A stretch of 64,000 nucleotides of DNA from Streptomyces sp. P9-A2 (GTDB lineage: Bacteria; Actinomycetota; Actinomycetes; Streptomycetales; Streptomycetaceae). The DNA lies in NCBI RefSeq assembly GCF_036634175.1, contig NZ_JAZIFX010000001.1:5952001-6016000 (forward strand), written 5' to 3'. The notes below the pieces were generated by a model, which saw only the letters and a program-made list of their open reading frames with translations, was not told the origin of the DNA and did no database searches. The position numbers and the translations under genes are program-made. Each line of letters begins with the position of its first letter. The first letter of the stretch is position 1. Shown one piece after another: positions 1 through 64,000 of this stretch.

Positions 1-2
1 TC

Positions 3-1142
3 GCGACGGCGGCACAGGCACTGCTGCACACCCACCGGCACCGCGCCCCGGACACCCTGACCGAGGCACTCGCCGACAGCCCGCACCGGCGGGCCGGACA
101 GCTGCTCGGCGTGCTGGCCGAGGAAGACCCTTCGGTGGTGTGCCGGGCCGTCGGCCGCTGGGCGCGCGACGAGCGCCCCGCCCGCCGCGCGGCAGCGGTG
201 GCCTACGGGCTGCTGGCCGCACCGCACGCCCGTGACGAGACCGACCGCACCCTGCTGCGGTACGCGGCCCTCGCCCTGCTCGTACGTACCGGCGACCGCG
301 CCCTGCACGGCGGCGCGCTCGCCCTGCTCGTCCAGGACCCGAGCAGCGGGGGCCGCCACCTCGCGCGGGCTCTGGAACACTTCGCGGCCGGCGGCCCGTA
401 CGTCCCGCCGAGCGGGCCGGCCTGCGCCCTCGCCCCCCGCCCGGAGGCAGTCCTCGACGCCTTCCGGGCGAGGCTCGCCCGGCCGGGCGCCGGCGGGACA
501 CCGGACGCCCCCGCCGAGGTGCCCGTTCCCACCAAGGCGGATGCCGACACCGACATGCCCAGCCTGCCCCCCCGCATCGCCGCGCTGGTGAGGGCGGCGG
601 TGGAGTGGCGACCGGACCTCGCGGGACAGCCGGCCGCGTACGCGGACCGGAGCCCGGGCCAGGAACCGGCCGACCGCGACGTCCTCCTGCCCCTGCTCAC
701 CGGCCTGCTGGACGCCGGACCGCAGCCGCTGCGGGCCGCCCTCGCCGCTGCCCTCGCCGAGCCCGGCACCCCCGCCTCGCGCCCCCCGCGCCGCGAACCG
801 CTGGATCCGCTCCTCCCCCGCGACCACGGCCCCGGCCTGCCGGCCGCGGTGCTCGGCGCCGCCGCCCGCCACGCCGGTGACCCCCGCCACACCGGCGACT
901 CCGCGGGGACCGGCGACCCCGCGCGCGAACTCGTCCACCACACCGGGCTGCTCCTCGTCCACACCCCCGGGGGCGCCGCCCGCTTCGACCACGTCCTGAC
1001 CGACCTGGGGCGGCACGTCCCGGGCTTCGCCGCCGCCCTGGCCCACTGGCTGGCGGACGCGCCCCAGGAGTGGGCGGACGTGGTCGGACCCGGCGCCCGG
1101 CGGATGATCGAGACCCGGGCGGGAGCGGGCGTCCCCGTCTGA
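3..1142 (+). CDS. C-terminal part of an unrecognised alpha-helical repeat protein (partial)
   Basis: The reading frame is open from the first bases of the window, so the gene starts upstream; about 379 residues are visible. The protein is very rich in Ala, Arg, Leu and Pro, with repeated short amphipathic helices (for example VCRAVGRWARDERPARRAA), which resembles HEAT/ARM-type repeats. A Pro/Ala-rich linker lies near the middle. I see no signal peptide, membrane segment or catalytic motif. The stop lies 141 bases before ribF on the same strand. In Streptomyces a conserved gene sits between truB and ribF, and this is probably its end, but I do not recognise the family and assign no function. 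Confidence 0.7.
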   Translation, partial: ATAAQALLHTHRHRAPDTLTEALADSPHRRAGQLLGVLAEEDPSVVCRAVGRWARDERPARRAAAVAYGLLAAPHARDETDRTLLRYAALALLVRTGDRALHGGALALLVQDPSSGGRHLARALEHFAAGGPYVPPSGPACALAPRPEAVLDAFRARLARPGAGGTPDAPAEVPVPTKADADTDMPSLPPRIAALVRAAVEWRPDLAGQPAAYADRSPGQEPADRDVLLPLLTGLLDAGPQPLRAALAAALAEPGTPASRPPRREPLDPLLPRDHGPGLPAAVLGAAARHAGDPRHTGDSAGTGDPARELVHHTGLLLVHTPGGAARFDHVLTDLGRHVPGFAAALAHWLADAPQEWADVVGPGARRMIETRAGAGVPV

Positions 1143-1283
1143 GCCGCGACCGGGAGTGCACAGCGTCACAGCGCCGGAGCGCCGATGCCGATGCGAGCCG
1201 ACGGCGGTCGGCATGGCACCCTTAGACCTGCGCAGGAGAAGTCCACGGACTCGGCCCGACAAGGTTTCGACAAGGAGCAGGCA

Positions 1284-2237
1284 GTGCAGCGCTGGCGTGG
1301 CATGGAGGACATCCCCCAGGACTGGGGGCGCAGCGTCGTCACCATCGGTTCCTACGACGGAGTCCACCGAGGGCACCAGCTGATCATCAGGCACACCGTG
1401 GACCGGGCCCGGGAACTGGGCGTCCCCGCGGTCGTCGTCACCTTCGACCCGCACCCCAGCGAGGTCGTCCGCCCCGGCAGCCACCCGCCGCTGATCTCCC
1501 CGCATCACCGCCGCGCGGAACTCATGACCGAGCTCGGTGTGGACGCGGTCCTGATCCTCCCCTTCACCACGGAGTTCTCGAAGCTGTCGCCGGCCGAGTT
1601 CGTGGGCAAGGTCCTGGTCGACAAACTGCACGCCAAGGCGGTCGTCGAGGGCCCCAACTTCCGCTTCGGCCACCGGGCCGCGGGCACCGTGGACTTCCTC
1701 GCGGAACAGGGCAAGATCTACGACTTCGAGGTCGAGGTCGTCGATCTGTACGTGAGCGGTGAGGCCGGCGGCGGCGAACCGTTCTCCTCCACACTCACCC
1801 GCCGCCTGATCGCCGAGGGCGAGGTCGAGGGCGCCGCCGAGATCCTGGGCCGCCCGCACCGGGTGGAGGGCGTGGTCGTCGGCGGCGCCCGGCGCGGGCG
1901 CGAACTGGGCTTCCCCACCGCCAACGTCGAGACGCTCCCGCACACCGCCATCCCCGCCGACGGCGTCTACGCGGGCTGGCTGCACGCCCAGGACGAGGCC
2001 ATGCCGGCCGCGATCTCCATCGGTACCAACCCCCAGTTCGGCGGCACCGAACGCACGGTCGAGGCATACGCCATCGACCGCGTCGACCTGGACCTCTACG
2101 GCCTGCACGTCGCCGTCGACTTCCTCAGCTTCGTCCGCGGCCAGGCGAAGTTCGACTCGCTCGAGGCGCTGATGGAGCAGATGGCCGCGGACGTCAGACG
2201 CTGCAAGGAACTGGTGGCAGCGGCCGAACGGCCGTAG
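1284..2237 (+). CDS. ribF: Bifunctional riboflavin kinase / FAD synthetase
   Basis: Makes FMN from riboflavin and then FAD in the cytoplasm. The 317-residue length is normal for bacterial RibF. The N-terminal half is the adenylyltransferase domain with the nucleotidyltransferase signature GSYDGVHRGHQ (about residues 23-33) and the following TFDPHPSEVV. The C-terminal half is the flavokinase domain, with RVEGVVVGGARRGRELGFPTAN, the ADGVYAGW strand and SIGTNPQFGGTERTVE. The frame stays open further upstream, but I chose GTG at 1284 because AAGGAG (1272-1277) lies six bases before it and the protein then begins as RibF homologues do. No FMN riboswitch is visible in the 141 bases upstream. It converges with the peptide transporter operon. 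Confidence 0.95.
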   Translation: MQRWRGMEDIPQDWGRSVVTIGSYDGVHRGHQLIIRHTVDRARELGVPAVVVTFDPHPSEVVRPGSHPPLISPHHRRAELMTELGVDAVLILPFTTEFSKLSPAEFVGKVLVDKLHAKAVVEGPNFRFGHRAAGTVDFLAEQGKIYDFEVEVVDLYVSGEAGGGEPFSSTLTRRLIAEGEVEGAAEILGRPHRVEGVVVGGARRGRELGFPTANVETLPHTAIPADGVYAGWLHAQDEAMPAAISIGTNPQFGGTERTVEAYAIDRVDLDLYGLHVAVDFLSFVRGQAKFDSLEALMEQMAADVRRCKELVAAAERP

Positions 2238-2238
2238 G

Positions 2239-2294
2239 CACGTACACCGGCCCTTCATGCGCGGGTCACGTACACCGGCCCTTCATGCGCGGGT
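2239..2294. repeat. Perfect 28-bp tandem duplication between ribF and the transporter operon
   Basis: Two identical 28-base copies (2239-2266 and 2267-2294), each starting CACGTACACCGGCCC and ending GCGCGGGT, lie head to tail between the convergent stops of ribF and the ABC transporter operon. The sequence diverges right after copy two. It looks like a recent slippage duplication; no clear terminator stem is visible in it. Confidence 0.9.
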
Positions 2295-2309
2295 CTCCAT
2301 GCTCGGTCC

Positions 2310-3404
2310 TCACGCGCGCAGCGGCGGGGCGGAGGGCCCGGACGGGTCCCGGGCCTCACGCGCGTGGGCCCAGTGGCAGGCCACCCGGCCGGCCGCGCCC
2401 TCGCCTCCGCTCCCACCTCCGCCGTCGAGGATCTCCAGGTCCCGGGTCCGGCACGCGTCCGCGACGCCCGCCTGGTCCGCCTCCCCGTCGAGCAGGATCC
2501 GGCAGCGTGCGTGGAAGCGGCAGCCTCCTGGAACACGGGTCGGATCCGGGGGCTCACCGCTCAGGACCACCGGGTCGCCCGGCGCTTCCGGAAGCACCGA
2601 CAACAGGGCCTGCGTGTACGGGTGCCGGGGTGTGGTCAGCACCTGTTCCACCGTCCCGGTCTCCACGATCCGGCCGAGGTACATCACCGCGACCCGGTCG
2701 GCGATGTTCCAGGCCAGCCCGAGGTCGTGCGTGACCACCAGCGCGGACAGGCCCAGCTCGGCACGGAGCCGGAGCAGCAGGGCCAGGATCTCGCCGCGTG
2801 CGGAGGCGTCCAGGGAGGCCACCGGCTCGTCCGCGACGAGGAGCTCGGGCTCCAGGACCAGCGCGCCCGCGATCACCACCCGCTGGCGCTGACCGCCGGA
2901 CAGCTCGTGCGGACAGCGCAGGAAGAAGCGCTCCGGCGGCCGCAGCCCGGCCCGTGACAGGGCCTCCGCGACCGTCGCACGCTCGTCACCGCCGTACCCG
3001 TGGATGCGCAGCCCCTCGGCCACCGCGTCGTACACCGTGTGCCGGGGGTTGAGCGAGCCGCTCGGATCCTGGAGGACCAGCTGGACCCGTTTGCGGTACG
3101 CCTTGAGGGAACGGCCGGAGTAGTCGAGCGGCCGCCCGTCGAAGGAGATGTGCCCCGCGGTCGGCTCGACCAGGCCCAACAGGGCGCGGGCCAGGGTCGT
3201 CTTGCCGCAGCCCGACTCGCCCACCAGGGCGACGATCTCACCGGGCCGGATGCCGAGGTCGACACCGTCCACCGCGCGGGCGGGACCGGCACCGTGCCGG
3301 CCAGGGAAAATGACCCGTACTCCCCGGGCGCTCAGCAGCGGGGAGCCGGTGGGGGAGCGGGAGGGTTCCGAGGGGCCGGGGGCGGCAGCGGGGGAGACCG
3401 TCAT
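2310..3404 (-). CDS. Peptide ABC transporter ATP-binding protein (OppF/DppF type)
   Basis: Second ATPase of a peptide importer, acting at the inner face of the membrane as a partner of the OppD-type protein encoded just upstream. The 364 residues include Walker [10 protein letters not shown], signature LSGGQRQR, Walker [13 protein letters not shown] and the His loop VVTHD. The C-terminal oligopeptide-transporter extension has the Cys pair [10 protein letters not shown], typical of the OppD/F family. I chose the ATG at 3404, which overlaps the upstream stop as ATGA; the longer open frame to 3575 only adds non-conserved sequence. It is the last gene of a five-gene operon. Whether the substrate is di- or oligopeptides cannot be told. 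Confidence 0.9.
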
Positions 3405-4411
3405 GGGGTGATGCGCCTCACTTCCTCCAGGGGAGCCAGGCCTCCTGGCTCCTCGGCCGCGTCCTGCGCGACCCGTACGCACGCCGCCCGTCGTCTCGGC
3501 CCCGCCGCCCGCAGCGGCTGGTCGTCCACCGCGCAGGACTCCAGGGCCACCGGACAGCGCGGATGGAACGCGCACCCGGCCGGCAGCGCCGACGGGTCCG
3601 GCGGGTCGCCCGCCAGGCCGCGCGGCGCGAAGCGCGACGCCGGGTCGCCGATGCGGGGGAACGCCGCCGACAGAGCACGGGCGTACGGGTGCCGGGCGTC
3701 CCCGTACACCTGCCGGGCCGGGCCCTCCTCCACCACCCGGCCCGCGTACATCACCGCGAGCCGGTCACAGGTGTCGGCGAGGACCGCCAGATCGTGGCTG
3801 ATCATGATCAGGCCCACGTCCCGGCCGGCCACCGACTGCTGGATGAGCCGCAGGATCTGCGCCTGGATCATCACATCGAGCGCGGTGGTCGGCTCGTCCG
3901 CGACGATCAGCATCGGATCGCAGGCCAGCGCCATCGCGATCATGACGCGCTGACGCTGACCGCCGGACAGCTCGTGCGGGTGGTCGGCCGCCCGAGCGGC
4001 CGGCAGGCCGACCTGCTCCAGCAGCTCGCCGGCCTTCTTCCGGGCCCCCGACGGGGTCGCCTTCCGGTGCAGCAGCAGCGGCTCGGCGATCTGGTCGCCG
4101 ATGCGGTGCACGGGGTTGAGCGAGTGCATCGCACCCTGGAACACGATCGAGGCCCCGGCCCAGCGGACGGCCCGCAGCCGGCCCCACTTCATGGCCAGCA
4201 CATCCTCGCCGTCCAGCAGGACCTCCCCGCCGGTCCGCGTTCCGGACGGCAGCAGCCGCAGCAGGGCCAGCGCGAGCGTCGACTTGCCGCAGCCCGACTC
4301 CCCGGCGATGCCCAGTTTCTGCCCGGCCTCCAGACTCAGGTCCACCCCGCGCACCGCGGCGGCCCCGCCCGCGTACGTCACCGTCAGGTCCCTGACGTCG
4401 AGCAGGCTCAA
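3401..4411 (-). CDS. Peptide ABC transporter ATP-binding protein (OppD/DppD type)
   Basis: First ATPase of the importer. Walker A is GESGCGKST, signature [15 protein letters not shown], Walker [13 protein letters not shown] and the switch His in [10 protein letters not shown]. The C-terminal extension carries [11 protein letters not shown] place the start at TTG 4411, which overlaps the OppC stop as TTGA and gives the usual N-terminus [11 protein letters not shown] (336 residues); there is no ATG or GTG at this position in frame, and the longer open frame (to 4576) runs through the end of OppC. The four-base overlaps on both sides point to translational coupling and equal production with the neighbouring subunits. 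Confidence 0.88.
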
Positions 4412-5385
4412 CGGGACACCCCCAGCCTGGGGTTGAGGACGGACTCCACGGCACGCCCGCAGAGCGTGAACGCCAGTGCCACCACGGCGATCGCGATGCC
4501 CGGCGGTACCAGGTACCACCAGTGCCCGGCGCTGATCGCACCCGCTTCCCGCGCGTCCTGCAGCAGCCCGCCCCACGACACCACCGTCGGATCACCCAGC
4601 CCGAGGAACGCCAGGGTCGCCTCCGCCAGGATCGCCGCGGAGATGATCAGGGTCGTCTGCGCCAGCACCAGCGGCATCACATGGGGCAGCACATGGCGCG
4701 ACATCACATGCCGGTGGCCGCCGCCCAGCGCCCGCGCGCGTTCGATGTACGGCCGGGTCTCCACCGCCAGGGTCTGCGCGCGCACCAGCCGGGCCGTCGT
4801 CGGCCAGGTCGTGACCCCGATCGCCACCACGATCGTGACGAGCGAACGGGACATCACGGTGGTCAGCGCGATCGCCAGGACCAGCGTGGGCATCACCAGG
4901 AACCAGTCGGTGACCCGCATCACCACCGTCGCGTACCAGCCCCGGAAATGTCCCGCCGTCACTCCGATCAGGGCACCGATCGCCACCGACAGCACGGCGG
5001 CGAGCAGCCCCACGAGCAGCGACACCCGCGTACCCCAGATCACCAGACCGAGCAGATCCCGTCCGAACCGGTCGGTGCCGAAGGGGAATTCGGTGCTCGG
5101 GTGCTCCAGCGGACTGCCCGGCGCATCCGTCACGTTGTCCACGTCGGAGCCGACCAGCAGCGGAGCGGTCACGGCCGCCAGCGCGAACAGCAGGAGCACG
5201 GCCAGGCCCACGACGCCGGACCGATGGGTGCGGTACTGCCGCCAGAACCGTGCCGTCGAGGCCCTGCGCCGCCGCCACGCGAGCGTGCGCGGACCTCCCG
5301 CGCCTCCCGCGCCTCCCGGGGCGGTCGGTGCGGTCGCCGGCGGAGCCGCCGGGGTCCCGGTCGTCGTGCCCTCGTCCGTCGTCAT
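4408..5385 (-). CDS. Peptide ABC transporter permease (OppC/DppC type)
   Basis: Membrane subunit, 325 residues. A Gly/Ala/Pro-rich cytoplasmic N-terminus (about 40 residues) is followed by the OppC_N segment (RSGVVGLAVLLLFALAAV), a periplasmic-side loop with FPFGTDRFGRDLL, and five more hydrophobic segments. The EAA-type loop that contacts the ATPases reads YIERARALGGGHRHVMSRHVLPH. The start ATG at 5385 overlaps the OppB stop as ATGA. With OppB it should form the heterodimeric channel. Confidence 0.92.
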   Translation of the reverse strand: MTTDEGTTTGTPAAPPATAPTAPGGAGGAGGPRTLAWRRRRASTARFWRQYRTHRSGVVGLAVLLLFALAAVTAPLLVGSDVDNVTDAPGSPLEHPSTEFPFGTDRFGRDLLGLVIWGTRVSLLVGLLAAVLSVAIGALIGVTAGHFRGWYATVVMRVTDWFLVMPTLVLAIALTTVMSRSLVTIVVAIGVTTWPTTARLVRAQTLAVETRPYIERARALGGGHRHVMSRHVLPHVMPLVLAQTTLIISAAILAEATLAFLGLGDPTVVSWGGLLQDAREAGAISAGHWWYLVPPGIAIAVVALAFTLCGRAVESVLNPRLGVSR

Positions 5386-6461
5386 CGGCCCACCCGGGGA
5401 TCGAGCAGCGGATAGATCAGATCGGCCAGCGTGTTCATCACGATCACCGCGGCGGCGAACACGAAGAAAAGCCCCTGGACCAGCGGCAGATCGGGCACGC
5501 TCAGCGCCTGGTAGAACAGCCCGCCGAGCCCCGGCCAGGAGAAGACCGTCTCCACCAGGATCACCCCCGCCACCGTCCGCCCGAGGTTGATGAAGATCAG
5601 CGTCACCGTCGGCAGCAGCGCGTTGGGCACCGCGTGCCGGCGCCGGACCAGGTCGTCACGGAGCCCCTTGGCGCGCGCGGTGGTCAGATAGTCGCTGCCC
5701 ATCTCGTCCAGCAGCGCCGACCGCGTCACCAGCAGCGTCTGCCCGTACTCCACCGCCACCAGTGTCACCACCGGCAGGACCAAGTGGTGCGCCACGTCCA
5801 GGACCTGGGCGAAGCCCTCCTCGCCGCCCGACTCCATGCCGCCGGTGGGGAACAGCCCAGGAACGGGCCCGATGCCCACCGACAGCGTGGTGATCAGCAG
5901 CAGCCCGAGCCAGAAGGACGGGATGGAGTAAAGGATCAGCGCCAGCCCTGTGTTGACCCGGTCCCCGAGCCTCCCGTGCCGCCACGCCGACCGGGTGCCG
6001 AGCACGATGCCGAGCGCCGTGTAGAGGACGAAGGCCGTACCGGTGAGCAGCAGGGTGTTCGGCAGCGCCTCGGTGATCTTGTCGACCACCGGCGCGTTGA
6101 ACTGGTACGACGTTCCCAGATCACCCGTCAGCGCCTTGCCGCAGTAGTCCGTGAACTGCTGCCACAACGGCAGGTCCAGCCCGAACTCCCGGCGATAGGA
6201 GGCGAGCTGTTCGGCCGACACCTGACGGCCGCCGGTCATGAACTTCACCGGGTCGCCCGGGATCAGCCGGAAGAGGAAGAAGCTGGTCACGAGGACGGCC
6301 AGGAGGGAAACGGCCGCGCCGGCCACCTTGCCCGCCATGTACCGCAGATACACGGTGGCGGCGCGGGCCCTCGGCCCGCGGGAGGCCGCCGGTCCGTCCT
6401 TCACCGGACCGGCGGCCTCCCGAGCGCCCTCGACGGAAGCGGATGTCGCGTCGGCGGTCAT
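5382..6461 (-). CDS. Peptide ABC transporter permease (OppB/DppB type)
   Basis: Membrane subunit, 359 residues. A polar N-terminal extension of about 40 residues precedes the first membrane segment (VAGAAVSLLAVLVTSFFLFRLIPGDP), which carries the family's RLIPGDP motif. The EAA loop reads YLTTARAKGLRDDLVRRRHAVPNALLP, and the protein ends with the conserved LADLIYPLLDPRVG. It lies 18 bases downstream of the binding-protein gene and overlaps the OppC gene by four bases, so the five genes form one transcription unit in the order binding protein, B, C, D, F. Confidence 0.93.
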   Translation of the reverse strand: MTADATSASVEGAREAAGPVKDGPAASRGPRARAATVYLRYMAGKVAGAAVSLLAVLVTSFFLFRLIPGDPVKFMTGGRQVSAEQLASYRREFGLDLPLWQQFTDYCGKALTGDLGTSYQFNAPVVDKITEALPNTLLLTGTAFVLYTALGIVLGTRSAWRHGRLGDRVNTGLALILYSIPSFWLGLLLITTLSVGIGPVPGLFPTGGMESGGEEGFAQVLDVAHHLVLPVVTLVAVEYGQTLLVTRSALLDEMGSDYLTTARAKGLRDDLVRRRHAVPNALLPTVTLIFINLGRTVAGVILVETVFSWPGLGGLFYQALSVPDLPLVQGLFFVFAAAVIVMNTLADLIYPLLDPRVGR

Positions 6462-6479
6462 GAGTGTCCGTTCGCCCGT

Positions 6480-8387
6480 CTACTCGCGGTCCCCGGCCGT
6501 GGCCCGCCGCCGCATCGCCACGAACACCCCGAGGCCCGCGAGGACGACGACACCTGCGACGATCCCGACGACCACACCCGTCGACGACGAACCGCCGGAA
6601 CCCTCACCGGAGTCCGCGGGTACCGCCGACCACCAGCTCCAGTAGCCGTCCTGGCCGTAGATGTTGCCCGCCTTCGAGGGCATCGTGGTGATCGACTCGA
6701 TCTGGTCGGTGCGGTACGCCTCGACCGCGTTCGGATACGCCATGACGTTCATGTACCCGAGGTCGTACAGCCGTGACTCCATCTGCTGGACGATGTTCGC
6801 CCGTTCGGCGGGGTCGTACTCGGCCAACTGCCGTGCGTACAGCTCGTCGTACTTCTTGTCGCAGATGAAGTTGTCGGTCGCGCCGGTGTCCTCGGGTGTC
6901 GCCGGGAGCGCCCCACAGGTGTGGATCGACAGGACGAAGTCGGGGTCGGGGTTGACCGACCAGCCGTCGAAGGCGAGATCGTACTCACCGGCGAGCCAGG
7001 GATCGGTCACGTTGTCCAGGCAGTCGAGCGTGACCCCGATGCCGAGATCGCCCCACCACTCCTCGAGGTACTTGCCGATGGCCTTGTCGTTCGGGTCGGT
7101 GGCGTGACACAGGATGCGGTAGTTCAGCGGCTTGCCGTCCTCGCCGACACGCCTGCCGTCCCCGTTCCTCTCGAAGCCCGCCTCATCGAGCAGCCGGGCC
7201 GCCTTCTCGGGGTCGTGGGCAAGCTCCTGGCCGGCCGACGGCTCCCAGAAGTACTGCGCGTAACGCGGCGGGATGTAGCCCGCGCCGTTCACCGCGTGGC
7301 CCTGGAACACCTTGTCGACGACGGTCTTCCGGTCGACCGCCATGAACAGTGCGTTGCGCACCCGCTGGTCCAGCAGCGAGGGATGCCCGTCGCCCATCTT
7401 CTCGCCGTTCCTCGCCCGCGCCCCCGGGTTGGTGGCGAGGGCGTAGAAGCGGCGGCCGGGCGCGTCGTTGACCTTGATGTTCTTCTCGTTCCCGAGCGAG
7501 GCCGCCTGCGCCGGAGTCAGGGACGGCGACCCGGCGACGAACGACACCTCACCCTTGCGCAGCGCCGACACCGCCGCGTCCTGGTCCTTGTAGTACCGGA
7601 AGAGCAGCTCGTCGAACTTCGGTGCCCCGCGCCAGAAGTCCTTGTTGGCCTCCAGCCGGACATAGCTGTCGGCCTTGTAGTCGGTGAGGACGAACGGTCC
7701 GTTGCCGACGACGGGGAAGTCCTTGTCGTTGTTGAACTTCGAGAAGTCGTCGACCTTCTCCCACACATGCCTGGGCACGATCGGCACGTCCAGTGCCGTC
7801 ATGGTGGCCTGCGGTTCCTTCAGCCGGATGACCAGCTCGGTCGGGCTCGGCGCCGTGACCTCCTCGAAGTTGGCGACGAAGCTGCCGTTCGCCGTGGCCG
7901 CGCCCTCGTCGGTCATCATCGTGTTGAACGTCCACGCCGCGTCCTCGGCGGTGGCCTGTTCCCCGTCCGACCACTTCGAGTCGGAGCGGATGGTGTACGT
8001 CCAGGTCAGCTTGTCCGGGGACGACTTCCACCGGGTGGCCAGGCCCGGGACGACATGGTTGTCCTCGGGGTCGTAGTTGGTCAGATACTCGTACGTGAGC
8101 CGGTGAATGCTCGTGCTGAGCAGCCGCACCGCGAGGAACGGGCTGAGCGAGTCGACGCTCTGCGCCACCGCGACGGTCAGCGTCCGCTTGCCGTCGTCGG
8201 CCGCCCGGGCCTGCCGCGGCGCCGGATCGAGCGGGGTCGCGAGCCCGGCGGTGAGGGCGAGCGCGGCCGCGCCGGCCGCCCTGGCGAGCCGTACGCGGCG
8301 AGGGGCCGCACCCCGCGTACGGCTCCGGTGCCGGGTGCGGGTGCGCCTGGTGTCGTGGTGACCGCCGTACTGATCGTTCGTGTCCAT
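6480..8387 (-). CDS. Peptide-binding protein of the ABC transporter, with C-terminal membrane anchor
   Basis: Extracytoplasmic substrate-binding protein of the SBP_bac_5 family, 635 residues. The N-terminus has an Arg-rich region and a hydrophobic stretch (AAGAAALALTAGLATPL) with AXA-type processing sites near residue 60, and no lipobox cysteine. The family core is clear: LTYEYLTNYDPEDNHVVPGL, KWSDGEQATAEDAAWTF and RNALFMAVDRKTVVDKVF. Instead of a lipid anchor, it ends with a Gly/Ser-rich linker and one hydrophobic helix (VVVGIVAGVVVLAGLGVFVA) followed by Arg residues, so it is probably held in the membrane by its C-terminus. It is the first gene of the transporter operon. The start ATG at 8387 has only a weak upstream GAGG, so a shorter N-terminus is possible. 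Confidence 0.88.
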   Translation of the reverse strand: MDTNDQYGGHHDTRRTRTRHRSRTRGAAPRRVRLARAAGAAALALTAGLATPLDPAPRQARAADDGKRTLTVAVAQSVDSLSPFLAVRLLSTSIHRLTYEYLTNYDPEDNHVVPGLATRWKSSPDKLTWTYTIRSDSKWSDGEQATAEDAAWTFNTMMTDEGAATANGSFVANFEEVTAPSPTELVIRLKEPQATMTALDVPIVPRHVWEKVDDFSKFNNDKDFPVVGNGPFVLTDYKADSYVRLEANKDFWRGAPKFDELLFRYYKDQDAAVSALRKGEVSFVAGSPSLTPAQAASLGNEKNIKVNDAPGRRFYALATNPGARARNGEKMGDGHPSLLDQRVRNALFMAVDRKTVVDKVFQGHAVNGAGYIPPRYAQYFWEPSAGQELAHDPEKAARLLDEAGFERNGDGRRVGEDGKPLNYRILCHATDPNDKAIGKYLEEWWGDLGIGVTLDCLDNVTDPWLAGEYDLAFDGWSVNPDPDFVLSIHTCGALPATPEDTGATDNFICDKKYDELYARQLAEYDPAERANIVQQMESRLYDLGYMNVMAYPNAVEAYRTDQIESITTMPSKAGNIYGQDGYWSWWSAVPADSGEGSGGSSSTGVVVGIVAGVVVLAGLGVFVAMRRRATAGDRE

Positions 8388-8604
8388 AGGGTCGCTGACC
8401 TCGCGTCATCACTCGCACGGGAAGGACGGGCTGATCAGGTGAGTGCTGAGTGTCTACCAGCGGTATCTGCGGCCGTCAACGGCGCACACACCCCACGTGG
8501 CCTGCGAAAAAAGCGAATTGACGAGCCCTTTGCACCCATTGGTCGAGACCACTGAAACGCTCCTGGCCAGCGCCTGACGCCGTGGTACGACCCGGAAACG
8601 GGAG

Positions 8605-8666
8605 CGGCCCGCACCGCGTACGAACGGTGCGGGCCGAAAACGGGACCGGCCCCTCGAAAGGGGCCG
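8605..8666 (-). terminator. Two adjacent terminator hairpins after the EspI-like gene
   Basis: Hairpin one has perfect 12-base arms (8605-8616 with 8625-8636, 8-base loop). Hairpin two has perfect 8-base arms (8647-8654 with 8659-8666, loop CGAA). They lie just past the stop of the EspI-like gene, without a U-tract, as is common in Streptomyces. The rest of the 300-base gap (8388-8604) is the presumed promoter region of the peptide transporter operon; no clear -10/-35 pair stands out there. Confidence 0.8.
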
Positions 8667-8687
8667 ACCGGGTGATGCGCGCGGCAG

Positions 8688-11600
8688 CTACTGCTGCGGA
8701 GGCGGCCCTTGCGGAGGAGGCGTCTGTCCGCCGCCGGGCTGACCGTGCTGATCCGGTCCACCCGACTGCGGATAGCCGTAGCCGGGCGTCTGGGGGTACG
8801 GCCGGCCCGGGGCCGGTTGCGGGTAGGGCTGACCGGGCTGCGCCGGGGGCTGACCGTGACCCGGCTGCGGGTAGGGCTGACCGGGCTGCGCGGGGGGCGG
8901 AGCGTACGGCTGCCGGCCGGGCTGCGGCTGCGGCGGAGGCTGCTGGGGAGGCGGGGCCTGCTGAGGGTGCGGTGCCTGCCGGCCCGGGTAGGGCGAGCCC
9001 GGGGCGTACTGGCCCGGGGTGTGCTGACCGGGAGCGTACTGGCCCGGCAGCGGCGGGGCGGCGACCGGCGGCGGGTTGCCGTCGGAGGTCCACAGGCCGT
9101 GCGACTGCTGGTGCCGGACGAAGTCCTCGGCGACCAGTGACGCGAGGTTGAAATACGCTTCCCGCACCTTCGGCCGCATCATGTCGAGGTCGACCTCCGC
9201 CCCGGCGGCCAGATGCTCGTCGAACGGTACGACGATCACGCCACGGCACCGTGTCCGGAAGTGCGACACGATGTCGTCGACCTTGATCATCTTGCCGGTC
9301 TCGCGCACACCCGAGATGACCGTGAGCGACCGTGAGACGAGATCCGCGTACCCATGGGCCGACAGCCAGTCCAGCGTCGTACTGGCGCTGCTCGCACCGT
9401 CCACGGACGGCGTCGAGATGATGATGAGCTGATCGGCCAGGTCCAGCACGCCGCGCATGGCGCTGTAGAGCAGACCCGTACCGGAGTCGGTCAGGATGAT
9501 CGGGTACTGCTTGCCCAGGACGTCGATCGCCCGCCGGTAGTCCTCGTCGTTGAACGTCGTCGAGACGGCGGGGTCGACGTCGTTGGCGATGATCTCCAGA
9601 CCGGAGGGCGCCTGCGAGGTGAACCGCCGGATGTCCATGTACGAGTTGAGGTGCGGGATCGCCTGCACCAGGTCACGGATGGTGGCCCCGGTCTCCCGCC
9701 GCACCCGGCGGCCGAGCGTACCGGCGTCGGGGTTGGCGTCGATCGCGAGGATCTTGTCCTGCCGCTCGGTGGCGAGCGTGGAGCCGAGCGCGGTGGTCGT
9801 GGTCGTCTTGCCGACACCGCCCTTGAGGCTGATCACGGCGATCCGGTAGCAGGACAGCACCGGAGTGCGGATCAGCTCCAGCTTCCGCTGCCGCTCGGCC
9901 TCCTCCTTCTTGCCGCCCAGCTTGAAACGCGACCCCCCTGCCGTGGGACGGCTGCTCTTGGCCTTCTGCTTCCTGCTGTTGAGCAGCCGGTCCGACGACA
10001 ATTCCACCGCCGCCGTGTAACCGAGCGGCGCGGCACCGGGGTTGGTCTGCTGCCGCTGGTCGTGCCGGATGGGCTGCGGCCAGGCGGCCCCGGTACGCGG
10101 ATCGACGGGCGGCTGCGCCTGCGGGGGATGAGGCGCGGTGTGCTGAGGCGGTACGGCAGCCTGCGGGTTCTGCGGCGGCTGGGACTGCTGGAGCGGGAAC
10201 CCCTGCTGCGGAGCCTGAGGTTGCTGCGGGTGCGGGTGTGGGGGCACTCCGGGCTGCTGTGGGTGCTCCTGCGGCGCCGGCGGCTGCTGGGGGAATCCGT
10301 AACCACTCGGCTGGGCCGGGGGAGTCGGGGTGGCCGGGGCGGGACCGGCGGGCGGGAAGCCGTAACCGGCCTGGGGGCCGGGGCCGGGGAGGGGCGCGCC
10401 CGGCTGGGGGAAGCCGTATCCGGTCTGCGGAGCCTGCGGTTGCTGCGGCTGCGGGGGCATTCCGAGCTGCTGTGGGTGCTCCTGCGGCGCCGGCGGCTGC
10501 TGCTGGGGGAATCCGTATCCGGCCTGCGGAGTGGGCGGTTGCGGCTGCTGCGTGGGCGGGGCGGGTGCCGGGTGCGGTGGCGTCGGTCCGTCCAGCGTGT
10601 TCCAGGCGGCGGGCGCGGGCTGCGGCGCCTGCGGCTGGAAGGGAGGCTGCGGCGGCTGCTGGGCAGACACGCCGGCGTCTTCCGGCCGCGCCGGTGCGGG
10701 AGCGACCGGTGCCGGGGGTGTTGCAGGAGGAGTCTGCGGCGCCTGCTGCGGCTGGGCCGGCCACTGGCTCGCAGGCGCCGGTGCGACGGGGTGCGACGGG
10801 GGCGGCACGACCGGCGGCGCCGGGGGAGTCCAGGCCACCGAGGCCGAGGTGCCGGACGAGGCAGGTACGGAGTCCTCAGGCGCGCGGGGCGCGCCGGTCG
10901 CGCTGGCCGCGGAGAGCACCGCGTCGGCCACAGGTTCGTCGCTCACCGGCTTCGCGTCCCCGGGCTCGGGCGCTTCCGCCTCGGCCCCGGGTTCCGTCCC
11001 CGGCTTGCCGAAGTCGTCGTTCGTGGCGTGCTCGTCGCCTTCGTCGGCCTTCGCAGACGATTCGGAGGCGTCGGCGATGTCGGTGTCCCCGTCCTCGGCG
11101 CCGTCAGCAGCGAAGGGGGCGGAGGCAACGGCGGGCTCGTCGTCCTGGACGTCGTCCCTGAGTTCGTCCGTGTCTCCGGCGGGCTCGTCGTCGCCGGTCA
11201 GGCCATGTTCACCGGCGGGCTCCGACCGCGTTTCCGGCCCCGCGTCCGCCTCGGGCGCGGCTTCGGCCTCGGCCTCACGGCTCTGGATCTCCTGCTTCAG
11301 CGCGGCGGCGGAGAGGCGGATGGTGGCACCGCTCTCGAGGTCACCGCTGCCGGAGTCCCGGCCGAACCCGCTGACCGGAAGATCCGGCACAGCCGCAGGA
11401 GGAACAACAGAGCCCGGCTCGGGCGTGGGAGCCGACTGCGGCTCCGGCTCGAACCCGCTGCCCATCGGGAGCCGTGGCACGGCTCCCGGCCCCCCGGACG
11501 GAGGAGCCGGCGGCGTGAACGGCGCGCCCGGCGCGGGCGCGGGCGGTGCAAAGGGCGCGCCCGGCGCGGGCGCGGGCGGAGCGAAAGGCGCCCCTGATGA

Positions 11601-11915
11601 CGGCGCCGGAGGGGACGAAGGCCCCGGAGCACCGACCGCGTGCGGCGGCGGAGTCAACCCGGGCAACGGCGGAACAGGCCCTGGGGAAGCGGGAGGAGAG
11701 TACGAGGTGCCGGCCCTCGAATCCGCCCCCGCCTCCGTCCTCGCCCCTGACTCCGGCTTCGGCTCATAACTCCCCGAAGCGTTCTGCGTGTACCAGGCCG
11801 GCGGCGCGTAGTCGATGGTGAACTCGCCCGTCGTCTCGACGGCGGACTCCGCATCGGGCTGGCCATCGCCGGGTGTCGCCCAGCCCCCGTGCGTCCCGTC
11901 CCGATCGCTGCTCAC
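8688..11915 (-). CDS. EspI-like MinD/ParA-family ATPase with long proline-rich arms (type VII secretion locus)
   Basis: A 1075-residue protein in three parts. Residues 1 to about 650 are low-complexity, rich in Pro, Ala, Gln and acidic residues, with repeated units such as [11 protein letters not shown] and two copies of [11 protein letters not shown] among several GYGFP motifs. A MinD/ParA-type ATPase domain follows (about 685-950): deviant Walker [10 protein letters not shown] at residues 698-706, then the ILAIDANPD strand. The last ~120 residues are again Pro/Gln/Gly repeats ([18 protein letters not shown]). This layout matches mycobacterial EspI, an ESX-1-associated ATPase. It starts at GTG 11915 with a perfect AGGAGG before it. 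It is probably a cytoplasmic regulator or assembly factor; the exact role is inferred. Slippage-prone repeats may vary between strains. Confidence 0.82.
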
Positions 11916-12267
11916 AGTTCCTCCTGGTGTGGTCGAACATCCTCACGCCGTGCTGAGGCGACCTTTTCTTGTCGTCCAGACTTGTCCGAGGCCGTTTGAG
12001 GGCGCTGCGAGTTCGTCCGATTCACGGCCGTCCGACCCACCGGCTCCCCTGGGGACACCGACGCCCGGTCCCAGCCTAATCGTCGATGTCGGCACACCGG
12101 CAGGCCCGTCCGCCGCTCAGTACACGTCCGTTCCGTCACGGCCTGGCCGGCGGCATCACCATGTCCGCGGGCGCGCCGGACAACGCTTCGCATGCCAAGG
12201 CGAGTTCCGCGCCGAAGAAGGGACGCACCGAAACACTCCGCTCATGTGCCGTCGAGCGGCCGCGCCT
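11916..12267. other. Intergenic region upstream of the EspI-like gene
   Basis: This 352-base gap separates the small EccE-linked gene from the EspI-like gene on the same strand. It contains the ribosome binding site AGGAGG of the latter and is long enough for its own promoter. I see no convincing coding sequence or strong hairpin in it; open frames here have no family-like features. Confidence 0.5.
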
Positions 12268-13080
12268 TCAGTCCATTCGTCGCGGCGTACCCAGCAACCC
12301 GAGCTCGGTGTCCGTCGGCTGGGTCATCACGTACTGCCGATCGCGGTCGGCACACCAGAGAGTGACGCCGTCCGCGAGGGTCGGCAACGCGTCCACGTCA
12401 CCCCTGGGCAAGGCCATCGAGCGGCCCAACTCCCCCGCCTCGTCCGGCGATATCCGCTGCACGCCCACAAGGCGCGCCTGCCGGATCAGCCGGGGCGCGA
12501 CGGGGCTGAGATAGGGCAGAAGCGTCAGCACCGACTTCCAGGGCCCGGAGACCACGCGTCCCCGCGGCGGCCGCATGCCGCAGTCGCGCACCACCAGCAC
12601 CGGCATGCCGGCCGAGGCACCCAGGGGCGGTACCCGCCCCACGTCGTAGACCGCGAGCCCGTTCTGACCGCCGCCCATGGCGTGGACCAGCTGCGCCCAC
12701 GCCTGCGCCCGCCCGGTCTCCACGGCCACCCGCGCGCCGATCGCCGCGGCCCGCAGCGCGAACACCTGGGCCGTCCACAGACCGCCGATGAGCACGACCT
12801 CGTACGGCGTGGGCCGGTTCAGCCCCAACACCGCCGCCTGTCCCTCGGCGTCCACCCCGATGACGACCCCGTCGTCCCCGATGGGCAGTGACAGTGTGTC
12901 CACGCCCGCCGCGGACAGGATGTGGCGGCCGTGGCGTGGGCCGAGCAGACCGAAACCGGCGCGCAGCAGGCCGCGCGCCCGCCGGGCCACCGGCGGCTGC
13001 GCACCGGCCGATGAGTCCGCGGCCCCCGGCACGCCGTACCCGTCCGGCCCGTCAACGGTCCGTGTCGTCATGGCGGTCAT
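12268..13080 (-). CDS. Conserved protein of unknown function coupled to eccE
   Basis: A 270-residue protein not recognised as a named family. The start ATG at 13080 overlaps the eccE stop (ATGA), so it should be made together with EccE; the open frame running upstream of it lies over eccE and is not real. After a 30-residue polar start comes RRARGLLRAGFGLLGPRHGRH, then mixed alpha/beta sequence with hydrophobic strands (VVLIGGLWTAQVFALRAAAIGA, GMPVLVVRDCG). There is no signal peptide and no strong membrane helix. From its position it is probably a cytoplasmic accessory factor of the secretion machine. A degenerate nucleotide-binding fold is possible but no P-loop is present. Confidence 0.8.
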   Translation of the reverse strand: MTAMTTRTVDGPDGYGVPGAADSSAGAQPPVARRARGLLRAGFGLLGPRHGRHILSAAGVDTLSLPIGDDGVVIGVDAEGQAAVLGLNRPTPYEVVLIGGLWTAQVFALRAAAIGARVAVETGRAQAWAQLVHAMGGGQNGLAVYDVGRVPPLGASAGMPVLVVRDCGMRPPRGRVVSGPWKSVLTLLPYLSPVAPRLIRQARLVGVQRISPDEAGELGRSMALPRGDVDALPTLADGVTLWCADRDRQYVMTQPTDTELGLLGTPRRMD

Positions 13081-14408
13081 CGAACACCTCCGAGGGGCAG
13101 AGTGGCGAGCACGCCCGGCAGTTGTTCCCGGTCGAGCCGCGTCAGCGCGGCGCCGGCCTCCCGCGCGGCACTCTCCAACGCATGCCGTGCTTCGGTCAGT
13201 TCCTCGGAGCTGCGCCCGGTGACCCGCAGATGGCCCCGCAGCGACATCTCCTGCCGGTCCGCCCGGTCCGCGCGCGCGAGGGTGAGGCTGACCGTGGTGG
13301 CGAGCGCGGGAACCGCCGTGACCCGCGCGACGAACTGGGCCAGGGAGATCCCGCGGTCGCCGCCCAGGTGAGGCCATCTGCGGATCCAGTACGTGGTGTG
13401 CCTGCGGTTGTCGCAGCGCCAGCTCCGGCCGGACTCCTCGGTGCGTCTCTCCTGCCGGTTCACCCGCCCCGCCTCGGCCGTCACCAGCGGGTTGGCACAG
13501 GCCGACGTGGCGATGGCCGACGTCAGCTCTTCCTCGTCGAGCACCGTGGCGCGGAACCCGGCGCCGGCCAGCCTGCTGACGAGGTGGTCGGCGACCCGCA
13601 CGACGCACTTCTGCGCGCCGACCAAGCCGCCGCCCCGGGCCGCCACGGCCTCCGGACACAGCTCCGGGGCGACCTTCAGCGCGATCCAGGTGATCCGTAC
13701 CGCGGGAGCGCCGGTCTGCTCCTGCAACGGCGCGTAGTTGCTGACGGCCACGGACTGACGCGGCAAGTGCAGCGCGGGCGCGGGCTGCGTGTGCAGCACG
13801 ATCTGCGCCGACTCCAGGAGGATTCCGTCCACCTCGAGCGCGTCCCGCACCAGGGCCAGCGGCAGCGGCCGCCGGCTCCGCTCGGCGCGCAGGGCGGTGG
13901 CGTCCCCCTCCACCTGCACCACCGCGGTGACGAAGGTGCCGTCCCCGACGATGCCGACGGGCCGCCGCTCCCGGCCGCCGTACGCGTACGTGCGCAGGCT
14001 CGGATCGCACTCCAGGGCCGGGGCGAGTCCCGGCTCGGTGCCGGGCGCTGCCACCAGCTCCGGTGCGCGCTTCTGCCGGACGCGCAGGGCCCGTGCCGTG
14101 GCGACCCATTCGGGCAGGGAGCGGCCCCGGCGACGTACGAAGGCCGGCAGGACCAACGCGACGGCGACAACGGCGGCGGGCACCAGTGCCACGGTGCCGA
14201 GGGCCCACCCGGTGAGGAGGACGGCGGCCGCGAGCTCCAGCAGGACGATCCGTTGCAGCTGGAACGAACCCGGCCGCCCCGCACGCAGCCTGAGATGGAG
14301 ACCGCCTTGCGCGGACGGCTGCCGCGTCGCCCGCGGCCCCGGCCCTCGCCCGGCGGAGCCGCGGGCCCCCGTTCGGTCACGGCTCGATGCCCGCGTTCCG
14401 GAAACCAT
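13077..14408 (-). CDS. eccE: Type VII secretion protein EccE
   Basis: Peripheral core component of the ESX-type membrane complex. In 443 residues, an Arg/Gly-rich N-terminal tail is followed by two close membrane segments (IVLLELAAAVLLTGWALGTV and VPAAVVAVALVLPAFVRRR, about residues 66-105), then a soluble domain of the EccE family with repeated alternating strands and the ending EQLPGVLATLPLGGVR. I chose ATG 14408; GTG 14411 one codon earlier is equally possible, since a GGGGGA stretch lies just before both. The frame stays open to 14651 but that part overlaps the promoter region of eccB. It is divergent from eccB and coupled to the next gene. Confidence 0.85.
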   Translation of the reverse strand: MVSGTRASSRDRTGARGSAGRGPGPRATRQPSAQGGLHLRLRAGRPGSFQLQRIVLLELAAAVLLTGWALGTVALVPAAVVAVALVLPAFVRRRGRSLPEWVATARALRVRQKRAPELVAAPGTEPGLAPALECDPSLRTYAYGGRERRPVGIVGDGTFVTAVVQVEGDATALRAERSRRPLPLALVRDALEVDGILLESAQIVLHTQPAPALHLPRQSVAVSNYAPLQEQTGAPAVRITWIALKVAPELCPEAVAARGGGLVGAQKCVVRVADHLVSRLAGAGFRATVLDEEELTSAIATSACANPLVTAEAGRVNRQERRTEESGRSWRCDNRRHTTYWIRRWPHLGGDRGISLAQFVARVTAVPALATTVSLTLARADRADRQEMSLRGHLRVTGRSSEELTEARHALESAAREAGAALTRLDREQLPGVLATLPLGGVR

Positions 14409-14657
14409 CACTCCATCCCCCCCCGATTCGCCCACAACTCGCTGAAACTCCGGAATCGCACCAGGCCCCGAAGGGCCCAGGCACCCTACCCGGCCCTCAA
14501 CTCCCCCCTCACACCAGGCATAGTAGGGGCCGCGTCCGACACCCGCGGGCAGGGGACGGTGATCCCCGGCGTTGCCCAGATGCACACGGGCGCACGCGGA
14601 CGCACACGGGCGGGACGCGGACGCACACGGGCGGGACACGGGGAGAGACACTCACCA
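14409..14657. promoter_or_regulatory. Divergent promoter region between eccE and eccB, with short tandem repeats
   Basis: This 249-base segment must hold the promoters for both the leftward eccE and the rightward eccB units. At 14583-14642 it has about three imperfect copies of a ~21-base unit built on CACACGGGCGGGACGCGGACG, just before the eccB start. The repeats could be a regulator binding array or simple slippage. No -10/-35 pair is certain. Confidence 0.55.
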
Positions 14658-16193
14658 ATGGCATCTCGGCGGGATCAACTCAACGCCTACACCTTCGCGA
14701 AGCGCCGCTTGCTCGCGGCCTTCGTCCAGTCGTTCCCGCACGGCTCCGAGGAAGGTGCGCCGCGCCCCCTGCGGGGCGTGGTGCCCGGACTCGTCATCGG
14801 CGTGATCGTCATGGCCGTGTTCGGCGCCTGGGGCATGTTCAAGCCCACCGCGCCCAAGGGCTGGGACACTCCGAACGAGAAGGTGATCATCGCCGGCAAG
14901 TCGACCACCCGGTACGTCGTCCTGAAGACCGGCGACGAGACCCAGCTGCACCCCGTGCTCAACATGGCGTCCGCCAAGCTCCTCCTCGCCCCCGGAAAGG
15001 GCGACGTCGTCACCGTGAGCGAGTCGCTCCTGGACAGCGGCAGGATCCCGCACGGCCTCACCATCGGCATCCCGTACGCCCCCGACCGCCTGCCCTCCGA
15101 GGAGGAGGCGGGCGCCGCCAAGCGGTGGGTGGTCTGTGAGCGTCCGAGCGCGGGCGGCCGGTCCATCCAGAAGGCCGCGCTGGTCCTCGCCGACCGCGAG
15201 AGGAAACTGACCGAGGGCAAGCAGAAGCTGACCGGCGGCGAACTGCTCTACGTGGTGGCACCCGACGGCAAGCGTTTCATCGTGGACTCGGGCGGTACGG
15301 CGTATCAGGTCGACGGGGTGGACACCGGTGCCGACCTGGAGTTGCTGCTGCGCACGGTCGTCGGCTCCGGGCGCGAGCCCCAGCGGGTGTCCCGGGAATG
15401 GCTGGCGGCCCTCCACCAGGGAGACCCGATCACCTTCCCGGACATCGGGAGCACGCCCGGCGCACCCGCGAACGCCCCCGGCCGGCTCGGCGAGTCGGCC
15501 GACAAGGTCGGCACGGTGCTCAAGGCGTTCGACAACAACAAGGAGCAGCACTACGTCGTGCTGCCCGGCCGGGTCGCCCCGGTGTCCGCCTTCGTCGCCC
15601 AGCTCCTGCTGTTCAGCAAGGACCTGGCTCAGGTCGGACAGGCCGGTCAGGCACTGGACATGAGCCCCGGGGCGATCGTCCCGGGCGAGCCCTTCGGCAC
15701 CGAGCACGACTGGCCGACCGGCACCCCCGAGGCGGTCAACTCGGCGTCGGACACCAAGGGCAGCCGCAACACGGTCTGCACCGTCCTGCGCGGTGTCGAC
15801 GGCAAGGGCGCCACCACCCTCAGCACCTGGGCGGGCACCGACTTCCCGGCCGACCTCCCCGCCGGTTCCTCCAGCGCCTACGTCACGCCCGGCTCCGGTC
15901 AGCTCTACCGCCAGTTCAAGGGCGCGGAGACGAAGGCGGGCCCCGTCTTCCTGGTCACCGACACCGGCCTGCGCTACGTCCTGCAGTCCAACGCGGACAG
16001 CGCCACCGACGACGTCGGGATCGGCATGTCGGCCGAGGAGAGGAAGCAGTTGGAGCAGGAGGCCCAGCAGGCCCAGACACGCCTGGGCTACGCCGACGTG
16101 GCCCCCGCGCCCATTCCCGCCGCCTGGTCCGCGTTCCTCCCCACGGGCCCCCGCCTATCCACGGCCGCGGCACGCCAGCCGCAGGGCTCGTAA
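14658..16193 (+). CDS. eccB: Type VII secretion protein EccB
   Basis: Membrane-anchored core subunit with a large extracytoplasmic domain, 511 residues. The family N-terminus MASRRDQLNAYTFAKRRL is clear, with a single membrane helix at about residues 42-62 (VVPGLVIGVIVMAVFGAWGMF). The rest is the repeat-rich outer domain, including the conserved KSTTRYVVLKTGDETQLHPVLN and LLYVVAPDGKRFIVD. It ends in a helical, Ala/Pro-rich tail. I chose ATG 14658 because the protein then begins exactly as EccB does; the frame is open far upstream only because it lies antisense to eccE. It is followed 18 bases later by mycP1 in the same direction. Confidence 0.95.
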   Translation: MASRRDQLNAYTFAKRRLLAAFVQSFPHGSEEGAPRPLRGVVPGLVIGVIVMAVFGAWGMFKPTAPKGWDTPNEKVIIAGKSTTRYVVLKTGDETQLHPVLNMASAKLLLAPGKGDVVTVSESLLDSGRIPHGLTIGIPYAPDRLPSEEEAGAAKRWVVCERPSAGGRSIQKAALVLADRERKLTEGKQKLTGGELLYVVAPDGKRFIVDSGGTAYQVDGVDTGADLELLLRTVVGSGREPQRVSREWLAALHQGDPITFPDIGSTPGAPANAPGRLGESADKVGTVLKAFDNNKEQHYVVLPGRVAPVSAFVAQLLLFSKDLAQVGQAGQALDMSPGAIVPGEPFGTEHDWPTGTPEAVNSASDTKGSRNTVCTVLRGVDGKGATTLSTWAGTDFPADLPAGSSSAYVTPGSGQLYRQFKGAETKAGPVFLVTDTGLRYVLQSNADSATDDVGIGMSAEERKQLEQEAQQAQTRLGYADVAPAPIPAAWSAFLPTGPRLSTAAARQPQGS

Positions 16194-16211
16194 CGGAGGA
16201 CACCACCCACC

Positions 16212-17489
16212 ATGCGACGCAAGCGCCCCCGCCCCCTGCCTCTCCCTCTTCCGACGGCAGCCGCCGCGACCCTGATGACGGCGGCCTGCCTGGCCATCGC
16301 ACCCCCGGCCGCCGCGGAGGACTCCTTCTCCGGCCAGTGCGAATACCCCAACGCCACCTACCCGGGCCGCCCTTGGTCCCTCCAACGCGTCCAACTCGAC
16401 GAGTTGTGGAGCGAGTCCAGGGGCAAGGGCGTAAGGGTCGCCGTCATCGACACCGGCGTCGACGTGAAGAACCCGCAGCTGAAGAACGCGGTGGACGTGA
16501 AGAGCGGCCACAACTTCCTGCCCAAGGGCCTCAAGGACGAGAACGGCGACCCCATCGACCGGGGCAACGAGAACGGCACCACCGACACCGTCGGCCACGG
16601 CACCAAGGTCGCCGGCATCATCGCCGCCCGGCCCGCCGCCGGGACCGGCTTCGTGGGCCTGGCCCCCGAGGCGACCATCATCCCGATCCAGCAGAACGAC
16701 GCGGAGGGCCACGGCGACACCGACACCCTCGCCGCCTCGATCAGCTACGCCGTCCAGGCCGGTGCGCACGTCATCAACATCTCCCAGGACACCGCGGGCG
16801 CAGTCGAACCGGACCCGAAGCTGGAAGCGGCGGTCAAGGAGGCCCTGGGCCAGGGGATCGTCATCGTCGCATCGGCGGGCAACGGCGGACTCGGCGGCAA
16901 CACCAAGGAGACCTACCCCGCCTCCTACGAGGGCGTCCTCGCCGTCGCCGCCTCCGACCGCAACAACGAACGCGCGTCCTTCTCACAGTCCGGCGACTTC
17001 GTCGACGTGGCGGCCCCGGGCGTCGACATCATCTCCACCGTTCCCCGCGGCGGCCACTGCTCCGACAACGGCACCAGCTTCTCCGCGCCGTACGTCGCGG
17101 GCATCGCTGCGCTCATCAAGGCCGAGCACCCCACCTGGACCCCACGCCAGATCGTCGCCCAGATCGAACAGACCGCGGAACGCACCATCGCCGGCCACGA
17201 CCGCCTGGTCGGCTGGGGAGTGGTGGACCCGGTCCGCGCGCTGACGGAGGACGACCGGCCGATCGAGTCTCCCAGTCCCGACGAAGGCTTGACCAAGGCC
17301 GAGGCGCCTGCCGCGGCGAAGCTCCCGCTCGGCGAAACCGCCGACGAACGCAACGCCCGCCTCGCGACCTACGTCGCCGTCGGCGCGGCGGTCCTGGTGG
17401 CAGGACTGGGCGGAACGGCGGTGGCGATCCGGGACGCACGCCGACGGCCCCGGCCGGCGGACGTTCGCAGGGACCACACTGCAATGTGA
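16212..17489 (+). CDS. mycP: Type VII secretion-associated serine protease mycosin (MycP), copy 1
   Basis: Membrane-anchored subtilisin-like protease of the secretion complex. In 425 residues, a Sec signal peptide (to about the AAA at 35) precedes the S8 protease domain with the triad Asp80 (VIDTGVD), His129 (GHGTKVAG) and Ser289 (GTSFSAP), plus Asn224 for the oxyanion hole. Cys43 and Cys283 may form the disulfide seen in mycosins. A C-terminal helix (YVAVGAAVLVAGLGGTAVAI) ends in Arg residues, giving the usual tail anchor. GGAGG follows the eccB stop. All catalytic residues are present, so it should be active. A second mycosin is encoded at 19966-21252. Confidence 0.94.
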   Translation: MRRKRPRPLPLPLPTAAAATLMTAACLAIAPPAAAEDSFSGQCEYPNATYPGRPWSLQRVQLDELWSESRGKGVRVAVIDTGVDVKNPQLKNAVDVKSGHNFLPKGLKDENGDPIDRGNENGTTDTVGHGTKVAGIIAARPAAGTGFVGLAPEATIIPIQQNDAEGHGDTDTLAASISYAVQAGAHVINISQDTAGAVEPDPKLEAAVKEALGQGIVIVASAGNGGLGGNTKETYPASYEGVLAVAASDRNNERASFSQSGDFVDVAAPGVDIISTVPRGGHCSDNGTSFSAPYVAGIAALIKAEHPTWTPRQIVAQIEQTAERTIAGHDRLVGWGVVDPVRALTEDDRPIESPSPDEGLTKAEAPAAAKLPLGETADERNARLATYVAVGAAVLVAGLGGTAVAIRDARRRPRPADVRRDHTAM

Positions 17490-17744
17490 GAAAGACCGCT
17501 GGACCACGGTCGGGGTGCCCGTGACCGAAGTGGTAGCCGTATTGTCCGGTGAATGACGGATGAGGGTCTACTCAGTGTCAGCACCGCGACTGGATATGGC
17601 AGTTGGGACTGTCGGTGCGGATCACTAGAGTGGTTCCGTTGTGAATCCGTTGTGGTTGCGGTCGTGATCACCGCAAGCGCGTCAGCTGTCAGGTGACGTG
17701 CGCGGATCAGGCCACAGCACGGGGAGAACGGGGAGGAAAGCGGA

Positions 17745-18182
17745 GTGCTTCCTGCATACGGGGGCGGAGGCGCGGCGGATCTGCGCCGCGGTGTGATGGC
17801 GTTGTCGACGTTCAAGAAGCGGGTGGACGACCTGCTTTCCACCTTCGAGGAATCGCCGGGCGGCCCGTCGAAGATCCGGGCCCACAGCCTGCCGGAGACG
17901 GCCTTCGGCAGCGGCGCCTTCCCGGAGGGCAAGATGCTCCACCTGGAGTACGAGCGCGTCCACGAGCGCATCACCGCCCTCTCCAAGTCGCTGGGACTCC
18001 AACTGGAGGCCATGCAGATCGCCGTACACGGCGTGGACGTCACCTTCGACAACCTCGAAGAGGAACAACGTCAGCGGTTCCACGACATCCGGCTCGAGGT
18101 CAACCAGACGCGAGAAGAGATGCTCAACCAGCACAACAAGCGGGACAACCGCGCTGGCCAGACCGACACGGGGTACTCATGA
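17745..18182 (+). CDS. Small helical ESX-like partner of the PPE-like protein
   Basis: 145 residues, GTG start at 17745 with GGAGG nine bases before it. The N-terminus has a Gly-rich stretch (YGGGGAADLRRGV), and the rest is two long amphipathic helices (FKKRVDDLLSTFEE and a long helical stretch from about 70 to 135), like PE/WXG-type proteins but without a WxG turn. Its stop overlaps the start of the PPE-like gene (ATGA), so the two are translated together and probably form a pair, as PE and PPE proteins do. The 255 bases upstream, after mycP1, probably hold a separate promoter. The assignment to the PE-like class is inference. Confidence 0.75.
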   Translation: MLPAYGGGGAADLRRGVMALSTFKKRVDDLLSTFEESPGGPSKIRAHSLPETAFGSGAFPEGKMLHLEYERVHERITALSKSLGLQLEAMQIAVHGVDVTFDNLEEEQRQRFHDIRLEVNQTREEMLNQHNKRDNRAGQTDTGYS

Positions 18183-19939
18183 GCGGCGAAGAGAACAAGC
18201 CGGACCTGCACCAGGAGGAGCGGCGGGAGGCGCTGGCACAGAACAAAATGCTCGACGCCGTCACGAACATGACCAGCCTCGTCGTCAGCCCATTGGGTTC
18301 GGTCCGGGGCATCCACTTCGGTTCCACGAGCTTCGAGAACTACGACCTCAACCAGATGATCGACATCGTCGAGTCCGCCAATCCGGAACTCCTGGAGTCC
18401 GCCGGCACCGCCCTCGTCGACGCCCGTGACGCCATCCAGAAGGCCGCCGACGAACTCAAGGACAATCTCCTTGGCGACATCGACTGGAAGGGCGAGTCCC
18501 AGACCGCCTTCACCAAATGGGCCACCAGCCTCGTCAGGACCGCCGAAGGCATCGCCGACTACGCCGAGGTCGTCGGCACCCAGGTCATGGCCGCCGGCTC
18601 CGGCCTCGCCTCCGTCCGCAAGTCCATGCCTCCGCGCGACAACCGCACCGACCCCAAACTGGTCAAGGAGATCCCCGAGGCCAAGCAGGTCGAGAGCAAC
18701 GACGAGTACACGGCAGCGGTGAAGGCGGAGGACCACCGCCAGGAAGCCATCAACCAGATGTACCGGCTGGCGTCGTTCTACACGGTGTCAGCGGGAACGA
18801 TGGCGAAGGAGGAGGAACCGGTCTTCCCGAAGATGCCGGATGCGGGGGTGCCGCCGCCGTCGGGCGGTGACCGAGTGGATCCTCCTCGGGAGCGGGAGGT
18901 CCCGGGACTCCCAGGGATCGGTGACTCGGCAACCGTGGACCGAGAGTCGGTTAATTCCCCTGCCGGGCGGTCCCAGTCAACAGGGGGTCTAGCACCCGCC
19001 GCCAAGGAGACCGTCGATCCCGTTGTACGTCCAGACCGGCGAGTCGGTACGGAGATCAACAGCGTTGGTGTATTGCCGCCGCAGGAAGCCTTGAAACCGG
19101 CCACGGCCACACCGCCGGCAACAGCTGGTCCCGTTGGTCAGCAGGGACCGATTCCTCCCATCGCCACCAGAGTGGTCCCACCAGCCTTTCGCGGGACCGC
19201 CGGACGAACCACGGGACCCAGCGGCGTGCCCGCGGTCAAGAGTCCCCCTCCGGCGCAGGGCCGAGCCGGAGGCGCGGCAGGCAATGGCCCGGCAGCTCGT
19301 ACGGGACCTGGTCCCGTGGGCCAGAACCCACGTGCCGCCATGCCGGGGCCGGTGGGAAGCCGTGGGAATGGCCCGCTGGGGCAAGTGGGACGTACCGCCG
19401 TGCCGGGGCAGTCAGGGAGCCACGGAACTGGTCCCGTGGGACGTGGCGTCGTCGGTGGGGTACCGAAGCCCACTGGACCGGTGCCCGGACAGGTCGGCGG
19501 TTTCCCCCGCGGCCCTGTGAGCGCCATGGGAGCCTCACCGGCCAGCCGCAGTGGCCCCGGGCGCAGTAGCGACGGCATTGTCGGCGGACGGCCTGTCATG
19601 GGTGCTGCGCCTGGCGGAAACGGCTCCAAGCTGCCGCGCGGCACGGTCATCGGTGGTGAAGGCGCATCCGGCCCGCGCGTGACCGGACAAAGGACCGGTC
19701 AACACGGGGTGATCGGAACGCCTCCTACGACATCGAACACAGGGCGGGCGTCCCGTCGTTCCGTCGGCAGCTCTGACGGTGTCGTCGGAATGCCCAATGG
19801 AAGGGTTTCCGGCACAAGGAACAGCGGACGCCCCTCTGAGGGCTCCGGGGCTCAACGTGGTGCCACGGGCAACCGCAGCTCCGGTGCGGATCGTTCACGT
19901 CGCGATGAGCGACGTAGCGACACCTCGGCGACCGACTGA
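18179..19939 (+). CDS. PPE/WXG-like secretion substrate with long Gly/Pro-rich tail
   Basis: 586 residues. The first ~220 are helical, with a WxG-like hairpin (GDIDWKGESQTAFTKWATSL, about residues 100-119) and a following helix up to NQMYRLASFYTVSAGT. The remainder (about 225-586) is disordered, rich in Gly, Pro, Arg and Ser with repeated GPVG, GNGP and RGTVIGG-type units; such proteins are often mis-named IF-2. There is no signal peptide, which fits type VII export. The ATG at 18179 overlaps the preceding small gene; the frame is open upstream but that sequence belongs to the other gene. It lies between the two mycosin genes. Confidence 0.8.
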   Translation: MSGEENKPDLHQEERREALAQNKMLDAVTNMTSLVVSPLGSVRGIHFGSTSFENYDLNQMIDIVESANPELLESAGTALVDARDAIQKAADELKDNLLGDIDWKGESQTAFTKWATSLVRTAEGIADYAEVVGTQVMAAGSGLASVRKSMPPRDNRTDPKLVKEIPEAKQVESNDEYTAAVKAEDHRQEAINQMYRLASFYTVSAGTMAKEEEPVFPKMPDAGVPPPSGGDRVDPPREREVPGLPGIGDSATVDRESVNSPAGRSQSTGGLAPAAKETVDPVVRPDRRVGTEINSVGVLPPQEALKPATATPPATAGPVGQQGPIPPIATRVVPPAFRGTAGRTTGPSGVPAVKSPPPAQGRAGGAAGNGPAARTGPGPVGQNPRAAMPGPVGSRGNGPLGQVGRTAVPGQSGSHGTGPVGRGVVGGVPKPTGPVPGQVGGFPRGPVSAMGASPASRSGPGRSSDGIVGGRPVMGAAPGGNGSKLPRGTVIGGEGASGPRVTGQRTGQHGVIGTPPTTSNTGRASRRSVGSSDGVVGMPNGRVSGTRNSGRPSEGSGAQRGATGNRSSGADRSRRDERRSDTSATD

Positions 19940-19965
19940 CCGGACTGAAGAAGGACGACAGGGGA

Positions 19966-21252
19966 ATGGTGTCAAGGTTCAGCCGACGCGTTAAACAGAG
20001 CGCGCCCGCCTGGAGGCGTCACAGAAGATGGGGTGCTGGCGCCTGCTCAGTACTTGGGGCTGTGGTCATCCTCTCGGCAGGTCTGACGTCCGGTGCAGCA
20101 TCTGCAGACGCCCAGTCGCAGCAGTGGTACCTGTCGGCGATGAAAGTCGATGAGATGTGGAAGGTGAGCACCGGAAAGGGAGTCAAGGTTGCGGTCATCG
20201 ACTCTGGTGTCAACCCTGAAACTCCGTCCCTGAAAGGGCAGGTGCTCGCGGACGAAGTGCCACAAGCTGTCGCTTATGGGGCCACTGATGATTACGATGG
20301 TCATGGCACAACCATGGCGGAACTGATCGCTGGTACCGGCGCGGACGGAGGCATAAAGGGGCTTGCTCCCGGAGCCAGAATCGTACCTTACCGGATTGTT
20401 TTCACCGATGTCCTGAAGGACAAGGCGGAGATAAGCAAGACTCCCAACCCGGCCGAGGCGATCAGAGCCGCTGCTGACAGCGATGCCGAAATCATCAGTA
20501 TGTCGTTTGGTGGCGGTGGCGACTCTGAAACGGAGGCTGCCGTAAAGTATGCCCAATCCAAGGGTAAGCTGATGTTCGCCTCCGTGGGAAATGACGCGGA
20601 AAAGAAGAGCCTCATTGGTTACCCGGCCGCCTATCCCTATGTAGTCGGTGTTGCCGCATCGGATGAGTCCGGGAAAGTCGCGAAGTTCTCGGAGTACGGA
20701 AACTACGTCGACTTGGCAGCTCCTGGACTGGACATGCCTGGCTGGTGCGACGCGACCTTCCGCTCGTATTGCGATCAGGGAGGAACAAGTGCCGCCACCG
20801 CCCTCACCTCCGCCGCTGCTGCCTTGATCTGGTCCGCCCATCCCGACTGGACCGCCAACCAGGTCCTCGCCAGCCTCATCGAGACCGCCGGCCGCAGTTG
20901 GGCCAAGGACGATCCGAGTGTTTACCTCGGCTACGGCCTGATCCGTCCGCGCAGGGTCCTGATGGACGAGGACTTCAAGCCCGGCCCGCCCGACACCGAC
21001 CCGCTCGCCAGGGAGAACGCCATAGGCCTCCTGGACGATTCGGGTAACCCCGTGGTCGCCTCCCCCTCACCGTCGCCCGAGCCCTCGAAGGAACCGGAAA
21101 CGTCGGATGGCGGTGACCAGACATCAACAGCCGCCTCCGACAAGGGGACTTCCGACAACACCACCCTCTGGGTAACCCTCGGAGCCGCAGCGGCGGTCCT
21201 GGTGATCGGGGGCGGCGCCTTCGCCGTGATCCGCTCACGACGACGCGCATAG
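19966..21252 (+). CDS. mycP: Type VII secretion-associated serine protease mycosin, copy 2
   Basis: 428 residues, with a Sec signal peptide (helix AGACSVLGAVVILSAGL, likely cut after ASA at 45-47), an S8 domain with Asp79 (VIDSGVN), His113 (DGHGTTM), Asn209 (SVGND) and Ser275 (GGTSAATA), a Ser/Pro-rich linker, and a C-terminal helix (LWVTLGAAAAVLVIGGGAFAV) ending RSRRRA. The triad is intact. The DNA of the first ~790 bases is clearly lower in GC than the rest of the gene and than mycP1 (hand-counted 60-base lines give 55-57% against 67% near the 3' end), with the change near 20760-20800, suggesting a recombined gene. The start ATG at 19966 has AGGGGA directly before it; AAGGA further up may be the real binding site. 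Confidence 0.92.
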   Translation: MVSRFSRRVKQSAPAWRRHRRWGAGACSVLGAVVILSAGLTSGAASADAQSQQWYLSAMKVDEMWKVSTGKGVKVAVIDSGVNPETPSLKGQVLADEVPQAVAYGATDDYDGHGTTMAELIAGTGADGGIKGLAPGARIVPYRIVFTDVLKDKAEISKTPNPAEAIRAAADSDAEIISMSFGGGGDSETEAAVKYAQSKGKLMFASVGNDAEKKSLIGYPAAYPYVVGVAASDESGKVAKFSEYGNYVDLAAPGLDMPGWCDATFRSYCDQGGTSAATALTSAAAALIWSAHPDWTANQVLASLIETAGRSWAKDDPSVYLGYGLIRPRRVLMDEDFKPGPPDTDPLARENAIGLLDDSGNPVVASPSPSPEPSKEPETSDGGDQTSTAASDKGTSDNTTLWVTLGAAAAVLVIGGGAFAVIRSRRRA

Positions 21253-21354
21253 AAAAGGCGCACACAACAGTCGGCCCCCGGCGCAGCCGACCACCCACCA
21301 CCACGCGGTGCCACACCGCACCGCACCACCGCTCTCACGAAAGGGACTGCCGAC

Positions 21355-21696
21355 ATGGCTGAAGGCCGCAAGCTTTACGAGGCCCAGGTAGAGAAGCTCC
21401 AGACGAACGTCGTCGACCGGTACGACTCGATCAGGCAGTCTCTCGCCCGCCTCCAGGGAACGATCGACATGATCGAGAAGAACTGGACGGGCCAGGGCGC
21501 CATCGCCTTCGACAAGAAGCAGACGGAGATCAACAGCCACATGGCCTCGATCGGCCGCATGCTCGACGACTTCCTCGAGGGCATCCAGCTGAACAAGGCC
21601 GACAAGCGCAAGCTCGAGGACCAGATCGAGGCCGACGTCGCCAAGATCTCGATGGACGACCTCGGCGGAAAGAGCTCGGCACTCAGCAGCTACTGA
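21355..21696 (+). CDS. WXG100 (Esx) protein with WTG turn
   Basis: 113 residues: two helices joined at the Trp44-Thr-Gly turn (EKNWTGQGAIAF), the standard helix-turn-helix hairpin of secreted Esx proteins. There is no signal peptide. It is encoded 49 bases before the second Esx gene, with which it should form a heterodimer secreted by the EccC machine. It lacks a clear C-terminal YxxxD/E signal and ends LGGKSSALSSY. One of this pair corresponds to EsxA and the other to EsxB of S. coelicolor; which is which I do not assign. Such a pair is known to be needed for normal sporulation in S. coelicolor. Confidence 0.92.
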   Translation: MAEGRKLYEAQVEKLQTNVVDRYDSIRQSLARLQGTIDMIEKNWTGQGAIAFDKKQTEINSHMASIGRMLDDFLEGIQLNKADKRKLEDQIEADVAKISMDDLGGKSSALSSY

Positions 21697-21745
21697 CGCG
21701 AGACCCCGAGAACGACCCGCCGGCTCTCAAGGAAACGAGGAAGAC

Positions 21746-22048
21746 ATGTCCGGAGCCCATTACGACGAACTCGCCGTCACCTACGGCACCATGGACGCGC
21801 TCGCCACCGAACTCGGCAACCAGGCCAAGAAGCTCGAGGAGGACCTCGAGGCCCTCAAGAAGGCCGTGCTGGACGCGGCCGCGGGCTGGGGCGGCGAGGC
21901 GTACGAGGAGTTCACCAAGAAGACCAAGGAGTGGGACCGTCACGCTTCCGGCATCCACCAGGCACTGGTCAGCATCGGCCAGCGCGTAGGCACTGCCGGC
22001 GGTGACTACCGCGGCGGCGACCTGAAGGGCGCCAGCTACTTCATGTAG
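21746..22048 (+). CDS. WXG100 (Esx) protein with WGG turn and C-terminal YxxxD motif
   Basis: Exactly 100 residues. The hairpin turn is Trp48-Gly-Gly (AAGWGGEAYEEF). The C-terminal tail contains Tyr88-Arg-Gly-Gly-Asp92, which matches the general YxxxD/E type VII export signal placed after the second helix, as in CFP-10. This protein is therefore likely to carry the export signal for the pair, while the WTG partner is carried along. It has a GGAAACGAGGAAG-type binding region upstream and is followed by a strong terminator, so the esx pair ends this transcription unit. Confidence 0.92.
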   Translation: MSGAHYDELAVTYGTMDALATELGNQAKKLEEDLEALKKAVLDAAAGWGGEAYEEFTKKTKEWDRHASGIHQALVSIGQRVGTAGGDYRGGDLKGASYFM

Positions 22049-22079
22049 GGCAACCGCGCACAGCGCACGCAGAAAGCGA

Positions 22080-22114
22080 ACAGGGTGGACACGCGCGGGA
22101 GGTGTCCACCCTGT
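22080..22114. terminator. Bidirectional terminator between the esx pair and the convergent operon
   Basis: Perfect 13-base arms (22080-22092 with 22102-22114, 9-base loop) lie between the esx gene stop at 22048 and the stop of the leftward gene at 22138. It serves both directions. Confidence 0.9.
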
Positions 22115-22137
22115 CCTCTGTCCACAATCCCGTCTTC

Positions 22138-23226
22138 TCAGCTTTCCGTAAGCGTGACGTCAGGGCAGGAGTACAGGTCGGCCGCAGAGGTGACGAAGGT
22201 GTTGAACGTGTTTCTTTTGACCTTCGGGACCCCATCGTGCTTGTCCGAAAGGGCGCCGGTGTACTCGCTGTTCCAATGAGCAGCGAAGTACACGTCGCCT
22301 TCGGCGCAGTGCAGAACGGCTTGGTCGAAGGAGGCGACACCGTGCCCGTTGGGCAGCTCGTGGAAACCGTAAGTGTCCTGAAGGGCCGCGTCGACCATGT
22401 CCCGGTCCGAGGTCGCGGCGAAGGAGACGGCGGCCCCGGCACTGCCGGCCAGGGTCAGATCGCACGCCCACACGTCCTTCGCGTCCTTGCTGATCTGCTC
22501 CTGATCGGGTTCGGCGACACCGGTGAGCACGGCGTCGTCGGGCAAGGAGAAGCCCGGCAGTCCGCACACCTTCCCGACGTCCGTTGTGCGCACGGCGTCA
22601 GGTGCGGCGAGTTCCGGTGAATCCTTCAGCGCCGGGGTGGTGCATCCGGCGTCCGCGGTGACTTTCCGCGCTACGCGGGTCAGAAGTTGGGCCAGCCCTT
22701 CCGGGTCGGCCTGGCCCTTCGTCACGGTGGCTTCGACGACGGACACACTGTCGCCGTCGGGCGGGACGATGAGGGCTCCCCGTATGTTGCCCACCTTGCC
22801 CCAGCACGACTTCGGCAGGACGACGTAACCCCCGGTAGGGGCCACGGCTCCGCTCGTTTCGCCCTTGAAGTAGGAACGTGCGCCGGGGTTCTTCCACACA
22901 TGAGTGGTGTACGGGAAGGGTCCGTCCTCGTTCGCGGTCGTCAAGGTGACTTGCTGGTCCGTGTCCCCGAGGAAGCGACTGGTGCGCTCGATCACGCACG
23001 TGAATTCTGGCTTGCCGGGGGAGCTTTGCACACGTCCTTCCGAGACCCGGCCCGAGGAATTCAGGGCACCCTGTGCGTCCGCAGACTCCACCCGCTGGTC
23101 GCAGAATGATGCCGACCCCAGCACATTCGTGTTCTGCCACATGTGCGCCGAGACAAGAGTACTGATGGCAACCAGCGTTCCCGCAGCGATGAGCAGTGAC
23201 TTCTTCCTGTGTGGACTGGGAGACAT
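22138..23226 (-). CDS. Membrane-anchored exported protein of cassette 2, unknown function
   Basis: 362 residues. A short basic start (MSPSPHRKK) and one hydrophobic helix (SLLIAAGTLVAISTLVSAHMW) make it an N-terminally anchored extracytoplasmic protein or one with a cleaved signal. The outer domain has many cysteines (for example SFCDQR, FTCVIE, KSCWGK, DAGCTT, KVCGLP, WACDLT, LHCAEG, YSCPD), suggesting several disulfides and a duplicated lobe. It is not a known family to me. I start at ATG 23226, 32 bases after the large WxG gene; the longer open frame overlaps that gene. It is the third and last gene of the operon 26022 to 22138. Its place next to a candidate secreted protein suggests a surface partner or immunity role, which is inference. 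Confidence 0.78.
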   Translation of the reverse strand: MSPSPHRKKSLLIAAGTLVAISTLVSAHMWQNTNVLGSASFCDQRVESADAQGALNSSGRVSEGRVQSSPGKPEFTCVIERTSRFLGDTDQQVTLTTANEDGPFPYTTHVWKNPGARSYFKGETSGAVAPTGGYVVLPKSCWGKVGNIRGALIVPPDGDSVSVVEATVTKGQADPEGLAQLLTRVARKVTADAGCTTPALKDSPELAAPDAVRTTDVGKVCGLPGFSLPDDAVLTGVAEPDQEQISKDAKDVWACDLTLAGSAGAAVSFAATSDRDMVDAALQDTYGFHELPNGHGVASFDQAVLHCAEGDVYFAAHWNSEYTGALSDKHDGVPKVKRNTFNTFVTSAADLYSCPDVTLTES

Positions 23227-23258
23227 GTGTGTATCGATTCCTTGTCTCGGGCTTGGGC

Positions 23259-25529
23259 TCAGCGGGACCGCAGAGCCTCGTACGCGGTCTGCCGTCCGGA
23301 AATATAACTCTGCTGGGCCTCGCCGGCGGCGTCCTCGGCGACCTCTGGGGCCAGGCTTCGTTCCTTGCCCCACCTGTCGAAGTAGCGGTCGATGTTGTCT
23401 TGCGCTACGTCGTTGCTCCGGTTCAATTCCTCCTTTGCCAAGGAACCCTCTTCTGCTTGTACTCCCGCCAGCCAGTTATTGAGAGAGATGTCCACCAGGC
23501 GTTGGGACATGTCTCCTACTATCGGAATATTGGTGATCATGCCGCCACCGATGTGGTAGCCGTAGAACCGTGTATCGGTTGCATCGGAAATCTTGTCGTC
23601 GTGTACGTCCATCTTTACGTCACCGCCGACGGCGTTAAGAGCACCGGTGACTTCGCCATACTTGCGGGCTTCGTTCAGGGCAGCGGTAGCGTTCGGGAAA
23701 TCTTTGTCCATCAGTTGCTCGGACATGTAACCCTGTTGCGCGTGATAAATGCGCTCGAAGTTCTGGATGTCGTCTGCTTCCGATACGCCACGCATCATGC
23801 GTATCAAGCTGCTGCGGCTGTTCTGAATCTGGGAATCCTCGCCATTCTCGTAGATTTCCGCCTCGCCGGCGCGGCCGCCCGGAGCGTCGCCGTTGATGGT
23901 CTCCACAACATCCGGTGAGTAGTCGGCAAGTGCCTGAGAGAGAGGCCCGCGCAAGGCGGCGTAGTCATCACCGGCCAGCAGTTCGTCGGCCTTCCCGGTG
24001 CGCGGCTCCTTCTTGTCCTCACCGAACGTGCCGTCAGCATGTCCGTAGTCCAAGAGGTTGACCGTGGCGTGCATGACACGGGCTTGCGCGGCCGTGTGGC
24101 GACTGAATTCGGTTCCATCGGCTCCCGCCACATTGCCCGTGGCGCCTGCGGCCAGCGCGAGTCCCAGTCCTGCTCGTACATCCTGGTCGAAAGTGTCCTC
24201 ACCCGTCACCTCGACCTTGCCCTGCCAACGAGTGGTGTCGACATGGTTCCAATCCCGCTCCGCGAGCAGGTACGTGAGGTTGCCGTTCTTTCCGTCGGGG
24301 CCTGGGTCGAGATAGCTGATGGTCGTGCTCGGGTCCTTGGCCATGATGCCCAGCACGCCGTCGAGCGGATCATTGGCGAACCAGCCGTCGTCCTTTCCAC
24401 TGAAGCGGCCACTGAGGTCCCATACGTCCGGGTCCCCGCCCTGTTTCTTGTCTTCGACGGCTCGAATGTCGGTGGCCAGGTCCTTGAGGAACTGCCCGGA
24501 GTATCCGTCGCCCGTTTGCATCAGAGTGACCAGGCTCTGGTAGCCACGCACTTGCTGACCGTGTCCGAAACCGACTGAAATTTTCTGGTTGGCGACGTCG
24601 AGATCGAACTTCTGGACACCGACCTTCTGCATGTCGGTGCGGAATTTCTTGTAGAAAGTGGAGTCGGGGTTCTTCGTCGCTGTCGCCAGGGAGCTGGCCA
24701 AGCCCTCCTGAAGACCCGCAAACGTTCCCCTGTCCTTGCCGCCGTGGCTGAGCGTGCTGAGCCGGTTGGTGAGCTTCATGGTCCCCGAAGCACCCAGACC
24801 GCTGAGGAGGGTTTGTGTGAACTCTTTGCTCTTGGCGTTGTCTCGGAACGCGCGGTCCAATTCGGCGAGTTGCGCGGCGGGGACCTTCTCGCCTCCCGCG
24901 ATCCTCGTGGCGATGTTCTCGGCGTTCTCGGCCTCGTACTTCTCGATGTCGCCCTTCGCCCGGCCGTTGAAGCCGTTGAACGTGCCGTCCTGGAGGTCGG
25001 TATCGACGACGACGGCGTTGAAGGCGATCTCGACGCCCTTGTCGGCGTCGGTGACGGCCTTGACGAGCTGGTCGATGCGGTCCTGCCAGGAGCGGACGCT
25101 CTTGCGGACGCTCTCCTGAAAATCGAGGTCGTGGCGGTAGGCGGTGCGTGTGCTCTCGCTGAGCCGTTGGGTGTCATAGGAGACGACGCCTTGCTCGGAC
25201 ACCTTCATGTCGTTGCCGATGGCATCTTGGCGGACCGCCCTGAGCTTGCCGCGGAGGTCGACGAACTGGGTGTGGGCGTCGCGCAGGAGGGAGGCGATGG
25301 CCTTCGCCTCGGTCTGGGCGTTTTGATACTCCGTCAGCGTGGTGTCGAAGCGCCAGTTGGCAGCGTCTGCGCTCAGCCCCAGCCAGGTCTGGCCCATGGA
25401 TATGCCGTGCACGTCCCGCTTGTAGGCCTTCTCCTGCTTGCTGAACTCCTTGGCCATGTCGTCCCAGCCGTCGGCTGCGCTGGTGAGCGTGGCCAGGTCG
25501 GTCGTCATGATCTCGTGGTACGTCGGCAT
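23259..25529 (-). CDS. Large protein with N-terminal WxG hairpin, candidate type VII substrate (cassette 2)
   Basis: 756 residues, no signal peptide. The first ~110 residues form an ESX-like helical hairpin with the turn Trp49-Leu-Gly51 (QTWLGLSADAANW) after the start MPTYHEIMTTDLATL. A long helix to about 190 follows, then a large, mainly helical domain containing GLGASG, NDPLDGVLGIMAKDP, YHAQQGYMSEQL and the tail ISGRQTAYEALRSR. The gene at 29055-31406 encodes a protein of the same layout, length and motifs, so they are paralogues. The catalytic role, if any, is unknown. The DNA has much lower GC than eccC (a 60-base line counted by hand gave 52% against 75%). The start ATG at 25529 lies 52 bases after the preceding small gene. 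Confidence 0.82.
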   Translation of the reverse strand: MPTYHEIMTTDLATLTSAADGWDDMAKEFSKQEKAYKRDVHGISMGQTWLGLSADAANWRFDTTLTEYQNAQTEAKAIASLLRDAHTQFVDLRGKLRAVRQDAIGNDMKVSEQGVVSYDTQRLSESTRTAYRHDLDFQESVRKSVRSWQDRIDQLVKAVTDADKGVEIAFNAVVVDTDLQDGTFNGFNGRAKGDIEKYEAENAENIATRIAGGEKVPAAQLAELDRAFRDNAKSKEFTQTLLSGLGASGTMKLTNRLSTLSHGGKDRGTFAGLQEGLASSLATATKNPDSTFYKKFRTDMQKVGVQKFDLDVANQKISVGFGHGQQVRGYQSLVTLMQTGDGYSGQFLKDLATDIRAVEDKKQGGDPDVWDLSGRFSGKDDGWFANDPLDGVLGIMAKDPSTTISYLDPGPDGKNGNLTYLLAERDWNHVDTTRWQGKVEVTGEDTFDQDVRAGLGLALAAGATGNVAGADGTEFSRHTAAQARVMHATVNLLDYGHADGTFGEDKKEPRTGKADELLAGDDYAALRGPLSQALADYSPDVVETINGDAPGGRAGEAEIYENGEDSQIQNSRSSLIRMMRGVSEADDIQNFERIYHAQQGYMSEQLMDKDFPNATAALNEARKYGEVTGALNAVGGDVKMDVHDDKISDATDTRFYGYHIGGGMITNIPIVGDMSQRLVDISLNNWLAGVQAEEGSLAKEELNRSNDVAQDNIDRYFDRWGKERSLAPEVAEDAAGEAQQSYISGRQTAYEALRSR

Positions 25530-25581
25530 GGGTCCCCGTGGTGCGCGTCGGCGTGAACGGTCGGTGGCGGGAGTGGGCAGC

Positions 25582-26022
25582 TCAGTAGGCGTCCAGGTTG
25601 GACGACTGGCGCACGCCCTGTCCGACGCCGAAGTCGGTGTTCTGGAAAAGGATGTTGGTGCTGCGCAGGGCTTCCTTTTCAGAACTCAGACGGGACATCA
25701 GGTTCTGCACCTGCTCACCCCAGGTCTTGTGCGCCTTCTTCAGCGCCGTGGAGGTGACCCACCCGTGGCCGTCCTTCGCGGCGAAGGCCTTGACCGCGGC
25801 GTTGGTCTCCTCGTCCGCCCAGTCGCCGGCCTTGCGGGTGTCGGGCTCGATGTTCTCCTCGATGGCCTTGGCCGCGGCCTTCTTCTGAGCGGGGCTGGAC
25901 GCCAGGTCCTTCCGGCCACCGCCCACAGGCCCCGGCGAGCTTCCTGGATCCGCCGGGTACTGATTCAGCCGCATACCGACCGGTTGCCCGGCCCCACCGA
26001 CGTTCCCGTACTGCTCCGCCAT
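25582..26022 (-). CDS. Small WG-motif partner protein of cassette 2
   Basis: 146 residues, first gene of the three-gene operon. A Gly/Pro-rich start contains the short motif MRLNQ, then come two helices, the second with KTWGEQVQNLMSRL. The protein at 31425-31901 has the same MRLNQ start and a WGSQV helix in the same relative place, next to the other large WxG gene. The pairing suggests a dedicated Esx-like partner or chaperone for the large protein's N-terminal hairpin. No named family is recognised. The start ATG at 26022 has GAAGG very close to it. Confidence 0.78.
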   Translation of the reverse strand: MAEQYGNVGGAGQPVGMRLNQYPADPGSSPGPVGGGRKDLASSPAQKKAAAKAIEENIEPDTRKAGDWADEETNAAVKAFAAKDGHGWVTSTALKKAHKTWGEQVQNLMSRLSSEKEALRSTNILFQNTDFGVGQGVRQSSNLDAY

Positions 26023-26157
26023 GCCTTCATGTCCCCGTCCACTCGATTGGCGTGCGCCCGACAGGCTAACAACCAGGCCGACTTGTGGATCACAAGGGCG
26101 TTCGTCCGCCGCGACCGTTGCCTGCCATCACCGACCAGGGCAGCACCCGAGCACCCC

Positions 26158-26186
26158 GTCCGTCACGCACTTCGTACGTGACGGAC
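26158..26186 (-). terminator. Terminator hairpin after the lipoprotein gene
   Basis: Perfect 10-base arms (26158-26167 with 26177-26186, 9-base loop) lie between the lipoprotein stop and the start of cassette 2. It separates the lipoprotein gene from the downstream operon, whose promoter must then lie between about 26023 and 26157. Confidence 0.7.
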
Positions 26187-26216
26187 CCACGAGTGACCGC
26201 CCGCACAGGGGCGGCA

Positions 26217-26984
26217 TCAGCCCGCGTTGACCTCCTCACGGAACTCCTCCAGGGGCATGACCTGGCCGGCCTTCGGAAGGACGATGCTGGTCTCCTTGCC
26301 GAAGTCGGTGTACGTCGTGCGGCTTTTGCGCCCGTCGCGCGTCGACTCCATCTTCAGCAGACGAGCAGGGTCCTCCTCACTGATGTAGTAGACGTCCGAA
26401 GTGGACCCCGATGCCGCCGCAACGGCCTGCGCTGGCACTCCCTCGATCTCGGTGTCCTTGTCGGGGGCGAACGTGCCGGGCGGTACGGCGAAGTAGGCAT
26501 CGCATCCCTGCCCGCTCTCAGTGGTCACATAGGTGTCGTCGAGCCGGTCGGGAACGGTGATCTGTACGCCCTTGGACTGCAGGTTCTTCGCCAGCAGATC
26601 CGCACTCATATAGGTCACGCCATCCTTGCAGTACATGTCACCCCCAGTTCCGACGAGCTTGATGTGCAGGCCCTGGGAGGGGTTCCACCGGATCTCCTGC
26701 TGCCCTTCGTCGAAGGCAGTGGTCGTGCCGATGGCGCTGAACGGCGTCTTCCGCATGGTCTCGTTCACCTGCTCGATGCGAGCGTCGGCGGAGGTCTCCC
26801 CGAGCGCCGTACTGCTGGTCGTTGCGGGGGAGGGGGACGTGCTGTGTCCAGCCTCGTCCTTGTCGGAAGCAGGGCTGCAGGCGAGCGCGGTTGTGGCGAG
26901 CAGCGCGGTGAGGGCAAGCGAACGCCGCACTGCACGGGCACGAGTCGACTCCGTGCCCATGTGTGACAGAGGGGTATTGCTCAT
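26217..26984 (-). CDS. Lipoprotein, LprG/LppX-like
   Basis: About 255 residues. A twin-Arg-like basic start (ARAVRRS) and hydrophobic core end in the lipobox TALAC, so the mature protein is lipidated on Cys and sits on the outer face of the membrane. The Ser/Thr-rich linker and the domain with YCKDGVTYMSADLL, DVYYISEEDPARLLKMEST and SRTTYTDFGKETSIVLPKAGQVM resemble the LppX/LprAFG fold of actinobacterial lipoproteins, which bind lipid-like ligands in mycobacteria. The start is uncertain: GTG 26996, ATG 26984 or ATG 26960 are in frame; I chose 26984 because AAGGA lies at a more usable distance. Its upstream side abuts a broken transposase gene. Confidence 0.78.
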   Translation of the reverse strand: MSNTPLSHMGTESTRARAVRRSLALTALLATTALACSPASDKDEAGHSTSPSPATTSSTALGETSADARIEQVNETMRKTPFSAIGTTTAFDEGQQEIRWNPSQGLHIKLVGTGGDMYCKDGVTYMSADLLAKNLQSKGVQITVPDRLDDTYVTTESGQGCDAYFAVPPGTFAPDKDTEIEGVPAQAVAAASGSTSDVYYISEEDPARLLKMESTRDGRKSRTTYTDFGKETSIVLPKAGQVMPLEEFREEVNAG

Positions 26985-27004
26985 CAGTTGAGACACTTCC
27001 TTGA

Positions 27005-27484
27005 ATCATTGAGCTCGTTCACTGTTGCCTCTCCCATTACTCGATCGGCGACGACACCCTGTGGGGCGTCAACCGTCGCCGCAAAGGGGCGGCCAACACC
27101 CTGGCGGCACTGAAGTCGATCCGGGCTGCCCGCCCGGACGGCGCCCCGATCTACGTGATCCTGGATCATCTCTCCGCCCACAAGGGAGTGAAGATCCGCG
27201 CCTGGGCGAAGAAGAACAAGGTCGAGCTGTGCTTCACTCCGACCAACGCCTCCTGGGCGAACCCGATCGAGGCACACTTCGGGCCGCTGCGGCAGTTCAC
27301 CATGGCCAACTCCCACCATGCGAACCACACCGTCCAGACCCGAGCCCTGCACGCCTATTTGCGCTGGCGCAACGTCAATGCCCGCCACCCCGACGTCCTG
27401 GCCGCTCAACGCCGCGAACGCGCCCGCATCCGCAGTGAGAAAGGCCTCCGCTGGGGCGGACGCCCACTCGCTGCCGCGGCGTGA
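27005..27484 (+). pseudogene. IS630-family transposase, 5'-truncated remnant
   Basis: The frame encodes only the C-terminal half of a DDE transposase of the IS630/DDE_3 type: the strand YVILDHLSAHKGV with the second catalytic Asp, then FTPTNASWANPIEAHFGPLR with the final Glu, and the tail RERARIRSEKGLRWGGRPL. The N-terminal helix-turn-helix and the first Asp are missing. Homology seems to start near 27038; an in-frame stop at 27002 closes the frame upstream. No intact terminal repeats are visible. It is a dead fragment marking past insertion in the secretion locus. Confidence 0.85.
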
Positions 27485-27524
27485 CCACCGTGCCGGACAG
27501 CCGGTCACAGCTCAGCGTTATGCC

Positions 27525-28214
27525 GTGAACCTTCCCATCAAGCGGGTGGAACCCGGCGGGCAGGAACCTCGAAGACGAGTTCGCGACCGTCCTCCTCATC
27601 CCACTGCTCTCCGACCTCAACGAAGCCAAAGCCCGAGATCGTGGCCAGGGATGCCACGTTGTCGGGGCTGATCGCCGCCCGCACAGTCGTCACTGCGGTT
27701 TCGGCCGTTGCCCGGCGGAGCAACTCGATCAGCGCGGATCGGGCATATCCCTGACGACGGAAGTCGGGAGCAACGGAGTAGCCGATCTCGACCATGCCGA
27801 CCTCATCAGGCGGTCCGTGGAACCCGGCATGTCCGACGACAAGACCCTTGTCGCCGACGACCGCTTGTCGCACCATCCACCGCGCCTGGCCGGGATCGGC
27901 GGCCATCTGGGCGAGCCGGAACTGCCATAGCCACCGTGCTCTGTCGGTCACGAAGTACTCGGTCAGCGAAACCCCGGCCACCCTGCTGGCTGCGGACAGG
28001 TCACCATCGAGCAAAGCGGACATCGCCCCGCCGGACAGCTCGACAAAACGTACACACTTCGGGCTCCGCGTGAACGGTCCCCAGTAATCGGCTTCATCTG
28101 TCACCTGCGGATGCTCGCCGACTAACCCAAAGGGCGTCCAACGATTTCGAAGCAACCCAACAGCCACTCCGCGACGTCATCTACCACCACGACCCCACCC
28201 CGGTGAACCTTCCC
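27525..28214. repeat. Pair of 12-base direct repeats flanking the acetyltransferase gene
   Basis: GTGAACCTTCCC occurs at 27525-27536 and 28203-28214 in the same orientation, on both sides of the GNAT gene and beside the transposase remnant. They could be relics of insertion-sequence ends or recombination points; chance is possible at this length. Confidence 0.5.
27538..28023 (-). CDS. GNAT-family N-acetyltransferase (RimJ/RimL-like)
   Basis: Cytoplasmic acetyl-CoA-dependent transferase of unknown substrate. The acetyl-CoA binding loop DFRRQGYARSALIELL, the preceding beta strand MVEIGYSVAP and the end ISPDNVASLATISGFGFVEVG are typical. I start at ATG 28023 (161 residues). The frame is open to 28167, and homologues may begin about a dozen residues earlier, but the codon there is GTA and not a start, so this copy may use an upstream start or be slightly trimmed. 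It lies between the transposase remnant and the second accessory cassette, flanked by 12-base direct repeats, so it is probably acquired cargo rather than part of secretion. Confidence 0.82.
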   Translation of the reverse strand: MSALLDGDLSAASRVAGVSLTEYFVTDRARWLWQFRLAQMAADPGQARWMVRQAVVGDKGLVVGHAGFHGPPDEVGMVEIGYSVAPDFRRQGYARSALIELLRRATAETAVTTVRAAISPDNVASLATISGFGFVEVGEQWDEEDGRELVFEVPARRVPPA

Positions 28215-28240
28215 GGCCACAGCACTAGGAAACGTGGTGC

Positions 28241-28420
28241 TCAACGGTCCGCGCGGTGGACGAAGTAGCTCACGACGATGAGTACGCCGAGCACCCCCAC
28301 GCCGAAGACACCGAGGGTCTTCCAGATCCCTTCTCCGCCCACCGCGGAGCGCACCCCGCCAGCGAGCCCGCCAACGGCCATGCAGATGCCCAGTACGAGT
28401 GTCCGTGAACTCTGGAACAC
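28241..28420 (-). CDS. 59-residue membrane protein, unknown function
   Basis: A short frame with GTG start at 28420 and AAGGG seven bases upstream. It encodes two hydrophobic helices (TLVLGICMAVGGLAGGV and TLGVFGVGVLGVLIVVSYFV) separated by a short polar turn (SAVGGEGIWK), ending HRADR, which predicts a two-span hairpin with positively charged ends. It lies 39 bases after the lipoprotein stop on the same strand, so it is likely the last gene of cassette 1. No homologue is recognised. A small membrane partner or immunity factor is possible. Confidence 0.65.
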   Translation of the reverse strand: MFQSSRTLVLGICMAVGGLAGGVRSAVGGEGIWKTLGVFGVGVLGVLIVVSYFVHRADR

Positions 28421-28459
28421 GATCAGCCCTTCGCTTTGCTTTTTAGCCAGTGCTGCTGC

Positions 28460-28975
28460 TCAAGGCTGGCATCCGAGCTTTTTCTTGTAGGCGTCGAAGT
28501 ATGAAGGGACGAGCTTCTCCAACAGGGCTTGCGACTCGTCGTTCCACTTCATGTCCTTGACTTCCAAAGACAGAACGTCGCCCTCCTCACTGACTCCAGG
28601 GCATGGGATCACTGTCGCTACCCCGCGATGCCAGGAGGCGAACTTACCTGCCTCGAAGTAGCGCAGACCTTTTACTTCATAGTCCTGGAAGAGGTCGCGC
28701 AGCTCATATCCACTCTCGTGCCAGTTGCCATCGCTGACAACAGCCTCGTTCCCGTCCACATACATGTGGCAGAACTGTCCTTCTTCCCGCGTGAAGTGCC
28801 CGGTGTCCTGCTTTAGTTCATTGCCATCGTGGAGCAGCGATTCTAGAACGCTCTTGCCTGCGGGAATGCCACAGATATTGTCTGGCACGGGGTATGAGAA
28901 CCCGTCGTCCGACGGGTTGCAGGCGGCGAGGGCGATGGTGAGGAGAGCGACAGTAAGTAGCCTTTTCGGTGGCAA
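28460..28975 (-). CDS. Small lipoprotein of cassette 1
   Basis: About 171 residues. With TTG 28975 as start, preceded by a GGGGGG stretch, the protein begins MPPKRLLTVALLTIALAAC, a textbook lipoprotein signal with Cys19 as the lipidation site. The mature part has FSYPVPDNICGIP, QFCHMY, VIPCPG and a C-terminal KKLGCQP, so three or four cysteines could form disulfides, and DLFQDYEVKGLRYFEAGKF in the middle. The frame is open to 29065 but that would overlap the end of the large WxG gene and bury the signal peptide. It occupies the same place as the anchored protein of cassette 2. No family name is known to me. Confidence 0.78.
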   Translation of the reverse strand: MPPKRLLTVALLTIALAACNPSDDGFSYPVPDNICGIPAGKSVLESLLHDGNELKQDTGHFTREEGQFCHMYVDGNEAVVSDGNWHESGYELRDLFQDYEVKGLRYFEAGKFASWHRGVATVIPCPGVSEEGDVLSLEVKDMKWNDESQALLEKLVPSYFDAYKKKLGCQP

Positions 28976-29054
28976 GGATGGCCCCCCGTTTCTGTTTTCC
29001 GCTCTAGGTACAGGAAGTGGTCTATTGAAGGATGTGGCGAGTGCGGAAGGCGTC

Positions 29055-31406
29055 TCAACCGCCACTTCCAGAGGAGTTCCACTGAGCGCTGTCAGAATGG
29101 CTGACGCCCGCCTGGGTGCGAACTGCTCGTTCGATGGCTTCTCTGGTTTCTATGTCGCTGTCTTCAAGATGCGAGAAGTAAGTGGTGACAGCTACGGCAG
29201 CCGCCTCCGTAGCCGCCTTCCTGCCCTCTGAGTACTCCTTCCCTGCACTCAGTTCAGCCTCGTCTGTCGTGTCCTTGTCGACGCTCTTCAAGACGCTTTC
29301 GGTTACGTCCTCCGCCAGCCAGTTGACCGGTTCCGTCACGATGGAGAAGGGGGCGGGGATGGCTTCCGTGCTGAGGCCCAGGATGCGGTTGACCCACTTG
29401 GCGTTGTCTGCTGCCGCCTCGTTGTATTCCGCGTTCGAGGCCGTGTGGTAGTCGTAGATGGCGTCAGCCCGCGCGTTGCTCATGATTCCCGCGATGGCAG
29501 CCCCCGGCGCGACCAGGTCCCCGACGCGCCCGCCGTCCTCCGAGGTGAGGCTCTTGCCCTCCGCTTTCAGGAACTCCTGCACCACGTTCGCGGTGTATGC
29601 CTGCTGGGCGGAGGTGATGGCGCTGTACGCGTCGGGTTCCTGGCCCACCAGGCCCAGGAACCTTTGCGCGTTGCCGAAATCAAGGTTGGCGGGGGAGCCG
29701 TTGACCGGGAAGGTCTTGCTGTCGGAGCCCTCCAGGTACATCGTCCGCTGGAAGTCGCCGATGTAGTCCGCCGCGATGTTGCCCAGGCTGTCGCGCAGGG
29801 CGTGGAGGGGGCCGGTCTCCGCGTCCTCCAGGTCGCCGTTCATGTTGTGCGTCAGCAGGCCCGGGTTCGTGGCGAACTTCTCCACGATGTCGTGGACCAG
29901 CTTCGCCTGTGCCGTGCTGTGCCTGACCGACGGGTCGATCGTGTCGCTGTTGTACGGGTGCCCTGTCGCGGCGGCCTCGAGGGCGTGGCCCAGAGCGTCC
30001 GGGCCGAAGGCGAGGGCCTTGCTCGTCGCCTCCTCATCCGCCAGGACGTTGGCGGTGTTCCTGTCGATCGGCCACTCGAAGTTCTTGTCCGTGAAGAGAG
30101 CGAGGTAGGACTTGAAGTCCGTCTTGCCCCCGGACTTGACCGTGCCGTCCTCGTTGTACGCCGTGGGCTTCTCCGTGAAGAACCGCTCGGCTGCCTCGGG
30201 GCTGTGCCCAAGTGCCTCCAGAACGCTGTTCAGCGGATCGTTGCCGCTGCCGAGTTTCCCGGAGGGGTTGAACCCGTAGCGGTCGTCGCTGCCGGCGGGC
30301 TTGTTGGACAGGAAGCGGTGAGGGTCGTCCTGGTGGAGTTGGGTGACGTGCTCCGCGATGGGTGCCAGGAACGCCGGATCGTAGTTCCCGTAGCGGAGCA
30401 GGCCGCCCAGGACCTGGTATCCGTAGGGCTTTTTCCACATACCGCGTTCCCACTCGATCTGCTGAGTGCCCAGCTTGCGGAACTCCGCGCCCCACGACGA
30501 GGGCAGGTGCTGCCGGTCCCCTCGAACGCTCTGCGGGGTGTAGGGGTCGGTCGCGTTGGCCAGGGCGTGGCCCATGTACTTCTGCAGGTCCTGTACGCCG
30601 GCCAGGCGGGTCTTCGAGGCGTCCTCACCGGTGCCGTCGATCGACAGGGCGGCGTAGAACTCGAGCGTCTGCCTCGGTCCGCCCAGGCCCTCGAAGAACT
30701 CGGTCGAGAACTCTCCGTCCTTCTCGCGTCCGTTGTGGCGCAGCAGTCGGTTCAGCTCCGCCAGTTCCCGGTCGGTCATGTCCTCGCGCCTCTTGGCGAG
30801 TTCCAGAGCGCGTTCGACCTGTGCGTCGTTGAGGGACCCGTACTTCGCGTGGCCTGCGTTGTACGGGGCGTTCCCGTGCGCCCGTTTGAGGGCCAGCCTG
30901 GTGGAGAGGTCGATGTCGCCGGCACGGGCGATCTTCCGTGTGATGGAGTCGGCGTAGCGCTGCCGCTCCTCCTCGGTGGAGTCCTTGCCGTGCTTGCCGC
31001 CGTTGCCGCCCTTCGCGTCGGCGCCCGACTCGGGCCGGACTCCCACACTCACCGTTCCGTCACCGTTGTCCTGAACGGTGTAACCCTTTTCCCCGGCCTC
31101 GTCGGTGAGCGTCCGGACACTCTTCTGTAGCGTTTCGAGTTCGTGGTGAGCGTCGTCGAGGACCTGGAAGATGCTGTCGGCCTCCGTGCGGAGGTCAGCG
31201 AACTCCTTGGCGGTCTTGTTCACGAACTCCCGTGTGACACCGGCGTTCACGCCTTCCCAGCGTGCGCGGTCGGACTTCTTCTTGAGGCCGTCACGTGCAT
31301 CGGTCTCGAGCTGTTTCAGGTGGGCGACCGCCTTCTTCCAGTCCGACACCGAGGTGCCTAACTTGCCGAGCTCCACCTGCATGAGGTCGTCGTAGGTGAT
31401 GGGCAT
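29055..31406 (-). CDS. Large protein with N-terminal WxG hairpin, candidate type VII substrate (cassette 1)
   Basis: 783 residues, no signal peptide. The start MPITYDDLMQVELGKL and the turn Trp50-Glu-Gly52 (RARWEGVNAGV) match, position for position, the protein encoded at 23259-25529. Helices continue to about 105, followed by a Gly/Lys-rich linker (GGNGGKHGKD) and a large, mostly helical domain with FFEGLGGP, NDPLNSVLEALGHSP, SAQQAYTANVVQEFL, the amphipathic TEPVNWLAEDVTESVLK and the tail GKEYSEGRKAATEAAA. Family: ESX/LXG-like secreted proteins of actinobacteria. Activity is unknown and no nuclease or NADase signature is evident. It starts 18 bases after the small partner gene, in one operon with it. 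Confidence 0.82.
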   Translation of the reverse strand: MPITYDDLMQVELGKLGTSVSDWKKAVAHLKQLETDARDGLKKKSDRARWEGVNAGVTREFVNKTAKEFADLRTEADSIFQVLDDAHHELETLQKSVRTLTDEAGEKGYTVQDNGDGTVSVGVRPESGADAKGGNGGKHGKDSTEEERQRYADSITRKIARAGDIDLSTRLALKRAHGNAPYNAGHAKYGSLNDAQVERALELAKRREDMTDRELAELNRLLRHNGREKDGEFSTEFFEGLGGPRQTLEFYAALSIDGTGEDASKTRLAGVQDLQKYMGHALANATDPYTPQSVRGDRQHLPSSWGAEFRKLGTQQIEWERGMWKKPYGYQVLGGLLRYGNYDPAFLAPIAEHVTQLHQDDPHRFLSNKPAGSDDRYGFNPSGKLGSGNDPLNSVLEALGHSPEAAERFFTEKPTAYNEDGTVKSGGKTDFKSYLALFTDKNFEWPIDRNTANVLADEEATSKALAFGPDALGHALEAAATGHPYNSDTIDPSVRHSTAQAKLVHDIVEKFATNPGLLTHNMNGDLEDAETGPLHALRDSLGNIAADYIGDFQRTMYLEGSDSKTFPVNGSPANLDFGNAQRFLGLVGQEPDAYSAITSAQQAYTANVVQEFLKAEGKSLTSEDGGRVGDLVAPGAAIAGIMSNARADAIYDYHTASNAEYNEAAADNAKWVNRILGLSTEAIPAPFSIVTEPVNWLAEDVTESVLKSVDKDTTDEAELSAGKEYSEGRKAATEAAAVAVTTYFSHLEDSDIETREAIERAVRTQAGVSHSDSAQWNSSGSGG

Positions 31407-31424
31407 GCCTGAGCTTCCCCCGCG

Positions 31425-31901
31425 CTACTCGAAGTATTTGCCGAGCTCCGAAACGGGCATCCCGGAGCCGTCTCTCCGCATGATGACGGCGGCGATCCCG
31501 GCGTCGTCGTCGGCGTGCAGCTTCTTGCTGAAGTCCAGGTGGTTGGAGATGTGGGCACAGGCCTGACGGACCGCCTTCACCTGGCTCCCCCAGACGGTCA
31601 GCGTCGTCATGAGTTCGTCACCCATGGCGAAGCCGGCCCGGGACAGTGCGGACGCCGCCTGGTGGGTGGAGCCGGCGTTGTCGGAGTTCAGGCCGGCACC
31701 GGCGATGTCCACCTTCTTCACGAGGTCACCGTGCAGGACGAAGGCGTCGTGCCCCACGGCACCGAGGTCGTCCTGCCGTACGACCAGGTCCGGCTTGCCG
31801 CCGGGGCCCGGTCCTTGAGCGGGCACCTGGTTCAACCGCATCGGCGTCGACTGCCGGTCGGCGGCCTGAGCCTTCAACTGTTCCCACTCGTCCCATGGCA
31901 T
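31425..31901 (-). CDS. Small WG-motif partner protein of cassette 1
   Basis: 158 residues, ATG at 31901 with GGGAG eight bases upstream. The start MPWDEWEQLKAQAADRQ is followed by PMRLNQVP, a Pro/Gly stretch, then helices with TLTVWGSQVKAVRQACAHI and a C-terminal VIMRRDGSGMPVSELGKYFE. The MRLNQ and WGxQV motifs are shared with the 146-residue protein of cassette 2. The helical region with a central Gly/Asn turn resembles an Esx-type hairpin. The longer open frame to 32153 runs through the repeated DNA upstream and is rejected. It lies 232 bases after eccC on the same strand. Confidence 0.8.
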   Translation of the reverse strand: MPWDEWEQLKAQAADRQSTPMRLNQVPAQGPGPGGKPDLVVRQDDLGAVGHDAFVLHGDLVKKVDIAGAGLNSDNAGSTHQAASALSRAGFAMGDELMTTLTVWGSQVKAVRQACAHISNHLDFSKKLHADDDAGIAAVIMRRDGSGMPVSELGKYFE

Positions 31902-32133
31902 GGGTTCCGCTCCCTTGTCGCAGTCAGTCAGACGCGGCCGTACTGGCCGTACGGGCCGTACTGGCCGTGCCGGTCTTGCGGGTCGCGCCGGTCGTACAGG
32001 CCGTGCCGGTTGTACTGGCGCTGCCGGCCGTGCCGGTTCTCTGCCGCGCGGCGCCTCGGAGAAGAGCCGCGACGGACCCCGCGCCGTCCGTCCCTGACCC
32101 CACCGGTCCGGAAGAACTGATGCCGGTGAACCG
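31902..32133. repeat. Short 9-base repeats in the gap between eccC and cassette 1
   Basis: From about 31936 to 32040 the gap is built from variants of a 9-base unit close to CCGTACTGG / CCGTGCCGG (at least eight copies, some degenerate). No gene is supported here: frames through it give only simple Pro-Val-Arg or Gln-Tyr-Gly repeats. It may hold the cassette promoter or be a slippage product. Confidence 0.6.
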
Positions 32134-35100
32134 TCAGAGCGCCTCCTCCGCAACGAGTCCCGTCTGTACCAACGGTCGCCCCCGCCGCCGGGACACGAAC
32201 ACGCCCCGCCCCGCGGGCATCGGCCGCGGCCGGACCCCGCCCAGGACGTCGCCCTCGGCCGGGTCGCCCGCCAGGACGACGCCCTGGGCGCCCAGCTCCT
32301 TGACGCGCTGCATGAAGGCCTCGTACGAGGCGCGGCTCGCGCCCGCCGTCGAGCGCGCGATGATGAAGCGAACGCCCACGTCCCGGGCGAACGGCAACAG
32401 TTCCGTCAGGCCGCTGAGCGGGTTGCCGCTCGACGTGGCGACGAGGTCGAAGTCGTCGATGACCACGTAGACCATCGGCCCCTGCCACCAGCTGCGCTCC
32501 CGGAGCTGCCGTGCGGTCACGTCGGCGGTGGGATTACGGCGCTTCATCAGATCGGCCAGGGCCGCCATGTGGTGTTCCATGGCGTTGGACATCGGAATGT
32601 ACTCGGCGAGGTGGGAGGCCGGTGTGACGCCCAGCAGGGAGCGTCGGTTGTCCACGACGAACAGCTTGCACTCGTCACCGGGGTAACGCGTCGTCAGCTG
32701 CTTGATCAGCAGGCGGAGCAGGTTCGACTTGCCGGACTCGCTCTCGCCGAAGACGAGGAAGAACGGGTCCTGGTCGAAGTCGACGAAGACGGGTTCCAGG
32801 TTGTTCTCGTCGAGCGCGAAGGCGACGCCGCGCTCCGGAAAACGGTTGCCCGGGGGCAGCTGCTCCGCCGGGAACTCGCGCGGCAGGAGGCGGACCGCGG
32901 GCGCGCCCGGCGCCTGCCAGTGCCGGGAGACCTCGGCCGTCAGCGCGGCGGTGGCGTCCGCCAGGTCCGTGTCGGAGGTCAGGCCGTCGATGCGCGGCAC
33001 CGCCGCCATGAAGTGCAGCTTCTGCGGTGCCTGACCGCGGCCGGGCACCCCGGTGGGGACGTTCGCGGCCACCTTGCGGTCCAGTTCGGAGTCCATCGTG
33101 TCGCCGAGCCGCAGCTCCAGCCGGTTCAGCAGGCTGTCCTTGAGCGCGGACCGCACCTCCATCGAGCGGGAGGCCGACAGGACCAGGTGGACACCGTGGC
33201 CGAGGCCCCGGGCGGCGATGTCGAGGATCACCTGGTCGAGTGCCTCGTAGTCGGCACGGAAGTTCCCCCAGCCGTCGATGACCAGGAAGACGTCGCCCCA
33301 CGGCTGGTCGGTGACCGAGATGTCGCCACGGGCACGCCGGGTCCGGAACTCGGCGATGGACGAGATGCCCGAGGTGCGGAAATACTCCTCACGACGGGTC
33401 AGGATGCCGTAGACCTCCGCGACCGTACGCCGTACCTTCTCCGGGTCCAGTCGCGAGGCGATGCCGCCGACGTGCGGGAGTCCGGCCACCGCGGCCATGC
33501 CGCCACCGCCGAAGTCCAGTCCGTAGAACTGCACCTCGTGGGGCGTGTGGGTGAGTGCGAAGGAGCAGATCAGCGAGCGCAGCAGCGTCGACTTGCCGGA
33601 CTGCGGACCGCCCAGGATCTGCATGTGGCCCGCGGCGCCCGAGAAGTCCACCCACAGCGGGTCGCGGCGCTGCTCGTACGGCTTGTCGACGATGCCGACG
33701 GGGACCACCAGCCGTCCGGCACCCTCGTAGCCGGGTTGGGTGAGACCCCGGCCCTCCACGGCGGTGAGGCCGGGCAGCAGCGCGTCCAGCGACGGCGGGC
33801 TGTCCAGCGGCGGCAGCCACACCTGGTGGGCCGCCGGACCCTGGGCCTCCAGCCGGCGGACGACGACGTCCAGCACGGTGTCCGCCAGCGCGTCGTCCAC
33901 CTCGCCGGCGCCGTCCGCCGAGTCCGCGCCCTGCCGCGGCACCGGCGCGTACCGCACCGGGACCTCGGCCGCCGTGAACAGCACCGGCCGCCGGTCCACC
34001 GGCAGCGGGCCGTCCGCGGACCCGGTCCCCTGCGAGCCGGAACGGTGGACGCCGGAGACGTACGCCGCCTTGAAGCGGACCATCTCGTCGGTGCCGAACT
34101 TCAGGAAGCCGGAGCCGGGCACGTTCGGCAGTCCGTACGCGTCCGGCACGCCCAGTGCCGCGCGCGACTCGGCGGCGGAGAAGGTGCGCAGACCGATGCG
34201 GTACGAGAGGTACGTCTCCAGGCCGCGCAGCCGTCCCTCCTCCAGCCGCTGCGAGGCCAGCAGCAGGTGCACGCCCAGCGACCGGCCGATGCGGCCGATC
34301 TGCACGAACATGTCGATGAAGTCCGGCTTCGCCGTCAGCAGTTCGCTGAACTCGTCGATGACCAGCAGCAGCGAGGGGATGGGCTGGAGCGGTGCGCCCG
34401 CCGCGCGCGCCTTCTCGTAGTCGTGGATGTTGGCGTAGTTGCCCGCGTCGCGCAGCATCTCCTGGCGGCGGTTGAGTTCGCCGCGGATGGAGTCGCCCAT
34501 GCGGTCGACGAGGGTGAGGTCGTCCGCCAGGTTGGTGATCACGGCCGCCACGTGCGGCATCTGCGCCATACCCGCGAAGGTCGCGCCGCCCTTGAAGTCC
34601 GCGAGGACGAAGTTCAGGTTCTCGGAGGAGTGGGTGACCGCGAGCCCCAGCACCAGCGTGCGCAGCAGTTCCGACTTGCCGGAACCCGTGGCGCCCACGC
34701 ACAGACCGTGCGGGCCCATGCCCTCCTGGGCCGCCTCCTTGATGTCGAGCATCACCGGACGGCCGTCCTCGCCGACGCCGATCGGCACCCGCAGCCGTTC
34801 CGCCTGGGACCGCGGCCGCCAGGTGCGCCGGGTGTCGACGGAGGCGGCGTCGCCCAGGTTCAGCAGATCCGTGAACTCCAGGTTCGCCAGCAGCGGTTCG
34901 TCGTCGTCCCCGCCCGAGACCATGCGCAGCGGCGCCAACTGCCGGGCCAGCGCCTCCGCGGACTCGTACGACAGGTCGTCGGGCGTTCCCTCGTAGACGA
35001 CACCGTGCGCCGACTCCAGGCGCAGCGAACGAGGCCGTACGAGGACGGAGAGGTCACCGTGGGCGACGGCCTGCTCGCCCCCGGCCAGCTCGACGACCGT

Positions 35101-36111
35101 CACGCCCTGCAGGCCCTCGGGGTTCGCCAGCATGGAGTCCGGCGGGAGGGACACGCCGTCGAGGACGACGACGATGTGCGGGGTGTCCGGCAGGGGCGCG
35201 GCGTTCGCGTGGAAGCGGGGCCGGCCGCTCAGCCGTGAAGCCAGGAGATCCTCGATCTCGTGGGGATCGCCGCTGATCAGACGGCGGGAGCCGGCGCCGT
35301 CCGCGACACCGGACAACTGCACGTGCGGCAGCCACTTGGCCCATTCCCAGTGCCGCGCCGCCTCCCGGCCCGTCGCGACCGCGACGATCAGATCCTCGGG
35401 GGAGTGCAACGAGGCCAGCGAACCGGTCAGAGCACGGGCCGAGGACCGTACGGAATCCGGTTCGCCACCGAGTACGACGTGGTGGAAGGCACGCAGGGAG
35501 ACTGCCATCGGGAGGTCTTCCAAGGTGCTGTGGACCGCGACGAACCGCTGCATCGCGCCCGCCGTCAGCGGCTCCAGCTGATCGACCGGGCCCGTCTCGG
35601 GGGCGACCAGCGGGGTGGCCAGGGACTGCGGGCCGAGACCGATGCGGACCTGCGCGAAGTCCTCGTCACCCGGCCGCCGTTCCCACACCCGGCTGCCCTC
35701 GGCGACCAGCGCCCACAACTGCTCCGGGAAGGGGTGGAGGTAGTACTGGGCGTCACGCTGCGCCTGCGCCGTCTCCAGGGTGGTCCGGCGGGTCCGCGAC
35801 AGGTAACTCAGGTAGTCGCGGCGCAGATCGGCGAGCTGGCCCTGGGAACCGCGACGGAAGCGGACCACCATCGCGATCGACATGGCGATCGTCGACGCGA
35901 TCATCACCATGCCCATGATGCGCATGAACGGCTGCCCGCTGGTGAAGAAGAAGACGACCGAGCCACCCATGCCGAGCGTCGGCAGCAACTGCATCAGCAC
36001 GCTTTCCTGATGCCCCCGAGGCAGTTCGGGCGGCGGCTGCACGACGACCTCGCCCGCGGGAACTTCCGGCGGCAGCGCCCTCGGCGGACGCTTGACGACG
36101 ATCTGGCTCAC
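32134..36111 (-). CDS. eccC: Type VII secretion ATPase EccC (FtsK/SpoIIIE type, three ATPase domains)
   Basis: Motor and substrate receptor of the secretion complex, 1325 residues. Two membrane helices lie near residues 44-85 (MGGSVVFFFTSG and MRIMGMVMIASTIAMSIAMVV), then the DUF/stalk region and three FtsK/SpoIIIE domains with Walker A lysines at 479 (GATGSGKSE), 840 (GGPQSGKST) and 1128 (GESESGKSN), and Walker B sequences LLLVIDEFSELL, VFLVIDGWGNF and VYVVIDDFDLV. It is a single fused chain, like EccC of firmicute-type and some actinobacterial systems, not split into Ca and Cb. GTG start at 36111 with AAGGGG upstream. It is divergent from eccD; the accessory cassettes follow downstream. Confidence 0.96.
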   Translation of the reverse strand: MSQIVVKRPPRALPPEVPAGEVVVQPPPELPRGHQESVLMQLLPTLGMGGSVVFFFTSGQPFMRIMGMVMIASTIAMSIAMVVRFRRGSQGQLADLRRDYLSYLSRTRRTTLETAQAQRDAQYYLHPFPEQLWALVAEGSRVWERRPGDEDFAQVRIGLGPQSLATPLVAPETGPVDQLEPLTAGAMQRFVAVHSTLEDLPMAVSLRAFHHVVLGGEPDSVRSSARALTGSLASLHSPEDLIVAVATGREAARHWEWAKWLPHVQLSGVADGAGSRRLISGDPHEIEDLLASRLSGRPRFHANAAPLPDTPHIVVVLDGVSLPPDSMLANPEGLQGVTVVELAGGEQAVAHGDLSVLVRPRSLRLESAHGVVYEGTPDDLSYESAEALARQLAPLRMVSGGDDDEPLLANLEFTDLLNLGDAASVDTRRTWRPRSQAERLRVPIGVGEDGRPVMLDIKEAAQEGMGPHGLCVGATGSGKSELLRTLVLGLAVTHSSENLNFVLADFKGGATFAGMAQMPHVAAVITNLADDLTLVDRMGDSIRGELNRRQEMLRDAGNYANIHDYEKARAAGAPLQPIPSLLLVIDEFSELLTAKPDFIDMFVQIGRIGRSLGVHLLLASQRLEEGRLRGLETYLSYRIGLRTFSAAESRAALGVPDAYGLPNVPGSGFLKFGTDEMVRFKAAYVSGVHRSGSQGTGSADGPLPVDRRPVLFTAAEVPVRYAPVPRQGADSADGAGEVDDALADTVLDVVVRRLEAQGPAAHQVWLPPLDSPPSLDALLPGLTAVEGRGLTQPGYEGAGRLVVPVGIVDKPYEQRRDPLWVDFSGAAGHMQILGGPQSGKSTLLRSLICSFALTHTPHEVQFYGLDFGGGGMAAVAGLPHVGGIASRLDPEKVRRTVAEVYGILTRREEYFRTSGISSIAEFRTRRARGDISVTDQPWGDVFLVIDGWGNFRADYEALDQVILDIAARGLGHGVHLVLSASRSMEVRSALKDSLLNRLELRLGDTMDSELDRKVAANVPTGVPGRGQAPQKLHFMAAVPRIDGLTSDTDLADATAALTAEVSRHWQAPGAPAVRLLPREFPAEQLPPGNRFPERGVAFALDENNLEPVFVDFDQDPFFLVFGESESGKSNLLRLLIKQLTTRYPGDECKLFVVDNRRSLLGVTPASHLAEYIPMSNAMEHHMAALADLMKRRNPTADVTARQLRERSWWQGPMVYVVIDDFDLVATSSGNPLSGLTELLPFARDVGVRFIIARSTAGASRASYEAFMQRVKELGAQGVVLAGDPAEGDVLGGVRPRPMPAGRGVFVSRRRGRPLVQTGLVAEEAL

Positions 36112-36422
36112 TGCTCACCAATCCCCTTGCCGGCCCGCCGGATTGCCGTCCGCCACCCCGTGTCTGGCGGACGAGGGCCGCCGCGCGATCCTACTGATCC
36201 CCCTCGCCCACCGGCGAACGATAGGGTGCCGGATGTTTCCGTGAACACATGCGAACCCGCCGGATGCACGGGGCATCCCGTGAACTGTGCGCGGCACGGC
36301 GACTCCGGGCCCCGCTCGGCGGTTTCCCGCCCGTCCCGCACAGCCCGTCCTGCGGCGGACACCGGGAAAGAGACGCAGGATCATCACACCGCAGACACAG
36401 CAGCACTGAGGGGGAGCAGCAC
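36112..36422. promoter_or_regulatory. Divergent promoter region between eccC and eccD
   Basis: A 311-base region without a gene. For the leftward eccC, a -10-like TAGGAT lies at 36193-36188 (minus strand). For the rightward eccD, TAGGGT lies at 36222-36227. Neither has a convincing -35 at ideal spacing, so both are tentative. The ribosome binding sites of both genes are at the ends of the region. Confidence 0.4.
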
Positions 36423-37934
36423 GTGAGCATGACGGCCTCCACGGCGGCCACCCGCACGGGCGGACCCGGCCGGACAGCCCCGTCCGGGGCGTTGCCGGGG
36501 CTCGGCTTCTGCCGGGTCACCATCGTCGCGCCCGACAGCCGGATCGACGTCGCACTGCCCGACGACGTACCGGTGGCCGACGTCTACCCCGAGATCCTCA
36601 GGCTCTCCCGGCAGACGGCCGCCGAGGGCGCCCCGGTCGGCTACCACCTGGTCCGGCGGGACGGCACCGTCCTCGACAGTTCCCGCTCCTTCGCGGCGCA
36701 ACGCATCCTCGACGGCGAACTCCTCACCCTCCGTCCCTTCTCCGAGTCGCTCCCGCCGGCCGTCATCGACGACGTCTCCGAAGCGGTCGCCTCCGCGGTC
36801 ACCCGGGACCGGTCCCTGTGGCACGGCGACCTCACCCGGGCCGCGGGCCTCGTCGGCGGTGGCGTGCTGCCCGCCCTGCTCGCGTTCGTCGTCTGGAACG
36901 CCGACCCGCGGCACGACATGCACGGCCTGCCCGGCATCCTCGCGGGCATCGCCGGCGTCCTCCTCGTCGTTCTCGGCTGTGTCCGCGCCCGCGTCTACGA
37001 CGACCGGGCCGCCGCCATCGCGCTGGGTCTCGGCGCACTCCCCGCCATGGGGGTGGCCGGCTCGGGCCTGCTGTCGCTCTCCGAGGGGCAGGGCGTCGGA
37101 AAGCTCCAGTTCCTGCTCGCCTGCGCGGCCGTGCTGGTGGCCTCGGTGATACTCGCCCTGTGCTCCCCGCGTGGCGACGGCCCGTTCGTGGCCTTCGTGG
37201 CCGCCTCGGGCCTCGCCCTGGTCACCACCTTCGTGGCACTCCTGCGGGACTGGACGCCGGCCGAGATCGCCGCTCTGTGCGCTCCTGTCGCCATCGGCGC
37301 CCTGGCCTTCCTGCCGGGCATGTCCATGCGCTTCGCCCGTCTGCCCATCGGCTTCGAGGCACCGCACACCACCTCGCGCGCCTACGGCACCGACCCCGAG
37401 CCCCATGAGCCGGTGGACGCCGAACGCATCGAGACCCAGGCCCGCCGCGGCCACGAACTCCTTGTCGGCCTGGTCGGCGGCTGCTCGCTGCTCGCGGTCG
37501 GATCCGCCCTCGTGCTCGGCTTCTCCGACGACCTCTGGGCGCTACTGCTGGCCCTGGCCACCGGAATCGCGCTGCTCATGCGGGCGCAGTTGTTCCGCTA
37601 TACCGCGCAGGTCGCCACTCTGCTGGCCGCGGGGCTCGGCTCCCTGGTCGCGCTCGGTATCGGCCTGGCGCTCAACCCGCCGGCCGCCCTGATCCGCGAG
37701 GCCCTGACGGGGGACCGGACCGACCTCGACATCCGTACGATCTGGCTGGTCGCGGCCATCGCGGCGACGTCGGCGCTGATCACCGCGATCGGGCTGGTGG
37801 CCTCACGCAGCGGGCTCACACCCTTCTGGGGCCGCTTCCTGGAGATCGCCGAGGGCTTCGTCCTGCTGACGCTGGTGCCGCTGACGCTCGCCGTCTTCGA
37901 TGTGTACGTGACAGTGCGGTCGATGACCGGCTGA
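36423..37934 (+). CDS. eccD: Type VII secretion membrane protein EccD
   Basis: Channel-forming membrane subunit, 503 residues. A cytoplasmic ubiquitin-like domain (about residues 25-110, CRVTIVAPDSRIDVALPDDVPV...GYHLVRRDG) is followed by about eleven hydrophobic membrane helices in the usual EccD layout, with a cytoplasmic loop (PHTTSRAYGTDPEPHEPVDAE) in the middle, and the end VFDVYVTVRSMTG. I start at GTG 36423, with GGGGGAG before it; the frame is open to 36249 without family-like sequence. It is divergent from eccC and ends at a strong terminator shared with the BldB-like gene. Confidence 0.93.
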   Translation: MSMTASTAATRTGGPGRTAPSGALPGLGFCRVTIVAPDSRIDVALPDDVPVADVYPEILRLSRQTAAEGAPVGYHLVRRDGTVLDSSRSFAAQRILDGELLTLRPFSESLPPAVIDDVSEAVASAVTRDRSLWHGDLTRAAGLVGGGVLPALLAFVVWNADPRHDMHGLPGILAGIAGVLLVVLGCVRARVYDDRAAAIALGLGALPAMGVAGSGLLSLSEGQGVGKLQFLLACAAVLVASVILALCSPRGDGPFVAFVAASGLALVTTFVALLRDWTPAEIAALCAPVAIGALAFLPGMSMRFARLPIGFEAPHTTSRAYGTDPEPHEPVDAERIETQARRGHELLVGLVGGCSLLAVGSALVLGFSDDLWALLLALATGIALLMRAQLFRYTAQVATLLAAGLGSLVALGIGLALNPPAALIREALTGDRTDLDIRTIWLVAAIAATSALITAIGLVASRSGLTPFWGRFLEIAEGFVLLTLVPLTLAVFDVYVTVRSMTG

Positions 37935-37971
37935 CGCGCCACGTCCGGCTGACGCACGAGGTCCGGGAGGG

Positions 37972-38024
37972 CGTACGGCGTCCGGGAGGGCGCACAGGCG
38001 CGTGCACGCTCCCGGACGCGTACG
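37972..38024. terminator. Bidirectional terminator between eccD and the BldB-like gene
   Basis: Perfect 11-base arms (37978-37988 with 38009-38019), extended on the outside by complementary GTACG sequence, around a 20-base loop that can pair further inside (GCAC/GTGC). It lies between two convergent genes. Confidence 0.85.
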
Positions 38025-38028
38025 GCGG

Positions 38029-38310
38029 TCATTCCGTCCCGGGACCCGCCGGCTCCAGGTCGAACTCGCCGTCCCGTGCGCCGAGCACGAACGCACGCCA
38101 CTCCGCCTCCGTGTACCGCAGCACCGTGTCCGGGTCGAGGGAGGACCGCATGGCCACCGCACCGTCGGGCAGGTAGGCGATCTCGACCCGTTCCTCGTGC
38201 TCCTCGGTGCCCGGCGCGCTGTGCCACTCGACGCCGGAGATGTCGAGGGCGTAGAGCTCGTCCTTCTCCCGCTCCTTGCGTGCCTTGATCTCCTCAGCCG
38301 TCTCCGCCAT
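38029..38310 (-). CDS. BldB-like DUF397 small regulator
   Basis: 93 residues, very highly charged. A Lys/Glu/Arg-rich helix (EEIKARKEREKDELYALD) is followed by a DUF397 domain: GVEWHSAP, EERVEIAYLPDGAVAMRSSL, DTVLRYTEAEWRAFVLGARDGEFD. DUF397 proteins are actinomycete-specific; BldB is the founding developmental member, needed for aerial growth and antibiotic production in S. coelicolor, and it lacks the common SSYS motif, as this protein does. The charge pattern and location near the esx genes make orthology with BldB plausible, but I cannot confirm it without alignment, so I give no symbol. ATG 38310 has AAGGGG upstream. Confidence 0.75.
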   Translation of the reverse strand: MAETAEEIKARKEREKDELYALDISGVEWHSAPGTEEHEERVEIAYLPDGAVAMRSSLDPDTVLRYTEAEWRAFVLGARDGEFDLEPAGPGTE

Positions 38311-38599
38311 GTCGCAGCGACCCCTTCCCGACTTATGACCCGACCTGTTGACTGGTCCGATGGACTGGTACGAGCGCTCACATTAGTGGCCCCCGCGTCC
38401 CACCTGGGCGGTTCCGCGGACCGTGGCAAGGGGGCCTGCCGTCGGCTGGTACTCTGAGTGACGGACGTATGTGTACGCACCCTCGGAGCACCGCTCCGGA
38501 GGCCGCGCCCTGCGGATCCCGCCTTCCGAGTCATGGAAGATCCCCCGAGGTGAAGACCGGGGGCGCTCGGTGGCCAGTCACAGACCATGAGGAGTACGC
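38311..38599 (+). promoter_or_regulatory. Promoter and leader region of rpsO
   Basis: The 289 bases between the BldB-like gene and rpsO hold the divergent promoters. A -10-like TACTCT is at 38450-38455. Downstream, the probable transcript leader has a stem (38481-38489 with 38493-38502, one unpaired base), which could take part in S15 self-regulation as known in other bacteria. The assignment is tentative. Confidence 0.4.
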
Positions 38600-38887
38600 G
38601 TGTCGCTCGACGCCGCTACGAAGAACCAGATCATCGCCGACTTCCGCACCAAGGAAGGTGACACCGGCTCCCCCGAGGTCCAGGTCGCTCTTCTGTCCCG
38701 TCGGATCTCCGACCTGACGGAGCACCTCAAGGCCCACAAGCACGACCACCACTCCCGTCGTGGTCTGCTCATCCTGGTCGGTCAGCGCCGCCGACTGCTG
38801 CAGTACCTCGCCAAGAAGGACATCCAGCGCTTCCGTGCGCTGGTCGACCGCCTCGGCATCCGCCGCGGTGCGGCGGGCGCCAAGTAA
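38600..38887 (+). CDS. rpsO: 30S ribosomal protein S15
   Basis: Binds 16S rRNA in the central domain early in 30S assembly. 95 residues, with S15 motifs throughout: [47 protein letters not shown] and a basic C-terminus. GTG start at 38600 with GAGGAG upstream. It is followed by a hairpin and then pnp, the conserved rpsO-pnp order. Confidence 0.98.
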
Positions 38888-38898
38888 GACGCCGTGAC

Positions 38899-38933
38899 GG
38901 GAGCGGTTCCCCTGGGAAAAGGGGACCGCTCCC
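38899..38933 (+). terminator. Hairpin between rpsO and pnp
   Basis: Arms 38899-38906 and 38926-38933 pair perfectly (8 bases) and continue with TCCCC/GGGGA after one bulged T, followed by CTTTGC. It may be a partial terminator and, as described for the S. coelicolor rpsO-pnp transcript, an RNase III processing site. The rest of the 361-base gap (38934-39248) shows no gene and probably contains the pnp promoter. Confidence 0.75.
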
Positions 38934-39248
38934 TTTGCTGTACGTGCGGAGTGTCACCACGTCTTTGTAGTGTGGTAGCACAACGCAAGAGCACCGACTC
39001 GTGTGACGACCGGTACCGCACCAGGTCGCGGCCGTCACCGGCACCATCCCGACGTCCCCCCGGACGTCCCGACGTACGAGGGGAAGCGCACCTCGCCGCC
39101 GCCGGTCCTCGGTAGTGGCCCCCGGGCGAATGAACCCGGGAGCTTCGATCGAAGACCGGCCCGCACCAGACGGCGCGCTTCTCCACCCCGTCCCCCCGCC
39201 ACACGGGCGAGGCGGGACGAAAGACGACAAGTAACGGAGAACCCACTG

Positions 39249-41458
39249 GTGGAGAACGAGACCCACTACGCCGAGGCCGTCATCGACAACGGCTCCTTCG
39301 GTACCCGCACCATCCGCTTCGAGACGGGCCGCCTCGCCCGTCAGGCCGCCGGCTCCGCCGTGGCCTACCTGGACGACGACACCATGGTGCTGTCGGCCAC
39401 CACGGCCTCGAAGAACCCCAAGGACCAGCTCGACTTCTTCCCCCTCACGGTGGACGTCGAGGAGCGGATGTACGCGGCCGGCAAGATCCCCGGCTCCTTC
39501 TTCCGCCGGGAGGGCCGCCCCTCCGAGGACGCGATCCTCACCTGCCGCCTCATCGACCGCCCGCTGCGCCCGTCCTTCAAGAAGGGCCTGCGCAACGAGA
39601 TCCAGGTCGTCGCCACGATCATGGCGCTCAACCCCGACCACCTGTACGACGTCGTGGCGATCAACGCCGCCTCCGCGTCCACGCAGCTGGCCGGTCTGCC
39701 CTTCTCCGGCCCGATCGGCGGCGTCCGCGTCGCGCTGATCCGCGGCCAGTGGGTCGCCTTCCCGACGCACACCGAGCTCGAGGACGCCGTCTTCGACATG
39801 GTCGTCGCGGGCCGCGTCCTGGAGGACGGCGACGTCGCGATCATGATGGTCGAGGCCGAGGCCACCGACCAGACCGTCAAGCTGGTCGAGGGTGGTGCCG
39901 ACGCCCCCACCGAGGAGGTCGTCGCCGCCGGCCTCGACGCCGCGAAGCCCTTCATCAAGGTGCTCTGCAAGGCCCAGGCCGACCTCGCCGCGAAGGCCGC
40001 CAAGCCGACCGGCGAGTTCCCGGTCTTCCTGGACCACCAGGACGACGTCCTGGAGGCGCTGGCCGCCGCCGTCCGCCCCGAGCTCGCCCAGGCGCTCACC
40101 ATCGCCGGCAAGCAGGAGCGCGAGGCCGAGCTGGACCGCGTCAAGCAGCTCGCCGCCGAGAAGCTCCTGCCGGAGTTCGAGGGCCGCGAGAAGGAGATCT
40201 CCGCCGCGTATCGCGCGCTGACCAAGTCCCTGGTCCGCGAGCGCGTCATCAAGGAGAAGAAGCGCATCGACGGCCGCGGAGTCACCGACATCCGCACCCT
40301 GGCCGCCGAGGTCGAGGCCATCCCGCGGGTGCACGGTTCCGCGCTGTTCGAGCGTGGCGAGACCCAGATCCTGGGCGTCACCACCCTCAACATGCTCCGT
40401 ATGGAGCAGCAGCTGGACACCCTTTCCCCGGTGACCCGCAAGCGCTACATGCACAACTACAACTTCCCGCCGTACTCCGTCGGCGAGACCGGCCGCGTGG
40501 GCTCCCCCAAGCGCCGCGAGATCGGCCACGGCGCCCTCGCCGAGCGCGCCATCCTGCCGGTGCTGCCCACCCGCGAGGAGTTCCCGTACGCGATCCGGCA
40601 GGTGTCCGAGGCCCTCGGCTCCAACGGCTCGACGTCCATGGGATCGGTCTGCGCCTCCACCATGTCGCTGCTGAACGCCGGTGTGCCGCTCAAGGCCCCC
40701 GTCGCCGGTATCGCCATGGGCCTGATCTCCCAGGAGATCAACGGCGAGACGCACTACGTCGCCCTCACCGACATCCTCGGTGCGGAGGACGCCTTCGGTG
40801 ACATGGACTTCAAGGTCGCCGGCACCAAGGAGTTCGTGACCGCCCTCCAGCTCGACACCAAGCTGGACGGCATCCCCGCCTCCGTCCTGGCCGCCGCCCT
40901 CAAGCAGGCCCGTGACGCCCGCCTCCACATCCTCGACGTGATGATGGAAGCGATCGACACGCCGGACGAGATGTCCCCGAACGCCCCGCGGATCATCACC
41001 GTCAAGATCCCCGTGGACAAGATCGGTGAGGTCATCGGCCCCAAGGGCAAGATGATCAACCAGATCCAGGAGGACACCGGCGCCGACATCACGATCGAGG
41101 ACGACGGCACCATCTACATCGGTGCCGCCCAGGGCTCGCAGGCCGAGGCCGCCCGCGCCACGATCAACAGCATCGCCAACCCGACGATGCCGGAGGTCGG
41201 CGAGCGCTACCTGGGTACCGTCGTGAAGACGACCACCTTCGGTGCGTTCGTCTCCCTGATGCCCGGCAAGGACGGACTGCTGCACATCTCGCAGATCCGC
41301 AAGCTCGCCGGTGGCAAGCGCGTGGAGAACGTCGAGGACGTGCTCGGCGTGGGCGCCAAGGTCCAGGTCGAGATCGCCGAGATCGACTCCCGCGGCAAGC
41401 TCTCCCTCATCCCCGTGATCGAGGGCGAGGACGACGACAAGAAGGCCGACACCGACCA

Positions 41459-41462
<4 letters not shown>
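39249..41462 (+). CDS. pnp: Polynucleotide phosphorylase / guanosine pentaphosphate synthetase I
   Basis: 3'-5' phosphorolytic exoribonuclease and RNA 3'-polymerase; the Streptomyces enzyme was first described as a pppGpp synthetase. 737 residues, close to the usual length. Two RNase PH domains (about 15-235 and 330-560) flank a helical domain. The second core has [18 protein letters not shown] and the Asp-rich [19 protein letters not shown] domain ([18 protein letters not shown]) and an S1 domain ([20 protein letters not shown]) follow. I start at GTG 39249 ([15 protein letters not shown]), with GGAGA eight bases before it. Its stop overlaps the start of the M16 peptidase gene. Confidence 0.97.
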
Positions 41463-43646
<2,184 letters not shown>

Positions 43647-43661
43647 GCCCGAGCCCACCCC

Positions 43662-44105
43662 ATGCGCGCGAAGATCTCCTACGCCATCACGGCTGCCGTC
43701 CTGGTCGTCTACTTCGTCCTGGTCGGCAGCCGCGGTGTGCTCCTCATCCGGGCCGGGACGCCCCTCACCGTCACCTTCGGCGTGGCGGTGCTCATCCTGC
43801 CGGTCATCGGCGTGTGGTTCCTGTGGAAGAACACCGAGTTCGTCCGCAACGCCAACCGGCTCGCCGCCGAGCTAGACGCCCAGGGCGGACTGCCCGTGGA
43901 CGAGCTCAAGCGCCTGCCCAGCGGCCGCGTCGACCGCGACTCGGCCGACGAGGTCTTCGCCCTGCGCAAGGCCGAGACGGAGGACGCCCCCGACGACTGG
44001 CGCAGCTGGTTCCGGCTCGCCGTCGCCTACCACGACGCCCGGGACACCCCGCGCGCCCGCAAGGCGATGCAACGCGCGATCGCCCTGCGCAAGACGGCCC
44101 CCTGA
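43662..44105 (+). CDS. Small membrane protein with TPR-like C-terminus
   Basis: 147 residues, 15 bases after dapB, probably co-transcribed. Two membrane helices (ISYAITAAVLVVYFVLVG and LTVTFGVAVLILPVIGVWFLW) precede a cytoplasmic part ending in a helical pair (DWRSWFRLAVAYHDARDTPRARKAMQRAIAL) that looks like a single tetratricopeptide repeat. Conserved next to dapB in Streptomyces, function unknown. Confidence 0.88.
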   Translation: MRAKISYAITAAVLVVYFVLVGSRGVLLIRAGTPLTVTFGVAVLILPVIGVWFLWKNTEFVRNANRLAAELDAQGGLPVDELKRLPSGRVDRDSADEVFALRKAETEDAPDDWRSWFRLAVAYHDARDTPRARKAMQRAIALRKTAP

Positions 44106-44215
44106 CGTCCCGCCGAGCCGGTGTCCCCTTCCCGCACCCGAGCACAACAGGGCTGCCGCGGTAGGGCCACTGGGGCAGGGCCACCGCGACAGGACGACCG
44201 AAGCAGGGCGGAAAA

Positions 44216-44259
44216 CGCCCCGGGGCCCGGTCCGCGTGTGCGGACCGGGCCCCGGGGCG
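44216..44259. terminator. Very strong bidirectional terminator (20-bp perfect stem)
   Basis: Arms 44216-44235 and 44240-44259 are perfectly complementary over 20 bases with a GTGT loop. It sits between the convergent TPR-like and PH-domain genes. Confidence 0.95.
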
Positions 44260-44287
44260 TGCGGGGTGCGCGGCGATTCGGTCCGGC

Positions 44288-44842
44288 TCAGTCCCGCCGG
44301 TACTCGTCGGCCCAGACCTCCACGGAGTCGGCCGCCCGGTCGAAGGCCACGCTCCGCCCCAGGAAGTCCGTGTTGTGCGAGGTCAGCAGTGGCTGTCCGG
44401 GGGCCGTCGACCGTCCTCGCCGGACGAGGAGCAGCGCCTGCCCCTGCACCGTCCGCGGCATCCCCAGCCAGCGCACCGGCTGCTGCACCGTGCGTACCGC
44501 GACGATCTGGTCCCACGGCGTCGTACGGGTGGTGAACAGACTCACCTGCCGCAGTCCATGGGCGCTCACCCACGTGCCCATGCGCAGCAGTCGCAGGGCA
44601 CCGACGAGGGCGACCAGGGCGACTCCGAAGACCACACCGGCCGACGACGGAGACGCCGTGGCCGCGATGATCACTGCCGAGAACAGCACGAACGAGGCGA
44701 GCAGCAGCAGTATCGCCGCCGCTCCCACCCGCCACGGGCCCGGCCGGTACGGGCGCCGCCAGCGGTCACGGTCGTGGTACGGCAGCGCGACATCATCAGC
44801 CGTCTCGAAGGCGCGGTCGGCCGTCAGGAAGGGCAGGGGCAC
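44288..44842 (-). CDS. Membrane protein with bacterial PH-like domain
   Basis: 184 residues. Two adjacent membrane helices (VGAAAILLLLASFVLFSAVIIA and GVVFGVALVALVGALRLL) are followed by a bacterial PH-type domain with WVSAHGLRQVSLFTTRTTPWDQIVAVRTV and a C-terminal DSVEVWADEYRRD. Function unknown; such proteins are common in actinobacteria. It is transcribed toward the strong hairpin at 44216-44259. Confidence 0.85.
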   Translation of the reverse strand: MPLPFLTADRAFETADDVALPYHDRDRWRRPYRPGPWRVGAAAILLLLASFVLFSAVIIAATASPSSAGVVFGVALVALVGALRLLRMGTWVSAHGLRQVSLFTTRTTPWDQIVAVRTVQQPVRWLGMPRTVQGQALLLVRRGRSTAPGQPLLTSHNTDFLGRSVAFDRAADSVEVWADEYRRD

Positions 44843-45025
44843 GGCTGGGTCCTCACTTGATCCATGCGTGGGTAGTGCCCGGTGAGGCTACCGATCCGTG
44901 GTACCCCTCACCACTCTCGGGGTCCGGTTGGAGCCGGACCCCGCCCCTGAGTGCGGTTCGTGTGCGGCCGGATCCTCGGCCGATGTGCGGCCGCGGATCC
45001 GGTCCGGTGTCCGTCCGGCGTGCGT

Positions 45026-45259
45026 TCAGCGTTTGTCGGACGCCTCTGAGTGCTCGGTCCCCGTGGCCGACTGGTCCGTGGACAGCGCGGGCATCCCGAT
45101 CACCAGGGATCCCACCAGCCCGGCCACGACGCAGACCCCCAGCAGCCAGCGCCCGGCCAGCTCGCCGGCGGAAGCCCGCTCGCGCGGCGGGGGCGTGACA
45201 TTGCTGTGGAACCCATCGGAAAGGAAGGCGAACGGCACGGATTCCCGTCGACCGAACAT
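45026..45259 (-). CDS. Small single-span membrane protein
   Basis: 77 residues. A polar start (MFGRRESVPFAFLSDGFHSN) is followed by one membrane helix (WLLGVCVVAGLVGSLVIGM) and a short acidic outer tail ending EASDKR. ATG 45259 has GGGGAG eleven bases upstream. It lies divergently from thyX. Function unknown; the clear binding site and membrane helix support a real gene. Confidence 0.72.
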   Translation of the reverse strand: MFGRRESVPFAFLSDGFHSNVTPPPRERASAGELAGRWLLGVCVVAGLVGSLVIGMPALSTDQSATGTEHSEASDKR

Positions 45260-45447
45260 CAGTGGTACTTCTCCCCTCGAAACATGAGAACCTCGAACGA
45301 ATCGCTCTCACCGACACAAACGAACGACACCGGCAGAAGGTGCCCAGACGGTGAAAATCCCTCCCGGCACGGCCCATCTCCCGCCGTGACGGCCGCCCCG
45401 TAGAGTGGTCGCCGACCTGCAGCCGTGATGTGACGGGAAGGACCCTC

Positions 45448-46200
45448 TTGACCTCCGCCAACGATCCCCAGCCGTCAACACCCGACGACGTCACCTTGCG
45501 GAGTGACGTCACCGTCGAACTGGTGAAGTCCAGTGCCTCGGACTCGGATGTCCTGTTCGCCGCCCGCGTATCGACCCTCGGCGAGCAGTCGATCGGGGAA
45601 CTGGACAAGGACCCGGAGCGTTCCAAGGGCCTGATCAACTACCTGATGCGGGACCGGCACGGCAGCCCGTTCGAGCACAACTCCCTGACGTTCCTCATCA
45701 GCGCACCCATCTTCGTGTTCCGCGAGTTCATGCGCCACCGGGTCGGCTGGTCCTACAACGAGGAATCCGGGCGCTACCGCGAGCTGCAGCCCGTCTTCTA
45801 CGTGCCCGACGCGTCGCGCAAGCTCGTCCAGGAGGGACGTCCGGGCAAGTACGTCTTCGTCGAGGGCACCGAGGTCCAGCACGCGGCCGTCCAGGACGTG
45901 CTCGGCGGCACCTACCGCCAGGCCTACGACGCCTACCAGAAGCTGCTGGCCGAGGGCGTCGCCCGCGAGGTGGCCCGCGCGGTGCTCCCGGTGGGCCTGT
46001 ACTCCTCGATGTACGCCACGTGCAACGCCCGCTCGTTGATGCACTTCCTAGGCCTGCGCACCCAGCACGAGCTGGCGAAGGTGCCGTCCTTCCCGCAGCG
46101 GGAGATCGAGATGGTCGGCGAGAAGATGGAGGCCGAATGGGCCCGGCTCATGCCGCTCACCCACGCCGCCTTCAACGCCAACGGACGCGTGGCCCCGTAG
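45448..46200 (+). CDS. thyX: Flavin-dependent thymidylate synthase ThyX
   Basis: Makes dTMP from dUMP using methylenetetrahydrofolate, FAD and NADPH. The ThyX signature RHRVGWSYNEESGRY (RHRx7S) is present, with SPFEHNSLTFLISAPIFVFREFMRHR before it and the C-terminal ATCNARSLMHFLGLRTQ. I start at TTG 45448, six bases after GGGAAGGA (250 residues); the frame open to 45430 would begin before that site. A -10-like TAGAGT is at 45402-45407. Confidence 0.96.
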   Translation: MTSANDPQPSTPDDVTLRSDVTVELVKSSASDSDVLFAARVSTLGEQSIGELDKDPERSKGLINYLMRDRHGSPFEHNSLTFLISAPIFVFREFMRHRVGWSYNEESGRYRELQPVFYVPDASRKLVQEGRPGKYVFVEGTEVQHAAVQDVLGGTYRQAYDAYQKLLAEGVAREVARAVLPVGLYSSMYATCNARSLMHFLGLRTQHELAKVPSFPQREIEMVGEKMEAEWARLMPLTHAAFNANGRVAP

Positions 46201-46305
46201 CCCGGGGACAGGCTCCGAGCCCTGGTCGGGCACACACGTACGATCAGCCTCCCGAGGTGTCCGGATTGCGGTATTTCCAGTAGTTCATCTAGCCTGATCA
46301 AACGG

Positions 46306-46345
46306 GCCCGGCACTGACTGAACCCCCGAGCAGGCAGTGCCGGGC
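46306..46345 (+). terminator. Terminator after thyX
   Basis: Perfect 11-base arms (46306-46316 with 46335-46345) with an 18-base loop, followed by CTCTCCCTTC, between thyX and dapA. Confidence 0.8.
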
Positions 46346-46417
46346 TCTCCCTTCGCTCCCACTTGTCGCCTCCCCCGAGGGCAGACCCTGCCCCGAGCAA
46401 CGAGTAGCGTGTAGCCC

Positions 46418-47317
46418 ATGGCTCCGACCTCCACTCCGCAGACCCCCTTCGGGAGGGTCCTCACCGCCATGGTCACGCCTTTCACGGCGGACGGCGCACT
46501 CGATCTCGACGGCGCCCAGCGGCTCGCCACCCACCTGGTGGACGCAGGCAACGACGGCCTGATCATCAACGGCACCACCGGCGAGTCCCCCACCACCAGC
46601 AACGCGGAGAAAGCGGACCTCGTACGGGCGGTCCTGGAGGCGGTCGGAGACCGCGCTCACGTGGTGGCAGGGGTCGGCACCAACGACACCCGTCACAGCA
46701 TCGAACTGGCCCGCACCGCGGCGCGCACCGGCGCGCACGGCCTGCTGGTCGTCACCCCGTACTACAACAAGCCCCCGCAGGAAGGCCTGTACCAGCACTT
46801 CACGGCCATCGCCGACACCACCGAGCTGCCGGTCATGCTCTATGACATCCCCGGCCGCAGCGGTGTCCCGATCAACACCGAGACGCTCGTTCGCCTGGCC
46901 GAGCACCCGCGGATCGTCGCCAACAAGGACGCCAAGGGCGACCTCGGCCGTGCCGGCTGGGCCATCGCCCGCTCGCGCCTCGCCTGGTACTCCGGCGACG
47001 ACATGCTGAACCTGCCGTTGCTCTCCGTGGGCGCCGTCGGCTTCGTCTCGGTCGTCGGCCACCTCGTCACGCCCGAGCTGCGCGCCCTGATCGAGGCGTA
47101 CACCTCGGGGGACGTTCAGAAGGCCACCGAGATCCACCAGAAGCTGCTCCCCGTCTACACGGGCATGTTCCGCACCCAGGGCGTCATGACCACCAAGGCG
47201 GCGCTCACCCTGCAGGGCCTGCCCGCCGGACCCCTGCGCGCCCCCATGACCGCGTGCACGCCGGAGGAGATCGAGCAGCTCAAGATCGATCTTGCCGCCG
47301 GCGGGGTACAGCTCTGA
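46418..47317 (+). CDS. dapA: 4-hydroxy-tetrahydrodipicolinate synthase
   Basis: First committed step of lysine/diaminopimelate synthesis: pyruvate plus aspartate semialdehyde. 299 residues, normal length. TMVTPF-type start (LTAMVTPFTADG), the NGTTGESPT motif, catalytic Tyr142 (MLYDIPGRSG) and Schiff-base Lys170 (VANKDAKGD) are present. ATG start. Thymidylate synthase precedes it, RNase J follows; hairpins on both sides suggest it is its own transcription unit. Confidence 0.96.
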   Translation: MAPTSTPQTPFGRVLTAMVTPFTADGALDLDGAQRLATHLVDAGNDGLIINGTTGESPTTSNAEKADLVRAVLEAVGDRAHVVAGVGTNDTRHSIELARTAARTGAHGLLVVTPYYNKPPQEGLYQHFTAIADTTELPVMLYDIPGRSGVPINTETLVRLAEHPRIVANKDAKGDLGRAGWAIARSRLAWYSGDDMLNLPLLSVGAVGFVSVVGHLVTPELRALIEAYTSGDVQKATEIHQKLLPVYTGMFRTQGVMTTKAALTLQGLPAGPLRAPMTACTPEEIEQLKIDLAAGGVQL

Positions 47318-47425
47318 CAACAGACTTCGCGCGACCGCTCGCGCAACCTGACTTCACAACTGAATAAGCGGCGGGACACCGGTACCCGCGCACCACAACG
47401 ACAACTGCTTCTGCACGAACGTCAT

Positions 47426-47458
47426 ACGCGCCACGTGCCCCACCGGGACGTGGCGCGT
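47426..47458 (+). terminator. Hairpin between dapA and the RNase J gene
   Basis: Perfect 11-base arms (47426-47436 with 47448-47458, 11-base loop), ending only five bases before the ribosome binding site of the RNase J gene. It is either the dapA terminator or a leader structure that RNase J itself could act on. Confidence 0.8.
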
Positions 47459-47475
47459 GTGGTGAGGAGAGTCTT

Positions 47476-49161
47476 TTGAGTCATCCGCATCCTGAACTCG
47501 GCCGGCCATCGCCGCTCCCCGCGAACGGCCTACGCGTCACCCCACTCGGCGGTCTCGGCGAGATCGGCCGCAACATGACGGTCTTCGAGTACGGCGGCCG
47601 CCTGCTCATCGTCGACTGCGGCGTGCTCTTCCCCGAGGAGGAGCAGCCGGGAATCGACCTGATCCTGCCGGACTTCACGTCCATCCGGGACCGCCTCGAC
47701 GACATCGAGGGCATCGTCCTCACGCATGGTCACGAGGACCATATCGGTGGTGTTCCCTTCCTGCTCCGCGAGAAGCCGGACATCCCACTGATCGGCTCCA
47801 AGCTGACCCTCGCCTTCATCGAGGCGAAGCTCCAGGAACACCGCATCCGTCCGTACACCCTGGAAGTGACGGAGGGGCACCGCGAGCGCATCGGCCCGTT
47901 CGACTGCGAGTTCATCGCGGTCAACCACTCGATCCCCGACGCGCTCGCCGTGGCCATCCGCACGCCCGCGGGCATGGTGGTCCACACCGGCGACTTCAAG
48001 ATGGACCAGCTCCCGCTGGACAACCGCCTCACGGACCTCCACGCGTTCGCCCGGCTCAGCGAGGAAGGCATCGACCTCCTCCTGTCCGACTCGACGAACG
48101 CCGAGGTACCGGGCTTCGTCCCGCCCGAACGCGACATCTCCAACGTTCTGCGCCAGGTTTTCGCCGGCGCGCGCAAACGGATCATCGTGGCGAGCTTCGC
48201 CAGCCACATCCATCGCATCCAGCAGATCCTGGACGCGGCGCACGAGTACGGCCGCCGGGTCGCCTTCGTCGGCCGCTCCATGGTCCGCAACATGGGCATC
48301 GCCCGCGACCTCGGTTATCTCAGGGTTCCGCCGGGCCTGGTCGTCGACGTGAAGACGCTGGACGACCTGCCGGACAGCGAAGTGGTCCTGGTCTGTACAG
48401 GCTCGCAGGGCGAACCCATGGCCGCCCTGTCCCGGATGGCCAACCGCGATCACCAGATCCGCATCGTCCAGGGCGACACGGTGATCCTCGCGTCGTCCCT
48501 CATCCCCGGCAACGAGAACGCGGTCTACCGCGTCATCAACGGCCTGACCCGCTGGGGCGCCAACGTCGTCCACAAGGGCAACGCCAAGGTGCACGTCTCG
48601 GGCCACGCCTCCGCCGGTGAACTGCTGTACTTCTACAACATCTGCCGTCCGAAGAACCTGATGCCGGTACACGGCGAATGGCGTCACCTGCGAGCCAACG
48701 CCGAGCTGGGCGCCCTGACCGGTGTCCCGCACGACCGCATCGTCATCGCCGAGGACGGAGTCGTCGTCGACCTGATCGACGGCAGAGCGAAGATCTCCGG
48801 CAAGGTCCAGGCCGGATACGTCTACGTCGACGGCCTGTCCGTGGGCGATGTCGGCGAGCCGGCCCTGAAGGATCGCAAGATCCTCGGCGACGAGGGCATC
48901 ATCTCGGTCTTCATGGTGCTCGACTCGTCCACCGGGAAGATCACCGGCGGCCCGCACATCCAGGCACGTGGCTCCGGTATCGAGGACGCCGCCTTCGCCG
49001 CCGTACTACCGAAGATCGTCGATGTCCTGGAACGGTCCGCCCAGGACGGCGTCGTCGAAGCGCACCAGATGCAGCAGCTGGTACGCAGGACGCTGGGCAA
49101 GTGGGTCTCCGACACCTACCGGCGCCGGCCGATGATCCTGCCTGTCGTCGTGGAGGTCTGA
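47476..49161 (+). CDS. rnj: Ribonuclease J
   Basis: Metallo-beta-lactamase/beta-CASP RNase with 5'-3' exo- and endonuclease activity, taking part in rRNA and mRNA processing. 561 residues. Zinc motif LTHGHEDHIGG, a further ligand in NHSIPDALAV and VVHTGDFKMDQ, beta-CASP motifs (IIVASFASHIHR, VCTGSQGEPMAAL, VHVSGHASAGEL), and a C-terminal domain. TTG start at 47476 with GAGGAGA five bases before. It lies directly upstream of an rRNA operon, in the same direction. Confidence 0.96.
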   Translation: MSHPHPELGRPSPLPANGLRVTPLGGLGEIGRNMTVFEYGGRLLIVDCGVLFPEEEQPGIDLILPDFTSIRDRLDDIEGIVLTHGHEDHIGGVPFLLREKPDIPLIGSKLTLAFIEAKLQEHRIRPYTLEVTEGHRERIGPFDCEFIAVNHSIPDALAVAIRTPAGMVVHTGDFKMDQLPLDNRLTDLHAFARLSEEGIDLLLSDSTNAEVPGFVPPERDISNVLRQVFAGARKRIIVASFASHIHRIQQILDAAHEYGRRVAFVGRSMVRNMGIARDLGYLRVPPGLVVDVKTLDDLPDSEVVLVCTGSQGEPMAALSRMANRDHQIRIVQGDTVILASSLIPGNENAVYRVINGLTRWGANVVHKGNAKVHVSGHASAGELLYFYNICRPKNLMPVHGEWRHLRANAELGALTGVPHDRIVIAEDGVVVDLIDGRAKISGKVQAGYVYVDGLSVGDVGEPALKDRKILGDEGIISVFMVLDSSTGKITGGPHIQARGSGIEDAAFAAVLPKIVDVLERSAQDGVVEAHQMQQLVRRTLGKWVSDTYRRRPMILPVVVEV

Positions 49162-49195
49162 CGGCCCGTAGGGCAGTCCGTACACGAGAACAGGC

Positions 49196-49231
49196 AGCGG
49201 GGCACCTCGATTTGCATCGGGGCGCCCCGCT
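49196..49231 (+). terminator. Terminator after RNase J gene
   Basis: Outer arms 49196-49203 and 49224-49231 pair perfectly and inner CCTCGAT/ATCGGGG pair with one mismatch, loop TTGC. This separates rnj from the rRNA promoters. Confidence 0.75.
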
Positions 49232-49673
49232 CCAGTACGTTTACACCTCCCACCGACCGGGAACCCCGACTGCTTCACGCATCGGATCCAGTCCCCGGAA
49301 GGTCGGGAAATTCGACTCAGAACTTCTGATAAAGTCGGAGCCGCCGGAAAGGGAAACGCGAAAAGCGGAAACCCGGAAGGCGAAACCCCGAGGAAACCGG
49401 ATCACAAAGATCTGATAGAGTCGGAAACGCAAGACCGAAGGGAAGCGCCCGGAGGAAAGCCCGAGAGGGTGAGTACAAAGGAAGCGTCCGTTCCTTGAGA
49501 ACTCAACAGCGTGCCAAAAATCAACGCCAGATTATGTTGATACCCCGTTCCCGGCCCACGGCCGGGGCGAGGTTCCTTTGAAAAAAACACAGCGAGGACG
49601 CTGTGAACGGCCGGGCCTATTCCGCCCGACCGTTCCGCTCTCGTGCGTGTCCTTCCCGATCACGGGAAAGCAT
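49232..49673 (+). promoter_or_regulatory. rRNA operon promoter region and pre-16S leader
   Basis: 442 bases without a gene. The 15-base element TCTGATA(A/G)AGTCGGA occurs at 49325-49339 and 49411-49425, 86 bases apart; each contains a -10-like hexamer (TAAAGT at 49330-49335, TAGAGT at 49416-49421), consistent with the multiple tandem promoters of Streptomyces rRNA operons. Further on, CCTTGAGAACTCAACAGCG resembles the sequence before 23S (TTTGAGAACT) and may be an antitermination element, and a small hairpin is at about 49589-49606. Confidence 0.7.
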
Positions 49674-54659
<4,986 letters not shown>

Positions 54660-54724
54660 TTGGTTCTGAAACCACGAACGACCCCACGTACTTGGCGTGG
54701 TGCGGTTGTTGTCTGTTTCATAGT

Positions 54725-54843
54725 GTTTCGGTGGTCATAGCGTAGGGGAAACGCCCGGTTACATTCCGAACCCGGAAGCTAAGCCTTATTGCGCCGATGG
54801 TACTGCAGGGGGGACCCTGTGGGAGAGTAGGACGCCGCCGAAC
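54725..54843 (+). rRNA. 5S ribosomal RNA
   Basis: About 119 bases from GTTTCGGTGGTCATAGCG to GACGCCGCCGAAC; the two ends pair (TTCGGTGG with CCGCCGAA) and the internal ATTCCGAACCCGGAAGCTAAG block is typical of 5S rRNA. Confidence 0.95.
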
Positions 54844-54851
54844 AATTCTTG

Positions 54852-54897
54852 AAAAGGGTTGGACCCCGAACTTCGGTTCGGGGTCCAACCCTTTTTT
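54852..54897 (+). terminator. rRNA operon terminator
   Basis: Perfect 20-base arms (54852-54871 with 54876-54895), loop TTCG, followed by a T run: a classic intrinsic terminator ending the rRNA operon, nine bases after 5S. Confidence 0.97.
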
Positions 54898-54943
54898 GTT
54901 CTGCTTCACTTGAAGTTCACATTGCACGACGAGCATCGTTCCC

Positions 54944-55621
54944 ATGGGTACTGCTGCACTGCTCAGGGCCGCCGGTGTCGGAGTCGGTGACGAGGTGGTC
55001 GTGTCCGCCTTCGGAAACATGGAAGTTGCCGAAGCCGTCACTCTCGCAGGTGCGTTGCCGGTGTTCGCCGAGATAGACCCGGCGACCTACTGCCTCGCGC
55101 CGGCCGCTGTGGAAGCGGCCATCACCTCACGGACCGCGGCCGTCGTCGCCGTGCATCGCTTCGGCAGGAACGCCGACATCGCGCGGTTGCACGCTCTCGG
55201 ACAGCGACACGGTCTGCTCGTGCTGGAGCGCGGGGAGTCCGAAGCCCCGTACGACGAGGTCGCCCGGCGCAGGGAGCGTGCCGCCTACCTCGATGCGAAG
55301 CTACGGGGTGTGCGGACACCCGACGGAGGCGACGGCCACACCTACCAGCAGTACGTCGTGCGAATCCCCGGAAACGGGCGACCCGACCGGGACGCCTTCG
55401 CACGAGCCGTGCGGGCCAAGGGAGTCGAGTGCAGGGTGCCGGTGAGGACGCCTGTGCACCGGCTGCCGGAGTTCCGGCGGTGCGTGTCCCTGCCCGAGAC
55501 CGAACGGGCCGCCGACGAGACGCTCGCCCTGCCCGTGGACGCCTCGTTGACCAAGCGGGACATGCAGCGCGTCGCATCGGCGTGCAACGCGCTGGGCGGA
55601 CTGCTGCAGCCGGCTGTGTGA
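54944..55621 (+). CDS. Shortened DegT/DnrJ/EryC1-type aminotransferase-like protein
   Basis: 225 residues, against about 370 for the family. The start GTAALLRAAGVGVGDEVVVSAF corresponds to the family's sugar-aminotransferase motif SSGTAALHLAL..GVGPGDEV, so about 50 N-terminal residues are absent; an in-frame stop at 54911 prevents extension and no good ribosome binding site precedes ATG 54944. After RHGLLVLERGESEAPYDEV the segment that should carry the PLP-binding Lys is missing, and the sequence resumes with RRRERAAYLDAKL and the C-terminal HTYQQYVVRIPG. It is therefore probably not an active aminotransferase: a pseudoenzyme or decayed gene. The frame is intact, which favours a retained function. 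Confidence 0.75.
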   Translation: MGTAALLRAAGVGVGDEVVVSAFGNMEVAEAVTLAGALPVFAEIDPATYCLAPAAVEAAITSRTAAVVAVHRFGRNADIARLHALGQRHGLLVLERGESEAPYDEVARRRERAAYLDAKLRGVRTPDGGDGHTYQQYVVRIPGNGRPDRDAFARAVRAKGVECRVPVRTPVHRLPEFRRCVSLPETERAADETLALPVDASLTKRDMQRVASACNALGGLLQPAV

Positions 55622-55666
55622 ACCGGGGGCGAGGGCCCGGGGCGAGAACCGGTCGAGGACCAGTGG

Positions 55667-55696
55667 TTGGGAGAACAGGGCTGCTCAGGGTATGAT
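55667..55696 (+). promoter_or_regulatory. Candidate promoter of tRNA-Thr
   Basis: TTGGGA (55667-55672) and TATGAT (55691-55696) with an 18-base spacer, 39 bases before the tRNA. A good match to the main vegetative promoter type. Confidence 0.75.
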
Positions 55697-55735
55697 CTAC
55701 TCCGTTGCCAGGCGGGAAACCGCAGACAGTGACAG

Positions 55736-55808
55736 GCCCCTATAGCTCAGTCGGTAGAGCGTCTCCATGGTAAGGAGAAGGTCAACGGTTCGATTCCGTT
55801 TGGGGGCT
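55736..55808 (+). tRNA. tRNA-Thr (anticodon GGT)
   Basis: 73 bases forming a full cloverleaf: acceptor GCCCCTA/TGGGGGC with one G-T pair, D arm GCTC...GAGC, anticodon stem TCTCC/GGAGA with loop ATGGTAA, and T arm AACGG-TTCGATT-CCGTT. The anticodon GGT reads ACC/ACT threonine codons. The CCA end is not encoded. Confidence 0.95.
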
Positions 55809-55814
55809 CCGGAC

Positions 55815-55848
55815 AGAAAGGCCCCGCCCTCCTGGGCGGGGCCTTTCT
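55815..55848. terminator. Bidirectional terminator after tRNA-Thr
   Basis: Perfect 15-base arms (55815-55829 with 55834-55848), loop TCCT, with T-rich sequence on both outer sides; it serves the tRNA and the convergent phosphatase gene. Confidence 0.93.
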
Positions 55849-55883
55849 CATGCCCGGATCTGCCCCGGCAGATCCGGCCCGGC

Positions 55884-58637
55884 TCAATCCTGGTGAAGTT
55901 CCGGGACGCGCATGGCGAGGATCGCCATGTCGTCCGAGGGGGCGTCGGAGGCGAAGCGTTCCACTGCGCGCATGATGCGGGCGGCGACCGCGCCGGCGGT
56001 CAGGCCCGTACAGGTCGTCAGGACGTCGGCGAGGCCGTCGTCGCCAAGCATGCGAGGGCCCTCACGGCGCTCGGTGACACCGTCGGTGACACACAGCAGG
56101 ACGTCGCCCGGATCGAGCGTGACCGTCTGCTCGTACAGTTCCAGGTCCTCCAGGACGCCGAGGAGGGGCTGGGGATCGGCTGCCGGTTCGACGGTGCCGT
56201 CCTGGCGCAGACGCAGCGGCAGCGGGTGGCCGGCACACACCACCTTCAGGTCCGCGCTGCCGTCCTCCCGCGGGCGCAGCTCGCCGTAGAGCAGGGTGAG
56301 GAAGCGGCTGCGGGCGCCCTCGTCGAGGATGGCGGAGTTCAGGCGCTCGAGGACCGCAGGGCCGCTGAGGCCCTCGCGGGCCAGCAGTCTCAGTGCGTGC
56401 CGGGCCAGGCCGGTGACGGCCGCGGCGTTCGGGCCCGTACCGCAGACGTCGCCGATGGCGAAGCCGTAAGCGCCGTCGCTGATCGGGAACAGGTCGTAGA
56501 AGTCGCCGCCGACCTCGTTGCCCTCACCGGCCGCGCGGTAGATGACCTCGACCTCGACGCCGTCGATGTCGGGGAGCTCCGGCGGCAGGAGACTGCGCTG
56601 GAGGGCCTGGCTGATGGCCGTGCGCTCGGAGTAGAGGCGGGCGTTGTCCAGGGCCAGGGCGGCTCTGCGGGAGAGGTCCTCGGCGAGTTCCAGGATCTCC
56701 TGGCGGAAGTGTTCGTCGGTCGGCTTGCCGAGCGTCAGCATGCCGATGACGCGGTTACGGGCGACCAGCGGGAGGACCACCGTCTCGCCGCCGACCGCGG
56801 AGGCCGTGGTGAGGGTGGGACCGATGCCGGAGGTGACCTGGCCGCTCGGGCCGCTGGACAGGCCCAGGCTGCGCATGGACGAGCGCAGGGCCGCCTGATG
56901 GGCCACCTCGCCGGGCGCCGGCCAGACGCGGGCGCCGGGGGCGGGGACCGGGTCGGGCGGGGCGATCTTCGACAGCAGGGACTTGATGCCGTCGATGAGA
57001 TCCTCGTCCTCGTGCAGCACGTAGGAGAGGTACGGCTCGGATGCCTGGTCGGCGATCGTGTAGACGGCGCACCAGGTAGCCAGGGTGGGGACGGTCATCT
57101 GGGCCATGAGAGCCAGGGTCTGGTCGCGGTCCAGGGTGCCGGCCAGCAGGTCGGACGCCTCGACGAGGAAACTCAGCGAGCCCCGGCGCAGTCGCTCCAG
57201 CTCGCCCAGTCGGGCCGACTCGACGGCCAGGGCGATGCGGTCGGCGGCGAACTGGAGGCGTAGCGCCTCCTCGTTGGAGTACCGGCCGGCTCCCTCCGCG
57301 GCGACGCCGAGGGAGCCGGTGAGGCGGCCCTCGACCTTGAGCGGGACCGTGACGACCGAGCGCATACCGGTGCCGTTGAGGAGCGGGACAGCGCCGGGCA
57401 GGGCGGAGAGGTCGTCGTGGACGGCCGGCATGCGGGCGGAGCCGTAGCGGCCGGAACCGGCCTCCACGGGGACGCGGGCGAAGCGCTGACGGGCGGAGGG
57501 CAGTCCGGTGGAGGCACGTACCTCGAGTTCCGTCTCGTCGTCGGTGGCGAGGAGCAGGAAGGCGGAGTCACCGTCGAGCATGTCGCGGGCGCGTTCCACC
57601 GTGCGCTGGAGGAGGCCGTCGAGGTCGTCCGGGGCGGGCGAGCCGATGAACACCTCGAAGGGGTCGGTGCTCTGGCTCTCGGAGGAGCCGGCCGAGTCGG
57701 CGGAGGGGCCTCGCAACGGGGTCTGCAGGACCGCCCGTTCGTGATCCCTGACGAGGAGGCACACGGTTGACGGATCGCCGTCCGTGTCGCGGACGCGGAG
57801 GTGTGAGGCATACACGGGGACCACCCGGCCGCTGGTGTCCCTTATGCCGTAGCTGCCTTCCCAGCGGGAGAGCCGGAGCGCCTCCGCGATGCCGGTACCG
57901 GTGCCGGGGGTGTGCGGCCAGGCGGCGAGATCGGTGAGCGGCTTGCCGATGACCTGGTCGTTCGTGTAGCCGAAGAGTTCCTCCGCGTCCTCGTTCCAGG
58001 AGGAGATCGCGCCGATCCGGTCGATCTGCACGACGGCGACGCGGACCCGGGCGTCGGCGATCGGGAGGAGTTCGGACGGCAGCGCCGGCCCGGCCGAGCG
58101 GGCCCCCACCGGGCGGTCGGGGACGTCGAGTTGGAACCAGACGGTTTTGTGGGCCGGGGTGTACTCGACGCCCCAGCGGCCGGCCAGGGCCGCGCAGAGC
58201 TGGAGGCCGCGCCCGCCTTCGCGGTCGGGGCTGCCCATGCCGGCGGCCGGTCCCTGGAGCGGGACCTCACGCTCCGGATACCGGTCGGTCACCTCGATCC
58301 GTACGCCCTCGTCGCAGCGCAGGCACAGCAGGTCGGCCCAGGTGCCGGCGTGGATCACGGCATTGGTCACGAGCTCACTGGTGAGGACCACGGCGTCGTC
58401 GATGATGTCGGCGAACCCCCATCCCTGGAGGGTGTCACGGACGAAGGAGCGGGCACTCGCGACCGAGCGCCCGACGGGCTCGAAGCTGGCGGCCGCGCGC
58501 GCGGTGATCACAGAACTCCTCGACCGGTTCTCGACGGGCATGCTCCCAGGGCCGACCGGCCCGTGCCGCTGGTGCGGCAGGCCGCTCGCCGGCCGAGGGT
58601 CCGGGGGTTGTTCCCCCGGGATCAGTCCGCTGGTCAT
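55884..58637 (-). CDS. SpoIIE-type PP2C phosphatase with HATPase, PAS and GAF domains
   Basis: 917 residues, no membrane helix. An RsbW/SpoIIAB-like kinase domain comes first (about 60-175, N-box VVLTSELVTNAVIHAG), then a PAS domain (about 200-310, AISSWNEDAEELFGYTNDQVIGKPL), two GAF-like domains (about 335-490 and 505-660) and a PP2C/SpoIIE phosphatase domain (about 690-915) with GNEVGGDFYDLF, FAIGDVCGTGPNAAA, LLCVTDGVTERR and APSDDMAILAM, the metal-binding aspartates being present. Such proteins control anti-sigma/anti-anti-sigma switches in Streptomyces. A kinase and a phosphatase in one chain suggest it can act on anti-sigma factor antagonists in both directions. Start ATG 58637; a shorter start at an internal Met near residue 33 is possible. 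Divergent from the histidine kinase gene. Confidence 0.93.
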   Translation of the reverse strand: MTSGLIPGEQPPDPRPASGLPHQRHGPVGPGSMPVENRSRSSVITARAAASFEPVGRSVASARSFVRDTLQGWGFADIIDDAVVLTSELVTNAVIHAGTWADLLCLRCDEGVRIEVTDRYPEREVPLQGPAAGMGSPDREGGRGLQLCAALAGRWGVEYTPAHKTVWFQLDVPDRPVGARSAGPALPSELLPIADARVRVAVVQIDRIGAISSWNEDAEELFGYTNDQVIGKPLTDLAAWPHTPGTGTGIAEALRLSRWEGSYGIRDTSGRVVPVYASHLRVRDTDGDPSTVCLLVRDHERAVLQTPLRGPSADSAGSSESQSTDPFEVFIGSPAPDDLDGLLQRTVERARDMLDGDSAFLLLATDDETELEVRASTGLPSARQRFARVPVEAGSGRYGSARMPAVHDDLSALPGAVPLLNGTGMRSVVTVPLKVEGRLTGSLGVAAEGAGRYSNEEALRLQFAADRIALAVESARLGELERLRRGSLSFLVEASDLLAGTLDRDQTLALMAQMTVPTLATWCAVYTIADQASEPYLSYVLHEDEDLIDGIKSLLSKIAPPDPVPAPGARVWPAPGEVAHQAALRSSMRSLGLSSGPSGQVTSGIGPTLTTASAVGGETVVLPLVARNRVIGMLTLGKPTDEHFRQEILELAEDLSRRAALALDNARLYSERTAISQALQRSLLPPELPDIDGVEVEVIYRAAGEGNEVGGDFYDLFPISDGAYGFAIGDVCGTGPNAAAVTGLARHALRLLAREGLSGPAVLERLNSAILDEGARSRFLTLLYGELRPREDGSADLKVVCAGHPLPLRLRQDGTVEPAADPQPLLGVLEDLELYEQTVTLDPGDVLLCVTDGVTERREGPRMLGDDGLADVLTTCTGLTAGAVAARIMRAVERFASDAPSDDMAILAMRVPELHQD

Positions 58638-59094
58638 GTGTGCGGCCGCCCTCCGATGCCCGCTCGTCTCCGTGCCACAGCCCGGACCGGACGGACCGGT
58701 GTGGCTGGACAGCCGGATGCAAGGTTACTTACCTTCGCGGTCGGAGCGGAGGCCGGTCCGCTGTGTTTCCGTCGGGAGGTGTCCGACGTCCGGAGGACGT
58801 GCGGACGGTGTGCGAAGCTGCCGAACTGTTATGGCCTGGTTCGGTGGGGGTGAAACACTGGGCAGGCCGGTTGTTGCGAAGGCCGGACAGGACGGGTGTC
58901 CTCACGGCCGGACGAGCGACGGTCCGGGCGGGCGGTGGCCCGGGGTAGAGCCCTGGCAGGCAGGGCAGGTATCGCAGTAGTAGACGCACCTGCACGAGTA
59001 AGCAGAGCGGGCAGAAGCAGACGGCAGTCACAGGTACACCGTGCGGTGGTACCCGAGTACAGCAGTAACGGTCGACCCCTGCGGGAGGGACACA
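58638..59094. promoter_or_regulatory. Divergent intergenic region between phosphatase and histidine kinase genes
   Basis: 457 bases, no supported gene. It must hold both promoters. A GGGAGGGA ribosome binding site ends it before GTG 59095. I see no certain -10/-35 pair, no strong hairpin and no tRNA. Confidence 0.5.

Positions 59095-64000
<4,906 letters not shown>

Follow-up and report, generated by a model that had tools for sequence, protein, structure and literature searches.

What the type VII secretion machine of Streptomyces exports is a question raised by a locus of Streptomyces sp. P9-A2, in which two sets of accessory genes stand between the ATPase gene eccC and the WXG100 genes esxBA. 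Among the papers listed, no title or abstract opening names a Streptomyces type VII export besides EsxA and EsxB, or describes Streptomyces type VII effectors of the kind considered here. The window, by which we mean the whole stretch of 64,000 nucleotides that was analysed, was the subject of an original prediction that recognised in this interval two units, each with a small, a large and an exported protein, and took them for exchangeable cargo. Comparing these units with each other and with related loci, we reach the view, at a probability of roughly two in three, that the eccC-esxBA interval is a variable effector slot and that its occupants belong to a Streptomyces polymorphic type VII effector system, whose large proteins would be exported and toxic.

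Two homologous cassettes in a type VII locus

The neighbouring genes identify a type VII locus (Pfam: FtsK_SpoIIIE 1.3e-81, EccD 1e-89, WXG100 9.5e-15, subtilase 9e-49), and both cassettes lie between eccC and esxBA with identical gene order and strand (Table 1). The GC content of the cassette open reading frames (ORFs) is 0.57-0.69, with small1 measured as a longer ORF, compared with 0.71 for eccC. Genes were called with a simple script of our own, which may miss genes or give leaders that are too short. The two units first described, with their coordinates, motifs, common order and strand and lower GC, are borne out by this analysis, except that a 59-residue membrane protein was wrongly counted as part of cassette 1 (see below). 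Among the window proteins, the only Pfam or NCBIfam matches above cut-off were DUF6571 (large2), GNAT and the WXG100 domain of EsxA. The DUF6571 match (PF20211) covers residues 342-682 of large2 at 36 bits against a cut-off of 27; large1 itself has no Pfam match to this family.

Table 1. Features of the window and of three related loci. Positions are those of the window unless a locus is named.
Feature	Position	Strand	Description
eccC	32134-36111	-	Type VII ATPase; flanks the cassette slot, not a cassette member
small1	31425-31901	-	Class A candidate partner, 158 aa; WDEWE...MRLNQ, then linker, WGSQV, HxxxD pattern HADDDAGIAAVI, tail VSELGKYFE
large1	29055-31406	-	783 aa; class A N-terminal WXG-type module (~1-200, WEG 50-52) and DUF6571-type C-terminal region
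lipo1	28460-28975	-	Lipoprotein, lipobox IALAAC; exported protein of cassette 1, family D2; ORF 28460-29065, likelier start 28975
59-residue membrane ORF	28241-28420		Between the cassettes
GNAT gene	27538-28167		Between the cassettes
IS630-type transposase remnant	27155-27484	+	DDE_3 4.5e-8
Further lipoprotein	26217-26996	-	Upstream of small2; relatives in 8/200 loci
small2	25582-26022	-	Class B candidate partner, 146 aa; MRLNQ, WGEQV, export pattern FQNTDFGVGQGV, EsxA-like tail SSNLDAY; predicted helices 44-80, 90-139
large2	23259-25529	-	756 aa; class B N-terminal WXG/PPE-like module (1-200, WLG 49-51) and DUF6571 C-terminal region
exp2	22138-23226	-	Membrane-anchored Cys-containing exported protein of cassette 2, 362 aa, family D5; ORF 22138-23373, likelier start 23226
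Unmatched block	22116-24742	-	C-terminal part of large2 and exp2; no blastn match >100 nt to S. viridosporus L197, both flanks 86-90%
esxB	21746-22048	+	WXG100 protein on the opposite side of the slot from eccC; tail GASYFM
esxA	21355-21696	+	WXG100 protein; tail SSALSSY, likened to class B small tails
Abhydrolase_8 payload genes	L143 11508-13313; L146 11752-13548; L169 1208-3019		In the eccC-esxBA slot

By sequence, large1 and large2 are homologous beyond chance (BLASTP E 6e-16, 25% identity across 443 aa). Pairwise BLASTP of the small and of the exported pairs was nearly blank, so family profiles were needed: small1 and small2 have only MRLNQ in common (E 0.01), and lipo1 and exp2 show no similarity. 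At the profile level the class A and class B small families match each other (99.4%, E 2e-20), as do the N-terminal modules of the large proteins (99.9%, E 1.6e-33) and their DUF6571-type C-terminal regions (100%, E 5e-67), and 83 of 85 upstream small proteins fall into one single-linkage cluster. The homology of the small proteins is visible between families and not between the two proteins themselves. The exported families are also linked by profile (D2-D4 96.9%, D4-D5 96.2%, with D2-D5 directly at 70.9%), and lipo1 and exp2 therefore probably share an origin. Among the other exported families that accompany DUF6571 payloads, D8 and D9, of two members each, are linked to D4, and D6 has no profile link to any of the others.

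Likeness to type VII substrates

Presence of this eccC is associated with presence of a cassette, since it was found in 95 of 98 cassette-bearing and 28 of 52 cassette-less genomes (Fisher p 1.6e-10, the related genomes not being independent). WxG occurs in 149 of the 159 large proteins longer than 400 aa. At E<=0.05, the N-terminal module matched Pfam PPE in 20 of 48 members (best 4.8e-5) and WXG100 in 12 of 48, the N-terminus of large2 itself scoring below the PPE cut-off (16.6 vs 26). In the predicted structure of large2 (pLDDT 83.8, pTM 0.83), long helices 13-44 and 52-105 surround the WLG motif and are followed by two short strands, a third long helix and, beyond it, a body that is mainly helical. 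A WxG at the turn that joins two long helices is the arrangement of the WXG100/PPE superfamily. The LXG family (PF04740) gave no match at E<=1 among the window proteins, and was absent from the best 25 of 47 families for the 48 N-termini.

The small proteins display complementary features. The model of small2 is a two-helix hairpin (block pLDDT 78-91 for residues 41-130), and 17 of its best 50 structural matches are type VII WXG100/PE/Esx structures; because hairpins are generic, this does not fix membership of WXG100, PE or Lap in particular. An export pattern, [hydrophobic]xxxD/ExxhxxxH, is present in 75 of 109 class B small proteins, small2 included, compared with 0.5% of shuffled sequences. 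The same pattern has been published for the C-terminal helix of WXG100 proteins, and PMC3935865 reports that its YxxxD/E core is essential for type VII activity. In class A, which includes small1, the first residue of the pattern is hydrophobic in 5 of 44 proteins and His in 35 of 44, and the pattern is therefore found there only in altered form.

The C-termini of class B small proteins resemble that of EsxA. A tail of the form S-x-hydrophobic-x-x-[YFLMW] ends 33 of 34 EsxA and 74 of 101 class B proteins, but 0 of 43 class A, 0 of 152 downstream, 1 of 132 large and 10 of 658 other proteins; family members are not independent, and the counts therefore amount to the resemblance of two conserved tails. 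By our own reading, nine of the 11 background matches to the EsxA-type and class A tail patterns are EsxA or small proteins that escaped the filter, leaving L104_2 and L129_1. By position-weight score for the EsxA tail, class B exceeds background (Mann-Whitney p 1e-40), but only 1 of 101 lies above the 99th percentile, a shortfall probably due to EsxA proteins within the background. Class A tails look EsxB-like by eye, and their mean score is above background (p 3.7e-9) with none above the 99th percentile, a likeness that we regard as a lead. Comparison of the small and N-terminal profiles with those of EsxA and EsxB gave no convincing match (best probability 7.3%), and the best matches among PDB sequences (4lws_A, E 0.052, for the small alignment; EsxB, E 0.34, for the N-terminal alignment) are too weak alone.

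Separately, L145 (1911-3185) and equivalent positions in L146, L147 and L150 encode WXG100-like proteins of 424-429 aa beyond esxA, that of L145 scoring 26.9 bits for Pfam WXG100 and 17.2 bits for LXG; these are possibly another substrate family.

One N-terminal module, several payloads

Among 150 Streptomyces genomes, at least 94 match large2 and at least 95 match large1 (E<=1e-5), numbers that are lower bounds because only the best 7 or 6 candidates per genome were scored; many of the matches are confined to the first ~200 residues. Across 346 genomes of the phylum, 10 carry the N-terminal module, seven from the same genus and three, weakly matched, from another family. The best relatives of cassette 2 are in Streptomyces sp. 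DH41 and CB02400 (89-90% identity), and relatives are present on 21 Streptomyces/[Kitasatospora] plasmid records. For detailed comparison, 80 fetched neighbourhoods and 80 named loci yielded 161 non-identical large proteins. Four of the 80 loci L062-L141 (L062, L069, L112, L139) lacked a called large gene, the 140-aa fragment L129_4 was left out, 8 of 83 new large proteins were dropped as identical to earlier ones, and 8 of the 161 had no small-protein HMM hit.

In these 161 proteins the first ~200 residues carry several kinds of C-terminus, forming seven BLAST clusters: DUF6571 type (106), Gly/Ala-rich (25), WDRYNWD type (22), hydrophobic-helix (3), DUF6973 (2), a further kind (2) and a single hydrolase-like protein, placed by its resemblance to L169. 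No similarity between DUF6571, WDRYNWD and Gly/Ala C-termini was detected in the four profile pairs compared (E >= 0.47). A conserved N-terminus on unrelated C-terminal domains is a hallmark of polymorphic toxins. The DUF6973 payload follows the same N-terminal module in L088 (4396-5658; 2e-27) and L089 (4359-5615; 1.4e-27), with WXG100 scores of 29.1 and 27.0 just above and just below the cut-off of 27.3. An alpha/beta hydrolase payload (Abhydrolase_8 6.5e-33, 1.1e-29, 3.5e-30) occupies the eccC-esxBA slot of three genomes (Table 1). Its N-terminus is distant (36-39 bits), with LKG in place of WxG; gene calling placed a small gene of the same family upstream of it in L143 and L146, and in L146 and L169 the gene directly after it encodes a lipoprotein.

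The DUF6571 payload itself matched no solved fold. Its alignment gave 0 matches in a profile search of PDB sequences, the fold search with large2 returned generic HEAT-type matches only, few polar residues are conserved, and no mention of DUF6571 by name was found in open-licence literature.

Several further observations concern the other payloads. In L253 and L261, the two members of the further kind, the shared N-terminal module is followed by a C-terminus that contains GLGLG. Cassettes with a Gly/Ala payload (e.g. L063 3136-5750, L084 5094-7532) continue with a leaderless LPVPIEFRLPDGW protein, presumably recalling PsbP/Mog1-type adaptors, and an MGLFDKLTGT protein. Matches of the WDRYNWD payload alignment to designed TIM barrels, returned by the PDB profile search, were judged spurious. 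A weak wnt match in L088 (0.0062) suggests a Wnt/lipocone-like payload there; the comparison is with PMC12419801, the available passages of which do not name DUF6973.

Small protein follows N-terminus, downstream protein follows payload

The class of the N-terminal module equals that of the small protein in 150 of 153 cases. Part of these data had served to train the class models; in held-out loci, scored separately, agreement was 69 of 70, of which 65 are class B because the scan used the class B alignment. Within three payload groups (n 96, 20, 25), partial Mantel correlations of small protein with N-terminus given C-terminus were 0.83/0.87/0.90, and those with C-terminus given N-terminus 0.26/0.14/0.09. 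The downstream protein behaved conversely, correlating with C-terminus given N-terminus at 0.79/0.89/0.71 and with N-terminus given C-terminus at -0.35/-0.31/0.23. The two main values were reached in 0 of 500 permutations. A neighbouring gene cognate to the C-terminus (Mantel 0.71-0.89) is, again, what polymorphic toxins have.

No downstream cluster is common to two C-terminal clusters among the 161 large proteins, and single downstream families accompany the Gly/Ala (25/25), WDRYNWD (22/22) and hydrophobic-helix (3/3) payloads. A lipobox or hydrophobic leader is carried by the downstream protein of 84 of 103 DUF6571, 22 of 22 WDRYNWD and 0 of 25 Gly/Ala cassettes; judged from these signals, the kind of payload predicts where the downstream protein is located. 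Of the two accessory roles originally proposed, that of the small protein as a targeting partner is supported indirectly by its tracking of the N-terminal module, the predicted hairpin of small2, the export pattern of many family members and the EsxA-like tail of class B; that of the exported protein as a receptor or immunity factor is supported only in so far as this protein tracks the C-terminal payload and not the N-terminus.

The eccC-esxBA interval is a variable slot

We surveyed the interval in 42 genomes, made up of the window, L102 and 40 fetched pieces; these are mainly the nearest among 123 eccC-positive genomes and not a random sample. Large genes between eccC and esxBA number 0, 1 and 2 in 24, 16 and 2 genomes, respectively, and 13 of the 42 keep eccC and esxBA with too little space between them for a large gene (<=653 nt of fetched sequence). 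Between these constant flanks the contents vary, and include DUF6571 payloads of either class, Gly/Ala or hydrolase payloads, kinase-like genes and remnants. In L154, L160 and L168 (G016, G103, G030) the interval is filled by paired genes of ~700 aa with Ser/Thr kinase-like N-termini. In L162 and L156 (G003, G068) the slot has no intact large gene but contains a short stretch of DUF6571 type, an exported gene of family D5, or both, as expected of orphan immunity remnants.

Direct comparison with S. viridosporus L197 locates a difference in place. The nucleotide sequences are 85.6% identical over 24743-26080 (small2 and the start of large2) and 89.7% over 21001-22115 (esxBA), and the block between them is unmatched (Table 1). 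At the protein level, identity is 84% for the small protein and 86% for the N-terminus, falling to 42% for the C-terminus and 31% for the exported protein. L190 repeats this pattern, its C-terminus and exported gene differing from those of the window between matching flanks. Since the C-termini of the L197 pair are still 42% identical, they are strongly diverged DUF6571 regions and not unrelated kinds; N-termini that share up to 75% identity with that of large2 do carry an unrelated kind of C-terminus (L242). Cassette order differs in DH41 and CB02400, where the cassette closest to eccC is that of large2, preceded in CB02400 by a lipoprotein gene. The proposal of exchangeable cargo units is well supported by all of this, as the slot varies in number and kind, payload and exported gene differ between matching flanks, and cassette order differs in the closest relatives.

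A probable insert between the cassettes

The ~2.4 kb between the cassettes holds the 59-residue ORF, the GNAT gene and the IS630-type remnant, and the corresponding gap in L197 is ~0.2 kb. Neither the 59-residue ORF nor the GNAT gene has relatives in any of 200 related loci (0/200 each), and both were ruled out as cassette members. Given its lack of conservation, and that L197 is without most of this stretch, the 59-residue ORF looks from these comparisons like part of an insert and not of cassette 1, to which it had been assigned. The further lipoprotein upstream of small2 may belong to cassette 2 as an accessory, or may be an older protective gene. Elsewhere in the window, GC falls to 0.57-0.60 between 48000 and 56000, with a change of skew and an end near tRNA-Thr (55736-55810); this region looks like an integrated element.

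Discussion

Comparison of proteins and loci shows modularity, double tracking, variation of the slot, the in-place difference between matching flanks and the motifs, and the small2 hairpin is predicted; from these we infer a partner-module complex, EccC-dependent export, toxicity and immunity, which may fit together as follows. Each cassette would encode a small helical-hairpin partner with an export motif and a large substrate, in which a WXG-type targeting module formed by the first ~200 residues pairs with the partner and the rest is exchangeable payload. The third protein would be specific to the payload and, in both cassettes of the window, would be exported and held by a tether outside the membrane. 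If LXG-Lap and PE-PPE pairs are a guide, the small protein and the WXG module may form a pre-secretion complex with WxG on one chain and the D/E motif and tail on the other, and EccC would recognise the two together for export. The payload would then act outside the producer, on neighbouring cells, and the tethered downstream protein would protect the producer; indeed, the payload-specific downstream protein is best read as a putative immunity protein. New payloads might enter by recombination near residues 200-260, carrying the protective gene along.

Variation of this kind could instead arise from self/non-self recognition rather than from toxins, with the large proteins serving as secreted hyphal identity or adhesion factors in non-toxic recognition or developmental signalling and the tethered protein as the matching receptor. 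The helical DUF6571 payload, with no recognisable enzyme fold, and the co-tracking of payload and downstream protein would suit such a role, and passages of PMC8401907 link Streptomyces ESX to sporulation and development, which a toxin reading must accommodate. We nevertheless consider recognition unlikely. Three genomes have an alpha/beta hydrolase payload in this slot, accompanied in two of them by a member of the small-protein family, and elsewhere DUF6973 is joined to the same N-terminal module; such payloads look like a weapon repertoire rather than a single recognition system.

Exchange of unrelated domains also speaks against the idea that the large helical proteins are accessories of the machine that, like EspB or PPE proteins, extend the type VII channel or the cell envelope and are anchored by the lipoprotein, since a structural component should not tolerate such replacement. 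Although adjacency to eccC and esxBA, the PPE matches of the N-terminal module and the helical model are what such a part would show, the 13 of 42 surveyed genomes with eccC and esxBA and too little space for a large gene are not, and we think this account quite improbable. Very improbable, in our judgement, is hitch-hiking, in which cassettes with no connection to secretion would be found here only because the site is a recombination hot spot. Lower GC, the transposase remnant, the many homologues far from eccC and the relatives on plasmids would be natural for passengers, but the co-occurrence with this eccC, the WXG/PPE-type N-terminus, the EsxA-like tail and the export motif would not.

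The effector-slot reading can be extended, tentatively and with the odds somewhat against the whole, to the proposal that Streptomyces type VII secretion is mainly a kin-discrimination weapon. WXG-type effectors with swappable payloads would then be genus-wide, the tail of the MRLNQ partner would mimic EsxA to reach EccC, DUF6571 would be a new all-helical class of toxin acting outside the cytoplasm and countered by tethered Cys-containing proteins, and the developmental phenotypes reported for ESX mutants would be indirect. Exported alarmone synthetases are treated in PMC12691689, one heading of which names a type VII-associated one. The cassettes suggest an answer to what the Streptomyces type VII machine exports, and modular candidate substrates with defined partners make the question testable, in particular for EccC-dependent cargo, use against neighbours and the role of DUF6571 proteins. 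Double tracking clearly predicts the binding pairs.

Comparison with known systems

The Pfam entry for DUF6571 (PF20211), which large2 matches and to which large1 is linked through homology to large2, assigns no function to the family. In T7SSa, PE/PPE heterodimers pair a PPE with a smaller PE. The cassettes, like the pairs described in passages of PMC11217815, place a large WxG/PPE-scoring protein beside a smaller hairpin protein with an export motif, but differ in their modular, unrelated C-termini and payload-specific downstream genes. With the WXG polymorphic toxins of T7SS (Zhang et al. 2012, PMC3482391, in part) they have in common a WXG-type N-terminus, exchangeable C-termini and linked genes, here putatively protective, while DUF6571, a dedicated MRLNQ partner and an eccC-esxBA slot do not feature in the available passages of that work. 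Passages on the LXG toxins and Lap1/Lap2 of T7SSb in Bacillota (PMC9600955) describe a similar organisation, with an N-terminal helical targeting module, one or more adjacent small helical partners, an FxxxD-type partner motif, a variable C-terminus and a downstream protective gene. In contrast to LXG-Lap, the window has an EccC-type FtsK_SpoIIIE ATPase, EccD and a subtilase rather than the T7SSb machine, its large proteins have a WXG/PPE-type N-terminus, and each cassette has, instead of two shorter Laps, a single candidate partner of ~120-180 aa with an N-terminal MRLNQ region, a linker and, in class B, an EsxA-like tail.
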